Source: Kocuria turfanensis (lineage in GTDB: Bacteria > Actinomycetota > Actinomycetes > Actinomycetales > Micrococcaceae). From it: DNA of 64,000 nt. Shown one piece after another: positions 1-64,000 of this stretch. Numbering within the stretch: position 1 is the stretch's first letter; each line of letters opens with the position of its first letter. The translations under genes and the position numbers were made by a program. Location: assembly GCF_001580365.1 (NCBI RefSeq), contig NZ_CP014480.1, forward strand, positions 2,481,008-2,545,007, written 5' to 3'. The notes under the pieces were generated by a model that worked only from the letters and a program-made list of their open reading frames with translations, was not told the origin of the DNA and did no database searches.

Positions 1-57
1 CCGATCCGGCTCACTCTCACACTGACAAGCCTGGTCGCTCGAACCTCCCCGCACGAG

Positions 58-92
58 TGGCAGAAATGCCTCCCTCCGGTCGATTTCTGCCA
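58..92. repeat. 10-bp perfect inverted repeat downstream of the GlxA-type regulator
   Basis: TGGCAGAAAT at 58-67 is repeated in inverse orientation as ATTTCTGCCA at 83-92 with a 15-base loop. It could be a terminator-like hairpin beyond the regulator gene or a binding site. The half-site TGGCAGA recurs in the divergent promoter near 1210, which slightly favours an operator. The rest of 1-237 holds no convincing gene. Three imperfect tandem copies of a GCTCAGGCGGTG unit span about 207-246 and include the regulator stop codon. Confidence 0.45.
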
Positions 93-237
93 TTTCCGTC
101 GGTACCTCGTCCGGGCGCGGCAGAGGACATGTCTCGGACCTCGACCGCGACCACGGACAAGGATCTCAGCCGCGTGGCCGCGGCCGAGGTGCCGCTCACG
201 GGGCGGCGCTCAGGCGGTGGTGCTCAGGCGGTGCTGC

Positions 238-1188
238 TCAGACGGTGGCCGCGAAGCGGCGGCGGTACTGCTGCGGGCTGAGCCTGCGGATCCGGGTGAA
301 GTGGTGGCGCAGCGTGGCCGCGTTGCCGAAGCCCACGTCCGCGGCGATGCGCTCGACCGGCAGATCCGTCTCCTCGAGGAGCTGCTCGGCCCGGTGCAGG
401 CGCCGCGCGGTGATCCAGGCGTGCGGGGTGGTGCCCGTCTCGTCGCGGAACCGGCGGGCGAAGGTGCGCGGGGACATGGCCGCGCGCCGGGCCAGGGCGT
501 CGACGTCGAGCGGCTCGTCGAGGTGTCCCACGATCCAGGTGAGCAGCGGGTCCAGCGTCTCGGCCCGCTGCTCGGGGACCGGCTCCTTGATGAACTGGGC
601 CTGCCCGCCCTGGCGCTGCGGCGGCACGACCATGCGCCGCGCCACGGTGTTGGCGGCCGCCGAACCGAACTCCTGGCGCCACAGGTGGAGGCAGGCGTCG
701 AGACCGGCCGCGGTGCCGGCGCTGGTGAGGATCGTGCCGTCCTCCACGTAGAGCACCTCAGGCACCACCTGCGCGGCGGGGAACCGCTCGGCCAGCTCCG
801 CGGTGTGCATCCAGTGGGTGGTGCAGCGGCGGCCGTCGAGCAGCCCGGCCGCCCCCAGCACGAACGCGCCCGAGCAGATGGACAGGATCCGGGCGCCGCG
901 GTCGTGGGCCGCGCGCAGCGCCTGGATCACCTCTGCCGGGACGTCCCGTTCCCGGGAGATGGCCGGGAGGACCACGAGATCCGCCGCGGCCACCCGGTCG
1001 AGCCCGTGCTGGACGGCCACGTCGAAGCCGGCGATCGTGCGGACCGGCCGCCCGTCGGGGCTGCACACGGCGAAGTCCATCACCGGCAGCCCGTCGCCGG
1101 AGCGGTCGATCGCCCAGGCCTCGCAGGCCACCCCGAGCTCGAAGGGGGAGACCTCGTCGAACACGATGACGGCTACGTTGCTGATCAT
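238..1188 (-). CDS. GlxA/FtrA-type transcriptional regulator (DJ-1/PfpI domain + AraC HTH)
   Basis: A 316-residue protein of the GlxA architecture. Residues about 1-190 form a DJ-1/PfpI amidotransferase-like fold with the elbow motif SICSGAFVLGAAGLLDGRR. Residues about 215-316 form an AraC-type double helix-turn-helix (SPRTFARRFRDETGTTPHAW, then RIAADVGFGNAATLRHHF). Such proteins are cytoplasmic DNA-binding regulators, often acting on a divergent neighbour; here that is the NmrA-like oxidoreductase 88 bases away. The effector is unknown. Length and domain order are normal for the family. The ATG at 1188 gives a natural DJ-1 start (MISNVAVIVFDEVSPFELG). Family assignment is secure; the regulatory target is inference. 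Confidence 0.93.
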   Translation of the reverse strand: MISNVAVIVFDEVSPFELGVACEAWAIDRSGDGLPVMDFAVCSPDGRPVRTIAGFDVAVQHGLDRVAAADLVVLPAISRERDVPAEVIQALRAAHDRGARILSICSGAFVLGAAGLLDGRRCTTHWMHTAELAERFPAAQVVPEVLYVEDGTILTSAGTAAGLDACLHLWRQEFGSAAANTVARRMVVPPQRQGGQAQFIKEPVPEQRAETLDPLLTWIVGHLDEPLDVDALARRAAMSPRTFARRFRDETGTTPHAWITARRLHRAEQLLEETDLPVERIAADVGFGNAATLRHHFTRIRRLSPQQYRRRFAATV

Positions 1189-1208
1189 GGGTCCATGGTC
1201 CCACGGAT

Positions 1209-1244
1209 GTGGCAGAGAATCGATGGCAATCGAGAAAGTGCCAC
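1209..1244. promoter_or_regulatory. Dyad in the divergent promoter region
   Basis: Between the divergent starts at 1188 and 1276, GTGGCA (1209-1214) faces TGCCAC (1239-1244). A further TGGCA lies between them, as do two copies of AATCGA. This is a plausible operator for the AraC-type regulator. No promoter hexamers could be assigned with confidence. Confidence 0.4.
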
Positions 1245-1275
1245 TCGCGGCAGGACCTGTTGGTGAGGAGAATCG

Positions 1276-2106
1276 ATGCCGTCAGCACCAGAACGCGGGC
1301 GGACCGGAAGAGAGCGGTGGGCGATGGAGAGCACGGGTGAGGGCGAGCGCCTGAAGGTGGCCGTCCTGGGGGCGACCGGGCAGCTGGGCTCGCGCGTCGT
1401 GGCGCGCCTGCGGGAGCGAGGTGTCGACGTCGTCGAGGTCTCACGCGGACAGGGCGTCGACGCCTACTCCGGTGCAGGGCTGGACACCGCGTTCGCCGGG
1501 GTCTCCACCGTGGTGGACTGCCTCCACCTGGCCACGCTGTCCCGCCGGCGCGCCGTCGACTACTTCACCACCACGGCCCGCAACGTGCTGGCCGCGGCCC
1601 AGCGGGCCGGGGTGCCGCGCATCGTGTGCGTCACGATCCTCAACGCCCGGGAACCGGAGGTGCACCGGTGGATGGGCTACTACGCGGGCAAGGCCGCCCA
1701 GGAGCGGACCTACCGTGCCGGGCCGGTCCCGGTCACCGTGGTGGCCTCGGCGCAGTGGTACGAACTGGCCGAGACCCTGCTGTCGCAGCTGCGCATCGGC
1801 CCGTTCTCCGTGGTGCCCGGGATGCGCTCCCGGCCGCTGGCCGCCGAGGAGGCCGCCGCGTTCGTCGCCGATCGCGCCCTCGAGCCCGGCGGCACCGCGG
1901 CATTGCGCGACGCCGTCATCGCCGGGCCCGAGGTGCGCGACATGGCGGAGCTGGCCCGTGCCGTCGCCCGGCGCCGAGGAGGGCGCCGGAAGGTCGTCCG
2001 GGTGCCGGTGTCCGTCACCGCCCTCGGCAACGGAGGCCTCCTGCCCCGAGGGGACTTCACGACCGCCCCGACCCGGTTCGAGGACTGGCTCCGCACCACC
2101 TCGTGA
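1276..2106 (+). CDS. NmrA/SDR-like NAD(P)-binding oxidoreductase
   Basis: A 276-residue atypical short-chain dehydrogenase. After a variable N-terminus comes a Rossmann nucleotide-binding motif (VAVLGATGQLGSRV, about residues 26-39), then the NmrA-like pattern of a substrate-facing Y-x-x-K-like segment (GYYAGKAAQERTYR). Members are NAD(P)H quinone reductases or redox sensors. The ATG at 1276 has a good Shine-Dalgarno (GAGGAG) seven bases upstream; an internal ATG at 1324 would remove an unconserved-looking 16-residue extension and is the alternative. Divergent from the GlxA-type gene, which may control it. Substrate unknown. Confidence 0.85.
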   Translation: MPSAPERGRTGRERWAMESTGEGERLKVAVLGATGQLGSRVVARLRERGVDVVEVSRGQGVDAYSGAGLDTAFAGVSTVVDCLHLATLSRRRAVDYFTTTARNVLAAAQRAGVPRIVCVTILNAREPEVHRWMGYYAGKAAQERTYRAGPVPVTVVASAQWYELAETLLSQLRIGPFSVVPGMRSRPLAAEEAAAFVADRALEPGGTAALRDAVIAGPEVRDMAELARAVARRRGGRRKVVRVPVSVTALGNGGLLPRGDFTTAPTRFEDWLRTTS

Positions 2107-2202
2107 GGCATGGCCGCCCGCGTCACCGCCGAGGCCGACCTGCCGCCGGGGGCGTGGCACCGGAGTCACATGCCTCTCGAGGCGGAGCCGGTGCTCCCGC
2201 CG

Positions 2203-3162
2203 CTAGCAGATCGGTGTGGGCGGGCGTTGCCCGCCGAGCACGGCGAGCACGTTCTCGGCAGCGAGCACCGCCATCGCGGTGCGCGTCTCCACGGTGGCGG
2301 AGCCCAGGTGCGGCACCAGCACCACGTTGTCGAGCTCCAGCAGCTCGGGGTGCACCTGGGGCTCGTGCTCGAAGACGTCCAGTCCGGCCCCCGCGATCCG
2401 GCCCTCGCGCAGCGCGGCCGCGAGCGCTGCCTCGTCCACGATCGGCCCGCGCGCGGTGTTGACGAGGTACGCCGAGTCCTTCATCGCCGCCAGCTGCTCG
2501 GCGCCGATCAGGTGGTGCGTGGCGGGACCGTAGGGACAGTGCAGCGACACGACGTCGGAGACGGCCAGCAGCTCGTCGAGGCCGACCCGCCGGGCGCCCA
2601 GCTCGGCGGCGATCCCGGGATCGATCTCGCGGCGCGACTGGTAGACGATCTCCATGCCGAAGGCCCTGGCCCGGCGCGCGGTCGCCTGGCCGATGCCGCC
2701 CATGCCGACGACGCCGAGGGTCTTGCCCTGCAGGCTGCTGCCGAGCAGGAAGAACATGCCCCACTTCCAGGCCTGGCCGGAGCGGATGAGCCGTTCCCCC
2801 TCGCCGAGCCGGCGGGTCGCCATGAGGATGAGGCCGAGCGCGATGTCGGCGGTGGCCTCCGTGAGCACCCCGGGGGTGTTGGTGGCCACGACGCCGCGTT
2901 CGCTGCAGGCCGGCACGTCGATGTTGTCGTAGCCGACGGCGACGTTCGCGACCACTTGCAGCTGCGGGCCGGCGGCGTCGAGCAGCTCGGCGTCGATGCG
3001 CTCGGTGAGCAGGCTCACGACGGCATCGGCGCCGGCCACTCGCCGCAGCAGCTCCTCACGGCCGATCGACTCCGGGCCCGGCCAGGCGTCGACCTCGTGC
3101 TCGGGGCGGAGCTTCTCGATGGCGGCGTCGGGCACCCGTCCCGTGACGACGACCCGGCTCAT
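2203..3162 (-). CDS. D-isomer-specific 2-hydroxyacid dehydrogenase
   Basis: 319 residues with the whole family layout. The NAD-binding GMGGIG motif lies at about 153-158 after LQGKTLGVV. Catalytic Arg 238 is in NTARGPIVDE, Glu 267 in DVFEHEP and His 285 in PHLGSAT. Family members reduce glyoxylate, hydroxypyruvate or other 2-oxoacids with NAD(P)H in the cytoplasm. The ATG at 3162 overlaps the upstream aminotransferase stop (ATGA), so the two are translationally coupled. An aminotransferase can yield a 2-oxoacid that this enzyme could reduce; the substrate is inference. The reading frame stays open upstream, but only the start at 3162 begins the dehydrogenase fold. Confidence 0.92.
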   Translation of the reverse strand: MSRVVVTGRVPDAAIEKLRPEHEVDAWPGPESIGREELLRRVAGADAVVSLLTERIDAELLDAAGPQLQVVANVAVGYDNIDVPACSERGVVATNTPGVLTEATADIALGLILMATRRLGEGERLIRSGQAWKWGMFFLLGSSLQGKTLGVVGMGGIGQATARRARAFGMEIVYQSRREIDPGIAAELGARRVGLDELLAVSDVVSLHCPYGPATHHLIGAEQLAAMKDSAYLVNTARGPIVDEAALAAALREGRIAGAGLDVFEHEPQVHPELLELDNVVLVPHLGSATVETRTAMAVLAAENVLAVLGGQRPPTPIC

Positions 3163-4409
3163 GCCGTCTCGATCCACTCGCGCAGGCGGCCCAGACCATC
3201 GCGGATGTCGGCGACGTCGATGCCCGAGTAGGCGAGCCGGATGTACTGCCGCTCCTCGCCGGGCTGGCGTCGGCCGAAGTGCTCGCGCGTGCAGAAGGAG
3301 ACGCCGGTCTGCTGCAGGGCCGCCGTGGCGAAGTCGCCGACCTCGGTGCAGCCCATGCGCTCCATGGCGGCGGTGACGTCGGGGAAGAGGTAGAACGTCG
3401 AGTGCGGGACGGCCACGTGCATGCCGGGGGTGGCGTTCACAAGCTCGCAGGCGGCGTCCCGGCGCTCGCGCAGGGTGTCGAGCATCTGCTGCACGGGTGC
3501 CTGGGGGCCGCGGAGCGCTTCGATGCCGGCCCACTGCACGTAGTGCGTGGTGCACGACTCGTCGTTGGTGTTGAGGGTGCTGAGCACCTTGGCGATCTCG
3601 GGCGGCGCGACGGCGCAGCCGAGGCGCGAGCCGGTCATGGCGAACTTCTTGCTGAACGTGTAGAGGATGACGGTGCGCTCGGCCATGCCGGGCAGCGACG
3701 CGATCGAGTTCGAGACCCCCTCGTAGCGCGTCTCGAAGTAGGCCTCGTCGGACAGCACCCACAGATTGTGCTGCTGGGCCAGCTGCGCGACGGCCTCGCG
3801 CTCGGCCGCCGTGGACTCGGCCGAGATGGGGTTCTGCAGGTCGTTGTAGATGATGGCGACCGTGTTCGGGGTGATCGCGGCGCGCACCTGGTCGAGGTCG
3901 ATCGCGAATCCGCTCTCCGTGGGGAGGTAGCGGTACGGCACCGCCGTGCCGCCGAGGTACTCGATCTGCGACTCGTAGATCGGGAAGCCGGGGTTCGGGT
4001 AGAGCACCTCCTGGCCGGGGTTCATGACCGCCTGCAGGAACTTCGTGATGACGGGCTTTCCGCCGGTCATCACGACGACGTTGTCCGGGGTGAGGCTGAT
4101 GCCGCGACGTGAGCCGATGTCCTCGGCGAGAGCCTCACGCAGCTCCGGGATGCCGGGGCCGGGGCAGTAGCCCGTGTAGCCGTCGGCGATGGCCCGGTTC
4201 ATGGCCTCGACGATGTGCGGGGCCGTCGGGATGTTGATGTCGCCGAGGTGGAAGGGGTACACACGGTTCCCCTGTGCCTTCCAGGCGGCCGCGGCCTGGG
4301 CGACGCTGAAGGCGGTTTCGGTGCCCAGCCGTTCGAGCCGGTGCGCGAGTTGCCGCATGCTGTTCCACTCCTCGTCGAGTTGGCGATCGATCCACTGCTG
4401 GATCTGCAC
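3159..4409 (-). CDS. PLP-dependent aminotransferase, class I/II
   Basis: 416 residues, fold type I. Visible are the substrate-loop segment GYCPGPGIPELREAL, the Asp that binds the pyridine nitrogen (LSDEAYFE, D221) and the Schiff-base lysine in TFSKKFAMTGSRLG (K254 by analogy with the family S-K-x-F pattern). It transfers amino groups between an amino acid and a 2-oxoacid in the cytoplasm. It is the first gene of a two-gene minus-strand operon, with ATGA overlap to the dehydrogenase. An AT-rich segment with ATATATGAGT-like sequence just upstream (4412-4435) is the likely promoter. Exact amino acid specificity cannot be read from sequence. Confidence 0.93.
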   Translation of the reverse strand: MQIQQWIDRQLDEEWNSMRQLAHRLERLGTETAFSVAQAAAAWKAQGNRVYPFHLGDINIPTAPHIVEAMNRAIADGYTGYCPGPGIPELREALAEDIGSRRGISLTPDNVVVMTGGKPVITKFLQAVMNPGQEVLYPNPGFPIYESQIEYLGGTAVPYRYLPTESGFAIDLDQVRAAITPNTVAIIYNDLQNPISAESTAAEREAVAQLAQQHNLWVLSDEAYFETRYEGVSNSIASLPGMAERTVILYTFSKKFAMTGSRLGCAVAPPEIAKVLSTLNTNDESCTTHYVQWAGIEALRGPQAPVQQMLDTLRERRDAACELVNATPGMHVAVPHSTFYLFPDVTAAMERMGCTEVGDFATAALQQTGVSFCTREHFGRRQPGEERQYIRLAYSGIDVADIRDGLGRLREWIETA

Positions 4410-4497
4410 TGAGCATACGACTCATATATCAGTCTGGGAAGAGCGGCTTCAGGATGATGTCCTACATGGAGACAACGAGCGCCGAGCGACCTAAAGG

Positions 4498-4578
4498 TTC
4501 ATTCAGGTGCTCACTCTGTCATTCGCTCCTCATTCAGGCACAATGAGTGAGTGACAAGTGAATGAAAGAACGAGTGAG
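4498..4578. promoter_or_regulatory. Repeat-rich operator upstream of the AlbA-domain regulator
   Basis: The 80 bases before the GTG start at 4587 are AT-richer than their surroundings and packed with short direct and inverted repeats. CATTCA occurs at 4500 and near 4531, CATTCG near 4520, TGAATG at 4559, TCACTC at 4511 and GAGTGA at 4545, 4549 and 4572. This resembles a multi-site autoregulatory operator; the neighbouring gene encodes a predicted DNA-binding protein. No consensus promoter was assigned. Confidence 0.45.
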
Positions 4579-4586
4579 GGAGTTCC

Positions 4587-6383
4587 GTGAGCGAAACACG
4601 CGAGGTCGTCGCCGATCTCCGTCGTCGCGGAGCCGAGCCCACGCAAGTGGAGGTCAAAGCGGCGGCGGGAGGAATGCCGAAATCCCTCAAGGAGACTCTA
4701 AGTGCCTTCAGTAACGGGGAGGGAGGCATCGTTCTCCTCGGACTGAGTGAGGACGAGGACTTCACGCCTGTGGCGTCGTTCGACGCCGATGCCATCCGGG
4801 ATGCTGCGGCAGGCATGGCGGCGGACTCCATGACACCCGCGGTGCGGTGCGAGATCGCCATCGAGCCGTTCGAAGGAGCCCGCATCGTCCGGATCGACGT
4901 CCCGGAGATGAATTCCGGCGAGAAGCCGTGCTACGTGACGGCCCGGGGTGTCTACGGAGGTTCTTACCTCCGCGTGGGCGACGGTGATCGGAAACTGACC
5001 CAGTACGAGGTCACTCAGCTTCTCGCCAACCAGGGCCAACCCACCGATGATCAGCAGCCGGTCAGGGAGGCCGCACTCGCTGACCTCGACCCCCAAGCGG
5101 TCTCCGCGCTGCTCACCCGCGTGCGGGAGCGCTCCCCTCGGGCCTTCGCCGGAGTGTCCGACGACGTCGCTCTCACCCGCCTGGGCGTACTGGTGCGGGA
5201 CGGTGAGAACCTCGTTCCGTCACTGGCGGGCCTGCTGTGCCTGGGCATCTACCCGCAGCAGTTCTTCCCGCAGCTCAACGTCACCTTCGTGGCGCTGCCG
5301 GGAACCACCATGGGCGAAACCACCCAGGACGGACGACGGTTTCTCGACAACCAGACCGTCGACGGTCCGCTGCCGGTCATAGTGCAGGACGCAGTGGCCG
5401 CGGTGGAGCGCAATATGCTGCGTGGCGCCGTCATCCAGGGGGCTGGACGGTCGGACCGATACGAGTACCCGCTCGAAGCCGTGCGCGAGCTCGTGGTCAA
5501 CGCCCTGATGCACCGGGACTACGGCCCCTTGGCCAGGGGGACCCAAGTGCAGATCGAGCTCTATGCAGATCGGCTCGTCGTCAAGAACCCGGGTTCGCTT
5601 TACGGCGGCGTCGAGGTCGGAGGGCTCGGCGCGGATGAGATCACGTCCTCGCGCAACGGTCTGCTTGCTCGTCTGCTCTCCGACGTCGAACTCCCGGGCC
5701 GGGGCGAGGTGGTCTGCGAGAACAGGGGGTCGGGCATTCCCCGGATCATGGCGACGCTGCGCGCTGCAGGCATGACCCCGCCCGAGTTCGAGGCCACGCT
5801 GAGCCACGTCAAGGTCACCGTTCCCCGGCATGCCCTTCTCGACACCGACACCGTGGAATGGATCGCCTCCCTTGGCGTCACCGGCCTCACCGATGCCCAG
5901 CACATGGCCCTGGCGATGCTCCACCACGGCACCGAGGTGTCCAACGAGCGGTTGCGCAGTTGGGGACTCGACAGCCGGGAAGCCACCGCGGCACTCACTG
6001 ACCTCGTGGACAGGGGGCTTGCCGAGCGTTCTGGCGGGAGACGTTATGCCCGGTATCAGCTCTCACCGGACGTCGCGCTGTCTTCCCGAGTGGCCGGATC
6101 CGATGTCGACCCATCGAGCCCACTCGAAAGATCGGCGCCTCGACCCGGCGGGACGATCGTCCTGGACGAAGACTTGGAGTCCGTGTTGCGTGCTGTGGGT
6201 GCGGAGGGCCTGGATGCCACGCGACCGGTGGCCGCCCACCTGGGATGGACCTACAGCCGGACGCTGAGCCGGATCAACGAGCTCATCGGCCGTGGCATGC
6301 TCGAGGCTACGGCTCCTCCCACCAGTCGCAAGCGCCGGTACAGGGTCACGGCTGAAGGTGTCCGACGCCTCTCGGTGTCCTGA
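4587..6383 (+). CDS. AlbA_2 (Schlafen-type) domain, HATPase-like putative regulator
   Basis: 598 residues starting at GTG. The N-terminal third (about 15-130) is an AlbA_2/Schlafen AlbA DNA-binding domain, with the hallmark pattern LSAFSNGEGGIVLLGLSED and later RGVYGGSYLRVGDGD. Residues about 230-420 carry the C-terminal helicase/HATPase_c_4 module of such regulators, including LVVNALMHRDYG, ELYADRLVVKNPGSLYGG and ENRGSGIPRIM. The rest is winged-helix-like. Proteins with this layout are annotated as ATP-binding transcriptional regulators, and some act in defence or stress contexts. The repeat array directly upstream suggests autoregulation. The molecular function is not established for this family. 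Confidence 0.85.
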   Translation: MSETREVVADLRRRGAEPTQVEVKAAAGGMPKSLKETLSAFSNGEGGIVLLGLSEDEDFTPVASFDADAIRDAAAGMAADSMTPAVRCEIAIEPFEGARIVRIDVPEMNSGEKPCYVTARGVYGGSYLRVGDGDRKLTQYEVTQLLANQGQPTDDQQPVREAALADLDPQAVSALLTRVRERSPRAFAGVSDDVALTRLGVLVRDGENLVPSLAGLLCLGIYPQQFFPQLNVTFVALPGTTMGETTQDGRRFLDNQTVDGPLPVIVQDAVAAVERNMLRGAVIQGAGRSDRYEYPLEAVRELVVNALMHRDYGPLARGTQVQIELYADRLVVKNPGSLYGGVEVGGLGADEITSSRNGLLARLLSDVELPGRGEVVCENRGSGIPRIMATLRAAGMTPPEFEATLSHVKVTVPRHALLDTDTVEWIASLGVTGLTDAQHMALAMLHHGTEVSNERLRSWGLDSREATAALTDLVDRGLAERSGGRRYARYQLSPDVALSSRVAGSDVDPSSPLERSAPRPGGTIVLDEDLESVLRAVGAEGLDATRPVAAHLGWTYSRTLSRINELIGRGMLEATAPPTSRKRRYRVTAEGVRRLSVS

Positions 6384-6401
6384 GGCGCCCCGTAACGAGA
6401 C

Positions 6402-6443
6402 TCGGGTGTGCGGTTCCCGTCGGGACGGGAACCGCACACCCGA
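6402..6443. terminator. Bidirectional terminator hairpin
   Basis: A perfect 19-bp inverted repeat (6402-6420 against 6425-6443) with a 4-base CGGG loop sits between the converging AlbA-domain gene (ends 6383) and NlpC/P60 gene (ends 6459). No U-tract is present, which is common for actinobacterial hairpin terminators. Confidence 0.85.
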
Positions 6444-6458
6444 ATCCTGCGTGGAGTG

Positions 6459-6959
6459 TCAGCGCACGCGGAGGTAGACGGGACCCGAGCCGACGTTGAC
6501 GGTCTGGATGACCGTCTGGTTGCCGTTCCAGCCGCCGTGGACGGCCTTGCCGCCGCCGATGTACACGGCGATGTGGGCGAAGCCCATGCCCCCGTTGGCG
6601 TAGTAGACCAGGTCACCGGGCTGGGCCTGGGCGGCGGAGACCCGGTGGCCGAGGTTCAGGTAGGAGACCGGCCACCCGTGGTGGTGGATCCCGGCCGCGC
6701 GCAGGGACTTGGTGACCAGGGAGGTGCAGTCCTGGCCCACGCCGACCTGGTTCCTGGCCGCGGCGGCGATGGTCGCGGCCTTGCCCGACTGGGACTGGAT
6801 GCTGACGAGCTGCTGGGGGGCTGCGGCCGGGGCGGCCTGGGCCGGGGCCACGCTGCCGAGCGCCATGGCACCGGCGGCGACCGCCAGGGTCGCCGTGCGT
6901 CCCAGCGGGAACGAGCGCTGGGCGCGGTGGCGGGGCGTGCGGGAGTGGAAGATGGGCAT
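6459..6959 (-). CDS. Secreted NlpC/P60 (C40) cell-wall peptidase
   Basis: 166 residues. A signal peptide covers about 1-42 (basic start, hydrophobic LAVAAGAMALGSVAPAQA, AxA cleavage). The mature part is a minimal NlpC/P60 domain with Cys 78 (GQDCTSLV), His 129 (GFAHIAVYIG) and His 141, and the PGDLVYY motif. These enzymes cut D-glutamyl/diaminopimelyl peptide bonds in peptidoglycan outside the membrane. The ATG at 6959 follows AAAGGGAGGA and starts the signal peptide; upstream in-frame starts would lie inside the riboswitch. Control by a c-di-AMP riboswitch fits the known link of this ligand to wall hydrolases in Actinobacteria. Confidence 0.92.
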   Translation of the reverse strand: MPIFHSRTPRHRAQRSFPLGRTATLAVAAGAMALGSVAPAQAAPAAAPQQLVSIQSQSGKAATIAAAARNQVGVGQDCTSLVTKSLRAAGIHHHGWPVSYLNLGHRVSAAQAQPGDLVYYANGGMGFAHIAVYIGGGKAVHGGWNGNQTVIQTVNVGSGPVYLRVR

Positions 6960-6978
6960 GAGTGATGTCCTCCCTTTT

Positions 6979-7140
6979 GCCTGCGAGGTGAGCTGTCGGA
7001 TGCGGGTGGGAGACACCCGGTCGCAGGGTGGAGGCCCTGGCGACTTAACCCCTAGGTCCCGGGGGAGGGACCGTTCGTGGTTCCCCCGCTTCTGCCGAGC
7101 GATGTGTTCAGGGGGCCCCGGGCACCGGCAGAATTCGGCG
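6979..7140 (-). promoter_or_regulatory. c-di-AMP (ydaO/yuaA-type) riboswitch
   Basis: Read on the minus strand, the leader of the NlpC/P60 gene contains, in the right order, the class hallmarks: AGCGGGGGAACCA (about 7075-7090), GGGGTTAAGTC (about 7040-7052), and the 3' conserved block CCGCATCCGACAGCTCACC followed by TCGCAGGC (6979-7005). CTGCCG and CGGCAG segments pair around a variable loop. The element ends about 20 bases before the start codon, so control of termination or ribosome access is possible. Motif order and spacing match the ydaO class; exact ends are approximate. Confidence 0.88.
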
Positions 7141-7467
7141 ATGTGCATGGGGGTACCGATCAGTGGGGGGATCGGCACGGAGAGAACACTAATCGAAAAG
7201 TAACGAGAAAGTCTCGTTTTGATCACGGGCGTGTCTCGGAATCTGTTGCGATTTGGCTGTGGGCACCTGCGCCCACGGCTGGCTCGCCCGGCGAGGGGTG
7301 GCGGCGGAGATCCCCAGGAGGCTCATCTCGAGACGAAGGTGGTCTTGACCTGCGGCTCTGCCCAGCTCATGCCGACGGGTAGGTACGTTCCTGTCCTGGG
7401 GCGGGAGGTCCCTCGGCGACACCCATGTCATGGCGCAAGAATTCGCGGGAAAAGCTTCCCGAAGTTG

Positions 7468-8869
7468 AGCCCCCGATAGTGGTGTAGCGCGGTGGTCCTG
7501 CTCGTCGTTCCGGACGAGGGCGCGGCCACCGTGAGATCTTTCGAGTTCACCTCTCACAGCACCCTCGAAAGGACATCATCACGATGACCGCTCCTCACAT
7601 TGTCGACCCTGTCGGCCTGCTCGGCGAAGCCCTGTCCGAAGCGTCCCCGGATCTGATGCGGTCCCTGCTGCAGACGGTGATCAACGCGCTGCTCTCCGCC
7701 GACGCCGAGGCGGTGGTCGGCGCCGAATGGGGCCGACCCGCTCCCGAGCGGGTGACCCAGCGCAACGGCTACCGGCACCGCGACCTCGACACCCGCATCG
7801 GCACTATCGACGTCGCCGTCCCGAAGCTGCGCACCGGCACCTACTTCCCCGACTGGTTGCTCCAGCGGCGCAAACGGGCCGAGTCCGCCCTCATCACGGT
7901 CGTGGCCGACTGCTACCTGGCCGGGGTCTCGACCCGCCGGATGGACAAGCTGGTGAAGACCCTGGGGATCAACAGCCTGTCGAAGTCCCAGGTCTCCCGG
8001 ATGGCCGGTGATCTCGACGAGCACGTGGAGTCCTTCCGCCACCGGCCCCTGGACGAGGCCGGTCCTTTCACGTTCGTGGCCGCCGACGCGCTGACCATGA
8101 AGGTCCGCGAAGGCGGGCGCGTAGTGAACGCGGTCGTGCTGCTGGCCACCGGGGTCAACGGCGACGGCCACCGCGAGGTCCTGGGCATGCGGGTGGCCAC
8201 GGCCGAGACCGGGGCGGCCTGGAACGAGTTCTTCGCCGACCTCGTGGCCCGCGGCCTGGGCGGGGTCCGCCTGGTCACCTCCGACGCCCACGCCGGGCTC
8301 AAGGACGCGATCGCCGCGAATCTGCCCGGGGCCACCTGGCAGCGGTGCCGCACCCACTACGCGGCCAATCTCATGTCGATCTGCCCGAAGAGCATGTGGC
8401 CGGCCGTGAAGGCGATGCTGCATTCGGCCTACGACCAGCCCGACGCCACCGCCGTGCACGCCCAGTTCGACCGCCTCATCGACTACGTCGCCGAGAAGCT
8501 CCCGGCGGTGGCCGAGCATCTGGGGCAGGCCCGGGAGGACATCCTCGCCTTCACGAGCTTCCCCAAGGACGTCTGGGCCCAGATCTGGTCCAACAACCCC
8601 GCCGAACGGCTGAACAAGGAGATCCGGCGGCGGACCGACGCAGTCGGGATCTTCCCCAACCGAGCAGCCATCGTCCGCCTCGTCGGCGCCGTGCTGGCCG
8701 AACAGACCGACGAGTGGGCCGAAGGCCGCCGCTACCTCGGCCTGGAGGTACTCACCCGATGCCGGCTCACCACCGTCGACGTCACCGGAAGCGAGGTGAA
8801 TCCCGACCCCCTGACCGCACTGACAGCCTGATCCCCGTACGAAGGATCGTTACACCACTCCCGGGGGCT
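7468..8869 (+). mobile_element. IS256-family insertion sequence
   Basis: One transposase gene is flanked by imperfect terminal inverted repeats of about 22 bases. The left end AGCCCCCGATAGTGGTGTAG (7468-7487) matches the inverse of 8850-8869 with few mismatches. Flanking 8-9-base sequences do not match, so no target duplication is visible. This suggests an old insertion or a deletion at one side. The right end directly abuts a truncated minus-strand reading frame. Confidence 0.85.
7584..8831 (+). CDS. IS256-family (Mutator-type) transposase
   Basis: 415 residues, full family length. The DDE triad is recognisable: D168 in VAADALTMKV, D234 in LVTSDAHAGLKDAI, and a Glu in NNPAERLNKEIRRR (E341 or E346). 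The family C-x2-H (C255-H258, QRCRTHYAAN) lies between the second and third acidic residues. It catalyses cut or copy-out transposition of the element at 7468-8869. The ATG at 7584 follows CGAAAGGACATCATC. The frame is intact, so the element may still be active. Confidence 0.95.
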   Translation: MTAPHIVDPVGLLGEALSEASPDLMRSLLQTVINALLSADAEAVVGAEWGRPAPERVTQRNGYRHRDLDTRIGTIDVAVPKLRTGTYFPDWLLQRRKRAESALITVVADCYLAGVSTRRMDKLVKTLGINSLSKSQVSRMAGDLDEHVESFRHRPLDEAGPFTFVAADALTMKVREGGRVVNAVVLLATGVNGDGHREVLGMRVATAETGAAWNEFFADLVARGLGGVRLVTSDAHAGLKDAIAANLPGATWQRCRTHYAANLMSICPKSMWPAVKAMLHSAYDQPDATAVHAQFDRLIDYVAEKLPAVAEHLGQAREDILAFTSFPKDVWAQIWSNNPAERLNKEIRRRTDAVGIFPNRAAIVRLVGAVLAEQTDEWAEGRRYLGLEVLTRCRLTTVDVTGSEVNPDPLTALTA

Positions 8870-9035
8870 TGACCGCCTGAGCGCTGAGCTTGGTGAACCA
8901 TCGGCCCGACTTGATGTCATCCGGGCTGAGCCCCTTGACGAAATCTCGCAGCTTGGCTCGTTCGTCCTCGACGACCTTCCGGTCGGCATCATTCGCGTCG
9001 TCGGTGTCGATACCGTCAATCGGAGCCTTGGCCAT
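8870..9035 (-). pseudogene. N-terminal gene fragment cut off by the IS256 element
   Basis: A minus-strand frame starts at ATG 9035 (MAKAPIDGIDTDDANDADRK) and encodes about 55 acidic, then amphipathic residues (VKGLSPDDIKSGRWFTKLSAQ). It then runs into the IS inverted repeat and stops. No continuation is found on the far side of the element, so the 3' part appears lost. The family was not recognised. Confidence 0.5.
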
Positions 9036-9417
9036 GGCGAGCCCTCTCGGGTGGATTCAGTGCCCAGCTGGATGGCCAGACCTTGGACAGATCCGCTGAC
9101 GTCTCAACAGGGGCACCACACGATGGGTCCTGTTGTTGATTCTCAGCGTCGCGGATCCGTTGCATACGCATGCTAATGCCGCGGGGTGACTGGTGACCCG
9201 TGACCACGCTGATCTACGCACAGGGGCCATAGGCCCCGGTCATGCACGAGGCTCGGCATGCCGGTGAGTGATTGCACCTACGGCATCTAGACCTCACAGC
9301 CGCGCCACGGGAGGTGCTACGGCAGATCCGTGGACTGACGGCCGCCGTGACCTTATCAGCGGGGAATGCGTAGGTCTTCGCTGCAGAAACCCACCCGGGA
9401 AATATCCTGATCCGGCC
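9036..9417. other. Non-coding interval, no supported feature
   Basis: About 380 bases between the gene fragment and the radical SAM operon. Only short frames without coding character are present. No hairpin, tRNA or repeat was seen. Confidence 0.5.
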
Positions 9418-10101
9418 TCAGACCGGGTCGGCCCCGTCGCGCGAGTTGTGCGAGCGAGGAGGTCTCCGCCGACTGCCGAGGCCGGCGAGCAGTGTGTCCA
9501 GATCGTCCGAGGTGGCCCATCCGTTGACGGACACCTGACCCTCGGCAGTGACTCGAACTTCTAGGCGGTCATTGCATGTGCCCAGACGGTCCCGGAGATG
9601 GGCGTATCGCGGAGTGAGGAAGTGGAAGCGCTGGTTGGTGGAGCCCACCCAGGGGCGGGTGAGATCCGGGAGGGCATCGTCGTAGGGTCCGTCGACCAGG
9701 AGATCGGTGGCCCCGAGGAGACGACGAACGGCGTCGTCGCCCCGGGCTGCACGAGCCTCTAGGTCCTCGCGGAGGTAACCGGTGAACGTCATGACGGACA
9801 GGCCGCGTACCTGCGCCGCTTCGGCCAGTTCGGCGAGGCCTTCGGCCTGCTCGAACGGTTCGCCGCCGAGCAGGGTGATGCCCTCGACGTCCGAGCGGTC
9901 AGCCTCGTCCACGAGCGCGAGCGCTTCTGCGGGCCGTCCACCGCTCTTGGCCCACATGTGCGGATTGAAGCACCCGCGGCAGCGAATGCTGCACCCCTGG
10001 ATCCACACCGCGAACCGGCGCCCGGGTCCCTCGGCCTCGGTCACCGGGACGACGTGCGACACACGGAGTGTTGCTGTGTCAGATGTCAAGAATTCGCCCA
10101 C
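9418..10101 (-). CDS. NrdG-like radical SAM protein (4Fe-4S single-cluster)
   Basis: 227 residues from a GTG at 10101, with a TTG at about 10089 possible. The radical SAM cluster motif C-x3-C-x2-C is at C37, C41 and C44 in WIQGCSIRCRGCFNP. The glycine-rich SAM-binding segment LLGGEPFEQAEG follows. This is the layout of the activating-enzyme branch (NrdG-like), which generates a glycyl radical on a partner. No anaerobic ribonucleotide reductase lies nearby, so the partner may be within this operon. The start overlaps the preceding gene by 23 bases. It is the last gene of the AAA+/DUF1257/DUF2997 operon. Confidence 0.85.
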   Translation of the reverse strand: MGEFLTSDTATLRVSHVVPVTEAEGPGRRFAVWIQGCSIRCRGCFNPHMWAKSGGRPAEALALVDEADRSDVEGITLLGGEPFEQAEGLAELAEAAQVRGLSVMTFTGYLREDLEARAARGDDAVRRLLGATDLLVDGPYDDALPDLTRPWVGSTNQRFHFLTPRYAHLRDRLGTCNDRLEVRVTAEGQVSVNGWATSDDLDTLLAGLGSRRRPPRSHNSRDGADPV

Positions 10102-10930
10102 CCGGAGGCCCCTGACGCTGGCCGCCCTGCTCCGCGGCGGGGGCGTCGACCACGACGAGATGAGCAATCCTCGTGTACTGATGCGGCTGCAATCCCGTGG
10201 ATCGCACGAAGTCGTCGTTGTCCCGGAACGGGCCCTGAGCGTCCCGCACGGACAGGATGTGGCGGGCCAGAGCGTCGTCGATGCCGGGAAGGCGGGCGAC
10301 GTCCTGAGCAGTCGCCGTGTTGACGTGCACGGGTCCGAATTGTGCCGGTGCCGGTGCTGGTCTCGGTGTGGGGGAGGGTGGCACGAACTGCGCCGGCCCG
10401 GACGGCGGGGGCGGCGTCCACGGTCGAGGACCTGGTGCAGGGGCCGGCCGATTGGGCTGGTAGTAAGCGGCGCTGTCGACGCCCGGAAAGTTGAGGCTCG
10501 GCTGTCCAAGCTGACGAGCATCAGCTGGCGGCGCCTGCGGTGGAGTGCCTTCCGTGTACCAGGGGACGACCGAGGCCCGCCACCGCAGATACTCCTTATT
10601 GAGGACGAAGGCATGAATGATCCCTCCAACCCATGTGGCGAGGAGCACCAGAGCACTGACGTCGCCGAACGCCTGGACTCCCGTGGATCTGCCTACTTCA
10701 TCGAGAACAAAGATGGAGGCACTGAGCGCAGCATAGACGGCAGCGAGGATCCACCACCGACGCTTCCTCGTGCGGGCTGCGACATAGACGAATCCGATCC
10801 ACGAGAACATGCCGAGACCGAGAATGGGTGCGAGCAGCCACGCGCTGTGACGCAGACGCCACTTCCCGCTCGCGAGCTTCTGTCCAGCCGTCGGCTGGAG
10901 CCCGACGGGATTATTGCTGGCGTAGTTCAT
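10079..10930 (-). CDS. Membrane protein with C-terminal helix-hairpin-helix domain
   Basis: 283 residues. Three or four hydrophobic segments lie in about residues 28-118 (SAWLLAPILGLGMFSWIGFV, WWILAAVYAALSASIFVL, ALVLLATWVGGIIHAFVL). A long Pro/Ala-rich linker follows, then a ComEA-like helix-hairpin-helix at the C-terminus (VNTATAQDVARLPGIDDALA). HhH motifs bind DNA without sequence specificity, so this may tether nucleic acid at the membrane. The ATG at 10930 overlaps the upstream DUF2997 gene by 20 bases. Its role in the operon is unknown. Confidence 0.82.
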   Translation of the reverse strand: MNYASNNPVGLQPTAGQKLASGKWRLRHSAWLLAPILGLGMFSWIGFVYVAARTRKRRWWILAAVYAALSASIFVLDEVGRSTGVQAFGDVSALVLLATWVGGIIHAFVLNKEYLRWRASVVPWYTEGTPPQAPPADARQLGQPSLNFPGVDSAAYYQPNRPAPAPGPRPWTPPPPSGPAQFVPPSPTPRPAPAPAQFGPVHVNTATAQDVARLPGIDDALARHILSVRDAQGPFRDNDDFVRSTGLQPHQYTRIAHLVVVDAPAAEQGGQRQGPPGGRILDI

Positions 10931-11132
10931 GTCGTACCTCGGTGTCGATGGCGTCCGTTCGCCGGTCGTAGTCGGCGGTGAACGTGCTGTGAACAGTGGT
11001 GGCTTCGAGCAGGTCCTCGAGCAGGGCGATGGAATCGAGACAGCTCGGGCCCAGCATGCCTCTGGTCTCGGCGGTGATGGCGCCGTCGGGGTCGACCCGA
11101 ACCACGATCTGCCGGGGCGCCGGGGCCGTCAT
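10911..11132 (-). CDS. DUF2997 family small protein
   Basis: 73 residues beginning MTAPAPRQIVVRVDPDGAITAE. The basic beta-hairpin followed by GPSCLDSIALLEDLL is typical of DUF2997 proteins, which are found beside Ycf46-type AAA+ ATPases and DUF1257 proteins in Actinobacteria and Cyanobacteria. The start forms an ATGA overlap with the upstream gene (stop 11129-11131). No biochemical function is known. Confidence 0.82.
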   Translation of the reverse strand: MTAPAPRQIVVRVDPDGAITAETRGMLGPSCLDSIALLEDLLEATTVHSTFTADYDRRTDAIDTEVRHELRQQ

Positions 11133-11581
11133 GCCGAAGTTCCCACGGTGAGGACCACGGTGACGCTGTCGTCGTCCTCGACGGTCTCGGACTCCAGGGT
11201 CATTCCGGCTCGGGGCGCCCGTTCTCGCAGTTTGGCGAGGACCTCCTGCTGGACCCGCCGCCCGTAGGCGGCATCGACCGCTGCGATGATCTGTTCCGCC
11301 CTGGCGGTGTCGACCTCGCCGACCAGGTGCACCGACCAGGCGCCCTCCGCGTCACGCTGGAAGTCGGCCTGGACGCCCTGCCACTCCGCCGACAGGCGAC
11401 TCTCATGAAGGGCCGTCGAAGCGCCGGTGTCAGCCAGCGCGGCGGCGAGGAGGTGCTCGTTGCGCATGCGGGTGGCAACATGGCACACCGTGCGGCCGTG
11501 CGCATCGGTCTCCGGGCGACTGGCCTTCCACGCGGCGACGGCGGCCATGGCCGCAGGGACCAAGATCAGGGAGACGCTCAT
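11129..11581 (-). CDS. DUF1257-like protein
   Basis: 150 residues. The N-terminus is hydrophobic (MSVSLILVPAAMAAVAAWKA), possibly an anchor, and the rest resembles DUF1257 proteins. There are two similar alpha/beta halves with signatures TRMRNEHLLAAALADTGAST and GRRVQQEVLAKLRERAP, ending in SETVEDDDSVTVVLTV. DUF1257 proteins co-occur with Ycf46-like ATPases and DUF2997. It lies 29 bases after the AAA+ gene and has an ATGA overlap with DUF2997. The hydrophobic start is unlike the usual DUF1257 beginning. Family call is moderately sure; function unknown. Confidence 0.72.
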   Translation of the reverse strand: MSVSLILVPAAMAAVAAWKASRPETDAHGRTVCHVATRMRNEHLLAAALADTGASTALHESRLSAEWQGVQADFQRDAEGAWSVHLVGEVDTARAEQIIAAVDAAYGRRVQQEVLAKLRERAPRAGMTLESETVEDDDSVTVVLTVGTSA

Positions 11582-11610
11582 GGGAATCCTCCCGGGGGCC
11601 GATTGCTCAT

Positions 11611-13323
11611 CTAGAAGTCCACCAGACGACCGCCGCGGTTGAGCGGCAGCTCGACCACCGTCCCGGAGGACGCGGTCCCTGCTTCGTCCGGTCCGTCCGA
11701 ACCGGCGGACGTCTCGACGCCGTACCCGGTGCGGTCTTCGCCCGCGGTCGCGGCGACGGCACGGACAGCGGCCCAGGCCCGGATCGCCCGGATCTGCTCG
11801 GCCTGCGTGATGCTCAGGGGCACCATGTTCTCGACAGCACGGAACAGGTCCTCGTCGGTCAGCGGCCGCCGCTCTGCGAAGGCGTCGAAGAGCCCGGCAA
11901 TGACGGCGTGCTCGATCTCGGCCCCTGAGTAGCCTTCCGTCACCGCCGCCAGTCGGGAGGTCAGCGCGTCGTCGATCGTGAGCCCGGCGGCGACGTTCTC
12001 GTTGCCCAGCCGCTTGTGGAGATGTAGTCGCCATACATCGCACCGCTCGGCGGCGGTGGGAAGATCCACGAAGAAGATCTCGTCGAAGCGGCCCTTGCGC
12101 AGGAACTCGGGCGGGAGGACATCGACGTTGTTGGCCGTGGCGATGACGAACACGGGTGCGTTCTTCTCCTGCATCCACGAAAGAAAGGAACCGAAGACCC
12201 GGGACGATGTGCCGGAGTCCCCCGCGTTGCCGCCAGCGCCCGAGAATCCTTTCTCGATCTCGTCGATCCACAGGACGCACGGGGCCGTTGCCTCGGCCGA
12301 GCGGATGGCGTTGCGCATGTTCTGCTCGCTGGATCCAACGAGGCCGGCGAAGACCTTGCCGATGTCGAGTCGCAGCAGTGGGAGGCCCCACGCGGAAGCC
12401 ACGGCTTTCGCCGTGAGGGACTTGCCGCAGCCGGGGACGCCGGTCATGAGGACGCCCTTCGGGGCCGGAAGACCGTAGTCCGCCGCGGCAGCCATCCAGG
12501 AGTTGTCCCGCTTGCTCAACCACCGCTTGAGGTTCTGCAGACCGCCCACATCCGCGAGGTCCACATCCGCCGGGACGAACTCGAGCAATCCGGACTTGCG
12601 GATCGTCTGGCGTTTCTCCTCGAGGACGACCTGGACGTCTTCGTTCGCCAGCACCCCGTTGTTCACCATGGCGCGCGCAAAAGCGTTGGCGGCCTCGTGG
12701 AGCGTCAACCCCATGGCCGCCTGAGCCAGTCGCTCCCGGCCGGTCTCGTCCACCTCCACCCGGATCCGACCGCCGGACGCGTTCGCCTCGATCATGCCGT
12801 CGAGCAGCTGCCGGATCTCGAACTCGTCCGGCAGCGGGAAGTCGACGATGGTGATGTCCTTCTCCAGCTCCGGTGGAATGCGCAGCACAGGCGACACGAG
12901 CACGAGCACCCGCGCCGCGACCCCCGTCTGGAATGCCTCGGCGATTTCGCGGATGCGGCGGGCCACGGTTGCATCCGCGGGGCGTCCGGCACCGTCTCCG
13001 AAATGGGAGTGCAGGTCACGGAACACGAAGACGCCGGGCTCCGCGTGCTTCAGCACGCGCTCGAGGGCTTTCGCGGCATCGCTTGTCCCGGACGGAAGCT
13101 TCCCCTCCGGGTCCACCAGGCCTTGGGTCGCGGACCAGGTCCACACCGGGCGGGGCGTACGCACCTGCTCGACGTCGGAAGCGACCGCCGAGATCTCCCG
13201 GAGGACCCTGGTCTCCTCGAACGACTCGATGTAGAGGACGGGGAAGCGAGCCTTGAACAGCAGGCTCAAGGTCTCCCGAAACGAGGGCCTCGCCCTTCGG
13301 GATGAACCTACGGAGTCCTGCAT
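11611..13323 (-). CDS. Ycf46-like AAA+ ATPase
   Basis: 570 residues from ATG 13323. The N-terminal half (about 10-230) is the degenerate ATPase-like domain of Ycf46 proteins ([20 protein letters not shown]). The C-terminal half is a classical AAA+ module: Walker A GVPGCGKS at 295-302, Walker B LWIDEIEK near 352, sensor-1 VFVIATANN, and [10 protein letters not shown]. Homologous proteins are cytoplasmic and of unclear substrate; in cyanobacteria Ycf46 has been linked to photosynthetic regulation, so a remodelling role is inferred. It is the first gene of the five-gene minus-strand operon. An upstream in-frame start at 13431 would add an unconserved-looking 36 residues; GGGGA before 13323 supports the chosen start. 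Confidence 0.88.
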
Positions 13324-13560
13324 GTGCTGTCCCCTGTTCCTGTCACCGCCGATCCCTCGGCGAGCCGGTGCGTGAGGCCTTTCGAGGGCCTGTTGTGATC
13401 GTTTCCAAAGGTTATCTTCATCTACACGCATCTGTAGAGGAGTCCGGCCGAGATGTCGTCACTCTGTGTGCGCAATGGTGAAAGTGGCATCCGTCAGGTA
13501 TGACCCGGGAAGCCCATGCGGCGGATGGCAGGACGGCAGACCCAGGCCACTGCTACCGGG

Positions 13561-14559
13561 TTATGCGCGTCCTTCGGCCACGACCTGCGCTCGAAGTTCC
13601 GAGACGGTGAGCCAGTTTGGGCCACGGTGGATCATCCGGTGACAGTTGGCGCAGAGCAGCACCAGGTCGCCAAGGCTCGTCGTCACTGGCCCTGTCACAT
13701 GCAGAGGTGTCGTGTGATGGACCTCGATGTAGCCTTCGCCTCTGGGGCCGTACGCCTTACCGAAATCGAAGTCACAGACTTCGCAGGCAAGAGGACGACC
13801 TGCAAGCTCGACGGCGGCAAGTTTTTCTTCACGCAGCTTCCGATTGCGCTGACGCAGTGACTTCAGGACCAGGCGCAGGCGTCCCTCCACGGCTTGAGAG
13901 GTTGCATTGTCCTCCTGCGGCTCCAGGAGAAGATCGGCGATGTCCCCCTGTTCGAGGACTGCGTTGATGTCAGCAGCGACAGAAGCGACATCGGCTGTCG
14001 CTCGAGGCATCTCCGCTTCCTCAGGGCCCTCAGGTGTGATCCCTTGGTCATCCGGAAACGTACTGTTGGCATCGCGTTGTTCGCCGTTCTCGCGAGCTTC
14101 GGCGCGACGAGCCTGGTGGTAAGCACGGTTTGCCTCCATCTGGCAGGTCCGGCAGATGTCCAGGCCACGCTTGGTGACATAGCTGTTCTCTTTGACGCGC
14201 TCGTGCCCGCAGGCGAAATGGGTTTCGGTCCGGTGGCGGGAGTAGATCGATACGCCTCTGTATGCCTTCTGCGAGGGAGGCAGCTTCTCATATCCTCGTC
14301 GGCCCAGAAACATCCGGAGCGTGCGCTGGTCCAGAGGTTTGCCATCAACAACGATGGGCGTGGCGAGTTCGTAATAGGTATATGGCGGGTCGACGGAGTC
14401 GCGGCGATCGGCGACGATGCCGGCGAAGTAGTCCCCAGCCCTCCGGTTGGGGTGGTCCGGTGGAGTCGCGCCATTCACCTTTCGTGCCTGTGCATAGTAA
14501 AAGCTCAACTCCTCCGCTTCATCCGGCTCATAAGGGTTGCGGTTGTAGCGTGCGGGCAC
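13561..14559 (-). CDS. HNH endonuclease with additional zinc-binding cysteines
   Basis: 332 residues from GTG 14559. The C-terminal HNH domain has C259-x2-C262, a His pair at 281-282 (IEVHHTTPL), and C303-x2-C306-H307 followed by H311 (CANCHRMIH), a beta-beta-alpha-metal fold of the McrA type. The middle holds CGHERVKEN and a C136-x2-C139 pair, probably a second zinc site. A basic coiled region (about 228-250) precedes the nuclease. McrA-like HNH enzymes often cut modified DNA; specificity here is inference from its place at the edge of the defence island. Transcribed away from the island. Confidence 0.85.
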   Translation of the reverse strand: MPARYNRNPYEPDEAEELSFYYAQARKVNGATPPDHPNRRAGDYFAGIVADRRDSVDPPYTYYELATPIVVDGKPLDQRTLRMFLGRRGYEKLPPSQKAYRGVSIYSRHRTETHFACGHERVKENSYVTKRGLDICRTCQMEANRAYHQARRAEARENGEQRDANSTFPDDQGITPEGPEEAEMPRATADVASVAADINAVLEQGDIADLLLEPQEDNATSQAVEGRLRLVLKSLRQRNRKLREEKLAAVELAGRPLACEVCDFDFGKAYGPRGEGYIEVHHTTPLHVTGPVTTSLGDLVLLCANCHRMIHRGPNWLTVSELRAQVVAEGRA

Positions 14560-14998
14560 AGGTTTCTTCCTTCGGCGGCATCGTGCATGACCTCGGACGG
14601 CGGGCCGTCGGGCGTGGCCGGACGCTGGGGACGCGTGCGAGCTCGAGGCGGGCTTCGCGCGTCAATCCTAAGCGAGCAGGACGGTGCTCAATCCGTGGGT
14701 CCACGCTGCTGTTGACGGGCGCTCATCAGCAGCGATGTCCTGGTCGGCACTGCGCCACACAAGACGCCACCCCGGGCGGTGGCGTGGCCCGGCTCGACCA
14801 CCGTGCTTGCGAGATGACCGTACGGGTACGCGGACGTACCAAGAGGTCTGCCGCCACGGGTGGGAGGAGCGCGAGGGGTCGGCCCGACGCCCGTGATTCG
14901 CTCCAGCTCACCAACGCGTCCGGACGTACGCTTGGGACGGGTAATTTCCAACTGCAACGGCCATGCGTCTCTGCAGGTGACTACGAGGAGGGGAACGT
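14560..14998. other. Intergenic region between divergent nucleases, one hairpin
   Basis: About 440 bases with no convincing gene. A perfect 8-bp stem (ACGCCACC at 14764-14771 against GGTGGCGT at 14778-14785, loop CCGGGC) is the only clear structure. Promoters for the divergent HNH and Mrr-like genes should lie here but could not be assigned. Confidence 0.5.
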
Positions 14999-16039
14999 AT
15001 GCCGACGACTGCGATATGGGGTATCCACAACGACGCACTCAGAACCGAGCTGGTTGACGAGGGTTTCGTGAGTGTCGGATGGGACGAAATCGGCGACCTG
15101 AAAGAGATCGGCAATGATCGCTCCCGTATGAAACAGGCCGTGGAGGGCGCCTATCCGGAGGCTAAGCCTGGAGCCATTCCCGTGTGGGCTGGCATCCTGC
15201 TGCGCTTTGCCTTCGAGATGCGGATCGGCGACCTAGTCATCGCTCCGTACAAGCCGGACGGCACCCTGAATTTCGGTCGCGTGACCGGCGAGTACGAGTT
15301 CCACCCGGAAGTGGAGGAGCACTACCACCGTCGCCGGGTGGAGTGGATCCGCACGGGCGTCCCCCGGGGCATCTTCCCGCAGAAGGCCCTGTACGAGATC
15401 GGGTCCGCGCTGACGCTCTTCCGCGTGAAGAACAACGTGGCCGCCTTCCTGGTCTACCTCGACCAGCCGTCCGGGACGGTCGAGGAGGCCTCACGTCCCG
15501 TCGTCGTCGACGAGGAGGCAGAGCACCTCGACGAGTGGGCCGCCGACGAGCCCAGTGCCGGGAAGCTCCACCAGTACACCGAGGACTTCGTGCGCAAGAC
15601 TCTGCTGGAGGAGCTGACGCACGAGGAGTTCGAGTACTTCACCGCTGATCTACTGCGCGCCCTCGGATACCAGGCGCGGGTAACTCCTTACGTGGCAGAC
15701 GGTGGGATCGACGTCGTCGCGCACAAGGACCCATTGGGCCTCGAGCCTCCGCTGCTCAAGGTGCAGTGCAAGCACACGGCCGCCGTGCAGAGCCGCCCGG
15801 ACGTCCAGCGCCTCATCGGCACGCTCTCCGTCGGGGAACTGGGGTTATTCGTCACCATGGGCAGCTACAGCAGGGACGCCGTGGACCTGGAGCGGGTGCG
15901 CCAGGACCTCCGGCTCCTCACCGGCCAGGACGTCGTGGAGATGACCCTGCGCCACTACAAGGACCTCCCCCAGAAGTGGCGCTCCCGGATGCCGCTGCGG
16001 GAGGTCTACGTCGTGGACCGCGAGTCCGAGGGGCGGTGA
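14999..16039 (+). CDS. Mrr-like restriction endonuclease with PUA/EVE-like N-terminal domain
   Basis: 346 residues, with strong RBS GAGGAGGGGAACGT before ATG. Residues about 1-150 resemble the EVE/PUA-like modified-base reader fused to Mrr-type nucleases (AIWGIHNDALRTELVDEGFV, then IGDLVIAPYKPDGTLNFGRV). Residues about 200-340 form an Mrr_cat PD-(D/E)xK nuclease with D238 (GGIDVVAHKD) and Q256-x-K258 (KVQCKH). It probably cuts DNA carrying foreign modification. Its stop overlaps the McrB start (GTGA), tying it to McrBC. Whether it acts alone or with McrBC is unknown. Confidence 0.88.
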   Translation: MPTTAIWGIHNDALRTELVDEGFVSVGWDEIGDLKEIGNDRSRMKQAVEGAYPEAKPGAIPVWAGILLRFAFEMRIGDLVIAPYKPDGTLNFGRVTGEYEFHPEVEEHYHRRRVEWIRTGVPRGIFPQKALYEIGSALTLFRVKNNVAAFLVYLDQPSGTVEEASRPVVVDEEAEHLDEWAADEPSAGKLHQYTEDFVRKTLLEELTHEEFEYFTADLLRALGYQARVTPYVADGGIDVVAHKDPLGLEPPLLKVQCKHTAAVQSRPDVQRLIGTLSVGELGLFVTMGSYSRDAVDLERVRQDLRLLTGQDVVEMTLRHYKDLPQKWRSRMPLREVYVVDRESEGR

Positions 16040-17814
16040 CGGAGGTGGCCACGACGGAGACTGCTGACCACGCGGAGATTTCGCCTGATGATCCCTTCTC
16101 CTGGGTTCCGTTCTACGAGGCCGTGGCCACCCGGCTGTTTGAGTATCAGGAGGACCGGCCCGCGCTTGCGACGATGTACCGAACGATCTGGTCGGATGCC
16201 GGGTACAAGGTCCATCAGGACAGGTACTCGGACGGAACGGTGGGGCCTGTCCGCGACATGTGCCCGTTCACGTTCATGTGGATGTTCAACAGAGGCAATC
16301 GTCGCGCTCGCATCGCGACGAACGTCAGGGAACGCCTTGGAATCGACGCGCCTGCCCCAATGAGCTTCGCGGGCGCCTCCGTGACGCACTTCCACCAAGC
16401 GTGGTGGTTCCAGTACGAGAAAGACCGCAAGGACCAGATCGAACTCTTCTGGCACGTCTTCAGTGCTGGTTGCGCATGGGCAAACGATCTTAACGACTCC
16501 ACCAGGGAGGGGGAGTTCCGCAACGCTCTGGCATCAGTGCTTCGAGGAACCAACCTGGGGTGGAGAGTCGCCACGGGGCTTTTCCGCGCCCGCCCGCATG
16601 TCTTCTATCCCCTCGAAAAGAGTCATGTGAACCTTGCGCGTGAGATATTCGGACTTGAAGTACCCGGCCCCAAGACTGCGAGCGCCGTGGACGCCTACGT
16701 GGATCTGCTTCGCCAGGTACAGGAGTACGTGTCCTCTCCTGACGCTGAGCATCCCAACATCGCGGCCATGTCCCATGACGCTGAGAAAAGGTGGCCGTCC
16801 GTGAACAAAGAAAAGAAGTTTCAGGTGCCAGAAACCCGGGTGACGTCTGTAATCGCGGAGGCGGAGGCGCACTCGAATCCCGACGGAGACTCGGGGTATG
16901 GGATTGAGCACCTCATCGCGGACGGGTGCTTTCTGCCGCGATCGGAGATCCAGTCCGTTCTTCATACGTTGCGGCACAAGAAGAACGTCATCCTGCAGGG
17001 AGCTCCCGGAACGGGCAAGACCTGGCTGGCGCAACGGCTCGGGTGGATCCTCGCGGGCGAACGTCGGTCGGACACGGTCCGGGTCGTGCAGTTCCACCCC
17101 AACACCTCCTACGAGGACTTCGTCCGGGGATATAGGCCGCAGGCCACCAGGGATGGGGCGGCCGGGTTGGCCCTCAAGGACGGGCCTTTCCTGCGCCTGG
17201 CCGACCGGGCACGGGTGGATGTCGATCTCGACCACGTCATGGTGATCGAAGAGATCAACCGCGGCAACCCGGCCCGCTCCCTCGGCGAGATGCTCACGCT
17301 GATTGAGGCCTCCAAGCGGTCCGAGGAGCATGCCATGAGTCTCACTTACTCTCGGGAGATTGAAGATGAGGAAGATGAAGAGGTGGTGTGGTTGCCGCCG
17401 AACCTGCACGTGGTCGGCACGATGAACATCGCCGACCGTTCGCTGGCGCTGGTGGACCTGGCGCTGCGCCGCCGGTTCTCCTTCATCACCGTCGAACCCC
17501 AGCTCAATGAGGCGTGGATGCAGTGGACGACCGCCCGCATCAGCAGCCGGGGCGTGGATGCGGGGAGATTCGTCCGAGTGGTGAAGGCCGGCATCGAGGA
17601 GCTGAACGAGCAGATCCGAACGGATCCTTCGCTGGGTCCGAACTTCGTGATCGGCCACAGCTTCGTGACGCCCGTGGACGTCGTCGACGACGCCTGGGGC
17701 TGGTTCCACGAGCAGGTGGAGACTTCCATCCGCCCATTGCTCCACGAGTACTGGTTCGACAACCCCGAGCGCGCGGACGAAGCATCGGACCGGTTGCTCG
17801 CCGCCCGGGCATGA
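16036..17814 (+). CDS. mcrB: McrB-like GTPase subunit
   Basis: 592 residues from a GTG overlapping the preceding stop. Residues about 10-260 form an N-terminal domain common in McrB-like proteins (PFTFMWMFNRGNR). The C-terminal AAA+ module has Walker A GAPGTGKT at 322-329, Walker B MVIEEINRGNPARS with EEIN at 405-408 (the usual McrB form is DEIN), and the GTP-selective MNxADRS motif as MNIADRSLALVDLALRRRF at 463. It would bind modified DNA, hydrolyse GTP and drive translocation for the McrC nuclease. ATGA overlap with mcrC. The McrB assignment is firm. Confidence 0.9.
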   Translation: MTEVATTETADHAEISPDDPFSWVPFYEAVATRLFEYQEDRPALATMYRTIWSDAGYKVHQDRYSDGTVGPVRDMCPFTFMWMFNRGNRRARIATNVRERLGIDAPAPMSFAGASVTHFHQAWWFQYEKDRKDQIELFWHVFSAGCAWANDLNDSTREGEFRNALASVLRGTNLGWRVATGLFRARPHVFYPLEKSHVNLAREIFGLEVPGPKTASAVDAYVDLLRQVQEYVSSPDAEHPNIAAMSHDAEKRWPSVNKEKKFQVPETRVTSVIAEAEAHSNPDGDSGYGIEHLIADGCFLPRSEIQSVLHTLRHKKNVILQGAPGTGKTWLAQRLGWILAGERRSDTVRVVQFHPNTSYEDFVRGYRPQATRDGAAGLALKDGPFLRLADRARVDVDLDHVMVIEEINRGNPARSLGEMLTLIEASKRSEEHAMSLTYSREIEDEEDEEVVWLPPNLHVVGTMNIADRSLALVDLALRRRFSFITVEPQLNEAWMQWTTARISSRGVDAGRFVRVVKAGIEELNEQIRTDPSLGPNFVIGHSFVTPVDVVDDAWGWFHEQVETSIRPLLHEYWFDNPERADEASDRLLAARA

Positions 17815-18965
17815 CGATGGACGAGTCCGACGACGACAGCGTGGGCGTCGTCGTCGGCGAAGGCTCCACCCAAATCCCGGTCCGCAACCTCTGGCTGCTC
17901 TACCTGTACGCCTCGGAGCTCTACCAGCACCTGTCCGCGTCCGAGCGTGTCCAGGCGGAGAGCAATCCCACCGCGCTCGCGGATCTGGCGGCCCGGATCC
18001 TCTTGGCCGAGGTCCGGAGCCGGATGCGACGCGGGCTGACGCCGGGATATGTCGCCCGGCACGAGGTCCTGACGCACGTGCGGGACCGGGTGGACCAGAT
18101 CACCACTGCACGCGGCATGCTGCTGGAGCGCGGACGGGTCGCCTGCGACTTCGAGGAGCTCACGGTGGACACCCCGCGCAACCGCTATGTCTGCGCCGCG
18201 CTCCTGACGGCCGCACGGTGGCTGGGGGCCACGAGAGTCCTGCGGTCTGCAGATCCGTCCCGCACCTCGGCCCTAGCCCACGACTGCCGCTCCGTGGCGG
18301 CCGACCTGCAACGCGTCGGTGTCACCGCCGAGCGTCCCGATCCGCTGACGCCGCGGAAGCAGACCTACAGCCACTTCGACAGCGACGACCGCAGGATGGT
18401 CGCCGCCGCCCAGCTCCTGCTGGAGCTGGCCCTGCCCAGCCACTCGACGGGCCGCATGGCGCTCCGCGGGCTCGACTGGTCGCAGCGCAGCCTCCGCCGA
18501 CTGTTCGAGGCGGCGGTCCGGGGGTTCTACGCCGTGCACCTGCGGCCGGAGGGATGGTCCGTGGACAAGCAGCAACTCCGCTGGCCGTCGTCGTCATCGG
18601 ATGCCATGGATGCGCTCCTGCCCGTGATGGAGGCGGACGTGGTCCTCGAGCACCGGCGGCATCGACGGCGGATCGTGCTCGACACCAAGTTCACCACCGC
18701 CTTCTCGAAGCAGTTCGGGCACCGCGGCGGAGGGCTCCGCTCGGACCACCTCTACCAGCTGTACACGTACGTCCGGAGCCAGGAGGGCGAGGTCGCGGAC
18801 GACATGCGCACCGAGGGGGTATTGCTGTATCCGGCGACGGAGCAGGTGCCCGAGCTCGACGTGACGACGCGGATGCACGGGCATGAGTTCCGAGTGCTCA
18901 CCGTTGACTTGGCGGCCGACGCGAGTGATATCCATACCGGATTGTTGTCCGTCGTTTCACCATGA
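17811..18965 (+). CDS. mcrC: McrC nuclease subunit
   Basis: 384 residues beginning at the ATGA overlap. The N-terminal half is the McrB-interacting region (IPVRNLWLLYLYASELY). The C-terminal PD-(D/E)xK nuclease shows D276 (MEADVVLEH) and D291-x-K293 (RRIVLDTKFT), then GLRSDHLYQLYTYV, typical of McrC. It provides cleavage for the McrBC modification-dependent restriction complex. Length is normal. With the Mrr-like gene it forms a three-gene operon coupled by GTGA and ATGA overlaps. Confidence 0.9.
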   Translation: MTMDESDDDSVGVVVGEGSTQIPVRNLWLLYLYASELYQHLSASERVQAESNPTALADLAARILLAEVRSRMRRGLTPGYVARHEVLTHVRDRVDQITTARGMLLERGRVACDFEELTVDTPRNRYVCAALLTAARWLGATRVLRSADPSRTSALAHDCRSVAADLQRVGVTAERPDPLTPRKQTYSHFDSDDRRMVAAAQLLLELALPSHSTGRMALRGLDWSQRSLRRLFEAAVRGFYAVHLRPEGWSVDKQQLRWPSSSSDAMDALLPVMEADVVLEHRRHRRRIVLDTKFTTAFSKQFGHRGGGLRSDHLYQLYTYVRSQEGEVADDMRTEGVLLYPATEQVPELDVTTRMHGHEFRVLTVDLAADASDIHTGLLSVVSP

Positions 18966-19050
18966 GACGGACCAAGAAGGAAATCATTCACAGAAGCCAA
19001 CGACCTCATTAAGCTCTCTCCAGAGGATGACGAAATCTCAGGAGACGGGC

Positions 19051-19599
19051 ATGGGGTCGAAGCAGTGCAAGAAGAAGTCCCAGGGGTGGTGCTCCGGGCG
19101 TATCCCTGTGGTTCCCGCCGGACATGAGGTGGAGTACAACGTCACCTGCAACCGATGCGGTACGCGCGAAACGGTCCTTTCCATGATCGGGCGCTTTCCC
19201 CGCCACACATCGACAGGCAAGGACCGGTATTTCTGCTTGAGGAGCGGGGCCTCGTATCTGCCGTCCGAGGTGAAGGGTGCGCGATGGCGCATCGTCGAGA
19301 AGATCGTTGTGCCTGAGGCCGACGGGCGGCACGCGCGACCGGTCCTGCCGAGAGTCGTCTCTGTTGTTCCGAAGAGTGCCAAGGGCGGCCAGAAAACTCC
19401 GGACAGACTTTCCAGTCCGCTGGTGGACGGACGTGACGTCAGGGCCCAGACCAGGCTCCAAGCCGCCCGCCGCAACTACTCGTCCGATTTGGAACAGGCC
19501 AACGACAGCCGTTACCAAGCTTCGCGAGAGCTTTACGACGGATCCACCAGCGTGGTGGCCAGGCTGTCGCCTTCGCAAGGGACAGGGCGACGTCGGTAA
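19051..19599 (+). CDS. Hypothetical protein with possible zinc ribbon
   Basis: 182 residues if started at ATG 19051, which has AGGAGA five bases upstream; ATG 19027 is an alternative. Cysteine pairs (QCKKKSQGWC and TCNRCGTRE) suggest a zinc ribbon, and FPRHTSTGKDRYFCL follows. The remainder is basic and low in predicted structure. No family was recognised. It lies between mcrC and the BREX operon on the same strand, so it may be defence-linked. The coding call is moderate only. Confidence 0.45.
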   Translation: MGSKQCKKKSQGWCSGRIPVVPAGHEVEYNVTCNRCGTRETVLSMIGRFPRHTSTGKDRYFCLRSGASYLPSEVKGARWRIVEKIVVPEADGRHARPVLPRVVSVVPKSAKGGQKTPDRLSSPLVDGRDVRAQTRLQAARRNYSSDLEQANDSRYQASRELYDGSTSVVARLSPSQGTGRRR

Positions 19600-19784
19600 G
19601 CCAGGCTGGTGGCGTTCGCTCGGACCTCCGGATTCATGGGCTCCAGCCGACTTGCCTCCGGGTCGTCGCAATCGGAGGACGTGCACTCGTAACTCACATG
19701 CGTCTGCAGGCCGTATGGCGGTCGCCGACGGATTGGAGCCCATAAGGTGGGGAGATGTGCCGTCATCATGGCGGTTGCAATTTC

Positions 19785-19811
19785 ATGGTGCTGTTAGCGT
19801 GACTGCACCAT
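19785..19811. promoter_or_regulatory. 7-bp dyad upstream of the BREX-2 operon
   Basis: ATGGTGC (19785-19791) and GCACCAT (19805-19811) form a perfect inverted repeat with 13 bases between, 30 bases before the pglW TTG start. It sits where a promoter or operator of the BREX operon is expected. No other feature explains 19600-19841. Confidence 0.4.
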
Positions 19812-19841
19812 AGCGACACTGGGCAGCAAGGAGGAACGACG

Positions 19842-22800
19842 TTGGCTGACGAGAGGTGGATCGAAGTCAGCCCGTCTGAGTTCCCGCACGAGGCCGAAGG
19901 CCTGGCGTACCTCCGGGAGCGGCTCCCGGATGAGACGCCCTACCGCGCATGGAGCAACTTCGAGTTCCGCGACTCCCAGGGTCGCTGGCACGAGGTCGAC
20001 GCCATGATCCTCACGCGCAACACCCTGCACATCGTCGAGCTGAAGTACTACAGCGGGACCATTACCGGCACGGACACCCGGTGGCGCCGCGACAACGGCG
20101 ACCGGAGTCGCTCCGAAGATTCTCCTCTCATGCTGGCGCAGAAGAAGGCCCGGGTCTTCGCCTCCCGGCTCAAGGATGAGTTCGCTGATTGGGCGGTCAA
20201 GAACGGTGTCGACCACCGAGCGCTCATGCGGCAGGTCGTCCCGTACGTGAAGGCGGACGTGTTCCTTCATCACCCACGCGTCCGCGTCGACCTGAGCGAC
20301 GATTCGAAGCAGGGCCTGTGGGGCCTCGACGCCACCGAGAATGTCTCCGGGCTTCGCGGAATCTCCAGTCTCATCCTGGAAGAGCCGCACAACGGCATCT
20401 CGCTCAGCCGGGACCAGGAAGACATCTTGGCGAAGCTGATCGAGCGCGTGGGCGTGCAGCGACGCGAGCGGCAGTACGGCTCGTGGACCCTGCACGCCAG
20501 CGAGGTGCTCGGCCAAGGGCCCGACTGGCTCGACCTCGCCGCGAGCCACTCCGCCGTCCAAGACCGACAGGCGCGCATTCGCATTCACCTCACTCCCGAG
20601 GGAGCATCCAAGGAGGAAGTCCGCCGCCGGCGCCAGCTGGCCGAGCACGAGTTCCGCCTCATGAGCAGGCTCTCCCACGACGGCCTCATGCGTCCGGTGG
20701 ACCTGCTCGAGACCGACATGGGCGTGGGCCTCGTCTACGACTACGACGAGGACTATCAGCGGCTGGACCTCTGGATGGCCGACCAGACCAACGGCGCGAC
20801 GCTCGAGGACCAACTCGAGATCATCCGGCACACGGCCGAGACCCTCGACTACGCCCACCGCAACGCCGTGGTGCACCGCGGTCTCTGGCCGCAGGCGGTG
20901 TGGGTCAAGCGCGAGCGGAATAGGCTCGCGGTGAAGCTCAGCGACTGGCAGACCGCCGGCTCGGCCTCGGCCGACGCCGCGGAGACTGGCGTGACCAGCC
21001 TCGTCCGATCCGAGGCCACCGTGTTCGGTGGAACGGACGACGATGGCTCGCGGGCCGACGTGTACCGCGCACCGGAAGGCCGCTGGATCGGACCGTCCAC
21101 CGACCGCATGGGACTGGACGTGTTCTCCCTCGGGGCGCTCGCCTTCTACGTCCTCACCGGCCGGCCCCCGGCCGAGAGCCCTCTCGACCTGGCCGAGAAG
21201 CTCCGCGAGCAGGGCGGCCTGGACGCCGCGGCCCTGGTGCCACAGCTCGGCTCCAACATCCGGGATGCCGTTCGCAACGCCACCCGCCCCCGGCCCAGTG
21301 ACCGCACGCAAACCATCCGGGACTTCCTGGACCAGCTGGAACGCCCGGACGTCGGCGAGACCGTCGTGGATGATCCGCTGGAGGCCACCGCGGGCACCGT
21401 CCTGGCCGGCGGCCGGTTCGTCGTGCAGCGGCGCCTGGGCAAGGGCTCGACCGCCGTCGGCATGCAAGTCGAGGACCGGTCCGGCGAGGAGCCGGTGGTC
21501 CGTGTGCTCAAGCTGGCGCTCGACGACAAGGCGGCCGCCCGCCTGGAGGACGAGGCCAAGGTCATGGCCGACCTGCCGCGCTCCCCGCGCCTGGTCGCCC
21601 GTGTAGAAGGACCGATCGACGTCGACGGCCGCCAGGCCCTCCTCCTGGAGTCCGCCGGGCCCCAGACCCTCACCGAGCTGCTCCGCGAGCGCCGGGGCCG
21701 TCTGTCCCTGGACCTCACCGAACGCTTCGGCAACGACCTGCTCCAGGCCGTCGAACTCCTCGACAAGGCCGGCATCGTCCACCGCGACATCAAGCCCTCC
21801 AACCTCGGGGTGCGCGCCGACAGCAACAAGTCCAAGCACCTCGTGCTTTTCGACTTCTCCGCCTCCCGGGCCGACCCCGGCAATCTGGAGATCGGCACCG
21901 CACCGTACCTGGACCCGTTCCTGGGGAAGGACCGCCCGCAGTTCGACTCCGCGGCGGAGCGCTACGCCGCCGCCGTCGTCCTCTTCGAGATGGCGACCGG
22001 TCGGACGCCCTACTACGGGGACGACCCGTACGCTGCGCCTACCGTGGTGGACGACGACGTCACCATCCGGCCCGGCGAGCTCGACCCGTCGGTGGAGCAA
22101 CCGCTCGGCGAGTTCTTCCGCCGCGCGCTGGCCCGCGACATCGCGGACCGTTTCGACACCGTCCAGGACATGCGGACGGCGTGGCAGCGGGTGTTCACCG
22201 GCCAGGCCACCACGGCCCCGGAGGACGCCGACGAGCTCGCCGAACGGGCAGAGCTGGACACGCCCCTCACGGAGGCCGGGCTCTCCGCCCGGGGGCTCTC
22301 GGCCCTCGAACCCTTCCGCGTGACGACCGTGGGAGACCTGCTGGCGGTCGACGCCGTCCGGCTGAACCACCTGTCGGGCGTGGCCGAGCCGACCCGCCGG
22401 GAGGTCAAGGGCCGTGCGAACGCCTGGCGGCGCCGCTTCGGCGAGCAGGTCGCCCTGGACACGGACCGGTCCGGGCTCCCGACTCTCACGCACGCTGCGG
22501 ACCTGCTCCGCGCGGTGCTCACCAGCACCCGCACCACGAGCGGCGTCGAGGCCGTCGACCTGATCCTCGGCCGGACAGGCTCTCTCGACGCCTTCGCGAC
22601 GCAGGCTGAGCTCGGCGGGTCCATGGCCAAGCCCATCACCGCGGCGGGGACCAGCCTGCTCCTCGACCGTCTCCAGGACACCTGGGCGAAGCACGACGAC
22701 AGCCTGCGGCTGCTGCGGGCGCTGGAGCGCGTGGTCGACGCCCGCCTCGACGAACTCGGCCAGGTCGCCACGCCGGAGGAGCTGGCCGACGCCATCCGGA

Positions 22801-24071
22801 ATGCCTCCGTGGCGGGACCCGAGAAGCCGGCCGAGGCCCGCCGGCTCGCACACGGCCTGCTGCGGATTGTCGTCGATCGGCGCCGCGCCCAGCTGCGTGG
22901 TGAACAGGATGCCCACCCCCTGGAGATCAGGCGCCGTGAGAAGCGCGTCCTGGCGATTGCCCGCGACACCCGGCTGCTGGACCGGGCGGACTCCCTCGGC
23001 GCCGAAGCCGACGCCCTCGTCCGCCGCCTGGCCGCCGAGGACGATCTCGTCCCGGCGGAGCGCGTCCTGGAGGGGCTACAGAGGCACCGGCAGGACGACG
23101 ACCCCCCGGTGCTGTGGGACGGGCTCCGCCCCGTGCGCCTGGCCGCGCAGCTGTCGGCGGCAGCGGCGGCCACCAGCATCGGCGAGCTGTACTCTCGCGA
23201 CCTGCCCGCCCACCGCGCCGTGGCGCTCGTGCTCGGCGGGATCGGGGTCCGGGAACTGCACACTCTTAAGGAGATCCACGACCGCGTCCGGACACGCTTC
23301 CCGTCGTTCGGATCCCTGCCGAACCGCCCGGGCCTGGACTCCGTGCTCCGGGACGCCGGCGTGGAGCTGATCTTCGACGAGACGCGCAAGGCCTATGTGA
23401 GCCCGACGGTGCGCGGTGACACGACAGGCCTCTACACCCAGGTGCCCACCTATGTGGCGGACACCGCGGAGGACCTCAGCGCCGGTGCGCTGACGCAGCG
23501 GCTCAAGGACAGCATCGACCGCCGCTCCTACCTCGTGCTCGGCACCCGCCCGGACCGCATGGACAAGCTCCAGCAGATCCTGCAGGAGCAGTTCGGCGGC
23601 CAGGTCCTGGACGTCACCAGCCTGCTCCTGGACGAACTGCACCGAATGGCCGACGAGGGCAGGGTCCCGCCCTGGACGTCCCTCGTGGCGGCCGATGCCC
23701 AGCCGGAGACTGCCCGGCCGCGCAAGGGCCTGCAGGTCGTGGTGGACCGGGCTATCCCCGCGGTGATCGACCGGTTGCACGAGGCCATGAACGACGCCGA
23801 CCGCCCGGGGCCGGTCGTCCTCACCGAGACCTCGCCGCTGGTCCGCTACGGCCACGGCGCGGTCCTGCGCCGGCTCAGCGACCTGACCGAGCGCAGGGAA
23901 CGCGCGGTGTGGGTGCTCGTGCCGCAGTTCGCGTCCCATGTCGGCGGCATGGTCGACGGCGAGTCCGTGCAGACCTCCCCCCAGCAGTTCATTCCCGTCG
24001 ATTCCGTGTGGATCGACCCCCGGGCGGCAGCGTTGCTCGAGCCCGGCGATCCCCGAGGAGCCCACGCATGA
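19842..24071 (+). CDS. pglW: PglW, BREX type 2 NERD-domain serine/threonine kinase
   Basis: 1409 residues from TTG with a strong RBS (AAGGAGGAACGACG). A NERD nuclease-related domain spans about 15-130 (WHEVDAMILTRNTLHIVELK). A first kinase-like domain (about 220-505) has HRGLWPQAVWV at 345, where the catalytic Asp is replaced, so it looks like a pseudokinase. A second kinase domain (about 525-795) has a glycine loop LGKGSTAVG, a Lys near 556, HRDIKPSN at 647 and LFDFSAS in place of DFG. An RNA-polymerase-alpha-like helical domain follows (about 810-880), then a long C-terminal region. In Streptomyces Pgl, PglW is the kinase proposed to regulate the system. It heads the operon, with ATGA overlap to pglX. 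Confidence 0.93.
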   Translation: MADERWIEVSPSEFPHEAEGLAYLRERLPDETPYRAWSNFEFRDSQGRWHEVDAMILTRNTLHIVELKYYSGTITGTDTRWRRDNGDRSRSEDSPLMLAQKKARVFASRLKDEFADWAVKNGVDHRALMRQVVPYVKADVFLHHPRVRVDLSDDSKQGLWGLDATENVSGLRGISSLILEEPHNGISLSRDQEDILAKLIERVGVQRRERQYGSWTLHASEVLGQGPDWLDLAASHSAVQDRQARIRIHLTPEGASKEEVRRRRQLAEHEFRLMSRLSHDGLMRPVDLLETDMGVGLVYDYDEDYQRLDLWMADQTNGATLEDQLEIIRHTAETLDYAHRNAVVHRGLWPQAVWVKRERNRLAVKLSDWQTAGSASADAAETGVTSLVRSEATVFGGTDDDGSRADVYRAPEGRWIGPSTDRMGLDVFSLGALAFYVLTGRPPAESPLDLAEKLREQGGLDAAALVPQLGSNIRDAVRNATRPRPSDRTQTIRDFLDQLERPDVGETVVDDPLEATAGTVLAGGRFVVQRRLGKGSTAVGMQVEDRSGEEPVVRVLKLALDDKAAARLEDEAKVMADLPRSPRLVARVEGPIDVDGRQALLLESAGPQTLTELLRERRGRLSLDLTERFGNDLLQAVELLDKAGIVHRDIKPSNLGVRADSNKSKHLVLFDFSASRADPGNLEIGTAPYLDPFLGKDRPQFDSAAERYAAAVVLFEMATGRTPYYGDDPYAAPTVVDDDVTIRPGELDPSVEQPLGEFFRRALARDIADRFDTVQDMRTAWQRVFTGQATTAPEDADELAERAELDTPLTEAGLSARGLSALEPFRVTTVGDLLAVDAVRLNHLSGVAEPTRREVKGRANAWRRRFGEQVALDTDRSGLPTLTHAADLLRAVLTSTRTTSGVEAVDLILGRTGSLDAFATQAELGGSMAKPITAAGTSLLLDRLQDTWAKHDDSLRLLRALERVVDARLDELGQVATPEELADAIRNASVAGPEKPAEARRLAHGLLRIVVDRRRAQLRGEQDAHPLEIRRREKRVLAIARDTRLLDRADSLGAEADALVRRLAAEDDLVPAERVLEGLQRHRQDDDPPVLWDGLRPVRLAAQLSAAAAATSIGELYSRDLPAHRAVALVLGGIGVRELHTLKEIHDRVRTRFPSFGSLPNRPGLDSVLRDAGVELIFDETRKAYVSPTVRGDTTGLYTQVPTYVADTAEDLSAGALTQRLKDSIDRRSYLVLGTRPDRMDKLQQILQEQFGGQVLDVTSLLLDELHRMADEGRVPPWTSLVAADAQPETARPRKGLQVVVDRAIPAVIDRLHEAMNDADRPGPVVLTETSPLVRYGHGAVLRRLSDLTERRERAVWVLVPQFASHVGGMVDGESVQTSPQQFIPVDSVWIDPRAAALLEPGDPRGAHA

Positions 24072-27000
24072 CCGCCACTCCCCAGCTGACCACCGACCTG
24101 CAGAAGCTGGTCCTGGAGGTCGAGGACGACCTCCGTGCCCGGCTGGAGGCGGATCCCGACCGCAGCAGGGACTGGCACGAGGAGCACCGGCAGGCGATGC
24201 GTGCCCGGCGCACCGCCATGGCCTGGACGACCTGGCGGGACGACCGCATCGTCCAGGCGGCGGTCTCCTGGGTGCTGACCACGGTCTTCGTCCGCTTCGC
24301 CGAGGACAATGAGCTGGTGGCCCCCACCTGGTTCACCGGGCCCGGAGAGCGGCGGCACCACGCCGTTGAGGCCCAGCTGGCCTTCTTCCGCGAGCGCCCC
24401 GTGCTGACTGACCGCGAGTGGATCGAGGACGCCTTCGAGCACTTGCGCAGCCACCCCGCGACGGCCGGGTTGGTCGACGACCACGCCGGGTTGCGCCTGA
24501 TCAGCCCCTCCGGGCAGATGGCGACGCGCATCATCGAGTTCTGGCGCCGGCTCGACGACGACGGTGCGGTCGTCCACGACCTGGCCGATCCGGAGCTGTC
24601 CACCCGGTTCCTGGGGGACCTGTACCAGGACCTCTCCGAGCACGCCCGGGAGACGTTCGCGCTGCTCCAGACCCCGGAGTTCGTCGAGGAGTTCATCCTC
24701 GACCAGACCCTGACGCCGGCACTCGAGGAGCGCCCGCTGGAGGGCTTCAAGCTCATCGACCCCACGTGCGGATCGGGGCACTTCCTGCTGGGTGCCTTCA
24801 CCCGGTTCAACGACCTGTGGGCGCAGAAGGCGCCGAGCATGGGCGCGCGGGAGCGCGTGCAGAAGGCCCTGGAGTCGGTCTACGGCGTGGACATCAATGC
24901 CTTCGCCGTGGCCGTGGCACGGTTCCGCCTCACCATCGCGGCGATGCAGGCCTGCGGCGAGCGCTCTCTGGACACCGCCGATGCGTTCGACATCCATGTG
25001 GAGACCGGAGACTCGCTGATCCACGGCAAGGCCCCGGATATGCTCGAAGGCTTCTCGGACGGCACTGGTGCCGACCTCTTCGCCTACGCCACGGAGGACC
25101 AGCAGGCGCTCAAGGAGATCCTGGCGCCGGGACAGTACGACGTGGTCGTGGGAAACCCGCCGTACATCACGGTCAAGGACAAGACACTGAACGAGCGGTA
25201 CCGGGAGCTGTACCGCACGTGCAAGGGCAAGTACGCCATGACCGTGCCCTTCATGGAACGGTTCTTCGAGCTCGCCAAGCGCAGCTCATCGCACCAGCCC
25301 GCGGGCTGGACCGGGCAGATCACCTCGAACTCCTTTATGAAGCGGGAGTTCGGGTCGAAGATCATCGAGGACTTCCTGTCCCAGCTCGACCTCCGGTCGG
25401 TCATCGACACGTCGGGAGCCTACATTCCGGGGCATGGCACCCCTACCGTCATCCTGGTGGGGCGCAACGACCAGCCTCAGTCCGGAACTGTCCGCGCGGT
25501 GCTGGGCATTCGAGGCGAACCCGGCCGTCCCGCCGATGCTTCCCGCGGGCTGGTGTGGTCATCCATCTCCGGCCACGTCCACGAGCCAGGCTACGAGGAC
25601 GAATGGGTCTCGGTCGTCGACCTCGAGCGACAAGTGTTGGCTGCGCATCCCTGGAGTTTGACCGGAGGATCGGCTCCCGCAGTCGCTGGGCGAATCGAAG
25701 TGGCTCGGCACTCAAACCTCGGGGACATCACGTATCGGATCGGTGTCTTCGGGATCATGGGCGCCGATGACGCCATGATGCTTGAAGATGGGGTGGCCGA
25801 ACGCACCGGCCGGGAAACGTCTGCGGTGTCGGCTCTGGTTGTCGGCGACAAGGTGCGGGACTTTTCCGTCACCGAGACTTACCCCACATGGTTTCCGTAC
25901 ACCGAGAACCATGCGCTCCGTCGCATCGACGAGTTCCCTGGCTGGGGTCGGCACTTGTGGCGGGTGAGGACTGAGCTGGGCAATCGGGCGACATTCTCAA
26001 AACAAACGTACTTTGCAGAGGGCCGGCCGTTCTATGAATGGCACCAACTGCCGAAGGACATCGGGGCTTCGAAGCTGACTCTGACGTTCGCGTTTGTGGC
26101 GACGCACAATCACTTCGTGCTCGATCGGGGCGGGAAGGTCTTCAAGCAGTCCGCTCCGGTGATCAAGCTGCCCGAGGGGGCGACGGAGGAGGAGCACCTG
26201 GCGCTGCTCGGCGTCCTCAACTCGTCAGTGGCCTGCTTCTGGCTCAAGCAGAACAGCCACAATAAGGGCGGGCCAGGGGGTGGTAGTTCAAAAGACGAAA
26301 AGTGGCGAGACTTCTATGAATTCACCGGGACGGTGCTTCGAGGGCTCCCTCTGCCTGGTCGGCTCGACATCGAAATGCCAAGGAAGCTCGATGCTTGCGC
26401 GGCCGAGTTGGCAAAGCACTCTCCGGAAGCTGTGGCTCGTGCAGGCGTGCCTTCCCGTGCTCTCATGGACAGGGCGCGGGAGTGCGAAAGGGAAATTCGT
26501 GGGCGGATGGTTTTCCTTCAGGAGGAGTTGGATTGGTTCTATTACAGGGCTTTTGGTCTGATTGACGAAGACCTGAACTATTATGGCTGCGCCCAATGCG
26601 TCCGTGTGGGTGGTAGACCTTTTGAAGAAGCACTGCGTCATCGAGTTCGGGATCATGGGTACGTCACCCGATGGTTCACTGAGTTCGCCGAAGTGGATCG
26701 ACTTGACCGGGGCGACTCAGAGGAGTACGGGCATGTTGTCAATCGTCGACTTGATGTCATTAATTCGAATCCCCTGGTTCGCTGGTTGGAAAGCCCCGAT
26801 TTCAAGCGGCCATGGTCAGCTGAGACTTGGGAAAAGCGCGAGAGATTAGCTCTGCGCGGCTGGCTCCTCGACCGGATCGAGGCCCGGGGGCACTGGTTCG
26901 ACCGGCAGGGGCGTCCGTCGGTGCGCAGCATCGGTCAACTGGCCGATGCACTGGGTCGTGACGAGGACTTCGTGTCCGTCCTCGAGCTGTGGGCGGGACA

Positions 27001-27604
27001 GCGCGACGTCGACCTCGTGGCCACCCTGACCAAACTGCTCACCGACGAGGCGGTGCCGTACCTCGCTGCGTGGCGGCTGAAGGAACCGGCCCTGCGCAAG
27101 TGGGAGGCGTGGAAGGCTACCTGGGACCTCCAGCGGCGTGAGGACAAGGGCGAGAAGGTCGGGCAGATTCCCGTGCCGCCCAAGTACACCACCGCCGACT
27201 TCCGCAAGCAGTCCTACTGGTCCCACCGCGGGAAGCTGGACGTCCCCAAGGAACGCTTCATCTCTTACCCCGGGGCGGAGCTGTCCACCGACCGCTCGAT
27301 GCTGCTGGGCTGGGCGGGCTGGAACCACGCCGAGCAGTTCCTCGCCCTGGCCTCGCACATGGACCGGATGATTGCCGACGGCGCCGAGGACGACCGGCTC
27401 GTCCCTGTGCTGGCCGGGCTGCACGAGCTCCTGCCGTGGGTGCAGCAGTGGCACGCGGAGCTCGACCCCGCCTACGGAGTGAGCCTCGGCGACTTCGCGG
27501 CGCAGGAGGTCGAGCAGCGGCGGGCGCGGCTCGCCGTCGCACTGGACGACCTCGTCGCCTGGCGTCCGCCGAAGGCGACCCGTGGCCGGAAGAAGGCCTC
27601 ATGA
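24068..27604 (+). CDS. pglX: PglX, BREX type 2 adenine-specific DNA methyltransferase
   Basis: 1178 residues. SAM-binding motif I is LIDPTCGSGHF (D231 onward) and catalytic motif IV is NPPY at 363-366 (VVVGNPPYITVKD), the N6-adenine class. The N-terminal helical region and the long C-terminus are typical of PglX/BrxX. It would mark host DNA so that BREX can discriminate incoming phage. Base composition falls in the middle of the gene (about 25.6-26.9 kb, residues about 510-930), where the target-recognition region is expected. Codons such as ATT, TTT and TAT become common there, suggesting segment exchange. Coupled to pglW by ATGA. Confidence 0.95.
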   Translation: MTATPQLTTDLQKLVLEVEDDLRARLEADPDRSRDWHEEHRQAMRARRTAMAWTTWRDDRIVQAAVSWVLTTVFVRFAEDNELVAPTWFTGPGERRHHAVEAQLAFFRERPVLTDREWIEDAFEHLRSHPATAGLVDDHAGLRLISPSGQMATRIIEFWRRLDDDGAVVHDLADPELSTRFLGDLYQDLSEHARETFALLQTPEFVEEFILDQTLTPALEERPLEGFKLIDPTCGSGHFLLGAFTRFNDLWAQKAPSMGARERVQKALESVYGVDINAFAVAVARFRLTIAAMQACGERSLDTADAFDIHVETGDSLIHGKAPDMLEGFSDGTGADLFAYATEDQQALKEILAPGQYDVVVGNPPYITVKDKTLNERYRELYRTCKGKYAMTVPFMERFFELAKRSSSHQPAGWTGQITSNSFMKREFGSKIIEDFLSQLDLRSVIDTSGAYIPGHGTPTVILVGRNDQPQSGTVRAVLGIRGEPGRPADASRGLVWSSISGHVHEPGYEDEWVSVVDLERQVLAAHPWSLTGGSAPAVAGRIEVARHSNLGDITYRIGVFGIMGADDAMMLEDGVAERTGRETSAVSALVVGDKVRDFSVTETYPTWFPYTENHALRRIDEFPGWGRHLWRVRTELGNRATFSKQTYFAEGRPFYEWHQLPKDIGASKLTLTFAFVATHNHFVLDRGGKVFKQSAPVIKLPEGATEEEHLALLGVLNSSVACFWLKQNSHNKGGPGGGSSKDEKWRDFYEFTGTVLRGLPLPGRLDIEMPRKLDACAAELAKHSPEAVARAGVPSRALMDRARECEREIRGRMVFLQEELDWFYYRAFGLIDEDLNYYGCAQCVRVGGRPFEEALRHRVRDHGYVTRWFTEFAEVDRLDRGDSEEYGHVVNRRLDVINSNPLVRWLESPDFKRPWSAETWEKRERLALRGWLLDRIEARGHWFDRQGRPSVRSIGQLADALGRDEDFVSVLELWAGQRDVDLVATLTKLLTDEAVPYLAAWRLKEPALRKWEAWKATWDLQRREDKGEKVGQIPVPPKYTTADFRKQSYWSHRGKLDVPKERFISYPGAELSTDRSMLLGWAGWNHAEQFLALASHMDRMIADGAEDDRLVPVLAGLHELLPWVQQWHAELDPAYGVSLGDFAAQEVEQRRARLAVALDDLVAWRPPKATRGRKKAS

Positions 27605-27660
27605 CCGCCGCACTGTGCACTCTGTTCCCGACGGATCCGGATGGAAGGATCAACGCGTGA
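27601..27660 (+). CDS. 19-codon reading frame linking pglX and pglY
   Basis: ATG at 27601 overlaps the pglX stop (ATGA). The frame encodes MTAALCTLFPTDPDGRINA and its TGA (27658-27660) overlaps the pglY GTG (GTGA). No family is recognisable. Its likely meaning is translational: ribosomes leaving pglX could be carried to the pglY start. Conservation of the peptide is untested; it could be a chance frame. Confidence 0.4.
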   Translation: MTAALCTLFPTDPDGRINA

Positions 27661-30600
27661 CCTCCCCCCTCCTCAAGGACGTCTTCGACATCCCCCGCCG
27701 CGCCGGGGCGGAGGACTACGTCCTGCGCCTCACCAGCACGGTCGACGACGACGGCGCCGCCCAGGCGATCCACGACTACGTGGTCACACCCGCGCTGGCG
27801 GACGCCTTCGACCAGGCGCTGGATCTGGTGTCCAGCGGGATCCGGGAGCGGAAGAACCGCGGCGCCTTCCTGGCCGGGTCCTTCGGCTCCGGTAAGTCCC
27901 ACTTCATGGCCGTGCTCCACGCCCTGCTGCGGCACCGCCCGGAGGCGCGGGCCATCGAGGAGCTGCAGGGCGTCGTCGTCCGCCACGACGACGCCCTGCG
28001 GGAGAAGAACATCCTCCCGCTGGCCTTCCACTTCCTCGACGCCTCGTCCATGGAGGAGGCACTGTTCGACGGGTACGTCGAGCAGGTCCGCGCGCTGCAC
28101 CCGAAAGCTCCGCTGCCGGCGTTCTACCGGACCGACGACCTCCTGCGCGACGCGGAAGGGCTGCGCGCGTCCATGGGCGACGCGGCGTTCTTCGCCGGGC
28201 TCGGCGGCGACGCTCCGGCGGACGACGAGTGGGGCATGGTGCTCGGCGGGGACGGCTGGGACCGCGCCCGGTACGACGCCGCACGGGCGGCCGGACCGCA
28301 CAGCACGGAACGCCAGGAGCTGGTGACCGCACTCACCGACGCCTACTTCCGGTCCTACACGCGCCAGGGCACCTACGTGGACCTGGACGAGGGACTGCGG
28401 GCGATGTCCGAGCACGCGAAGGGCCTCGGCTACGACGCGGTCGTCCTGTTCCTGGACGAGCTCGTCCTGTGGCTGGCCTTCGCCATGCACACGCCCGACT
28501 TCTTCCGGCGGGAGTCGCAGAAGATCACCAAGCTCGTGGAGGGCGCCTACGGCCGCCTCCCGGTCCCGCTGATCTCCTTCATCGCCCGCCAGATGGATCT
28601 GAGCCAGTGGTTCGCCGACTCCGGGGCCAGCGGCAGCCAGCAGGCGGCCCTGGACCAGGCCTTCCGGCACCAGGAAGGCCGGTTCGCGACCATCACGCTG
28701 GGCGACGACAACCTGCCCTACGTCGCCAGCAAGCGCCTGCTTCAGCCCAAGGACGACGCCGCCCGCGCCGCCGTGGAGGCCGCCTTCGAGCGCCTCGACC
28801 GCACGCCCGACGTCTGGACGGTGCTGCTCGACGGCGTGAACACCGACGAGCAGCACCGCGGGGCCGACGAGAAGTCGTTCCGGATGACCTACCCGTTCTC
28901 CCCGGCCCTGGTCTCCACGCTGCGCTCCCTGTCGGGGGTCATGCAACGCGACCGCACGGCGCTGAAGGTCATGCAGCAGATGCTCGTGGAGCGTCAGGAC
29001 ACCATGACCATCGACGAGGTGATCCCCGTCGGCGACGCCTTCGACCACATTGTCACCGGCAAGAGCAACGCCGTGCTCGATCCCCAGGCCGCGGCCCTCT
29101 TCCGGTCCGCCGCCCAGCTCTACGAGGAGAAGTTGCGGCCGGTCCTGCTGGAGACCAACAACCTCTCCCCGCAGGACCTGGAGGACCGCAGCAGCCTGCC
29201 ACCGGCCTACCTGGCGGACGAGCGGCTGGCCAAGACGCTGCTGCTGTCCGCCGTCGCCACGAAGGTGCCCGCGCTCAGCCGGCTCACCACCACCCGCCTG
29301 GCCTCGCTCAACCACGGCTCGATCGTCTCGCCCCTGCCCGGTGGCGAGGCCCGGGTCGTCGGTGCCAAGGTGCGCACCTGGGCCAGCCGCGTGCCCGAGA
29401 TCCACGTGGACGACGACCACCAGGACCCCGTGGTCCGCGTCCAGCTCTCCGACGTCGACTACGAGTCGATCGTGGAGAAGGCCCGGGTCGAGGACAACGC
29501 CGGCCGCCAGCGCAACATGCTCCGCCGGCTCCTCCAGGAGAACCTCGAACTGAACCTCGGCGAGGACACCGACATGACCGGCGCCCACCGGCACACGGTC
29601 GTGTGGCGAGGGTCCCGCCGCGAGATCGAGATCGTCTTCGGCAACGTCCGCGACGCCGGCGACCTGCCCGAGGATCGGCTGCGTGCCACGGCGGGCACTT
29701 GGCGCTTCGTCATCGACCACCCTTTCGACGAGGAAGGCCACTCCTACCGGGAGGACGTCGAACGGATCGACAGCCTCCTGGCCCGCAATGTCGCCAGCCA
29801 GACCGTGCTGTGGCTGCCGCGGTTCCTCTCCCAGGAGAAGCTCAAGGAGCTCCGCCGTCTCGTCGTCCTGGACTGGTTGCTCACCGGCAGCGGGGATCGG
29901 TGGAACCAGTACTCCCAGCACCTCAGCGAGACCGACCGCAGCGTGGCCAAGGAGATCCTCCACGGCCAGCGCCGGACCCTGCACGACACCCTGCACAAGG
30001 CTGTCGCCCAGGCCTATGGCGTGATCACCGCCCAGGCCGGGACCCTCCAGGAAGGGGCGGCGAACCAGGTGCTCTGGTCCCTCGACCGCGGGTTCACCCC
30101 CGAACTGGCCACCGACCGGCCGATGAAGGTCGCCTTCGAGCGGCTGGTCGCCGACGCCTTCGACGCCAGCTACCCGGGACACCCGGAGTTCGAGCCGGCG
30201 GATCATGAGGTCCGGGTGCCGCAGCTGCAGCACGTCCTGCGCCATGTCGAGCGAGCCGTGGCACACCCTGACCACCGGGTGCCGCTGGAAGGCGATCACG
30301 TCGCGGTCCGCCGGATCGCCAATGCGCTGAATGTGGGCCAGGCGACGGAGACCCACTTCCTCTTCGGCGAGGACCGCTTCGGCGACTGGCCGCGGCTCAT
30401 CGCCCGCGGCATGGTGGAGCAGGGCCTGCAGGAGAACGAGCCCGTGACCGTCCAGCAACTGCGCGGCATCCTCGAGCGCGCCGAACCGGCGCGCGGACTG
30501 CGCGACGAGGTCGCCGACACGGTGATCATCGCGTGGGCGGCGCTCCGTCAACGGGCCTGGTTCGCCTACAACGTGCCGATGAAGGAGCAGGCGGTCCCCG

Positions 30601-31376
30601 GGAAGATCCAAGGGACCTGGGAGCTCCGTCCGCAGGAGATGCCGGAGCCGGAGGAGTGGGACCGTGCCCGGAACCGGGCCTCGAAGCTCTTCGGCGTGGG
30701 CGACCAGCCGTACCTCACCGCCTCGGCGGTCAACCGCCTGAGCCAGCACGTCACGGACAAGGCCGCCGCGCTCGCCGCCCCGGCGCAGGACCTCGTCACC
30801 GCGCTGGAGCAGGCCTACGGGAAGCTCGGCCTACGCCAGGGAGCCCGGCTCGACATGGCACGGGCCGCGGCTACGCTTGTGCGGACCCTGCGGGAGCTGT
30901 CCGGGGTGCCTCTGGTCCGGCACCTCGCCGCCACCGACCTGCCCGGAACCGACGCGATGGCTTCGGTCTCTCTCGACAAGGCCGCAGCGGTGGCGCAGGC
31001 CCTCCGGACCGTCGAGTGGGAGCCGATCGAGGCCCTTCTGCGGGCCCGGGACGACTCGACCGAGCGCGGTGAGGCTGCTGCGAAGGTCCTCGACGCCCTC
31101 GGCACGGCACTGACCGCCCACGAGTACGAGCAGTCACTGGTCGGAGCGCTCGCGGTGGCGAAGAAGGCGGCCTGGGACTGGGCCATGCAGAGCTGGGGCC
31201 CGGTCCGTGCTGATCCGCCGGAGCAGCCGCCGGGCGATCTTCCTGACGTCGCCTGGCACACGCGAACCATCACGTGGGGCAACGGCTCCCTGCAGCAGCT
31301 GCAGCAGGAGCTCGATCAGCGCCACGCGGAGGGTCGCAGGGTCGAGCTGCGCTGGAGGTTCGTCGATGGCGGCTGA
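27657..31376 (+). CDS. pglY: PglY, BREX type 2 large P-loop ATPase
   Basis: 1239 residues from GTG 27657, with AAGGA ten bases upstream. The start MTSPLLKDVFDIP and the Walker A GSFGSGKSHF (residues 74-83) are typical of PglY/BrxC-type ATPases, and VVLFLDELVLWLA near residue 262 fits Walker B. A very long C-terminal region without obvious motifs is normal for this family. PglY is essential in Streptomyces Pgl, probably as a motor or remodelling ATPase at DNA. It overlaps pglZ by 11 bases. Confidence 0.93.
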   Translation: MTSPLLKDVFDIPRRAGAEDYVLRLTSTVDDDGAAQAIHDYVVTPALADAFDQALDLVSSGIRERKNRGAFLAGSFGSGKSHFMAVLHALLRHRPEARAIEELQGVVVRHDDALREKNILPLAFHFLDASSMEEALFDGYVEQVRALHPKAPLPAFYRTDDLLRDAEGLRASMGDAAFFAGLGGDAPADDEWGMVLGGDGWDRARYDAARAAGPHSTERQELVTALTDAYFRSYTRQGTYVDLDEGLRAMSEHAKGLGYDAVVLFLDELVLWLAFAMHTPDFFRRESQKITKLVEGAYGRLPVPLISFIARQMDLSQWFADSGASGSQQAALDQAFRHQEGRFATITLGDDNLPYVASKRLLQPKDDAARAAVEAAFERLDRTPDVWTVLLDGVNTDEQHRGADEKSFRMTYPFSPALVSTLRSLSGVMQRDRTALKVMQQMLVERQDTMTIDEVIPVGDAFDHIVTGKSNAVLDPQAAALFRSAAQLYEEKLRPVLLETNNLSPQDLEDRSSLPPAYLADERLAKTLLLSAVATKVPALSRLTTTRLASLNHGSIVSPLPGGEARVVGAKVRTWASRVPEIHVDDDHQDPVVRVQLSDVDYESIVEKARVEDNAGRQRNMLRRLLQENLELNLGEDTDMTGAHRHTVVWRGSRREIEIVFGNVRDAGDLPEDRLRATAGTWRFVIDHPFDEEGHSYREDVERIDSLLARNVASQTVLWLPRFLSQEKLKELRRLVVLDWLLTGSGDRWNQYSQHLSETDRSVAKEILHGQRRTLHDTLHKAVAQAYGVITAQAGTLQEGAANQVLWSLDRGFTPELATDRPMKVAFERLVADAFDASYPGHPEFEPADHEVRVPQLQHVLRHVERAVAHPDHRVPLEGDHVAVRRIANALNVGQATETHFLFGEDRFGDWPRLIARGMVEQGLQENEPVTVQQLRGILERAEPARGLRDEVADTVIIAWAALRQRAWFAYNVPMKEQAVPGKIQGTWELRPQEMPEPEEWDRARNRASKLFGVGDQPYLTASAVNRLSQHVTDKAAALAAPAQDLVTALEQAYGKLGLRQGARLDMARAAATLVRTLRELSGVPLVRHLAATDLPGTDAMASVSLDKAAAVAQALRTVEWEPIEALLRARDDSTERGEAAAKVLDALGTALTAHEYEQSLVGALAVAKKAAWDWAMQSWGPVRADPPEQPPGDLPDVAWHTRTITWGNGSLQQLQQELDQRHAEGRRVELRWRFVDGG

Positions 31377-34092
31377 CGTGCTCGCGGCTCCCGCCGTGAC
31401 GGGCGCTGCCGTGGCCGCCGTCGTCGCCAGGGTCGAGGCCGCCGGCCGTCACCGGAACGGCGGTGTCCTCGGCATCCGCGCGGTCCCCGACCCGAATGTC
31501 ACGGTGGCCCGCCCCTCACCGGCCGGCCACCGGATCCAGGTGGAAGCCTGCCCGTCCACCCTGGCGGTCTGGGACGCCCTGCACCGCTGGGACGGGATCG
31601 GGTGGCTGGTCGTCCTCACCGACCGGCCCGAGGACGACCTCGGACCCGGGACCCTTGCGCGCTTGGTCGACCACCGGCTCCTGACTCCGGATCCTTGGGA
31701 AGCGGCGATGCAGGTGTTCGGGGCCCGCACCCTCCAACGGGCGCTGCTCGCCGAGGGCAGGCAGTCCGACCTGCCGTCCCAGCTCGTCGCCATCACGCCC
31801 GACGACGGCTGGCCCACGGCGCCGGGCGGAGTGCTCACGAGGGAGCACGTGTTCGCCTCGGTGGCCGTGAAGTACCTCGGCCTGCCCCTGGGAGCCGACG
31901 CGCCGGGCATCCTCCAGTGGACCACGCGGCCCGAGTCGGTGGCGGCCGTCTCCACGCTGCGTGCGCAGACGGGCGACGCCCTGACCGATGCGGTTCTCGG
32001 CTGGCTGGCGGACCAGGCCGGTCCCGCGCGCCGCCCGGTCCTGCACCTGCTCCAGCGCGGACGGCTCGGCGAGGTCCTCCCCGCCGGCCTCGCCCTCCAC
32101 CTGCTCCGCCGCGCGTCGACCGCCCTGCGCGACGAGGCGCAGACGGCCGCCGTGCGGCTCACCGAGCGGCTCTGGAGCGGACTGGATCTCCGTTCCGAGG
32201 AGGCCGAGGGGCTCGGCACACTGTGCGAGGTCACGGTCCAGGAGCTCCTGGAGCGCACCGCCACCCGGGAGACCGGCGAGCGCATTCTCGACCGCACCGA
32301 CCGGATGCTCACCGAGGTCTCCGCACCGACGGTCGCCCGGCGCTCCGGCCTCCTGCCCTCATCGCTCGACACCGCCTACGAAGCGCTCGGCCGGGCGCTC
32401 GCGAACGGCACCCACGACGTGGAGTCCGCCTGGCAGACGGTCGACAAGCACCCTCTGGCGCAGGGTACCGGAGGCCGCCCGGATCCCAGGAGAGCTCCCG
32501 CCCACGCGGGAGTGCGGATCACGCGCTGGATCGCCCACCTGACCGAGGCGGGCGAATCCCCCGATCTGGTCTCGCTCACCCGCCGCCAGAGCGCCGACGA
32601 CGCCTGGGTGGATGCCGCCGTCAACACCGCCGCCCGCGGCGTGGACGCTCCGGACCTGGCAGTGGGGCTCGAAGCGGTCGTCGGTCGGGCGCTGGAGCTG
32701 CGCCGCGGCCACGACCGGGAGTTCGCCCGCGCCCTGGCGGACGAGGGCACCGCCACGGGCCGCCCCCTGCGCGGATCCGCGCAGGGCGACGGCAGGGTCT
32801 GGCGGATCGAGGAGCTGGCCCACGAGGTGATCGCCCCGATCACCCGCGAAGAACCCACTCTCGTGCTGCTGCTCGACGGCATGAGCACCGGAGCGGCGAC
32901 CCAGGTACTGGACAGCGTCCTGCAGGGCGGAGCGCAGTGGACGGAACTCGTCCCGGTCGGCACCACCCGCCGTGCCTCCGCGCTCGCCGTGCTGCCCAGC
33001 CTCACCGAACACAGCCGGACGTCCTTCTTCTGTGGCCGCCCGGTCACCGGTGGCCAGTCCGAGGAACGATTTGGCTTTGCCGAGATGGCCCGCGCAGCCG
33101 GCCACAGCTCCGGAAGGTTGTTCCACAAGGCTGTGCTGGACACCCGCCGCGCCGGCTTCCAGCTCGCCGCCGACGTCGCGGACACCATTGCCGACGTGTC
33201 CCGGCACCGCCTCGTCGGATGCGTGCTCAACACCATCGACGACGCCCTCGACCGCAGCGACCCCGCCGGGACGGTGTGGAACGAGGAGCTCGTCAAGCAC
33301 CTCCGCCCGCTGCTCGCCGCGGCCCATGCCGCCGGGCGGACGGTGATCCTCACCGCCGACCACGGGCACGTCGTCGAGCGGCGAGCGGGGACCAAGCTCC
33401 CGGCCACCGGGATCTCGAGCGCCCGCTCCAGGGCGCCCGAGGAGCCGGCCGGAGAGGGCGAGATCTTCGTCAGCGGGTCGCGCGTGCTCTCGCACGACGG
33501 CACCGCGGTGCTGGCCGTCGATGAGGACCTGCGGTACTCGACCCTCAAGGCCGGGTACCACGGCGGCGGCTCACCGGCCGAGGTGGTCGTCCCGCTGGTC
33601 GTGCTGACCCCGACCGCCACCGTCACCGGTGAGGAGGTCCGCGTCGCCGACTGGACGGGCGCTCCGTCCCAGGAACCGGTCTGGTGGAACCTCGCCCGGG
33701 CGGGGACTCCTCCGACAGCTCCTGAGCCGGAGGAGAACAGGGCCGGACAGGGAGAGTTCGACCTGTTCGAGCAACCTACGCCGCAGCCTGCGGGTCAGGC
33801 GGTGGTGGCGACCGAGCGCTACGCCGACCAGCGGAAGATCTCAGGGCGGGTGAGCCTGTCCGACGCCGTGGTCGCGGCTCTGATCGATGCCCTGCTGGGC
33901 GCCGACGGACATCGGATCGCGGCCCCGGCGGTGGCCTCCCTCCTGCGGATTCCCCAGCAGCGGGTGCAGTTCGCGGTGGGACAGGTGCAGAAGCTGCTCA
34001 ATGTCGAGGGCTACCGCGTGGTGCGCATGGACGGTGGCATGCTCGTGCTGGACGCCCCGCTCCTCACCCAGCAGTTCGGAGTCGCCGTATGA
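31366..34092 (+). CDS. pglZ: PglZ, BREX alkaline-phosphatase-fold protein
   Basis: 908 residues, with RBS CTGGAGG ahead of ATG inside the end of pglY. The PglZ domain occupies about residues 490-770, with LVLLLDGMSTG near 501 and the metal-binding-like VILTADHGHVVERR (D665, H666). The N-terminal half is helical and variable; a winged-helix-like tail (about 850-900) ends the protein. PglZ is the signature protein of all BREX types; its fold is shared with alkaline phosphatases and metal-dependent nucleases. Its stop overlaps brxD (ATGA). Confidence 0.94.
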   Translation: MAADVLAAPAVTGAAVAAVVARVEAAGRHRNGGVLGIRAVPDPNVTVARPSPAGHRIQVEACPSTLAVWDALHRWDGIGWLVVLTDRPEDDLGPGTLARLVDHRLLTPDPWEAAMQVFGARTLQRALLAEGRQSDLPSQLVAITPDDGWPTAPGGVLTREHVFASVAVKYLGLPLGADAPGILQWTTRPESVAAVSTLRAQTGDALTDAVLGWLADQAGPARRPVLHLLQRGRLGEVLPAGLALHLLRRASTALRDEAQTAAVRLTERLWSGLDLRSEEAEGLGTLCEVTVQELLERTATRETGERILDRTDRMLTEVSAPTVARRSGLLPSSLDTAYEALGRALANGTHDVESAWQTVDKHPLAQGTGGRPDPRRAPAHAGVRITRWIAHLTEAGESPDLVSLTRRQSADDAWVDAAVNTAARGVDAPDLAVGLEAVVGRALELRRGHDREFARALADEGTATGRPLRGSAQGDGRVWRIEELAHEVIAPITREEPTLVLLLDGMSTGAATQVLDSVLQGGAQWTELVPVGTTRRASALAVLPSLTEHSRTSFFCGRPVTGGQSEERFGFAEMARAAGHSSGRLFHKAVLDTRRAGFQLAADVADTIADVSRHRLVGCVLNTIDDALDRSDPAGTVWNEELVKHLRPLLAAAHAAGRTVILTADHGHVVERRAGTKLPATGISSARSRAPEEPAGEGEIFVSGSRVLSHDGTAVLAVDEDLRYSTLKAGYHGGGSPAEVVVPLVVLTPTATVTGEEVRVADWTGAPSQEPVWWNLARAGTPPTAPEPEENRAGQGEFDLFEQPTPQPAGQAVVATERYADQRKISGRVSLSDAVVAALIDALLGADGHRIAAPAVASLLRIPQQRVQFAVGQVQKLLNVEGYRVVRMDGGMLVLDAPLLTQQFGVAV

Positions 34093-35411
34093 GCACCGTC
34101 TCGCCCCGTCGTCGGCAGGAGATCATCGACGCCCTGCGCCGTGGCACCGTGCCCGCCAACGGGCTCGACCAGCTCGCCGTGGGCCTGGACCGCTTCCAGA
34201 GCGCGCTGAGCGAGGAGCTCGACGCCGTCGCCGGCGGCGGGTCCGTCGTGAAGGCCGTGCGCGGTGAGTACGGGACGGGCAAGACCTTCTTCGCCCGGCA
34301 CCTCTCGGAGTCGGCCCTGCGCCGGGGGTTCGCGGCCGCCGAGGTACAGATCTCGGAGACCGAGACGCCGCTGCACAAGCTCGAGACCGTCTACCGGCGG
34401 ATCACCGAATCGCTGCGCACCGCCTCCGTCCCGCCGTCCGCCTTCCGCTCCGTGCTGGACTCGTGGCTGTTCACCCTGGAGGACGACGCCCTGGCCGCGG
34501 ACGCCGCGCTGGACCCCTCCGATGCCGCCGCACTGGAAACGGCCGTGACCAAGCTGCTCGACGAGCGCCTGGCCTCCGTGAGCGCCAAGACCCCGGCCTT
34601 CGCCCAGGCTCTGCGCGGATACCGGGCGGCGGTTGCCTCCGGAGAGGCGGCCGTGGCCGACGGGCTGGCCGCTTGGCTCGGTGGGCAGCCGCACGTTGCT
34701 GCGGCCGCCAAGCGTGCCGCCGGGGTGAAGGGGGACCTCGACCACTTCGGGGCCATGGCGTTTCTCCAGGGACTGCTTCTCGTCCTGCGGGACGCCGGCC
34801 ACCCGGGACTCCTGGTCGTGCTGGACGAGGTCGAGACCCTGCAGCGCATGCGCTCCGACGTCCGCGACAAGGCGCTCAACGCCCTGCGCCAGCTCATGGA
34901 CGAGATCGACGCCGGGCGGTTCCCCGGCCTGTACCTCGTGCTCACCGGCACGCCCGCGTTCTTCGAGGGACCCTCGGGCGTGCCTCGCCTCCCACCGCTG
35001 GCGCAGCGGCTGGCCACGGACTTCACCACCGATGCGCGCTTCGACAACCCGCGGGCAGTGCAGATCCGCCTGCCCGGCTTCAGCCAGGACTCGCTGGTGG
35101 AGGTCGGCGGCCGGGTGCGTGACCTCTACGCGGCGGGATCGTCCGGTGCCGACCGGATCTGTTCCGTCGTCGACGACGCCTACCTGGCGGAGCTCTCCGC
35201 CGCGGTCGCGGGCGGGCTCGGCGGCCGGGTCGGCATCGCCCCGAGACTGTTCCTCAAGAAGCTCGTGGGGGATGTGCTCGACCGCGTCGATCAGTTCCCG
35301 GACTTCGATCCCCGGCAGCACTACTCCCTGACGCTCTCCCGCGACGACATGACGGACGTGGAGCGGAACGCCAGTGCGCGGACCGCTGACGACATCAGCC
35401 TCGACCTCTGA
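34089..35411 (+). CDS. brxD: BrxD, BREX type 2 ATP-binding protein
   Basis: 440 residues. It begins with the family start MSTVSPRRRQEIIDALRRGT. Walker A is GEYGTGKTFFARHL (G59-T66), Walker B LLVVLDEVETLQRM near residue 244, and LVLTGTPAFFEG follows. BrxD is a type 2-specific ATPase found with BrxHI. ATGA overlap with pglZ upstream; the stop and the brxHI start share one base (TGATG). Domain and context agree. Confidence 0.93.
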   Translation: MSTVSPRRRQEIIDALRRGTVPANGLDQLAVGLDRFQSALSEELDAVAGGGSVVKAVRGEYGTGKTFFARHLSESALRRGFAAAEVQISETETPLHKLETVYRRITESLRTASVPPSAFRSVLDSWLFTLEDDALAADAALDPSDAAALETAVTKLLDERLASVSAKTPAFAQALRGYRAAVASGEAAVADGLAAWLGGQPHVAAAAKRAAGVKGDLDHFGAMAFLQGLLLVLRDAGHPGLLVVLDEVETLQRMRSDVRDKALNALRQLMDEIDAGRFPGLYLVLTGTPAFFEGPSGVPRLPPLAQRLATDFTTDARFDNPRAVQIRLPGFSQDSLVEVGGRVRDLYAAGSSGADRICSVVDDAYLAELSAAVAGGLGGRVGIAPRLFLKKLVGDVLDRVDQFPDFDPRQHYSLTLSRDDMTDVERNASARTADDISLDL

Positions 35412-37537
35412 TGGCCTCCAGCGGATTCGACCTGCTCAGCCCGGCGGTCCAGCACCACATCGTCAACACCCTGGGCTGGCCGGCACTGCGACCGCTCCAG
35501 GACGAGGCCGTGGAGCCGTTGCTGCGCGGCGACGACGCCCTGCTGCTGGCCCCGACGGCCGGCGGGAAGACCGAGGCCGCCGTCTTCCCGTTGCTCTCCC
35601 GGATGTCCGAGGAGCAGTGGCAAGGGACCTCGGTGCTCTACGTCTGCCCCTTGCGGGCGCTGCTCAACAACCTCGAGCCGCGGATCGCCGCCTACACCGC
35701 CTGGCTCGGCCGGACGGCCGCCGTCCGTCACGGGGATGTCGGCGCATCCGCCCGGCGCCGTCAGGCCCTGCACCGTCCGGACATCCTGCTGACCACGCCG
35801 GAGTCGCTGGAATCCATGCTCGTCTCCACGAGCAGTGACCCCCGGCGGCTGTTCGCCGACGTGCGTGCCGTCGTCGTCGACGAGGTGCACGCCTTCGCCG
35901 GTGACGACCGCGGCTGGCACCTGCTCGGCGTCCTGGAGCGCATCAGCAGGCTGGCGGGGCACCCGCTCCAGCGGGTGGGCCTGTCCGCGACCGTGGGCAA
36001 TGCTCCGGACCTGCTCCACTGGCTCCAGGGCGGGGCAGCCGACCGGCCGGCCACGGTCGTTGCTCCGGAGACTTCCTCGGCCGTGGTCCCGGACATGGAA
36101 CACGATTTCGTCGGGAGCACCGACAACGCCGCGACGGTCATCTCCCTCCTCCACCGCGGGGAGAAGCGACTCGTGTTCGCCGACTCACGGCGGGTCGTGG
36201 AGGACCTGGCCCTGAGCCTGCACCACCGGGACGTCGAAACCCACGTCTCCCATTCGTCGCTGTCGGTCGACGCTCGACGCCGGGCCGAGGCGGCCTTCGC
36301 CGAGGGTCGGGACTGCGTCATCGTGGCCACCTCGACGCTGGAGCTGGGCATCGATGTGGGCGACCTCGACCGAGTCATTCAGGTGGGCGCTCCGGGCACG
36401 GTTGCTTCTCTGCTGCAGCGGCTCGGCCGCACGGGCCGGCGCTCGGGGACGTCGCGGAACATGCTCTTCCTGGGCACCAATGACGCCGAATTCCTGCGCG
36501 CCTGCGGGTTGCTGTTGCTCTGGTCCGAGGGCTACGTCGAGCCGGTCGTGCCTCCGCCCTCGCCGCGCCACGTCGCTGCCCAGCAGCTGCTCGGTCTCGT
36601 CCTGCAGGAGCGCCACGTCGGCCGGAACGTCTGGCCCGAGTGGTTCGGCGCACTCGGCCTGGCCTCACCGGTGGAGTGGGCCGAGATCCAGGACTGGCTC
36701 CTGCAGCAAGGACATCTCGACGAGGACGGCGGCATGCTTTTCGTCGGACCCGAGGCTGAGCGACGCTACGGCAAGATCCATTACCGGGACCTCATGGCGG
36801 TGTTCACGGCCGACCCGCAGATCATCGTCCTGCACGGCCGGCAGGAGGTCGGTGCCGTGGACCCGATGCTGTTGCAGCGCAAAGTCGAAGGGCCACGGCT
36901 GATCACCCTCGGCGGAAGACCCTGGCGAGTGACGTACATCGACTGGAAGCGGCGCAAGGCCTTCGTCGAGCCCTCTGAGAGTGGCGGCGCCGTCCGCTGG
37001 ATGAGCATGCCGCAACCCATCTCCTACGCTCTCTCGGACGCTGTGCGCCGGGTCCTGCTGGGTGCCGAGCCGGCCGGAGTGCGACTGACCAAGCGGGCCC
37101 AGGACAGGATCGCTGACCTCCGTGAGGACTACGCCCACCGGGTGGACGGTTCGGGGTCCGTGGTCACAGGGCAGGACGACAGCAGGGTGCGCTGGTGGAC
37201 CTGGGCAGGGGCGAGGGCCAACGCGGTGCTGGTCGCAGCGCTCTCCGATGTGGCCCCCGAGCTGTTCGAGACCACCACCGCTTTCGACAACTTCCAGATC
37301 GCCCTGCGCGGCGATGCGACCGGCGGCTCGGCGTTCGCGGCGCTTCGAGCGGCTCAGGCGAAGTTCGGTCCGGAACTCGCCGAGGCTGTTCCCGAGACCG
37401 ACGAGAAGGCGGTCCGGCAGCTGAAATTCTTCGAGATGTTGCCGCCCGCGCTTTCCCTGCGGACGGTCGCCGAGCGGATGACCGACCGGGCTGGAACGGG
37501 ACGGATACTGGCGCGCAAACGCATCATCCACCGCTGA
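35411..37537 (+). CDS. brxHI: BrxHI, BREX type 2 Lhr-like DEAD/DEAH helicase
   Basis: 708 residues. Motif I is APTAGGKTEAA (47-57), motif II VVVDEVHAF (D157), motif III VGLSATVGN, and the second RecA domain shows VATSTLELGIDVGDLDRVIQ and QRLGRTGRRSG. The C-terminal 270 residues fit the Lhr-type helicase tail. It would unwind or translocate on nucleic acid for BREX. It is the last gene of the six-gene operon; about 150 AT-richer bases separate it from the next gene. Confidence 0.93.
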   Translation: MASSGFDLLSPAVQHHIVNTLGWPALRPLQDEAVEPLLRGDDALLLAPTAGGKTEAAVFPLLSRMSEEQWQGTSVLYVCPLRALLNNLEPRIAAYTAWLGRTAAVRHGDVGASARRRQALHRPDILLTTPESLESMLVSTSSDPRRLFADVRAVVVDEVHAFAGDDRGWHLLGVLERISRLAGHPLQRVGLSATVGNAPDLLHWLQGGAADRPATVVAPETSSAVVPDMEHDFVGSTDNAATVISLLHRGEKRLVFADSRRVVEDLALSLHHRDVETHVSHSSLSVDARRRAEAAFAEGRDCVIVATSTLELGIDVGDLDRVIQVGAPGTVASLLQRLGRTGRRSGTSRNMLFLGTNDAEFLRACGLLLLWSEGYVEPVVPPPSPRHVAAQQLLGLVLQERHVGRNVWPEWFGALGLASPVEWAEIQDWLLQQGHLDEDGGMLFVGPEAERRYGKIHYRDLMAVFTADPQIIVLHGRQEVGAVDPMLLQRKVEGPRLITLGGRPWRVTYIDWKRRKAFVEPSESGGAVRWMSMPQPISYALSDAVRRVLLGAEPAGVRLTKRAQDRIADLREDYAHRVDGSGSVVTGQDDSRVRWWTWAGARANAVLVAALSDVAPELFETTTAFDNFQIALRGDATGGSAFAALRAAQAKFGPELAEAVPETDEKAVRQLKFFEMLPPALSLRTVAERMTDRAGTGRILARKRIIHR

Positions 37538-37686
37538 GCCATGTAGTGCTTACGGCAGAGCGGCGGTAGCGACTCCTGCCACGGCATTGCGCTACGAACG
37601 AGCCCAAATGGCTGAAACACTCGAAACCGGAATGGTTCTGTTGCAAGCTCGGAGTGGGTAGTGCTTTTGTGAAAGGAATTTTTTCA

Positions 37687-38616
37687 ATGGATATCGACAG
37701 CGATTCGTTATCGAGTGGGGTCCCCACCTGGCCTGAGTTCCTGAAGCCTGTGCTGGAAGTCCTCAGCAGCGGTCAAACCTATCACCGCAGGGAACTCATC
37801 GACCGTGCCGCCGAGGTTGCACATCTCGGTGACGCAGCGCGGGCCGAACGGCTGAACAGCGGCGGATTGCGCTATGTCCAACGCATGGGCTGGACCCTCA
37901 GCCACCTCTCCCGCGCTGGCCTGATCGACCGGCCCAGACGGGCGCACTACGCCATCAACGACGCCGGACGCGCATGGCTTGCAGAGCATCCGGAGGGTAT
38001 GAACTACAGCACCGCCCATACGTTCTTCTCGCCGTACTGGCGGACCGATTCCACCAAGAACCCCGACACCGCGGTCGCGCCGGACGTGGAGGCCCTCGAT
38101 CCGCTGGAGAAGATCGACCAGGGCATCGAACAGCTCCACGTGGAAGTCGGAGAGGAACTGCTGACAAGGTTGCGCGAGAGCCATCCCGACTTCTTCGAGG
38201 AAGCCGTCGTCCGTGTCCTGCTGAGGATGGGGTACGGAGGTGCCGAGGCCCGTGGTCAGCGCATCGGTGGCAGCGGCGACGGTGGTGTGGACGGCGTGAT
38301 CGACCAGGACCCGCTGGGTCTCGACCAGATCTACGTCCAGGCCAAACGGTACGCCGAGGGCAACACCGTGGGCCGCGAGGCCATCCAGGCCTTCGTCGGT
38401 GCACTGCACGGCCGCGGTGCGTCGAAGGGCATCTTCATCACCACGAGCGCCTTCACGCAGGGCGCGAAGGAGTACGCCGGGATGGTGCCCTCCCGGCCCA
38501 TCCTCATCGACGGCGCCCGGCTGGTGAAGCTGATGCTGAAGTACAAGGTCGGCGTCCAGGTGAAGCAGACCTACGAGATCGTCGACGTCGACGAGGACTT
38601 CTTCGAGGGAGTCTGA
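37687..38616 (+). CDS. mrr: Mrr restriction endonuclease
   Basis: 309 residues, matching E. coli Mrr in length and layout. Residues about 10-100 are the N-terminal winged-helix Mrr_N (PTWPEFLKPVLEVLSSG). The catalytic PD-(D/E)xK domain shows GGSGDGGVDGVIDQD (D202) and YVQAKRY (Q218-x-K220), then GIFITTSAFTQGA. Mrr is a type IV enzyme cutting DNA with certain adenine or cytosine methylation. ATG 37687 is preferred because AAAGGA precedes it; an upstream GTG at 37654 is possible. The intergenic 37538-37686 probably carries its promoter. Confidence 0.92.
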   Translation: MDIDSDSLSSGVPTWPEFLKPVLEVLSSGQTYHRRELIDRAAEVAHLGDAARAERLNSGGLRYVQRMGWTLSHLSRAGLIDRPRRAHYAINDAGRAWLAEHPEGMNYSTAHTFFSPYWRTDSTKNPDTAVAPDVEALDPLEKIDQGIEQLHVEVGEELLTRLRESHPDFFEEAVVRVLLRMGYGGAEARGQRIGGSGDGGVDGVIDQDPLGLDQIYVQAKRYAEGNTVGREAIQAFVGALHGRGASKGIFITTSAFTQGAKEYAGMVPSRPILIDGARLVKLMLKYKVGVQVKQTYEIVDVDEDFFEGV

Positions 38617-38644
38617 CGGTGTCCCCACGGCAGGACAACGAGCG

Positions 38645-39610
38645 ATGACGCAGTCGACGGAACGGCTGGAGATGATTCGGGTGGACGTCCGTGACGTCGA
38701 CTCGCTCTCCGCCGTGAGCAATGCGTTCTCTGCAGGCTCCTCGCGGTGCGGAATCTATGTCCTGCACTTCGCCGGCGGTTACGAGTACGTCGGACAGGCG
38801 CAGGACGTACTCGCCAGATTCCGCACTCATGTGCGGTCCTGGTCCCACCCCGTTGTGGCGCTCGACTTCGCCCCCGTCCCGGTGGAGGAACTCAACGAAA
38901 CAGAACGCCGGGTCATACAGGCGAAGGAACGCGCCGGCGTGAGGTTGCGCAATTCCGCCCTGGTCGGGCTGCCGATGGGTGACGCGGCTGTGGACGTTCA
39001 CGTCACCAGGGCCGAGCAGGAACGGTGGTTGGATGGCGTCACCCCGGACATCGATGTCAGTGGCCGGTGCACCCAAGCCGACGGCCGTGACCGCTCTGGG
39101 AAGAACTTCACGGCGCTGGCGCTGCGCCCGTACTACGACGTGCTGCTCGACATCCTCGCCGCCTACGTCCGGCACGTGCTTCCGGCGCCGGAGTCCACCG
39201 AGAAGACGTTCTGGTACGTCAGCGCCATGCCCAGCACCGGCCGCACTTCCACGTGGCAGCGCGTCGCGGCGATCACCGTCAACAATGTCGAGACCCTCGT
39301 CATCGGTGAGACGACGGAGAACGGTCGAGTCTTTCTTGACGGCTTCCTCAATGTCGCTCCCGGACTACGACTGCCCTCCACATTGAACGTCGAGCTGGTC
39401 GAATACCGGACCGTGGGCCAAGTGCAAACCATCCGAGCGGAGGCCGCTTTCCTGGAATTCGCCGTCTACCATCCTCTGGTGCGGGATGCGGCCCGTACCA
39501 CCGCGATGGGTCTGCTCCGCAAGGGGACGTCGATGATGGGGCGCTACCACTGCGTGCCTCTGGCCGACGACATCTTCCGCCGGATCCATCGAGAAGAGCT
39601 TGCACGGTGA
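38645..39610 (+). CDS. GIY-YIG nuclease-domain protein
   Basis: 321 residues. The N-terminal GIY-YIG fold is complete: GIY at 36-38, YVG at 48-50, R60 and H62 in ARFRTH, E87 in NETERRVIQ and N103 in LRNS. Residues about 110-320 have no recognised domain but keep regular structure (KTFWYVSAMPSTGRTSTWQR). It should cut DNA with a single metal site. It lies 28 bases after mrr and its stop overlaps the next start (GTGA). First gene of a four-gene, tightly coupled set with DUF6361, PLD and helicase proteins. Target unknown. Confidence 0.87.
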   Translation: MTQSTERLEMIRVDVRDVDSLSAVSNAFSAGSSRCGIYVLHFAGGYEYVGQAQDVLARFRTHVRSWSHPVVALDFAPVPVEELNETERRVIQAKERAGVRLRNSALVGLPMGDAAVDVHVTRAEQERWLDGVTPDIDVSGRCTQADGRDRSGKNFTALALRPYYDVLLDILAAYVRHVLPAPESTEKTFWYVSAMPSTGRTSTWQRVAAITVNNVETLVIGETTENGRVFLDGFLNVAPGLRLPSTLNVELVEYRTVGQVQTIRAEAAFLEFAVYHPLVRDAARTTAMGLLRKGTSMMGRYHCVPLADDIFRRIHREELAR

Positions 39611-40818
39611 CGTCTTTCCTCTCCTGGCTCGACACCGACTCCCACCAGCGCGACCAGGCCATGGCCGTCCTCGACGCGTTCCGGGACAGGACCACTGTGG
39701 ACGAGCTCGGCGTCGGCAGCATCCGCGACGCGATCACCCACCAGTTGTTCCCCGGCTCCTCGGTCCTGCACACCCGGGCCCGGTATTTGCTGTTTATCCC
39801 GTGGCTTGTCGCCGACGCCATGGCGGCCAAGGACGCCGACGCGGCCGTCGCCGAGCTGCGCCGCGGGGAGGTACGGCTCATCGACGTGCTGGCAGAGAGT
39901 GACGACCGGCAGGGGCTGATCGGCGGCCAAGCAAGGGCCGATCTGCGGCGCATGCCCTCGGCCATGTACTGGGCGGCGCTGCGCAGCTACGGCATCTCCA
40001 CGAGCCGTGCCTCGATCGCCGGACTGCTGCGGGATGGCGTGGCTTTCACCGTCGAGACCCGCCGGGCGCCGCGTGAGGCCGATGGTGAGCACGGCCCGAC
40101 GTTGCTCCGTCCCGGCCTCGACCCCCACGCACTCCTTCTCCGCCCGCGGGACTGGCCGCAGGAAGCGAGTTTCGCCCTCACTCCCGCCGAGGCCGACTAC
40201 CTGCGCGGGCGGATCATGACCTCGCACCCGGAGAGCCTCTACGCATGGTTCCTGCGCGAGGAGGTCGATGTCGAGACCGCTGAGCGCTTCGTGTGGGAGC
40301 ACCCGCGAGCCGGCGACTTCCCGGCCGCGATGGCCAGGTGGGTCGAGCACGGCCGGGCGTTCTCCGTACTCAACCGCGGGGCCGCGCTGCTCTACAACCT
40401 CCAGCTCGCCGAGGCCTCCGAGGACGCAGAGCGCACCGAGAGGTACCGTGCGGACCTCCTCGAGTGGCGCGCCACCGTCGACGGTCCCGACGGTCTGCGG
40501 AACTGGAGCCCGGACATCTTCTGGCAGCTGCTCGCCGGGACCGGCGCCCGCATCAGCCGCCCGACGTGCACGTTCGTGGACCGCTGGCACGGGCTCGTCG
40601 CCTCCGGGTCCGGGATTGTCGACGACGTCGCCGCCCGCGAACTCATCGCCCACCGCGAGCGCTCCCTCAAGGGCCCGCGCGCCCGGCTCGTGAACCCGAG
40701 CGCGCTCAACGCCTGGAGCGGCGCTTCGGCGCTGGGACAGCTGCAGTACAACTGGCCGATCGTCCGGCGGATCATCGCCGACATCCACACCGGTGCCCGA
40801 GTGGAGACCGTCGTATGA
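39607..40818 (+). CDS. DUF6361 family protein
   Basis: 403 residues from GTG in a GTGA overlap. The N-terminus (FLSWLDTDSHQRDQAM, then DELGVGSIRDAITHQLFPGS and LHTRARYLLFIPWLV) is the DUF6361 signature. No catalytic motif or membrane segment was seen. DUF6361 is uncharacterised. Its place between a GIY-YIG nuclease and a PLD nuclease, with overlaps on both sides, suggests it is a subunit, sensor or adaptor of a nuclease complex; that role is inference. Confidence 0.82.
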   Translation: MTSFLSWLDTDSHQRDQAMAVLDAFRDRTTVDELGVGSIRDAITHQLFPGSSVLHTRARYLLFIPWLVADAMAAKDADAAVAELRRGEVRLIDVLAESDDRQGLIGGQARADLRRMPSAMYWAALRSYGISTSRASIAGLLRDGVAFTVETRRAPREADGEHGPTLLRPGLDPHALLLRPRDWPQEASFALTPAEADYLRGRIMTSHPESLYAWFLREEVDVETAERFVWEHPRAGDFPAAMARWVEHGRAFSVLNRGAALLYNLQLAEASEDAERTERYRADLLEWRATVDGPDGLRNWSPDIFWQLLAGTGARISRPTCTFVDRWHGLVASGSGIVDDVAARELIAHRERSLKGPRARLVNPSALNAWSGASALGQLQYNWPIVRRIIADIHTGARVETVV

Positions 40819-42692
40819 GCCTGGGGCCGGAGGACCGGAAGCTGCTCACCGACGCGCTCGAACCACCGCCGGGGATGGAGCTGGACCGCGCCGTCACCAC
40901 GACCTACTCCCTGGACCTCGTGGCCCTGTTGCTGGTGCCGCTGACCTTCGCTGCGATCGACCAGCGGGGGAGCGAGGAAAGCGCTGGGGAGCCGGATCAG
41001 GGAGTCGATCCTGTGGCGCTGCTGGAGTCGGTGCGCCGCTACGCGGACCGGTTGACCGTGCTCGTGCAGGCGGGCGGCATCGCGGTGCCGGCCAGGTACC
41101 GGCCGATGCTGACCTATCTGGAGGGCACCCTCGTCCAGGTCGCCGTGCCCGGGACCGGGGGCGTGTTCCATCCCAAGGTGTGGGTGCTGCGCTTCCGCGA
41201 CGCCGAGGGCAAGCTGGCCCATCGGGTGCTCGTGCTCAGCCGCAACCTGACCTTCGACAACTCCTGGGACACCATCCTGGTTCTGGACGAGTCCGACGAC
41301 CCGCGGGAGAACCTGATGCCCGGCCGAGAGCTGGCCGACTACCTGGCAACGACCGCCTCCTGGGCCGTGGCTCCCGGACTGAGCGCTGAGCGGACGGAGG
41401 AGCTCGCCGACCTCAATGCGTCGCTGAGCGGAGTTTCCTTCGCAGCGCCCGCCGGGTTCAAGGACGCCGCGTGGGTCACCCGCACGGGTGAGCGCTCCGT
41501 GCACACCCGGTCCCTGTGGGAGGACGTGACCGGCGGCGTCCACGCCCAGGACCGCGCCACCCGGGCGCTGGTGATCTCCCCGTTCCTCGACACCTCGCTC
41601 GCGGACCTCGTCGACCGGTGCGGGACGGTCCGGCTGCTCTCCCGCGCCGAGAGTCTCGACGCCCTCGACGCCCTCGGCGACCTGGCGGAGCGGGTCGAGA
41701 CCTTCGTCCTGGACCCCTCGGCTGACCTGGACGGCACCGAGGACGAAGACGTTGAGGGCAGCGTGGGGTCGAAGTCGGCCGGCCGGCTGGCTGGTCTGCA
41801 CGCCAAGATCTACCTCGTGGAGCGAGGCCATAGCACTACCCTGTACGTCGGCTCGGCCAACGCCACCCGCGGTGGCTTCGGCCGCAATGCGGAGTTCGGC
41901 GTCCGGCTGACGGGCCGTAAAGGGCTCATCGACGACATCTGGTCTGGAACCCACGGCAACCTCGGCCTGTCCGCGGTCTGCCAGCCGTACGACCCGAAGC
42001 CGCCGGACGAGGCCGCGATCGCCCGGCAGCAGGCCGAGCGGGAGCTCGAGCGCTTCCACGCCGCGCTTGCCGGTGCCGGGCTGCGCCTCGACGCCGTCGA
42101 GGAAGCCGACGGCACGTACACCCTGGAAGCCTCCTTCGGCCGCCCGGTCGGGGAACCCGACGGCGTCACGACGACCGTCCGACTGCTGTCCCTGCCCGCC
42201 CACGAGCGGATGCTGGGCGAGGCGCTGACGTGGTCCCGCGTCGACGCCTCGCGGATCACGCCGTTGCTCTGCGTGCGCAGTCACACGTCGGTGGGCGGCG
42301 GCGTCGTCGAACGCTCCGCCGTGCTGGTCGCGGACCTGCACGGTGCTCCGGAGGACCGCTCCGCGCGCGTGCTCGCCGAGCTGCTGAAGACCCCGGAGGA
42401 CGTGCTGCGCTACCTGGCGTTCCTGCTCGGCGACGTCACGCTGTCCCAGGCCCTGCGCTTCGGCGGCACCACGGGCGCGGCCGCGTTCTTCGGGGCGGGC
42501 AGCACCGGGCACAGCGCCGACGTGGTCCTGTTCGAGCCCCTCATGCGCGCCGCGGTGCACGGTGACGCCGACGCCCTCGGCCGCATCGACCGGCTCGTCG
42601 GCGAGCTCAGGGCCGTCGAGGCCCTGCACCTGCTCCCCGACGGGCTGGAGGAGCTCGTCACCGTGGTCCGCGAGGCGGTGACCACCCCATGA
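40815..42692 (+). CDS. Phospholipase D-family nuclease-like protein
   Basis: 625 residues with two half-sites of a PLD active centre. The first is VFHPKVWVLRFRD (H119, K121) followed by LVLSRNLTFDN. The second is LHAKIYLVERG (H329, K331) followed by LYVGSANATRGGFGRNAEFG. This H-x-K then S-x-N pattern is that of PLD-type nucleases rather than lipid hydrolases. The C-terminal 250 residues are unassigned. Overlaps at both ends (ATGA) couple it to DUF6361 and the helicase. Similar PLD-helicase pairings occur in DISARM (DrmC), but the other DISARM parts are absent. Confidence 0.86.
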   Translation: MSLGPEDRKLLTDALEPPPGMELDRAVTTTYSLDLVALLLVPLTFAAIDQRGSEESAGEPDQGVDPVALLESVRRYADRLTVLVQAGGIAVPARYRPMLTYLEGTLVQVAVPGTGGVFHPKVWVLRFRDAEGKLAHRVLVLSRNLTFDNSWDTILVLDESDDPRENLMPGRELADYLATTASWAVAPGLSAERTEELADLNASLSGVSFAAPAGFKDAAWVTRTGERSVHTRSLWEDVTGGVHAQDRATRALVISPFLDTSLADLVDRCGTVRLLSRAESLDALDALGDLAERVETFVLDPSADLDGTEDEDVEGSVGSKSAGRLAGLHAKIYLVERGHSTTLYVGSANATRGGFGRNAEFGVRLTGRKGLIDDIWSGTHGNLGLSAVCQPYDPKPPDEAAIARQQAERELERFHAALAGAGLRLDAVEEADGTYTLEASFGRPVGEPDGVTTTVRLLSLPAHERMLGEALTWSRVDASRITPLLCVRSHTSVGGGVVERSAVLVADLHGAPEDRSARVLAELLKTPEDVLRYLAFLLGDVTLSQALRFGGTTGAAAFFGAGSTGHSADVVLFEPLMRAAVHGDADALGRIDRLVGELRAVEALHLLPDGLEELVTVVREAVTTP

Positions 42693-45600
42693 GCGCAGCA
42701 CCGCGCCGTCCCGACGTGGAGCGGGAACTGAACGGGCTCAAGGACTTCCAACGCCGCACCGTCGAGTACGCCCACCGCCGGCTGTGGGAGGACGAGGACT
42801 CCAGCCGCCGCTTCCTCGTCGCCGACGAGGTCGGGCTCGGCAAGACGCTCATCGCCCGCGGCCTCATCGCCAAGGCCATCGATCACCTCTGGGAATCTGC
42901 GGAGGTCGACCGGATCGACATCGTCTACATCTGCTCCAGCCAGCAGATCGCCGCCCAGAACATCCAGACCCTGGATGTCGCCGACTACGGCATCTCCAAG
43001 GTGGACCGGCTGACCATGCTCCCCACGCAGGTGCGCAATCTCGCCGCGAACAAGGTCAACCTGCTCAGCCTCACCCCGGGAACGTCCTTCAACATCAGCC
43101 AGTCCGGCGGACGCAGCGAAGAACGGGTGCTGGTCCAGCACATGCTCGCCCAGGTTCTCGGTGAGCACGTGGTGCGGCGGCCGGAGTGGTTGGCCTTCTT
43201 CTGCGGCACGAAACGACCGCAGAACTACGTGGCCGAGGTGGCCGGCTTCGACCCAGACACCATCGACGCCGAGATTCTTGAGCGCTTCCGGCTCGCCGTT
43301 CTCCAGGACCCGGAGCTGTGCCACCGGCTCGAGGAGGCCGCCGCCGAGTTCGTTTCGGTGACCGGCAATCCGGACTGGCCGCTCTCCCACCGCCGCTACC
43401 GCCTGATCGGGGAGCTGCGTCGGCTGGTCGCGCAGGCCTCGGTCGACGCCCTCCAGCCGGATCTGGTGATCCTCGACGAGTTCCAGCGCTTCAAGAGCCT
43501 CCTGCACGAGGACACCGAGATGTCCGAACTCGCCGACGCCGTGTTCAGCCACGAGGGCGCCCGCGTGGTGCTGCTCTCCGCCACGCCCTACAGCATGTAC
43601 TCCGTCCCGGAGGAGGGTGTGGGCGACGACCACTACGGCGACTTCCTCAAGACCTACCGCTTCCTCACCGGGGCGTCGAGGGACGCGCTCGCGGGAGAGC
43701 GGGACGAGGACGGGTCCGCCCTCGTCGGCTCGGTCGCCGAGCTGCAGACCGGGCTCCGGAGGATGCGCGACGCCGCCCTGGCCGACGACGTCGAGGACGG
43801 TACCGCGGCCGCCGCGCACGTCACCGAGCTGCTCCGCGCGGTCATGTGCCGCACCGAGCGTCTGGCCGCCACCCCGGACCGCGACGGAATGCTTGTCGAG
43901 AAGACGCTGCCGCCGGCCCGGCCCACGGCCGACGACGTGCGGGCCCTGTGCCGGCTGCACGAGGTCGCCCGAGAGGTGGGCAGCTACCGCGACGTCCTGG
44001 AGTACTGGCGGGTGGCGCCCTACGTCCTGCAGTTCATGGACGGGTACGACCTCAAACAGAAGACCCTTGATCACGTGGAGAAGGACGACTCCGGCTTCGC
44101 GGGACGTGCCGTCGCCGGCGCGCAGCAACTGCGCGGCGAGGAGATCGAGCGCTACGCCCTGGTCGATCCCGCCAACGGCCGGTTGCGGTGGTTGCTCTCC
44201 GACCTGGACGACTACGGCTTCGCAGACGTCCCCTGGATCCCCGCCTCCCTGCCGTACTACACCGTGCCGGAGACCAGCCCCTTCTTCCGCGCGACGACGA
44301 CGGGGCTCACCAAGCGGCTGATCTTCTCGGCCTGGAACGTCGCCCCGAAGTCCATCGCGGCGATGACCAGCTACCACGTTGAGCGGAAGCACCACCGGCC
44401 GGAGGACACCCACGCCTACTCCGACCGGCACAGCTACCTGCTGCGCTGGCGGAAGTCCCCGGACGGCCGCCTCGCCAGCATGCCGCTGCTGCCCCTCGTC
44501 CTGCCCCTCACGGTGCTCGGCGCCGCCGGTGACCCCGTGGCCGCCGCCCGGGAGCTCGGTACAACACAGGCGTCGCTGGACGACGTCCGCGCCGTGGTGC
44601 GGGCCAAGGTCGGGAACCTGCTGGCCGACCTGCCCTCCGGGCACGCCGAGGGCCGGGGGAGCGAGCAGTGGTACTGGGCGGCGCCGCTGTTCCTCGAAAA
44701 GGCGCGCTCCCCGGAAGTCTTCAAGGTCGCGCTCGACTCGATCAAGTGGGCCAACCACGCCGACGACGAGCGCGATGGCGGCAAGGCCTCCGCGCTCGCC
44801 CTGCACCTCGCCCGGGCCAAGGAGATCGACGAAGCCTTCCTGGCGGAGCTCGGTCCTCGTCCGGACGACCTGGCCGAGGTGCTGACCGATCTCGCGCTCG
44901 CCGCGCCGGCCACGGTCGCCGAACGGGCGCTGTGCGCAGCGGTGCCAGAGTGCGTCCGGGCGGACGCGGTCTGGCGGTCGGTGCGCATCGCCCTGGGCCT
45001 GCGCACCCTGCTGGACTCCCGTACCGTGGCGCCAATGCTGCGCGGCTGGGCCGGCGAATCGGCGCCGCAGTGGCGCAATGTGCTGGCGGTCTGCCTCGAG
45101 GGCAATCTCCAGGCGGTGCTCGACGAGTACTTCCACGTCCTCGACGAGGCCTCCCGGATCGGCAGCGTCGCTCCCATCGACCGGCTCCAGGCGCTGACGG
45201 AGGCCCTGGTTGACGCCGCTCAGAGCGGTGGCTCGATCTCCTTCGATGAGATCGTCCCGGATGGGGACTCCCACCGGGTCGAGCGCCGCCGCCTGCGAGC
45301 CGATGCAGCCGCCCGCTTCGGTCGCGTGGAGAGCGATCAGGGCGTCCGTGCGGACACCAGCCTCCGCAACGGCTTCAACTCACCGTTCTGGCCGTTCGTG
45401 CTGGCCTCCACGAGCATCGGCCAGGAGGGGCTGGACTTCCACCGGTATTGCCACGCCGTCGTCCACTGGAACCTGCCCAACAACCCCGTCGACATGGAGC
45501 AGCGCGAGGGACGCGTGCACCGGTACAAAGGGCACGCGGTGCGCAAGAACGTGGCGAAGGAGTTCTCGGCCGCGGTGCTCGACGACGATGCTGCGGCCAG

Positions 45601-45898
45601 CCCATGGGACGCCCTCTTCGCCGCAGGGGAGCGGGCGCGGCCGGACGGGGAGAGCGAGATCTACCCGTACTGGGTCTGCCAGACCGAGAGCGGGGCGAAG
45701 ATCGAGCGTTATGTCCCGCAGGCGCCGCTGAGCGCCGAGCGGATCAAGCACAAGAACCTGCTCCGTGCCCTGGGCCTCTACCGCATGGCACTGGGCCAGC
45801 CGCGCCAGGAGGAGTTCCTGCAGGTCATCGGCAAGGACGCCGAGTCGCGGGACCTGGCCTGGATGCGCCTGGATCTGGGACCGGAGCAAAGACCGTGA
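42689..45898 (+). CDS. SNF2-like superfamily 2 helicase/translocase
   Basis: 1069 residues. Motif I is VADEVGLGKT (K52), motif II LVILDEFQRFK (D263-E-F-Q), motif III VLLSATPYSMYS near 297. After a long insertion the second RecA domain shows STSIGQEGLDFHRY near 910 and MEQREGRVHRYKGH near 937. The order fits SNF2-type ATPases with a large central insertion. It would translocate along duplex DNA and deliver the PLD or GIY-YIG nuclease. It closes the operon; the next gene starts 104 bases later with its own RBS. Confidence 0.9.
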   Translation: MSAAPRRPDVERELNGLKDFQRRTVEYAHRRLWEDEDSSRRFLVADEVGLGKTLIARGLIAKAIDHLWESAEVDRIDIVYICSSQQIAAQNIQTLDVADYGISKVDRLTMLPTQVRNLAANKVNLLSLTPGTSFNISQSGGRSEERVLVQHMLAQVLGEHVVRRPEWLAFFCGTKRPQNYVAEVAGFDPDTIDAEILERFRLAVLQDPELCHRLEEAAAEFVSVTGNPDWPLSHRRYRLIGELRRLVAQASVDALQPDLVILDEFQRFKSLLHEDTEMSELADAVFSHEGARVVLLSATPYSMYSVPEEGVGDDHYGDFLKTYRFLTGASRDALAGERDEDGSALVGSVAELQTGLRRMRDAALADDVEDGTAAAAHVTELLRAVMCRTERLAATPDRDGMLVEKTLPPARPTADDVRALCRLHEVAREVGSYRDVLEYWRVAPYVLQFMDGYDLKQKTLDHVEKDDSGFAGRAVAGAQQLRGEEIERYALVDPANGRLRWLLSDLDDYGFADVPWIPASLPYYTVPETSPFFRATTTGLTKRLIFSAWNVAPKSIAAMTSYHVERKHHRPEDTHAYSDRHSYLLRWRKSPDGRLASMPLLPLVLPLTVLGAAGDPVAAARELGTTQASLDDVRAVVRAKVGNLLADLPSGHAEGRGSEQWYWAAPLFLEKARSPEVFKVALDSIKWANHADDERDGGKASALALHLARAKEIDEAFLAELGPRPDDLAEVLTDLALAAPATVAERALCAAVPECVRADAVWRSVRIALGLRTLLDSRTVAPMLRGWAGESAPQWRNVLAVCLEGNLQAVLDEYFHVLDEASRIGSVAPIDRLQALTEALVDAAQSGGSISFDEIVPDGDSHRVERRRLRADAAARFGRVESDQGVRADTSLRNGFNSPFWPFVLASTSIGQEGLDFHRYCHAVVHWNLPNNPVDMEQREGRVHRYKGHAVRKNVAKEFSAAVLDDDAAASPWDALFAAGERARPDGESEIYPYWVCQTESGAKIERYVPQAPLSAERIKHKNLLRALGLYRMALGQPRQEEFLQVIGKDAESRDLAWMRLDLGPEQRP

Positions 45899-46002
45899 AA
45901 ATGGGAATTGGCCAAATGTTACTGGTCTGTCGGGTGGGCATTGCCGTCCTCAAATGAGGTCGTGTCACGATGCTAGGGACTCCCCTCACAGAAGGACCCT
46001 TG

Positions 46003-46614
46003 ATGAAGCGCTACGCCATTGCCCTGTTGACTCTCCCTGCTCTGACATTGGTGGGTTGCTCCAACGCCGAGGCCGATCCGGAGCCGACTGCGCCCAATGT
46101 GGAACCTGCCACGGCAGAGTCGACTCCTTCCCCCACGCAGGAGACTTCTCCCCGCGGCAACCTGATGAAGGAGATTGGCGAGCCCGCTGGAATCCACTCG
46201 CTGGACGATCCGAGCAAGAACGTCGTCACCTATGTCGTAAAGGGGATTGAAGTAGATCCCGTGTGCACCAGCCCATACGCGATGGCGCCCGAGAACGGCC
46301 ACTTCATTGCGATTGACATGGAGGTGGAGACCGCAGGCGAACCAGGGTTCACGGAAGTCATGTACGGGCCGATCAACGTGTCGCCGCACTCCTTCAAAAT
46401 GATCGATGCCAAGGGGACGACTGTGAACTCGGTCAGTTCTGGCCCGTCCTATGGCTGTATGGAGGAGTCGGAAACCCTGCCATCATCTATCGGCCCGGGG
46501 GAGCGCGTGACGGGCAAGGTTGTTCTGGACGTCCCCAGCACCGAGGGAGTTCTGGTGTACAACGAGTCCATCGATCCCAGCCTCGGATGGGAATGGGAGA
46601 TTCCGCAGTCCTGA
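46003..46614 (+). CDS. Lipoprotein with DUF4352-like domain
   Basis: 203 residues. A lipoprotein signal (MKRYAIALLTLPALTLVGCS) has its lipobox Cys at residue 19. A Thr/Pro-rich linker follows, then a beta-rich domain (FIAIDMEVETAGEPGF and GERVTGKVVLDVPS) as in DUF4352/telokin-like lipoproteins. It would be anchored on the outer face of the membrane. ATG 46003 has AAGGA seven bases upstream. Function unknown and no clear link to the defence genes. Confidence 0.82.
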   Translation: MKRYAIALLTLPALTLVGCSNAEADPEPTAPNVEPATAESTPSPTQETSPRGNLMKEIGEPAGIHSLDDPSKNVVTYVVKGIEVDPVCTSPYAMAPENGHFIAIDMEVETAGEPGFTEVMYGPINVSPHSFKMIDAKGTTVNSVSSGPSYGCMEESETLPSSIGPGERVTGKVVLDVPSTEGVLVYNESIDPSLGWEWEIPQS

Positions 46615-46671
46615 CATCAGTTGCGGCGTCAGTGCTAAAGCGCCGTAGGACGGTGCGGTATCGATATCGGC

Positions 46672-47373
46672 ATGTCGATCCGTTCTTTCAGGCTGTGGTA
46701 CCAAGGGAAGCTCTTCGAGATGGAAAGAGTCGCTTGGTTCACGTCACTGGACTCGAGCGGAGATCCGGCAGCGTAGGCAGCACTCGATATCCGCCTACTC
46801 AGGCTCGAGCCTCTTAAGGCGACGTTCAACGCCCGCTTCGTCGGTGGGGTGATCACCTTCCGCGACTCCCCAGTTCGCGATGGACAGCGCCAACACCCGG
46901 GAGAACCACGAGGCGCTGTGCGGCATCAGCTACATCACCGCATTAAAGCTCGAAGGCCTCCCGCTGCCGCTGGGCACCTGTTCGCGCCAGCTGGCCGGCG
47001 CCGGAGCGGTCCGCTGATGGCTCACCGCATGGGAGAGCGTCAGGACTTCTCCGACGGGTGCTCTCTGGACGACCCGAACGCCTCCAGCTTCATGGTCTCC
47101 GTCGTCCACCGCGGCCGCGGCAAGTAGGCGGTGCTCAATGGTGGCCAGCGCTACGTGCAGCTCTCCTCGACCGGGAAGTGGCTGGTCGCCCCGGCCCGGG
47201 CGAGCGAGCTCACCCGCTGCCGCCACGACTTCGCCACCGCCTGCGCGCTGGCCGAGGTCGCCGTCGAGGCCCTGAAGATCCACGTCATGACATGGGCGCA
47301 GTGGGAAGCTCGTCAGAGCGGACACGCACCGGCACCCAATCCGGAGGTCGAGCCGGCCGAGGGTAGGTTCTGA
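46672..47373 (+). pseudogene. Decayed coding region with in-frame stops
   Basis: One frame can be read as coding-like from ATG 46672 (MSIRSFRLWYQGKLFEMERV), through TAG 46774-46776, on to LDIRLLRLEPLKATFNARF. Frame 2 then encodes MDSANTRENHEALCGISYIT (46880-47017), and frame 1 resumes at 47017 (MAHRMGERQDFSDG). A TAG at 47125-47127 is followed without a break by VLNGGQRYVQLSSTGKW to 47373. It may be one gene with two stops and two shifts, or several small genes. A GTG at 47131 would give an 80-residue protein on its own. Confidence 0.4.
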
Positions 47374-47413
47374 CCTGGGCTGATGACCAGGTCCGATTCC
47401 TAGACTCCCCGCC

Positions 47414-47680
47414 ATGATCACCAAGGCACGGACCGAGCCCCGCACCTACAGCTACTCGTGGTCCGGCGAAATCGGCGGCGACCCGGCGGACGAACTGGCG
47501 CGCTGCTTCGTCAAGAACCTGGGCGCGGTTTTCGGCGTCCGCTCCCTGTCCGGGATCGAGACAATCACCGACGTGGGCCCTGCCACTTTGTCGCGGATCC
47601 TCAACGGGCACGCCTGGCCCGACGGCTACACGATCGCCCGCCTCAAGGGTCGGTTGGGTGTGCACCTCTGGCCGGCTTAG
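47414..47680 (+). CDS. Small HTH (XRE-like) protein
   Basis: 88 residues. The C-terminal half looks like a helix-turn-helix (SGIETITDVGPATLSRILNG, then GYTIARLKGRLGVHLWP), typical of small XRE-type DNA-binding proteins. There is no Shine-Dalgarno before ATG 47414, and TAGACT lies seven bases upstream, so a leaderless mRNA is plausible. No partner toxin is evident. DNA-binding role is inference. Confidence 0.6.
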   Translation: MITKARTEPRTYSYSWSGEIGGDPADELARCFVKNLGAVFGVRSLSGIETITDVGPATLSRILNGHAWPDGYTIARLKGRLGVHLWPA

Positions 47681-47698
47681 ACGGGGTGATGCAAGCAG

Positions 47699-47732
47699 AG
47701 GGCCCGCCGCCGGCGAACCGGTGACGGGCCCT
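47699..47732. terminator. Hairpin between converging small genes
   Basis: AGGGCCCG (47699-47706) pairs with CGGGCCCT (47725-47732), enclosing a second stem CGCCGG/CCGGTG with a CGAA loop. It lies between the ends of the genes at 47680 (+) and 47747 (-) and can serve both. Confidence 0.7.
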
Positions 47733-47746
47733 TCGACTGTCTGGTG

Positions 47747-47965
47747 TCAGCGGATGCGCTGTAAGTCGTCGACCATGTACGTGTGGATCTGCCGCGTCTC
47801 CAGGTCCACGGCGCGGACGATCTTCATGTTCGGCTCCGAGGCCGCGCTGATCAGATGATTGGCGGCGTCGAGGGTGCCGGTGTCACTGACCAGCTCCACG
47901 ATGTGTCCCGTCAGCTTCACCTGCACGCGGTCCCCGCGCTTCCAGTCGTAGTCGTAGTCGTCCAC
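47747..47965 (-). CDS. Small hypothetical protein
   Basis: 72 residues from GTG 47965, chosen because AAGGAG lies six bases upstream; an in-frame start at 48022 would add a poorly coding stretch. The acidic-aromatic start (DDYDYDWKRGDRVQVKL) followed by GHIVELVSDTGTLDAANHL looks like a small SH3-like beta-barrel. No family recognised. Confidence 0.6.
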   Translation of the reverse strand: MDDYDYDWKRGDRVQVKLTGHIVELVSDTGTLDAANHLISAASEPNMKIVRAVDLETRQIHTYMVDDLQRIR

Positions 47966-48067
47966 TGGGTGCTCCTTGCTCCTGTTGGTCCCCGCTGTTC
48001 GCGGGGCGGTCACGAACACCATGGCCGACCCAGGAGACCCAGTGGTGGACGCACCCCCGTGTCGTGT

Positions 48068-48220
48068 TCAGCCCTGGACGGCGGTGTGCTCCAGCCAAAG
48101 CTGGAGCAGATCCTGAACGTCCTGGGTGTCGCCGACGGGCAGCTAGAACGGGCCGGTGTCATCTCCGAGTAGCTCGAGCTCCTCGGCGATCCAGTTCGCG
48201 CAGGCGCGTCCCGCCGGTGT
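48068..48220 (-). pseudogene. Relic copy of the small gene at 48877-49116
   Basis: Directly after the stop of the gene at 48221, the same frame encodes ANWIAEELELLGDDTGPF, a TAG (48143-48145), then TQDVQDLLQLWLEHTAVQG. The pattern ELxLLGDxxGPF...LLQLWLE matches DELHLLGDHDGPF...LLLQWLEATEK of the gene at 48877-49116. No start codon is recognisable. It reads as a decayed paralogue. Confidence 0.55.
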
Positions 48221-48823
48221 TCAGAGTGTGTAGTCCATGAGGTCCATCTTTTCGGCTTCCTGCTGGGCTCGCTCCTCGTACTGGGGACACAGGATGCTCG
48301 TGGCGGCGCCGACAGTTTCAACCGCGGCCTCCTCGAAGATCGTGGTCGTGCCGGTCAACCCGGGCAGCACCTCACGCCCGGCATCGGTGCCGTTGACGAA
48401 GTTGAGCAGCACGTTGTCGTCAGGATCAGCGTCTTCGTACTTGCGGCAGACCTCCTCGCCGCCGGAGAGCAGTTGATGGTCATCCAGCATGACCAGACCC
48501 GGGCTGGTCGAGCCCTGCATGAAGGATACGTAGCTGTCTCGCACGCGCTGCCGCTCGGCGTTCTCGGCCTTGGCCCGCTCCCCCGTTTCGATGTCAGAGC
48601 CGCAGGCTGTCAGCGACAGCAGGACGAGGCCGCTGGCAGCGATGACGGCGTCACGGCGCCGCGTCCTGGTCGGAGAAGTCGTGTTGCTCGTGGCAACAGT
48701 GTGGACGGGCTGGATTTGCTTTCGACCAACGACACGATGGGGAAGCCGTGCCGGGTCTCCGCAATGCGCCCATTCAGAGCTGGCGGACGAGCTCAGCGCC
48801 CAGCGGCCCAACCATGCGCGCAT
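48221..48823 (-). CDS. Lipoprotein-like protein, start uncertain
   Basis: Up to 200 residues. A convincing lipoprotein signal lies inside: RRRDAVIAASGLVLLSLTAC with lipobox LTAC. A charged extracytoplasmic domain follows (SYVSFMQGSTSPGLVMLDDH, then EEVCRKYEDADPDDNVLLNF). The only in-frame ATG, at 48823, lies about 50 residues before the signal and touches a terminator hairpin. No ATG, GTG or TTG is present at the expected place. Either initiation is non-canonical, or the 5' end has been altered. Family not recognised. Confidence 0.55.
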   Translation of the reverse strand: MRAWLGRWALSSSASSEWAHCGDPARLPHRVVGRKQIQPVHTVATSNTTSPTRTRRRDAVIAASGLVLLSLTACGSDIETGERAKAENAERQRVRDSYVSFMQGSTSPGLVMLDDHQLLSGGEEVCRKYEDADPDDNVLLNFVNGTDAGREVLPGLTGTTTIFEEAAVETVGAATSILCPQYEERAQQEAEKMDLMDYTL

Positions 48824-48830
48824 GGCAACG

Positions 48831-48857
48831 GCCGGCGCCCCGCGCTGGGGCGCCGGC
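48831..48857. terminator. Terminator hairpin
   Basis: A perfect 11-bp stem (GCCGGCGCCCC at 48831-48841 against GGGGCGCCGGC at 48847-48857) with a 5-base loop lies just past the end (48877) of the small minus-strand gene. Confidence 0.75.
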
Positions 48858-48876
48858 CGTCGTGGTGGTCATGCGG

Positions 48877-49116
48877 TCACTTTTCGGTGGCCTCCAGCCA
48901 CTGAAGGAGCAGGTTCTTGCCGGTCTCCCAGTTCTCATGGAGCTTCAGCTCGAACGGGCCGTCGTGGTCACCGAGCAGGTGCAGCTCGTCGGCGTCGAGC
49001 TGACCGGTGCCGGTCCGCTCCAACTGGTCGCGGTTCTGGCGGACCAGCCACGCGGCCGGGAGGATGATCTCCTCGGGGTAGCCCACCGGCTCCGCACGGT
49101 CCTCCTTCGGACCCAC
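48877..49116 (-). CDS. Small hypothetical protein
   Basis: 79 residues from GTG 49116. The N-terminal part (YPEEIILPAAWLVRQNRDQL) and the acidic C-terminal part (DELHLLGDHDGPFELKLHEN, then LLLQWLEATEK) look globular. A decayed paralogue lies at 48068-48220. An internal GTG before GYPEEII is another possible start. It is followed by a strong hairpin terminator. No family recognised. Confidence 0.6.
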   Translation of the reverse strand: MGPKEDRAEPVGYPEEIILPAAWLVRQNRDQLERTGTGQLDADELHLLGDHDGPFELKLHENWETGKNLLLQWLEATEK

Positions 49117-49189
49117 CCACTCCTGCAGGGTCAGCGTGGCGGTGACAGCTGGGACGTCAGCCTAGCGGGGGGTGCCTCTATCGTTTTCG

Positions 49190-50416
49190 TCAAGCGGCCA
49201 GGGCCACCGGTGACGGGCTCTGAGGCTCGGTGGGGTCTTGGTAGAGGGTCCCGTCGCGCAGCATCGCGTACAGGACGTCGATCCGTCGGCGGGCCAGGGC
49301 GATGATCGCCTGGTTATGGCGTTTGCCCTGGGCGCGCTTGCGGTCGTAGTACGCCCGGGAGGGCGGGTGGTTGAGTGAGGCGAAGGCGGAGAGGAACAGC
49401 GCCCGTTTGAGTCTCTTGTTCCCGCCCTTGGCGGCGTGCTCGCCGCGGATCGAGGTTCCCGACCTTCGGGTAACCGGGGCGATTCCGGCGTAGGAGGCCA
49501 AGTGCCCGGCGTCTCGGAAGTCCTTGCCGACGACTTCGGTGAGGATCCTCGCGGCGGTCCTGACGCCGATGCCGGGCATCGAGGTCAGGACCGCGGAAAG
49601 AGGGTGGGCCTCCACGAGGGCCTCGACCTGGGTAGCCACCGTGGCGCGCTGATGGATCAGGCCGGCCAGCTGCCCGGCCAGGATCGGGATGACGGTGGCG
49701 GCGGCCTCGGTACCGGCCACGACCACGCTCTGCTGGCCCAGGGCGTCGAAGACCTCCTCGGTCAACGGCTCGGCCAGCCGCGGGGCGTGCTTCTTCAGCC
49801 TCGCCCTCACATGACCCCGTCCGGCCGTCTGCAGCTTCGCCGGGGTCGGGTAGCGGGTGAGCAGGTCGGCCACCGCCGGGTGGGTCACCCGCGGCCCGAG
49901 GACCCGTTCCAGGGCGGGGTGGATCTGGGTGAGCATCCCCCGCAGACGGTTCGAGGTGGCGGTGATCTGGGCGGCGAGGTCGTCGTCGAAGCCGGCCAGC
50001 ACACCCAGCTCGGCGATCTGAGCCTCGTCCACCCGGATGTTCCGCAGGGTGTGCGGCATGGTCCGGGCGGCCTCGGCGATGATCAACGCGTCGCGGGCGT
50101 CCGTCTTCGCCGCACCCGGGTGCAGGTCCGCGATCCGGCGCATGGCCAGTCCCGGCAGGTATGCCACGGTGACAGACTCCATCGCCTGGGCCACCGCCAC
50201 CGGCAGCGCCCCGATGGTGGCCGGCTGATCAACGACCATCAGCACCGGCCCGTGCTCGACGATCAGGGCCTCAAGAATCGCCCGCAGCCGAGCCTCGTCG
50301 TTGGGCAGAGCTTTGTCATAGACCGCCCTCCCCGTGCTCGTGACGGCCACGGCGTGATGGTCGGACTTGCCGACGTCGAGGCCGACGAACACCGCCGGGG
50401 ATGGTTGCTCTGACAT
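49190..50416 (-). CDS. IS110-family transposase (DEDD recombinase)
   Basis: 408 residues from ATG 50416. The N-terminal DEDD/RuvC-like domain starts VFVGLDVGKSDHHAVAV, with LMVVDQPATIGAL and DLHPGAAKTDARDALIIAEA. The C-terminal Tnp_IS116/IS110/IS902 domain shows LTSMPGIGVRTAARILTEV, then HLASYAGIAPVTRRSG. IS110 enzymes recombine DNA guided by a structured RNA from the element's non-coding end. The reading frame is intact. Confidence 0.95.
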   Translation of the reverse strand: MSEQPSPAVFVGLDVGKSDHHAVAVTSTGRAVYDKALPNDEARLRAILEALIVEHGPVLMVVDQPATIGALPVAVAQAMESVTVAYLPGLAMRRIADLHPGAAKTDARDALIIAEAARTMPHTLRNIRVDEAQIAELGVLAGFDDDLAAQITATSNRLRGMLTQIHPALERVLGPRVTHPAVADLLTRYPTPAKLQTAGRGHVRARLKKHAPRLAEPLTEEVFDALGQQSVVVAGTEAAATVIPILAGQLAGLIHQRATVATQVEALVEAHPLSAVLTSMPGIGVRTAARILTEVVGKDFRDAGHLASYAGIAPVTRRSGTSIRGEHAAKGGNKRLKRALFLSAFASLNHPPSRAYYDRKRAQGKRHNQAIIALARRRIDVLYAMLRDGTLYQDPTEPQSPSPVALAA

Positions 50417-50640
50417 GGCCGGGTCCCTTCTCCTGCGATGGCATCTGCACGTGCTGGCCGGCCGGGAGGTGGTCACGCTCGGCATCCACGTTACAAAGGT
50501 CCTCCACAGGAGATCCCGCCTCTATCAGCGATCCGTGACCACCGGACCGGCCCTCGGTGACAACACCCCCCGGATCATGGATGACTGGGGGCAAACGATC
50601 ATGCCGAGGACCGGCCGGCCAACACTCCTCATCATCACGG
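50417..50640 (-). ncRNA. Candidate IS110 bridge/seeker RNA region
   Basis: The non-coding end upstream of the IS110 transposase holds a long hairpin: 50547-50557 pairs with 50604-50614 with one mismatch, enclosing a second CCCCC/GGGGG stem (about 50566-50591). In studied IS110 elements the guide RNA comes from this end. Location and structure fit, but loops complementary to target and donor were not demonstrated. Confidence 0.35.
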
Positions 50641-50931
50641 ACCGAGGAGCTGGGAAGAAGGTAACGGGGGCAGTAGCTGCTCGGCCAGGGCGGGGAAGGC
50701 GGCGAGGCGGTCGTGCAGGTCCTCCATAACCATCATCAGGCCCTCGTCGGCCAGCGACCGCAGCGTGGGTGCCAGGTGCTCGCCCACGGTGGCCCGCACC
50801 ATGGGCTGCCGCAGCAGACCGGCGGTGCCGAACGTCTCGAGGAGCTGATTGGTGATCGTGCTGGCGAGCTTCTCGGCCAGGCCGGTGGAGTCGAAGGTCG
50901 TCGGATCGGTGGTCTGGGAGGTCTTGTTCAT
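50635..50931 (-). CDS. Hypothetical helical protein, C-terminus possibly altered by IS110
   Basis: 98 residues from ATG 50931 (GGAGG just upstream). It is mostly helical (LAEKLASTITNQLLETFGTA, then SLADEGLMMVMEDLHDRLAA). Its last residues (PSSQLLGP) and stop fall at the IS110 border, so the original C-terminus may have been replaced. Family not recognised. Confidence 0.5.
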   Translation of the reverse strand: MNKTSQTTDPTTFDSTGLAEKLASTITNQLLETFGTAGLLRQPMVRATVGEHLAPTLRSLADEGLMMVMEDLHDRLAAFPALAEQLLPPLPSSQLLGP

Positions 50932-51064
50932 GCCCTCCATATGTGCGGAACTTGTGCCAGTCCGAACAGCACTATGAGCCCTGGACCCCATCACCAGAAC
51001 AGGGGACGGCCGATGCTGAGTCACAGAACGAATGGTCAGCGCCGCATTCGCTACGGTGAACTCC

Positions 51065-51559
51065 ATGAAGACACTCACTCGCTCAGCTCTGTCCCTCGCC
51101 TTCGCCGGCGCCCTGTCCCTGGTCGGCGCCACCGCTGCGACCGCCGCCCCCGGCGCCCACCCGAACCAGGACCGGATCACCCAGTCCAGCTGCGAAGCCG
51201 ATGGCAGCACCTACAGCTTCAGCAAGGGCATCCGCTCGTGCGAGACCACGACCACCGAGACGGTCATCGACGTGCCCCGGCGGGCGGCCGTCACCCCTCT
51301 CGAAGGGTTGACCTACCACCACGGGACATACCACCAGGAGACCACCACCACGACCACCTCCACGAGCGCACAGCGGGGCAAACAGACTCCCACGGTGACC
51401 GCGACGGATCCCGTCATCGAGCAGGAGTGGGTGCTCGACGCCTGCTTGCGGATCGACAATTACGGCACCCCGCAGTCCACGCGGTACCTCGTGGACGGCT
51501 CGGAGTGCGAGCAGCGACCGATGTACTGGGGGGACGGAAGCGGCTACGTCCGCCCGTAG
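51065..51559 (+). CDS. Secreted hypothetical protein
   Basis: 164 residues with a clear signal peptide (MKTLTRSALSLAFAGALSLV, AxA cleavage near residue 27). The mature part is Thr-rich with four cysteines (SSCEADGSTYSFSKGIRSCE, later DACLRIDNYG and SECEQRP), suggesting two disulfides in an extracellular protein. No family recognised. A strong hairpin follows. Confidence 0.7.
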   Translation: MKTLTRSALSLAFAGALSLVGATAATAAPGAHPNQDRITQSSCEADGSTYSFSKGIRSCETTTTETVIDVPRRAAVTPLEGLTYHHGTYHQETTTTTTSTSAQRGKQTPTVTATDPVIEQEWVLDACLRIDNYGTPQSTRYLVDGSECEQRPMYWGDGSGYVRP

Positions 51560-51572
51560 AGGGACACGGGAG

Positions 51573-51605
51573 CGGCCGGCACCCTGGGGCTCGGGGTGCC
51601 GGCCG
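51573..51605. terminator. Bidirectional terminator hairpin
   Basis: A perfect 12-bp stem (CGGCCGGCACCC at 51573-51584 against GGGTGCCGGCCG at 51594-51605) with a 9-base loop lies between the converging genes ending at 51559 and 51629. Confidence 0.85.
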
Positions 51606-51628
51606 TTGTGGGCGGTGGGGTCAGAGGG

Positions 51629-51931
51629 TCAGCCGAGGTCCCACAAGAAGGGGTCGAGGCGGTCGCGCCAGGCCTGCCCGTCGGTCTCGACGGTCTCCTC
51701 GTCGGAGAGCAGGAACGCCGGGCGCGGGGCGAGCCTCGGGGCGACCTCGTGGACGACCTGGTTCACCCGCTCGTAGAAGTCGCCGCCGCTGAAGTCTTCC
51801 TCGGGGCAGCCCTTCATGCCGCCCAGCGCGGTGATGCCGATCGCGGCCAGGTGCTTGAGGTCCTCGGCGCTGCAACGCTCCAAAAACTCAGCGATGGTCA
51901 TCGGGGCGGTGGTCTGCTCGATGTTTTCCAT
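51629..51931 (-). CDS. Hypothetical protein
   Basis: 100 residues from ATG 51931. The sequence is acidic and probably globular (MTIAEFLERCSAEDLKHLAA, then GGDFYERVNQVVHEVAPRLA). No family recognised. The IS3 element begins about 20 bases upstream and has probably separated it from its native promoter. Confidence 0.55.
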   Translation of the reverse strand: MENIEQTTAPMTIAEFLERCSAEDLKHLAAIGITALGGMKGCPEEDFSGGDFYERVNQVVHEVAPRLAPRPAFLLSDEETVETDGQAWRDRLDPFLWDLG

Positions 51932-51975
51932 ACCTGACCTGCCCCACGGTTCGCTTACCCCGTGCGGTCTGAAGA

Positions 51976-52836
51976 TCAGGCAGGAATGGATGGTGATTCG
52001 TAGCGTAGTTCGTGGGTGACCGGGGACTCGTAGTTCAGCTGTGAGTGACGCCGTTGCCGGTTGTAGAAGATCTCGATGTACTCGAAGATCGCGTTGGCCA
52101 GATCGATCCGGGTGCGCCACTTCTTCCGGTTGAGCAGCTCGATCTGCATGGAGGACCAAAAGGATTCCATCATCGCGTTGTCGTAGCCATCCCCGATCGT
52201 CCCGAATGAGGGCATCAGGCCCGCCTCCCGGATGCGGCGGGTGAAGGCCCAGGAGGTGAACTGCACGCCGTGATCGGCGTGCACGATCCCGCCCGGCGCC
52301 GGTCGACGGTTCTTGATCGCCATGTCCAGGGCGTTGACCACCAGGGAGGAGTCCTGGTGGTTGTCGATGGACCAGCCGACGATCCGGCGGGAGAAGGCGT
52401 CCAGCACCGCGCAGCAGTAGATTTTGCCTTCTCTGGTGGGGTGCTCGGTGATGTCCGTGACCCATAGTTCATTGGGCGCCAGCCGGTGGAACTTCCGGTG
52501 CACCAGGTCATCGGCGGTGGCCACGCCCTTGAGTTTCTTCACCTTGGCCGGGCCCGGTAGCCCGGCGATCCCCGCGAGACTCATCAGCACGGCCACCAGG
52601 TTCTCACTGACCACCACGTCCATGCCGCGGGTGAGCTCTGCGTGGACCCGCCGGGAGCCGTAGGTGCCGCGGGAGGCGGTATGCACTTCCCGGATCAGCC
52701 CCGTGAGCCACTGCCGGCGCATTGCCGTGGGCGACAGCGGCCGATTCTTGTACTGGTAGTAGCCGGGACTGCTCACCCCGAGCAGCCGGCAGCAGACCTT
52801 GACGGGGTGCCCGGCGTCGACGAGCTCATCGATCAC
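51976..52836 (-). CDS. IS3-family transposase OrfB (DDE integrase)
   Basis: 286 residues. The rve-type DDE core has D in LWVTDITEHPTREGK, D in VHADHGVQFTSWAF and E in DNAMMESFWSSMQIEL; the HTH_21 segment (SRGTYGSRRVHAEL) precedes it. The start overlaps OrfA (ATGA). In many IS3 members a frameshift fuses OrfA and OrfB into the active enzyme. Frame intact. Confidence 0.94.
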   Translation of the reverse strand: MIDELVDAGHPVKVCCRLLGVSSPGYYQYKNRPLSPTAMRRQWLTGLIREVHTASRGTYGSRRVHAELTRGMDVVVSENLVAVLMSLAGIAGLPGPAKVKKLKGVATADDLVHRKFHRLAPNELWVTDITEHPTREGKIYCCAVLDAFSRRIVGWSIDNHQDSSLVVNALDMAIKNRRPAPGGIVHADHGVQFTSWAFTRRIREAGLMPSFGTIGDGYDNAMMESFWSSMQIELLNRKKWRTRIDLANAIFEYIEIFYNRQRRHSQLNYESPVTHELRYESPSIPA

Positions 52837-53129
52837 CGGATGAATCCTTTTGGGGCGGGACGGTCCTCCCCGAGCAGCTTCGTGGCGCGCTTAAGGATCT
52901 CGACCTCGGCCTCGAGGGCCCGGATGCGTTTCTTCGCCTTGGCCAGCTCCGCCGACTCATGGGTGGTGAGCCCGGGCCGTTCGCCGCGGTCAATCTGGTC
53001 CTGGCGAACCCAGTTGTGCAGCGCACCGGTGCTGATGCCCAGCTCGGCGGCGGTGGCGGTGATGGTCTTGCCGGCCCGTACGAGGGCGACGGCACGAAGA
53101 CGGAACTCTGCAGGAAAGGGGCGTGGCAT
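52833..53129 (-). CDS. IS3-family transposase OrfA (HTH)
   Basis: 98 residues. The N-terminal helix-turn-helix (FPAEFRLRAVALVRAGKTIT, then AAELGISTGALHNWVRQ) is followed by a leucine-zipper-like helix (ELAKAKKRIRALEAEVEILK). It recognises the IS ends. It is the first gene of the IS3 element. Confidence 0.93.
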   Translation of the reverse strand: MPRPFPAEFRLRAVALVRAGKTITATAAELGISTGALHNWVRQDQIDRGERPGLTTHESAELAKAKKRIRALEAEVEILKRATKLLGEDRPAPKGFIR

Positions 53130-53395
53130 GGTCGGGGCCTCTCAATGAGATGCGCCGATCTTCACACCTACAGGGGTAAGCAGGCCATAGGGCAGGTCAA
53201 CCTGTCAACGGAAGTCGGGGCAGTCCCGCGCTCGAAGCCAGCCGAGCCGACCTCCCGGGCGTCCAGTTCGGGCACGGAGGCGACTAAGTCGGCGAGCGTG
53301 GGGTTCTCTATGGGTCCTGTCTAAGGGCTGGTGGTGTACTGCGGCAACCAGGTGCGGCTATTGCTGGTCGTCGGCTGTCAACGGGCGCTTTCTCG

Positions 53396-53507
53396 TCATG
53401 GTCGCAACAGCGGGTGGTCCGGGAAGGGTAGCAAGGCGGCGAACAGCTCCGCCGGCGTCCGACCACCGAGCACCGCTCGGGGTCGACGGTTGAGCTGGTG
53501 AGCGACG
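53396..53507 (-). pseudogene. 3' fragment of the IS30 transposase
   Basis: Encodes AHQLNRRPRAVLGGRTPAEL followed by FAALLPFPDHPLLRP and stop, the typical IS30 C-terminus. Joined to 57303-56174 across the IS21 insertion it restores one open frame of 414 codons including the stop. Confidence 0.9.
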
Positions 53508-53578
53508 TGCTAGCGGACATGCCAATCTCCCTGTAGGCGGACACGTATCTCCCTGCTGACGGACAGCTGATCTCCCTG
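53508..53578. repeat. Left multiple terminal repeats of IS21
   Basis: Three spaced copies of a GGACA(n)ATCTCCCTG unit, about 21 bases each, at roughly 53513-53533, 53537-53555 and 53558-53578. They are presumed transposase-binding sites. Confidence 0.75.
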
Positions 53579-53684
53579 TTCTCAGCCCCGGGGCCGGGCT
53601 CGTGTCGGTCCCCATGCAGACGTCCCTCCGGGGGTTCGCTCGAGGTCTCTGACCACCTTGAGCCATCACCCGCCGGAGGGACGC

Positions 53685-55283
53685 ATGAAGAAGTCTGACA
53701 GGGAGATCATGGAAATTCTCGAAGCCTACGACGCCACCGGCTCCGCGCACTCGGCCGCGGCCCTGGCCGGGGTGGACCCGAAGACGGTCCGCCGCTACGC
53801 CGCCGCCCGGGATGCGGGCCGGCCGGTGACCGGGCCGGGCCGTCGTCCCCGGATGATCGATGGGTATCTGCCGAAGATTGAGGAGTGGGTCGAGCGCAGC
53901 CAGGGCACGGTCCGCGCCGACGTCATCCACGCCCGCCTCGTCGCGCTCGGGTTCCCGGGGACCGAGCGCACCACCCGCCGGGCCGTGGCGCAGGTGAAGG
54001 CTGCCTGGCGGGCCGGGCACCGGCGCACCTACCGGCCCTGGATCACCGAACCGGGTCTGTGGTTGCAGTTCGACTGGGGCGAAGGCCCGAAGGTTCCCGG
54101 GATCGACGGGACGCCGAGGCGCACGTGGCTGTTCTGCGCCTGGCTGGCCTGGTCACGCTACCGAGTGGTGATCCCGGTCTGGGACCAGACCCTGCCGACG
54201 CTGATCGGGTGCCTGGATGCGACCCTGGCGCGGATCGGCGGGGTGCCGACCTACGTGCTCACCGACAACCCCAGGACCGTGACCGTCGATCACGTGGCCG
54301 GGGTTGCGGTGCGCCACCCGCAGATCGTGGAAGCCGGCCGGCACTACGGCACCCAGGTGCACACCTGCGTGCCGTATGACCCGGAGTCCAAGGGTGGGTC
54401 GGAGTCCACGGTGCGCATCGCCAAGGCCGACCTGGTGCCCACCGAGGCGAACCTGCGTGAGCAGTACGCCTCCTTCGCCGCACTCGAGGCCGCCTGTACG
54501 GCGTTCTGCGCCAAGGTCAACGGACGCACCCACCGGGAGTCGGCCCGGGTGCCCGCCGAGGCGCTGGCCGAGGAGCAGCAACGCCTGCACGTACTGCCGG
54601 CCGCTCCGCACACCACCGCCCTGGGGGTGACCCGCACGGTGGGCACCGACCAGACCATCCGGTTCGGCTCGGTGCGCTACTCCACCCCACCGGGGCTGGT
54701 CGGGGCCGAGGTGTGGGTGCGGGTCGCCGGGGCCGAGCTGGTGGTCATGGCCGACCTCGACGTCCTCCCCACGATGCCGGGCTGGGCCGCCGGCCGCGCC
54801 GGGCTCACCGAGGTCGCCCGCCACCGCCTCTCGACCCCGGGCAATCCACGGATCGACTTGGCCCACTACCCCGACCACCCCCAAGACCCCACTGGTGCCC
54901 CACGCCCGCCCCGGCCACGAGCCCGCAGCGCGGCGGAGAAGAACTTCCTGGCCCTGGGGGCTGGGGCGCACACCTGGCTGATCGAGGCCTCCGCGGCCGG
55001 GACCACCCGGATCCGGGCGAAGATGGCCGCCGCCGTTGAGCTCGCCGCCCTCATCGGGGACGGGCCCGTGGACGCCGCCCTCGGAATCGCCGCGGCCGCC
55101 GGGCGCTTCGGCGAGGGTGACCTGACCGCGATCTGCGATCACCAGGCCACCGGGGCCACCGCCGCCGGGCTCGTGGCCGCCGATGAGACCCATTCCGCCC
55201 AGCCCGGCACCGCCGCCTGGGCGTCCTTTGGCGCCAGCACGACAACCAGCACAATCCCCACCACCGAGGAGACCGCTCAATGA
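53685..55283 (+). CDS. istA: IS21-family transposase IstA
   Basis: 532 residues from ATG 53685 (GGAGGG upstream). An N-terminal HTH (SAAALAGVDPKTVRRYAAAR) precedes the DDE integrase core, with D in WLQFDWGEGPK, D in YVLTDNPRTV and E in PESKGGSESTVRIAKADL. It catalyses IS21 transposition with IstB. ATGA overlap with istB. Intact. Confidence 0.94.
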   Translation: MKKSDREIMEILEAYDATGSAHSAAALAGVDPKTVRRYAAARDAGRPVTGPGRRPRMIDGYLPKIEEWVERSQGTVRADVIHARLVALGFPGTERTTRRAVAQVKAAWRAGHRRTYRPWITEPGLWLQFDWGEGPKVPGIDGTPRRTWLFCAWLAWSRYRVVIPVWDQTLPTLIGCLDATLARIGGVPTYVLTDNPRTVTVDHVAGVAVRHPQIVEAGRHYGTQVHTCVPYDPESKGGSESTVRIAKADLVPTEANLREQYASFAALEAACTAFCAKVNGRTHRESARVPAEALAEEQQRLHVLPAAPHTTALGVTRTVGTDQTIRFGSVRYSTPPGLVGAEVWVRVAGAELVVMADLDVLPTMPGWAAGRAGLTEVARHRLSTPGNPRIDLAHYPDHPQDPTGAPRPPRPRARSAAEKNFLALGAGAHTWLIEASAAGTTRIRAKMAAAVELAALIGDGPVDAALGIAAAAGRFGEGDLTAICDHQATGATAAGLVAADETHSAQPGTAAWASFGASTTTSTIPTTEETAQ

Positions 55284-56065
55284 ACACGACCACCACCGCC
55301 CCGGCAGCACCGCCGCTGCCCGACGACCTCACCGCGGTGCTCAAGCGCATGCGGATGCCCTACCTGCGCACGGCCGCCCCCGAGGTGCTGGCCACCGCCC
55401 GCGCCCAGCGCTGGGACCCCACCGAGGTGCTGCGGGTGCTGCTGGCCGAGGAAGCCCGTGGCCGCGACGAGGCCACCAAAGCCGCCCGCCGCAAGGCCGC
55501 CGGATTGCCCGCTGGGAAGACCTTCGAGTCCTGGCGCGAGTCGGACTCTTCGATCCCGGTCCCGACCCAGTCGGCCTTGGCCACCCTGGAATGGGTGGGC
55601 CGGGCGGAGAACCTCGCGATCTCAGGGCCATCGGGCACGGGCAAGACGCACTTCCTCGAGGCCCTGGCCCATCAGGTCATCGACGCCGGAATGCGGGTCT
55701 CGTGGTTCACCCTCGAATCGCTGACCGCCGCGATCGGGCGGGCCGGGGCGGACGGCTCGATCGGCAAGACCATCGCCCGCATCACCCGGGCCGAGCTCAT
55801 CGTGGTCGACGACATCGGGATGCTGCCCTCGGGCCAGGCCGCCGCCGAGGCCTTCTACCGCCTCGTCGACGCGACCTACGAACGCCGCAGCCTCGCCGTG
55901 ACCAGCAATATCCATCCGGCCGGGTTCGACACGATCATGCCCAAGACCCTGGCCACCGCCGCCGTGGACCGGCTCCTGCACCACGCCCACGTCATCATCA
56001 CCGAGGGCACCTCGCTGCGGCTCACCGACGCCACCGCCGGACGCGGGGTGGTCCCCTTGACCTGA
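55280..56065 (+). CDS. istB: IS21-family helper ATPase IstB
   Basis: 261 residues. AAA+ motifs: Walker A GPSGTGKTHF, Walker B LIVVDDIGMLP, and LAVTSNIHPAGFDTIMP, all typical of IstB/DnaC-like proteins. It assembles on DNA and delivers the target to IstA. Intact and coupled to istA. Confidence 0.94.
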   Translation: MNTTTTAPAAPPLPDDLTAVLKRMRMPYLRTAAPEVLATARAQRWDPTEVLRVLLAEEARGRDEATKAARRKAAGLPAGKTFESWRESDSSIPVPTQSALATLEWVGRAENLAISGPSGTGKTHFLEALAHQVIDAGMRVSWFTLESLTAAIGRAGADGSIGKTIARITRAELIVVDDIGMLPSGQAAAEAFYRLVDATYERRSLAVTSNIHPAGFDTIMPKTLATAAVDRLLHHAHVIITEGTSLRLTDATAGRGVVPLT

Positions 56066-56073
56066 TACCGCCG

Positions 56074-56168
56074 GAGGGAGATTAACTGACCGCGGGCAGG
56101 GAGATCAGCTGTCCGCCGGCGGGGAGATCACCTGACCGCCCACAAGGAAGTCCCGCTGACCGTTGACA
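56074..56168. repeat. Right multiple terminal repeats of IS21
   Basis: Copies of (C/G)GGGAGATnnnCTGnCCGC at about 56074-56093, 56097-56117 and 56120-56140, in inverse orientation to the left set, plus the terminal CTGACCGTTGACA. Confidence 0.75.
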
Positions 56169-56173
56169 CGACG

Positions 56174-57303
56174 ACTCGCAGATGCTCCGGGGCATGAACC
56201 GACAGGTCGGTGCCCTTCGGAAAGAACTGGCGCAGCAGACCATTGGTGTTCTCGTTCGTGCCCCGTTGCCAGGGCTTGCCCTTCTCACAGAAGAACACCG
56301 GGCAGCCCAGGTCCGCGCTGACTTCCCGGTGCCGGGACATCTCGATGCCCTGGTCCCAGGTGATCGAGCGCCGTAGGTCCGGGGGCAGGGTGCCCAGTGC
56401 GACCACCAGGCCGCGGTGGACGAGTTCGGCATGGCGGGATCCGGGCACGGGGACCAGGATGGTGAAGCGGGTGGTGCGCTCCACGAGCGTGGCGATGTTG
56501 GAACGGTGGCCGGGCCCGGCGATGAGATCGCCTTCCCAGTGCCCGGGCTCGAGACGCTCCAGCACGTGGGCGGGGCGGTCGCTGATCATCCGCACCGGCA
56601 GCCCGAACCGGGCCCGACGCCGGGACGGGTGGCGGTGGGCCTTGCGGTAGGTGCGCCCGGTGCGCAGACAGGACCGCTGTCCCCGGGCCAGTGGCGGGAG
56701 CTGGTGGCGGTACACGGCGCGGTAGATCGTCTCGTGCGCCAGATGGCGTGCTGGCTGGCCCGGAAAGGTGGCCGGCAGGGCACGGGCAATCTGCGAGGGG
56801 CTCCAGTACTCGGCCAACCGCGCGGCGACCCAGCCTCCCAGCTGGGCGTCGGCCTCGACCTTGAGCCGATGGTGGCGCCGCCGGCGGTGGCGTGCGAGCT
56901 GTTCGGCGGTGAAGGGCCGGTAGGCGGTGAGTCCGCCGTGGTTGCGGCGCACCTCGCGGGAGATCGTCGAGGGGGCTCGGCCCAGCAGCGCGGCGATGCC
57001 ACGCAGGCTGGTGCCGGCCCGGAGCTCGTCGGCGATCATCAGCCGCTCTTCTTGGGATAGGAACCGGGCGGAGATCGGCTGCGGGGCAGGTGTCAGCGGC
57101 TCGAACACGACCACGGTGCCGTCGGGTCGGGCCACCCGGTAGCCGTTCTTCCAGTTGTTCGCGGAGCTGCGGCTCACGCCCAGTTCGCGGGCCGCGGCGG
57201 CCACGGACCAGCCCTGCCCGATCATCTTCAGGAACTGTTCCCGTTTGGCCGACATCGGCCGCCGCCCGACGCGGCGATCATGGCCTCTCAGTGGTGCTGT
57301 CAT
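56174..57303 (-). pseudogene. 5' part of the IS30 transposase, interrupted by IS21
   Basis: About 377 native codons from ATG 57303. The HTH (WSVAAAARELGVSRSSANNW) and the IS30 HTH_38 segment (RFLSQEERLMIADELRAGTS, LGRAPSTISREVRRNHGG) are followed by the DDE core: D in HWEGDLIAG, D in SITWDQGIEM and E in QRGTNENTNGLLRQF. After EHLRV the frame enters the IS21 end and stops at 56128 with foreign codons. The last 37 codons lie at 53396-53507. This copy is inactive unless the truncated protein works. Confidence 0.92.
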
Positions 57304-57496
57304 GGCCTAACTTTCGGTCAGGTGTTGCGACCATGACGAGAAAGCGCCGGCCGATGGGGTGTTGCAGCGCCTGGGCAAGTGACCCGGCGGAACAGTGACC
57401 ACGGCAGCAGTTCCCTGCCCATCGGCACCGACGCGGCGAATCGCACGGGGGTCCACGGAACCCACCATCAGTGGTTGTCCGGCGTAGGGTTTGCAC

Positions 57497-58660
57497 ATGA
57501 AACCGAGCAGAGTACTGGAGCAGAACATTGCGGTGTTCGGCGCGAGTGGCAGTGGCAAGACCGTGATGCTCTCCTCGTTCTACGGAGCCACCCAGGAGCC
57601 CCAGTACCGGCAGAACAATCTGTTCCACGTCGTGGCGGACGATGCCGGTCAAGGCACTCGACTGCATCAGAGCTACCTCGGCATGAAGAACTCGGCGCGA
57701 CTGCCCATGTCCAACCATTTCTCCGCCACGTCCTACTCGTTCTCGGTCAGGCTGAAGGATGAACCTGACGCCAAGGCGATGAAGAAGAAGCCTTTCGACG
57801 CCCTGCGTCTGGTCTGGCACGACTATCCGGGCGAGTGGTTCGAACAGAACGTGAGCGGACCGGAGGAGGCCCAGCGCAGGATTGACACGTTCAAGTCCTT
57901 GCTGGGTTCTGACGTCGCACTCCTGCTCGTGGATGGTCAGCGTCTGCTGGACAACGCAGGGGAGGAGGAGCGGTACCTCAAGGCGTTGCTGGCCACCTTC
58001 CACAACGGACTGCTCTCGCTCAAGGACGACCTCCTGGAGGACGGCAAGCCTCTCGTCGAGTTCCCGCGGATCTGGATCATGGCGTTGTCGAAGTCCGATC
58101 TCCTGCCGAACCTGGACGTGTTCAAGTTCAGGGATCTTCTCATCGAGAAGGCCGGCGATGAGATGGCAGACCTGCGCCAGGTGCTCGCGGGGCTGGTGGA
58201 AGGGAGCGACGCGCTGTCAGTCGGTGAGGACTTCGTGCTGCTGTCGTCAGCTAGGTTCGACGCGGGCAAGGTCGAGGTGACCGAGCGAATCGGTCTGGAC
58301 CTGATCCTGCCATTGGCCGCCGTGCTTCCGTTCGAGCGACACCTGCGGTGGGCCGAGCTGAAGCTTCTCCCTGCGAAAGTGGGCGAGAAACTGCTGAGTG
58401 GTGCCGGAGCTCTGGCCGCCGTGCTGGTCGGGATCAAGATCAAGCGACCCGGCCCAATCGGCCCTGTGCTGAAGTTTGTCGGCCTTGTTCTCTCGCAAGA
58501 AGTCTTGAACGACGCGGCAAAGCTCGCCGGGGACAGACTCCAGGTGCTGCACGCCGAAGCTCTGGCCAAGCGAGACTACCTGACTGCCGCGCTGACCCGC
58601 TTCAAGATCGACTTGGAAGCAGGCGAAGAGAAGCGGATTTTTATCAGGAGTCTCAGATGA
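57497..58660 (+). CDS. P-loop GTPase-like (TRAFAC-type) protein
   Basis: 387 residues. Walker A is FGASGSGKT (14-22). WHDYPGEWFEQ at about 107-117 resembles the DxxG switch motif, and WIMALSKSDLLPN near 196 resembles the N/SKxD guanine motif. LLGSDVALLLVDGQRLLDN is a typical GTPase strand-loop. A glycine-rich hydrophobic stretch (SGAGALAAVLVGIKI, about 300-315) may contact membranes. TRAFAC-like GTPases of this size occur in bacterial conflict systems, so a defence role is possible but unproven. No RBS is evident; TAGGGT six bases before ATG suggests a leaderless transcript. ATGA overlap with the next gene. Confidence 0.75.
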   Translation: MKPSRVLEQNIAVFGASGSGKTVMLSSFYGATQEPQYRQNNLFHVVADDAGQGTRLHQSYLGMKNSARLPMSNHFSATSYSFSVRLKDEPDAKAMKKKPFDALRLVWHDYPGEWFEQNVSGPEEAQRRIDTFKSLLGSDVALLLVDGQRLLDNAGEEERYLKALLATFHNGLLSLKDDLLEDGKPLVEFPRIWIMALSKSDLLPNLDVFKFRDLLIEKAGDEMADLRQVLAGLVEGSDALSVGEDFVLLSSARFDAGKVEVTERIGLDLILPLAAVLPFERHLRWAELKLLPAKVGEKLLSGAGALAAVLVGIKIKRPGPIGPVLKFVGLVLSQEVLNDAAKLAGDRLQVLHAEALAKRDYLTAALTRFKIDLEAGEEKRIFIRSLR

Positions 58661-59001
58661 GCCTCATCTGGGCCACTCGGGGGCGGAACTGGGGGTTCCG
58701 GTTCCTCCGTGACGGAGGATTCCAGGATCCGCTCCCGGAGTACGACTCAGTCTTCTCGGGGGTCGAGGATGAACCGGAAGCCTGGCGCCGCGTCGCCGAG
58801 AAGGTGGCACTGCGTTTCCCGGATCCGTTGGGCCGGAAAGACGCGGCCGGCAGAGTCATTCCCCACGAATTCGTCGCCTTCGGGCCGCTGGCCGAAGGCG
58901 TCGACACGGTCGCGGACGGTCTCCGGCTGATCTGGCCACTGGTCGCCGAAGAATTCGCCCGGGTCTGGGAACGGCCCAGGCCGCCCTCCTCCGGCGGATG
59001 A
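58657..59001 (+). CDS. Small partner protein of the GTPase-like gene
   Basis: 114 residues from an ATGA overlap. It starts MSLIWATRGRNWGFRFLRDG and has many aromatic residues and a C-terminal helix (GLRLIWPLVAEEFARVWERP). No family or catalytic motif recognised. Overlap with the GTPase indicates joint production and probably a joint function. Confidence 0.65.
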   Translation: MSLIWATRGRNWGFRFLRDGGFQDPLPEYDSVFSGVEDEPEAWRRVAEKVALRFPDPLGRKDAAGRVIPHEFVAFGPLAEGVDTVADGLRLIWPLVAEEFARVWERPRPPSSGG

Positions 59002-59138
59002 CGGTGGCATCACCCTCCGCCGAGCGAGCACGGTCAGGGCTGTCCGTCGCACTCTTGCAGCGGACCGTGCTCTGCACAGTGTGAGTCAGCCTCTGGATCG
59101 AGGGGGAGAGGCAGTTGCTGCGGCACTGCTGCTGGATT

Positions 59139-59882
59139 TCAGTTTCGGGAGTGGTGCTCGCTGACCCACTCGGCCATCCGGCGTTTCCGGCCTTCAATGA
59201 ACTCCAACGTCTTCTCCCGGTACTCCACGTACTCGTCGGTTGTGGTCGGTGTCCCGGAACGCTTGAAGTTATCGAACGGCAGGTAGAACCGGACCTCGTC
59301 ACAGTCGGGCGTCACGAGGTCTTGAAAGTGGAAGAACTCCACGAACTCCGTAAACCCTTCGAAGAGTTCGAAGTAGTCCGCGTAGGCGTTGATGACATCA
59401 GCGAGGGGACTCCACGGTTCTCCTGCGTAGTGACGCCGGATGCACTCAAGTGTGAGGTCCATACGGTCAGCGATCAGCAGTCTGAACCCGCGCGCCGTGT
59501 TCATGGTGGGCCGGTCCTTCCTCCTGACGGGCCAAATCATCGCACTGCCGATGGTGTACGGCGGGTTCAGATATCGGGACCGCTGGTCCTCATCCAACGA
59601 AGCGATGGCGTTGACCAGAGATTTTGGACGTGACCAGCGGGTGTAGGAGCTCGTGATGGCATCGCTGCCGAGGACAAATTCCGTGCCGTCTGCTTCATAC
59701 GCGAGATACGGGGACAAAGCGCGCCCAGCATGAAGCTCGAACGGCCGCCCGTCAGGGAGCGGCTTGCTCCAGAGAATTCGGTGGTACTGCCGGAGTGTGG
59801 GGCTACGACTGTCGGGGTCCTTGCCTGCCGGAGTGTCGTCGCGGAAGTTGTAGTCGTCGTCGAACTCTCCGGCCTCTTCCAT
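59139..59882 (-). CDS. DUF6994-like hypothetical protein
   Basis: 247 residues from ATG 59882. Signature-like segments are DDTPAGKDPDSRSPTLRQYH, RILWSKPLPDG, LGSDAITSSYTRW and the aromatic ADYFELFEGFTEFVEFFHFQ, as seen in uncharacterised DUF6994-type proteins. No catalytic motif is evident. It ends convergently with the GTPase operon and has its own upstream region shared with the divergent gene at 60054. Function unknown. Confidence 0.7.
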   Translation of the reverse strand: MEEAGEFDDDYNFRDDTPAGKDPDSRSPTLRQYHRILWSKPLPDGRPFELHAGRALSPYLAYEADGTEFVLGSDAITSSYTRWSRPKSLVNAIASLDEDQRSRYLNPPYTIGSAMIWPVRRKDRPTMNTARGFRLLIADRMDLTLECIRRHYAGEPWSPLADVINAYADYFELFEGFTEFVEFFHFQDLVTPDCDEVRFYLPFDNFKRSGTPTTTDEYVEYREKTLEFIEGRKRRMAEWVSEHHSRN

Positions 59883-60053
59883 GAGTTGAAGCTATCAGGG
59901 GCGGCCCAGGTTGGGCCGCAGCCCTCGCCCGCATTTCCGGACGCCGGCGGTGGAAATCGACGATGGTATTCATGTGGGCGTCGCAAATGGAGTCCCGCAA
60001 ACGTCCGATGTAAATTTGTGAATGCGAACATCGCCGTTATCGGAGGCACGAAC

Positions 60054-60626
60054 ATGACGAGCCGACTGCCCGGGACATGGCAAGAGCCGCACCGAGACGT
60101 CCCATTTCCTCCTCAGGAAGCGCGAAGACTGTGGACAGAGGAGGCGATTCCGAAGCTGAAGTCCGTCGCTTCAACGTTCGGCGGCTACATCACGTACCAG
60201 GACCTGGGCGACCATCTGTTCGAGGCCACCAAGGTTCGCACGACGAGCTTGCTCCCGCGGTGGATCGGGCAGCCGCTCTATCGGGTGCTCGACTACTGCG
60301 AAGGACAGAGCCTGCCGGGGATCACGGCCCTCGTCGTTCAGAAGGGATCCGGCATGGTCGGCCCCGGGTTCAACGACTGGTTTCGGCGGCGCAATCGCGG
60401 CCCCGCCGACAATGAGGTCGAGCTCGAAGCTTTTGCGGCCGAGGAGAGGCTTGCGTCCTACCGCCTGTACTGCCCCGACGTGCCGGACAACGCGGTTCCG
60501 ATGCCCACACCTCAACTCGCCAGAGCGGTCCATACGGGAACCATGGAGTGGCCATGGGCGCCGCCGCCCTGCTCCGGCTGCGGTAGACCACTGAACTTCT
60601 ACGAACCCTGCCCCGTCTGCATCTGA
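60054..60626 (+). CDS. Hypothetical protein with C-terminal zinc ribbon
   Basis: 190 residues, with RBS CGGAGG eight bases before ATG 60054. The N-terminal domain (DVPFPPQEARRLWTEEAIPK, then FGGYITYQDLGDHLFEAT) resembles a widespread actinobacterial hypothetical family. The C-terminus has paired cysteines (PCSGCGRPLNFYEPCPVC), likely a zinc ribbon. No known function; such proteins are common in accessory regions. Confidence 0.72.
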   Translation: MTSRLPGTWQEPHRDVPFPPQEARRLWTEEAIPKLKSVASTFGGYITYQDLGDHLFEATKVRTTSLLPRWIGQPLYRVLDYCEGQSLPGITALVVQKGSGMVGPGFNDWFRRRNRGPADNEVELEAFAAEERLASYRLYCPDVPDNAVPMPTPQLARAVHTGTMEWPWAPPPCSGCGRPLNFYEPCPVCI

Positions 60627-60992
60627 TGTCACGCGGTCGGCCGGGCAGGGCCAAGTGCACTTGAGCGTGCAGCCTGGTCCAGCAGCGTTCCTGCCTGCTG
60701 CCAAGATCGGGCACACGGGGCGATCTCAAGAGCTCCAGTGCGGGGGAGCGGGACATGTTCCGCGGTGGTGATCGTGGCGGACATGGTGAGAAAACTCCAT
60801 GCATCTCATGGGTGGGCGGGAAGCCCACAACAGCTACGGCGATAGAAATTGTCGGTGAGTGGATCCAGCGTTAGTGATTCTGCCCTCCGAGATCTCCCTC
60901 GTGAGCAGGTGCCGGGTCACCACAAGATCGGTCTGCCTATTGCGTCACGCCGAGCCGGATGTGCTCCGCTCCGGCTGCTGATTCAGCATCCG
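60627..60992. other. Non-coding interval, no supported feature
   Basis: About 365 bases between the zinc-ribbon gene and the broken membrane-protein gene, which converge. No clear hairpin, RNA gene or repeat was seen. Confidence 0.5.
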
Positions 60993-61712
60993 TCAGGGAG
61001 AGCTGGATTCCTCGCACGCCGCCGGCGCCCGGTCGCCGCTGCTGTCGACCGGCTCCGGCGTGTGCCGCCGCCCCAGCGCCCGCCACAGCAGGAGCCCGCC
61101 GCCGGCGATGAGGGCCAGCGGCCACAGGTAGTTCAAGACGCTCAGCAGCGCGGTGGCGTCCAGGGCGACCAGCACGGCCAGGACCGCCAGCGCGCCTGCG
61201 GGGATCCACGCCCACCGGCGCCGGCCCGGCCCGCCGGGCAGGACCGCCACGAGCACGAAGGTCAGGGCGAGGCCGGCGAAGAACAGGGCCCCGGAGGCGC
61301 GCGCCCCGGCGTCCGAGGCGCCTCCCACCGCGGGAACGGCCAGCGTCAGCATCACGCCGGCGGGGATGATCGCCCACCATCGCTCGTGGTCCCGCAGGTA
61401 CACCGCGGCGAAGCCGAGCCTGATCGAGCCGAGGAACAGGGAGCCGCCCCACACGGCGGCGCCGGGCAGTCCGGCCTCGCCGGCGAGCGCCGAGAGGCCC
61501 AGGCCCAGGAGCGCGCCACCGGGGATCGCGGCTCACCAGCTCTGCCGGTCCGTGGCGAACAGGTACCAGAAGACGGCGGAGGCGGCCAGGAACAGCACGC
61601 TCCAGAACAGCCCCGTGGCCACCGGGGCGCCCACGGCCTGGAGCAGCAGCAGGGCTCCGGCCGCGAGCAGGAGCGCTCCGAACAGGGCGACGACGGTGCG
61701 GCGGGTTCTCAT
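60993..61712 (-). pseudogene. Membrane-protein gene with one in-frame TGA
   Basis: From ATG 61712 (MRTRRTVVALFGALLLAAGA) the frame encodes hydrophobic helices until DRQSW and a TGA at 61533-61535. The same frame continues as AAIPGGALLGLGLSALAGEA and WWAIIPAGVMLT to NYLWPLALIAGGGLLLWRAL and a stop at 60993. Without the TGA the protein would have 239 residues with about seven membrane segments. The repeat WWAIIPAG later in the protein suggests the stop replaced the second Trp codon of a WW pair (TGG to TGA). A GTG at 61454 could still give a 153-residue product. Confidence 0.75.
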
Positions 61713-61793
61713 GGTCTCCCACCTCTCCCGCTCCCAGCCTAGGACGCCGCCGACCCGGGAGGCACTGTGTCGTAGCGCCGAGAGGTAGGAGGG

Positions 61794-63248
61794 TCAGAGC
61801 ACGGGCGCCCGCTCCGCGTGGCGTGTCGCGATGTCGTAGGCGCGGGCGGCACGCAGCAGCTCGACGTCCCGGCCGTGCGCGGCGACCAGCTGCAGCCCGA
61901 CCGGCAGCCCGCCCGGGCTGAACCCGCCCGGCACCGAGACCGCGGGGCAGCCCGTGGCCGAGATCAGCGTGGCCGAGCGCAGCCACTCGACATATGTCTG
62001 CATCGGCATACCGGTGACCGTGCGCAGCCAGCGCTCCTCGGAGGGGAAGGGCAGCACCTGGGCAGTGGGGCACAGGAGCAGGTCGTAGGCGCCGAAGAAC
62101 GCCTGGGTCGCCTCGTGCAGGCGGGTGCGGGCCAGGGCGGCGTCCATGAGCTGCGGGCCGGTGAGGGCCAGGCCCTTCTCGACGTTCCACACGACCTCGG
62201 GCTTCACCTGCTCCCGGTGCTCGGCGACCACGGTGCGCAGGTTCACGGCCATGTCGAAGGCCCGCGTCACATCGAACACCTCATCGGCGTCACGCAGGTC
62301 GGGCACGGCCTCCTCGACCACGGCCCCGATCTGCTCGAACACCCGCGCCTGCTCGCGAAGCACGTCGAGGATCTCCGCCTCGACCGGCACGCCGACCCCG
62401 AAGTCCGTGGTCAGCCCGATCCGCACCCCGGCCAGGGGCCGGGCGTCGGGCTCGGGGAGATCCTCGGCGGCCAACGTGCGGAACGCCGCCCGCTCCACCG
62501 GGCACGCCAGCGGGACCCGGGGGTCGGGCCCGGTGAGCACGGACATCGCCAGGACGACGTCGTCCACGCTGCGGGCGATCGGCCCGGACCGGCCCAGCCA
62601 CGCCCAGGCGTCGGGGGAGGGAGCGAGGGGCAGGACCCCGGTGGAGGGCCGGAACCCCACGACGTTGCAGAACGACGCCGGGTTGCGCAGGGACCCGCCC
62701 ATGTCCGAGCCGTCGCCCAGGGGCTGGATCCGGGACGCGATCGCCGCGGCGGCCCCGCCACTGGAGCCGCCGGCGCTGCGGGTGCGGTCGTAGGGGTTGT
62801 GCGTGGTGCCGAAGAGCTCGTTGAAGCTGTGGGAGCCGGCGGCGAACTCCGGCACGTTGTTCTTGCCGGTGCTGATCACCCCGGCCGCCCGGAACCGGGC
62901 CACGATCAGGTCGTCGTGGTCGGGCACGTGCTCGGCGAACACCGGGGAACCGGAGGTCGTGCGGATCCCGCGGACGGCGTGGGTGTCCTTGTGGGTCATC
63001 GGCACCCCGTGCAGGGGCGGCAGCTCGTCGGGCGGGGTGACGACGGTGCGCTCGTCGGCTCGCGCGGCCGCCGCGTAGGCCGCTTCCCGGACCTGGGTGA
63101 CCACGGCGTTGACGGCCGGGTTCACGGCGTCGATCCGGGCGTAGTGGGCCTCGAGCACCTCCCGCGCGGACACGCTCCGCTGCCGGATCGCGGCCGAGAG
63201 CTCCCGGGCGGAGAGCTCCAGCAGGGAGGTGTCCGCGCGGGCGGTCAT
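61794..63248 (-). CDS. Amidase (amidase-signature family)
   Basis: 484 residues. The Ser-cisSer-Lys triad is visible: K87 in GVPMTHKDTHAV, the Gly/Ser-rich signature TRSAGGSSGGAAAAIA (cis-Ser at 162) and the nucleophile Ser in GSDMGGSLRNP (186). It hydrolyses amide bonds of an unknown cytoplasmic substrate. ATG 63248 overlaps the stop of the upstream amidohydrolase gene (ATGA), so both belong to one operon, possibly for degrading an N-acyl or amide compound. Confidence 0.93.
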   Translation of the reverse strand: MTARADTSLLELSARELSAAIRQRSVSAREVLEAHYARIDAVNPAVNAVVTQVREAAYAAAARADERTVVTPPDELPPLHGVPMTHKDTHAVRGIRTTSGSPVFAEHVPDHDDLIVARFRAAGVISTGKNNVPEFAAGSHSFNELFGTTHNPYDRTRSAGGSSGGAAAAIASRIQPLGDGSDMGGSLRNPASFCNVVGFRPSTGVLPLAPSPDAWAWLGRSGPIARSVDDVVLAMSVLTGPDPRVPLACPVERAAFRTLAAEDLPEPDARPLAGVRIGLTTDFGVGVPVEAEILDVLREQARVFEQIGAVVEEAVPDLRDADEVFDVTRAFDMAVNLRTVVAEHREQVKPEVVWNVEKGLALTGPQLMDAALARTRLHEATQAFFGAYDLLLCPTAQVLPFPSEERWLRTVTGMPMQTYVEWLRSATLISATGCPAVSVPGGFSPGGLPVGLQLVAAHGRDVELLRAARAYDIATRHAERAPVL

Positions 63249-64000
63249 CGGGCGATGCCTACGCGGGAGAGGATCGCCGTGACCGCGGCGGTCACGCCCG
63301 TGGTCAGGGTCGGCTCCATCACCGGGGCGAAGAAGGGCGAGTGGTTGGTCGGCACCGGCTTCCCGCCGTCGAGCACGTCGTCGGGCGTGCCGCCGAAGAA
63401 CCAGTAGACGCCGGGCACCCCGATGGCGTCGGGCAGGTGCCCGAAGTCCTCGCTGCCCATCTGGGCGGGACGGTCCAGCACGTTTCCCTCGCCCAGGGCG
63501 GCCCCGAGCGCCTGCTTGAGCGCGGCCGTCTCCGCGGGGTCGTTGACGAGCAGGGGGAAGGTGTAGAGCTCCTCGATGTCCGGGGCCGGTGCGCCCGAGG
63601 CGTCGGCCTCCGCGAGGATCACGCGGCGCAGCGCGGCGAGCACCTTCTCCCGGACCGCGCGGTCGAGGTTGCGGACGTTGACGGTGAACACCGCCGTCGG
63701 GGGAATGATGTTCTCCTTCAGTCCCGCGTGGAAGGTGGCGATGGTGATGACGGCGGACTGCTGGGCGGGCACCTCGCGGGAGACGATGCTCTGCATCCGC
63801 ACCACCATGTGGGCGGCCAGCACGACAGGGTCGATCGTGTCCTCGGGACGGGAGCCGTGCCCGCCGCGCCCGTGCACCGTGACCCGCCAGCTGTCGGCCA
63901 TCGCCATGGCCGGGCCGGTGCTGATCTCCACCTGCCCGGCGCGCCCCGGCCACACGTGCTGGCCGTAGACGACCTCCGGGCGCGGTGCCCGGTCCCACAG
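63245..64000 (-). CDS. M20-family amidohydrolase, partial (N-terminus outside the window)
   Basis: The last 251 residues of an M20D-type peptidase/aminoacylase. VVYGQHVWPGRAGQVEI is near the window edge. The dimerisation domain carries HGRGGHGSRPEDTIDPVVLA, and FHAGLKENIIPPTAVFTVNV follows. The C-terminal metal-site segment is QMGSEDFGHLPDAIGVPGVY, then PTNHSPFFAP. Such enzymes remove acyl groups from amino acids (hippurate hydrolase type). The gene runs off the right edge. Confidence 0.92.
   Translation of the reverse strand: MWDRAPRPEVVYGQHVWPGRAGQVEISTGPAMAMADSWRVTVHGRGGHGSRPEDTIDPVVLAAHMVVRMQSIVSREVPAQQSAVITIATFHAGLKENIIPPTAVFTVNVRNLDRAVREKVLAALRRVILAEADASGAPAPDIEELYTFPLLVNDPAETAALKQALGAALGEGNVLDRPAQMGSEDFGHLPDAIGVPGVYWFFGGTPDDVLDGGKPVPTNHSPFFAPVMEPTLTTGVTAAVTAILSRVGIAR

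Follow-up and report, generated by a model that had tools for sequence, protein, structure and literature searches.

An Azaca locus of Kocuria turfanensis with a likely accessory GIY-YIG nuclease gene at its 5′ end

The window analysed here, a stretch of 64,000 nucleotides from Kocuria turfanensis, contains four overlapping open reading frames on the forward strand, whose coordinates, 38645–45898, were confirmed (Table 1). Consecutive frames are joined by GTGA at 39607, ATGA at 40815 and ATGA at 42689, as described in an earlier note made from the letters alone; its placement of the set directly downstream of BREX-2 and Mrr also agrees with the genes found at 19842–38616. The BREX type 2 set is complete, comprising PglW, PglX, PglY/BrxC, PglZ, BrxD and BrxHII, and 28 nt separate the end of the Mrr gene from the start of gene 1. 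The length of gene 3 is counted from the ATG at 40815, with the frame open further upstream. Comparison with a second Kocuria genome, G662, gave dN/dS ratios of 0.11–0.24 for Mrr and all four genes, which suggests that the gene set is more than a chance assembly.

Table 1. Features of the locus, in window coordinates
Feature	Position	Strand	Details
Complete BREX type 2 gene set, neighbour	19842–37537	+	PADLOC profiles 687–1573 bits
Mrr-like type IV (modification-dependent) restriction endonuclease gene	37654–38616	+	PADLOC mREase_IV 259 bits
Gene 1	38645–39610	+	321 aa
Probable modular joint gene 1/ZacA	39600–39610	+	4-nt overlap of gene 1 stop and ZacA start; identity step
Gene 2, ZacA (DUF6361)	39607–40818	+	403 aa; PADLOC ZacA 411 bits; PF19888
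Gene 3, ZacB, PLD-like nuclease	40815–42692	+	625 aa; PADLOC ZacB 522 bits
Gene 4, ZacC, SNF2-like/SF2 ATPase motor	42689–45898	+	1069 aa; PADLOC ZacC 1043 bits

Genes 2, 3 and 4 are matched almost from end to end by the PADLOC profiles of ZacA (residues 1–397 of 403), ZacB (residues 3–623 of 625) and ZacC (residues 9–1065 of 1069). They are adjacent on one strand in the order A–B–C at 39607–45898, an order kept in other loci. These near-full-length profile matches identify genes 2–4 as the catalogued defence system Azaca, the original paper on which is said to be that of Millman et al. in 2022. All three core genes and their order are as in Azaca; the locus differs in that a GIY-YIG gene overlapping ZacA and lacking a PADLOC profile, as well as Mrr, precede the core. 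Azaca is named as a defence system in passages of PMC10952713, PMC10482375 and PMC12278908, and the passage on it in a 2026 review (PMC12926258) gives its mechanism as ‘Unknown’. The earlier note had proposed an undescribed system. That the four genes make up an entirely novel system with no relation to Azaca is refuted for genes 2–4 by the three profile matches and the shared order and is now barely credible, although gene 1 was matched by neither PADLOC nor NCBIfam and the term ‘DUF6361’ was not found in the literature searched.

ZacA contains DUF6361 (PF19888, 160.9 bits in Pfam), for which the earlier note suggested a possible role as adaptor or sensor. Its AF2 model is confident (pLDDT 91) and nearly all-helical; no clear structural relative of the predicted structure was found. 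ZacB scores 25.0 bits with the PLD-like family, just below the Pfam cut-off of 27. It has H119-P-K121 followed by R143-N144, and H329-A-K331 followed by S347-x-N349; at least 93% of 40 ZacB sequences, the window included, share these residues, read here as two HxK half sites of the PLD type. ZacC matches DEAD (28.3 bits) and Helicase_C (30.5 bits), both above the Pfam cut-offs, and carries the motor motifs G49-L-G-K52, D263-E-F-Q-R267, S297-A-T-P300 and Q938-R-E-G-R942, the residues of which recur in 93% or more of 41 ZacC sequences, the window again included. Conserved motifs were seen in 40–43 sequences per family. The SNF2-like helicase or translocase of the earlier note is thus supported as an SNF2-like/SF2 motor, as are its two different nuclease types, GIY-YIG (gene 1) and PLD-like (ZacB).

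A PLD-like protein accompanied by an SNF2-like helicase, with local matches to the DrmC and DrmD profiles, recalls DISARM, a system defined by the core proteins DrmA, DrmB and DrmC and a methyltransferase. However, no match to DrmB or a methyltransferase was obtained for the four genes at E ≤ 0.01, and DrmA, DrmC and DrmD are matched only locally and weakly in comparison with the Zac profiles: the best PADLOC DrmD score is 48 bits, versus 1043 bits for the ZacC profile. DISARM membership was therefore rejected, as it had been in the earlier note.

Gene 1 is predicted to encode a GIY-YIG endonuclease, an attribution made by residues and fold and not by profile, the score with Pfam GIY-YIG (PF01541) being 13.1 bits against a cut-off of 22.6. 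The domain occupies residues ~33–107 and its predicted fold is the GIY-YIG fold; residues Y38, Y48, R58, E87 and N103, presumed to be catalytic from I-TevI and UvrC, are invariant in 27 sequences. The C-terminal part, which has no assigned function, differs from what accompanies the N-terminal domain in I-TevI and UvrC, and, unlike these, several gene 1 homologues are found near restriction genes. Several homologues start about nine residues later. A tblastn search of 50,697 phage records with gene 1 gave no match at E ≤ 0.001. GIY-YIG nucleases are among the known defence proteins: PD-T4-3 and PD-lambda-1 are single-gene or small systems of E. coli (PMC10952713, PMC9519451), although the passages concerned do not report them with Azaca, and gene 1, compared with them via the PADLOC scan only, gave no match.

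Gene 1 is not part of the Azaca core and is likely an accessory gene. Within the host's family, 20 genomes have ZacA, and gene 1 adjoins it in two of them; it was seen beside ZacA in none of the eight other loci of the class and none of the 12 plasmid loci viewed. The co-conservation of all four genes that the proposal of a four-gene system implied thus fails for gene 1. Of 295 genomes, four have both the gene-1 family and ZacA, against an expectation of 1.8 (p 0.09). The congener G647, moreover, has ZacABC alone, 87–92% identical to the window and without gene 1, its homology block starting at window position 39608; this arrangement and the adjacency in two of 20 genomes are the grounds for placing gene 1 outside the core.

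Both genomes that have the pair, the window and G662, show the 4-nt overlap of gene 1 and ZacA, which suggests coupled translation. The joint itself is probably modular, judging from the step in identity between the two genomes, from 0.73 in 39400–39599 to 0.89 in 39600–39799; third-position identity is 0.53 in gene 1 and 0.79 in ZacA. Synonymous divergence (dS) is higher in Mrr (0.76) and gene 1 (1.04) than in ZacABC (0.29–0.39), so the genes may not have moved together. Identity reaches 0.94 in the 3′ part of Mrr and dips to 0.73–0.76 within ZacC at 44600–45199, which makes the block mosaic at more than one place.

The block common to the window and G662 consists of Mrr–GIY–ZacABC and measures 8.2 kb at 85.5% identity. 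It begins inside Mrr, at window position 37713, and is free of BREX-2, which ends at 37537; no PglX match was found in G662 at E ≤ 1e-100. An Mrr gene 86% identical to that of the window occupies the equivalent place in L041/L114. BREX-2 was therefore rejected as part of the unit. A composite cassette, in which BREX-2, Mrr, gene 1 and Azaca cooperate, is improbable on the same grounds, and the PglX matches include only three of the 20 ZacA genomes. It would fit with the position of all genes on one strand and with the occurrence of ZacA in three of the eight PglX genomes of the host's family (p ~0.015, an approximation that treats the two samples, of 275 and 295 genomes, as identical); PglX and ZacA are within ~12 kb of each other in G645 and on different contigs in G484.

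A weightier alternative is that Azaca is ordinary here and that gene 1 pairs functionally with Mrr, or is a stand-alone restriction-type nuclease that happens to lie in front of ZacA. This reading is a serious one, to which we give somewhat less than an even chance. The ZacABC-only arrangement of G647 and the higher synonymous divergence of Mrr and gene 1 speak for it, as do the surroundings of gene-1 homologues. Three congeners have such a homologue near Mrr and no Azaca; the two genes are convergent and touching or 82 nt apart in two of them (L138, L139) and lie ~1 kb apart with another ORF between in the third (L141). Elsewhere, homologues adjoin GmrSD (L047 and L051/L142) or precede HsdM by 68 nt (L145/L219). 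Some of the 23 gene-1 loci are on contigs of 3–9 kb, where neighbours may be missed. Against this reading stand the gene 1/ZacA overlap in both genomes with the pair and the filling of the same slot by an unrelated GIY-YIG family in G643 and G484.

This second family, with DUF4357, is found beside Azaca on the same strand in three other genomes. In G643 and G484 the gene precedes ZacA with a gap of 17 nt; in G645 it follows the ZacC ORF after 125 nt. A 70-aa remnant of such a gene is present near Azaca in G607. On plasmids, a UvrD-type helicase gene lies upstream of ZacA in six of the 12 loci viewed, and in four of these six an annotated PD-(D/E)XK nuclease gene comes before the UvrD gene.

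GIY-YIG genes were found near Azaca in 7 of 44 loci, versus 1 of 40 type I restriction (HsdM) loci (p 0.039), and in 7 of the 32 actinobacterial Azaca loci versus the same 1 of 40 (p 0.012). Counted by genus, by hand, the figures are 5 of 20 for Azaca and 1 of 22 for the control (p 0.07, not significant), the five Azaca genera including the window's own (G662); the subset on the same strand within 165 nt gives 4 of 32 versus 1 of 40 (p 0.12, not significant). The excess is only suggestive, since it is not significant by genus and is post hoc, having been noticed in some of these same loci before being counted. A control with PglX, from genomes outside the ZacA matches, gave none in its five loci. 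The HsdM control comprised 40 loci, one per genome in list order, with matches near contig ends skipped; L219 stayed in it despite being the gene-1 locus L145. Stretches were 5–21 kb long for Azaca and 20 kb for the control, and the denominators retain L119, L128 and L177 (short contigs) and L179 and L180 (partial ZacA). GIY-YIG genes were sought with a regular expression, from whose matches false positives were removed by eye (L128 and L163 among the Azaca loci, L196, L201 and L235); a Pfam GIY-YIG match in L040 escaped it, which shows a limited sensitivity, equally for both sets. L132 was scored as a remnant and not as a match, and L036 and L124, which match DUF4357 but not GIY-YIG in Pfam, were assigned on the strength of the motif and of their identity to the L130 protein (32.7% and 52.5%).

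The explanation preferred here, by a small margin over even odds, is that the locus consists of Azaca and a 5′ GIY-YIG gene, likely an exchangeable accessory, predicted to cut or nick invader DNA for Azaca. With gene 1 a likely optional addition, the locus would be a variant of a known system and not a new one. The DNA of the invader would first be cut or nicked by the gene 1 protein and then become the target of the Azaca proteins. ZacC may translocate at the expense of ATP, loading on invader ends, nicks or forks; the PLD nuclease ZacB, with its two HxK sites, would travel with it as the effector, and ZacA, placed between the two, could serve as a scaffold or gate. The abstract of PMC12278908 describes the helicase of Hachiman (HamAB) as a sensor. 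Hachiman, too, combines a nuclease with a helicase, but it has two genes of other families, and the parallel is limited to the sensing proposed here. The neighbouring partner would make or process the ends needed by the core, perhaps on modified DNA: the GIY-YIG protein encoded after Mrr here, GIY-YIG/DUF4357 elsewhere and a UvrD helicase on plasmids. Such an end-making partner may widen the range of targets open to the core.

A broader proposal, possible but rather less likely than not, is that Azaca consists of a core machine plus an end-making module that can be exchanged, and that independent lineages have placed this module beside ZacABC. ZacC–ZacB would need a nick, end or fork, and the partner, drawn from two GIY-YIG families or from UvrD with a PD-(D/E)XK nuclease, would decide which invaders supply one. 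If this is true, Mrr–GIY–ZacABC would represent a type IV-restriction-coupled Azaca.

Catalogue searches should allow for an Azaca unit whose boundary is variable. One genus offers two natural arrangements at 85–92% identity, ZacABC in G647 and Mrr–GIY–ZacABC in the window and G662. If Azaca recurrently recruits partners that cut DNA or process its ends, this would hint at the substrate of the core and make its mechanism testable.

The four open reading frames (ORFs) 3′ of the Mrr gene are joined, in order, by GTGA, ATGA and ATGA overlaps; their coordinates and overlaps, as described in the earlier note, were reproduced. No tRNA was found across the window. The same note regarded the four as a candidate undescribed defence system, and this had to be given up: genes 2–4 match, nearly over their full length, the PADLOC profiles of ZacA (411 bits), ZacB (522 bits) and ZacC (1043 bits), which identifies them as the three genes of Azaca, a catalogued system. 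The DUF6361 protein here is, judging by its PF19888 match (161 bits), ZacA. Azaca was reportedly first described by Millman et al. 2022. It occupies a row in a defence-system table, with a PLD-like domain (PMC10952713), is listed among systems enriched in Actinobacteria with mechanism unknown (PMC10482375), is grouped with non-restriction–modification systems having an SF1/SF2 helicase (PMC12278908), has its mechanism given as 'Unknown' (PMC12926258) and is found in a Pseudomonas island hotspot (PMC12629846). The term 'DUF6361' was not found in the literature searched; within it, 'Azaca' and 'GIY-YIG' occur together only in PMC10952713, in separate table rows.

The four overlapping ORFs of the GIY-YIG–Azaca cluster
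Feature	Coordinates	Strand	Basis
Gene 1 ORF	38645–39610	+	ORF call
Gene 2 ORF (ZacA)	39607–40818	+	ORF call; PADLOC ZacA
Gene 3 ORF (ZacB)	40815–42692	+	ORF call; PADLOC ZacB
Gene 4 ORF (ZacC)	42689–45898	+	ORF call; PADLOC ZacC

Two half sites of PLD type seem to lie within the single ZacB chain, because H119-P-K121, R143-N144, H329-A-K331 and S347-x-N349 are at least 93% conserved among 40 ZacB sequences. The ZacC motifs G49-L-G-K52, D263-E-F-Q-R267, S297-A-T-P300 and Q938-R-E-G-R942 are conserved among 41 sequences. The predicted structure of ZacA is nearly all-helical and of high confidence (pLDDT 91); a search for structural relatives of this model gave none that was convincing. The Azaca core would hold the components of a DNA translocase together with a PLD nuclease.

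The proposed association of all four families did not extend to gene 1. Of 295 Micrococcaceae genomes, 20 have ZacA and 26 a member of the gene-1 family; the two adjoin in only two, the window's own and a second Kocuria (G662), and gene 1 occurs at none of eight other Azaca loci of the class. ZacABC adjoins gene 1 at 1/23 gene-1 loci of the genome collection, some of them on short contigs. A congener, G647, has ZacABC 87–92% identical to that of the window and neither gene 1 nor Mrr at the locus; homology begins where ZacA starts (39608). Ahead of ZacA in G647 are ORFs that look, by eye, like transposases. Next to a congener's Azaca that lacks the GIY-YIG gene, two ORFs at L115 15588–17976, one PLD-like as judged by eye and the other containing an MrfA Zn-binding (MZB) domain, are perhaps DISARM-like; they are flanked by ORFs resembling transposases.

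The window and G662 share 37713–45883 (Mrr-GIY-ZacABC) at 85.5% identity; the comparison, which covered 20 kb of G662, showed no other common stretch above 80 bp. PglX has no match in G662 at E ≤ 1e-100. Since the shared block is Mrr-GIY-ZacABC in G662 and ZacABC in G647, and G662 lacks a PglX match, the shared unit is one or the other, with BREX-2 a neighbour. Identity, computed in 200-bp steps, is 0.69–0.79 in gene 1 and 0.84–0.92 in ZacA, with a step at 39600; 0.53 and 0.79 of third codon positions, respectively, are identical. At synonymous sites, gene 1 (1.04) and Mrr (0.76) have diverged further than ZacA (0.34), ZacB (0.29) and ZacC (0.39). Because of this contrast, gene 1 and ZacA seem to have separate histories. 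Outside the gene 1/ZacA joint as well, the block is mosaic: identity rises from 0.78 to 0.94 toward the 3′ end of Mrr and falls to 0.73–0.76 at 44600–45199 in ZacC. The slot before ZacA holds an intact nuclease gene in both genomes.

ZacA is also found in 3/8 PglX genomes of the family (p about 0.015). At G645:C1:690000–727000 (L226, L124), BREX-2 with two tandem PglX genes lies about 12 kb or less from Azaca. Upstream of BREX-2 in the window, region 14999–18965 contains a second Mrr-type gene (14999–16036) and a McrBC-like pair (15766–17811 and 17514–18962); the island therefore has several type IV restriction genes. An IetA-like AAA ATPase (11614–13431, minus strand, 84 bits) is possibly a piece of a further defence system.

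The main rival explanation is that gene 1 belongs functionally with Mrr and is merely a neighbour of Azaca. From 43 gene-1 loci (two on the same contigs as two others; the gene not among the predicted genes in three), 14 neighbour proteins, picked by size or closeness, were scanned (10 with PADLOC, 10 with Pfam, six with both). Mrr is convergent with the homologue at L138 and L139 and about 1 kb away at L141; GmrSD lies immediately 5′ at L047 and about 190 nt 5′ at L051 (same contig as L142), HsdM 68 nt 3′ at L145/L219 and a PD-(D/E)XK restriction protein two genes 3′ at L042. Neighbours outside the restriction class are a relaxase (near L136), threonyl-tRNA synthetase (L057), an MFS transporter (L138) and a UvrA-like protein (L144); PADLOC gave no match at L050, L055 and L058, nor Pfam at L149. 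At L047 (4511–14739), a GmrSD-like gene, the abutting gene-1-type GIY-YIG gene, a 94-aa ORF (4-nt overlap) and a gene for a 2198-aa Hhe/PDC-S37-like protein follow one another in the same orientation and could form a system of four genes. In one branch of the gene-1 family (proteins P0015, P0017, P0018, P0021, P0023 and P0026), an N-terminal HU/IHF DNA-binding domain (PF00216) is fused to GIY-YIG.

GIY-YIG ORFs were sought by regular expression, gene-1 profile and a DUF4357-type query at 44 other Azaca loci: 27 from the class and family, 12 from plasmids (43 plasmid records found) and five from a phylum search. Seven have one (L036, L114, L120, L122, L124, L130 and L131), in four cases on the same strand and within 165 nt of Azaca: the gene-1 type at L114 (G662), a GIY-YIG gene with DUF4357 17 nt upstream of ZacA at L130 and L131, and a GIY-YIG/DUF4357-type gene 125 nt downstream of the ZacC ORF at L124. 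At L130 and L131, Pfam scores are 59.3 and 53.6 bits for DUF4357, and 18.6 and 20.9 bits, both below the 22.6 cut-off, for GIY-YIG. The gene-1 and DUF4357 types have little in common outside the catalytic motif region. L131 has an additional GIY-YIG gene 3′ of ZacC (GIY_YIG_2, 95 bits), L132 (G607) only a 70-aa remnant, L120 a GIY-YIG/Schlafen-group-3 helicase ORF on the opposite strand and L122 apparently the same ORF at a contig end. A further Pfam GIY-YIG match of 23.2 bits (L040 686–988; G000:C1:2545693–2545995) lies immediately beyond the window, at a distance of about 19 kb from Azaca.

As controls, GIY-YIG was found at 1/40 HsdM (type I restriction) loci from the same family and at 0/5 BREX-2 loci (genomes outside the ZacA matches); genomes carry 1–4 Pfam GIY-YIG matches each (28 relatives and the window's own). 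Against HsdM, p is 0.012 for actinobacterial Azaca loci (7/32), 0.039 for all (7/44), 0.07 by genus (5/20 versus 1/22) and 0.12 for the same-strand adjacent subset (4/32 versus 1/40). The excess is suggestive, not proof, because the idea arose from some of the same loci before counting.

None of the 12 plasmid loci viewed contains a GIY-YIG gene. At six (L164, L165, L166, L167, L169 and L170), a UvrD-type helicase gene ends 2–113 nt 5′ of ZacA, preceded in four (L164, L166, L167 and L169) by an annotated PD-(D/E)XK nuclease gene, at L164 by Pfam scan as well; L170 has a similar-sized hypothetical protein in this position, and the L165 record is without annotation. These plasmids are from rhizobia and Niveispirillum, and the loci (about 2400–12100) have a recurrent five-gene arrangement of PD-(D/E)XK nuclease (4/6), UvrD-type helicase and ZacABC. 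Such a pair before ZacA is presumably AddAB-like.

DNA translocase/nuclease machines often require a loading site. A partner beside the Azaca core (GIY-YIG, Mrr or the UvrD/PD-(D/E)XK pair) may make or process such sites, and a DNA-cutting neighbour supplying them is the reading preferred, with modest confidence, over a gene 1 that belongs with Mrr. One accessory gene, gene 1, next to Azaca would make this a variant of Azaca; the part worth pursuing is the recurrent DNA-cutting neighbours of the system.
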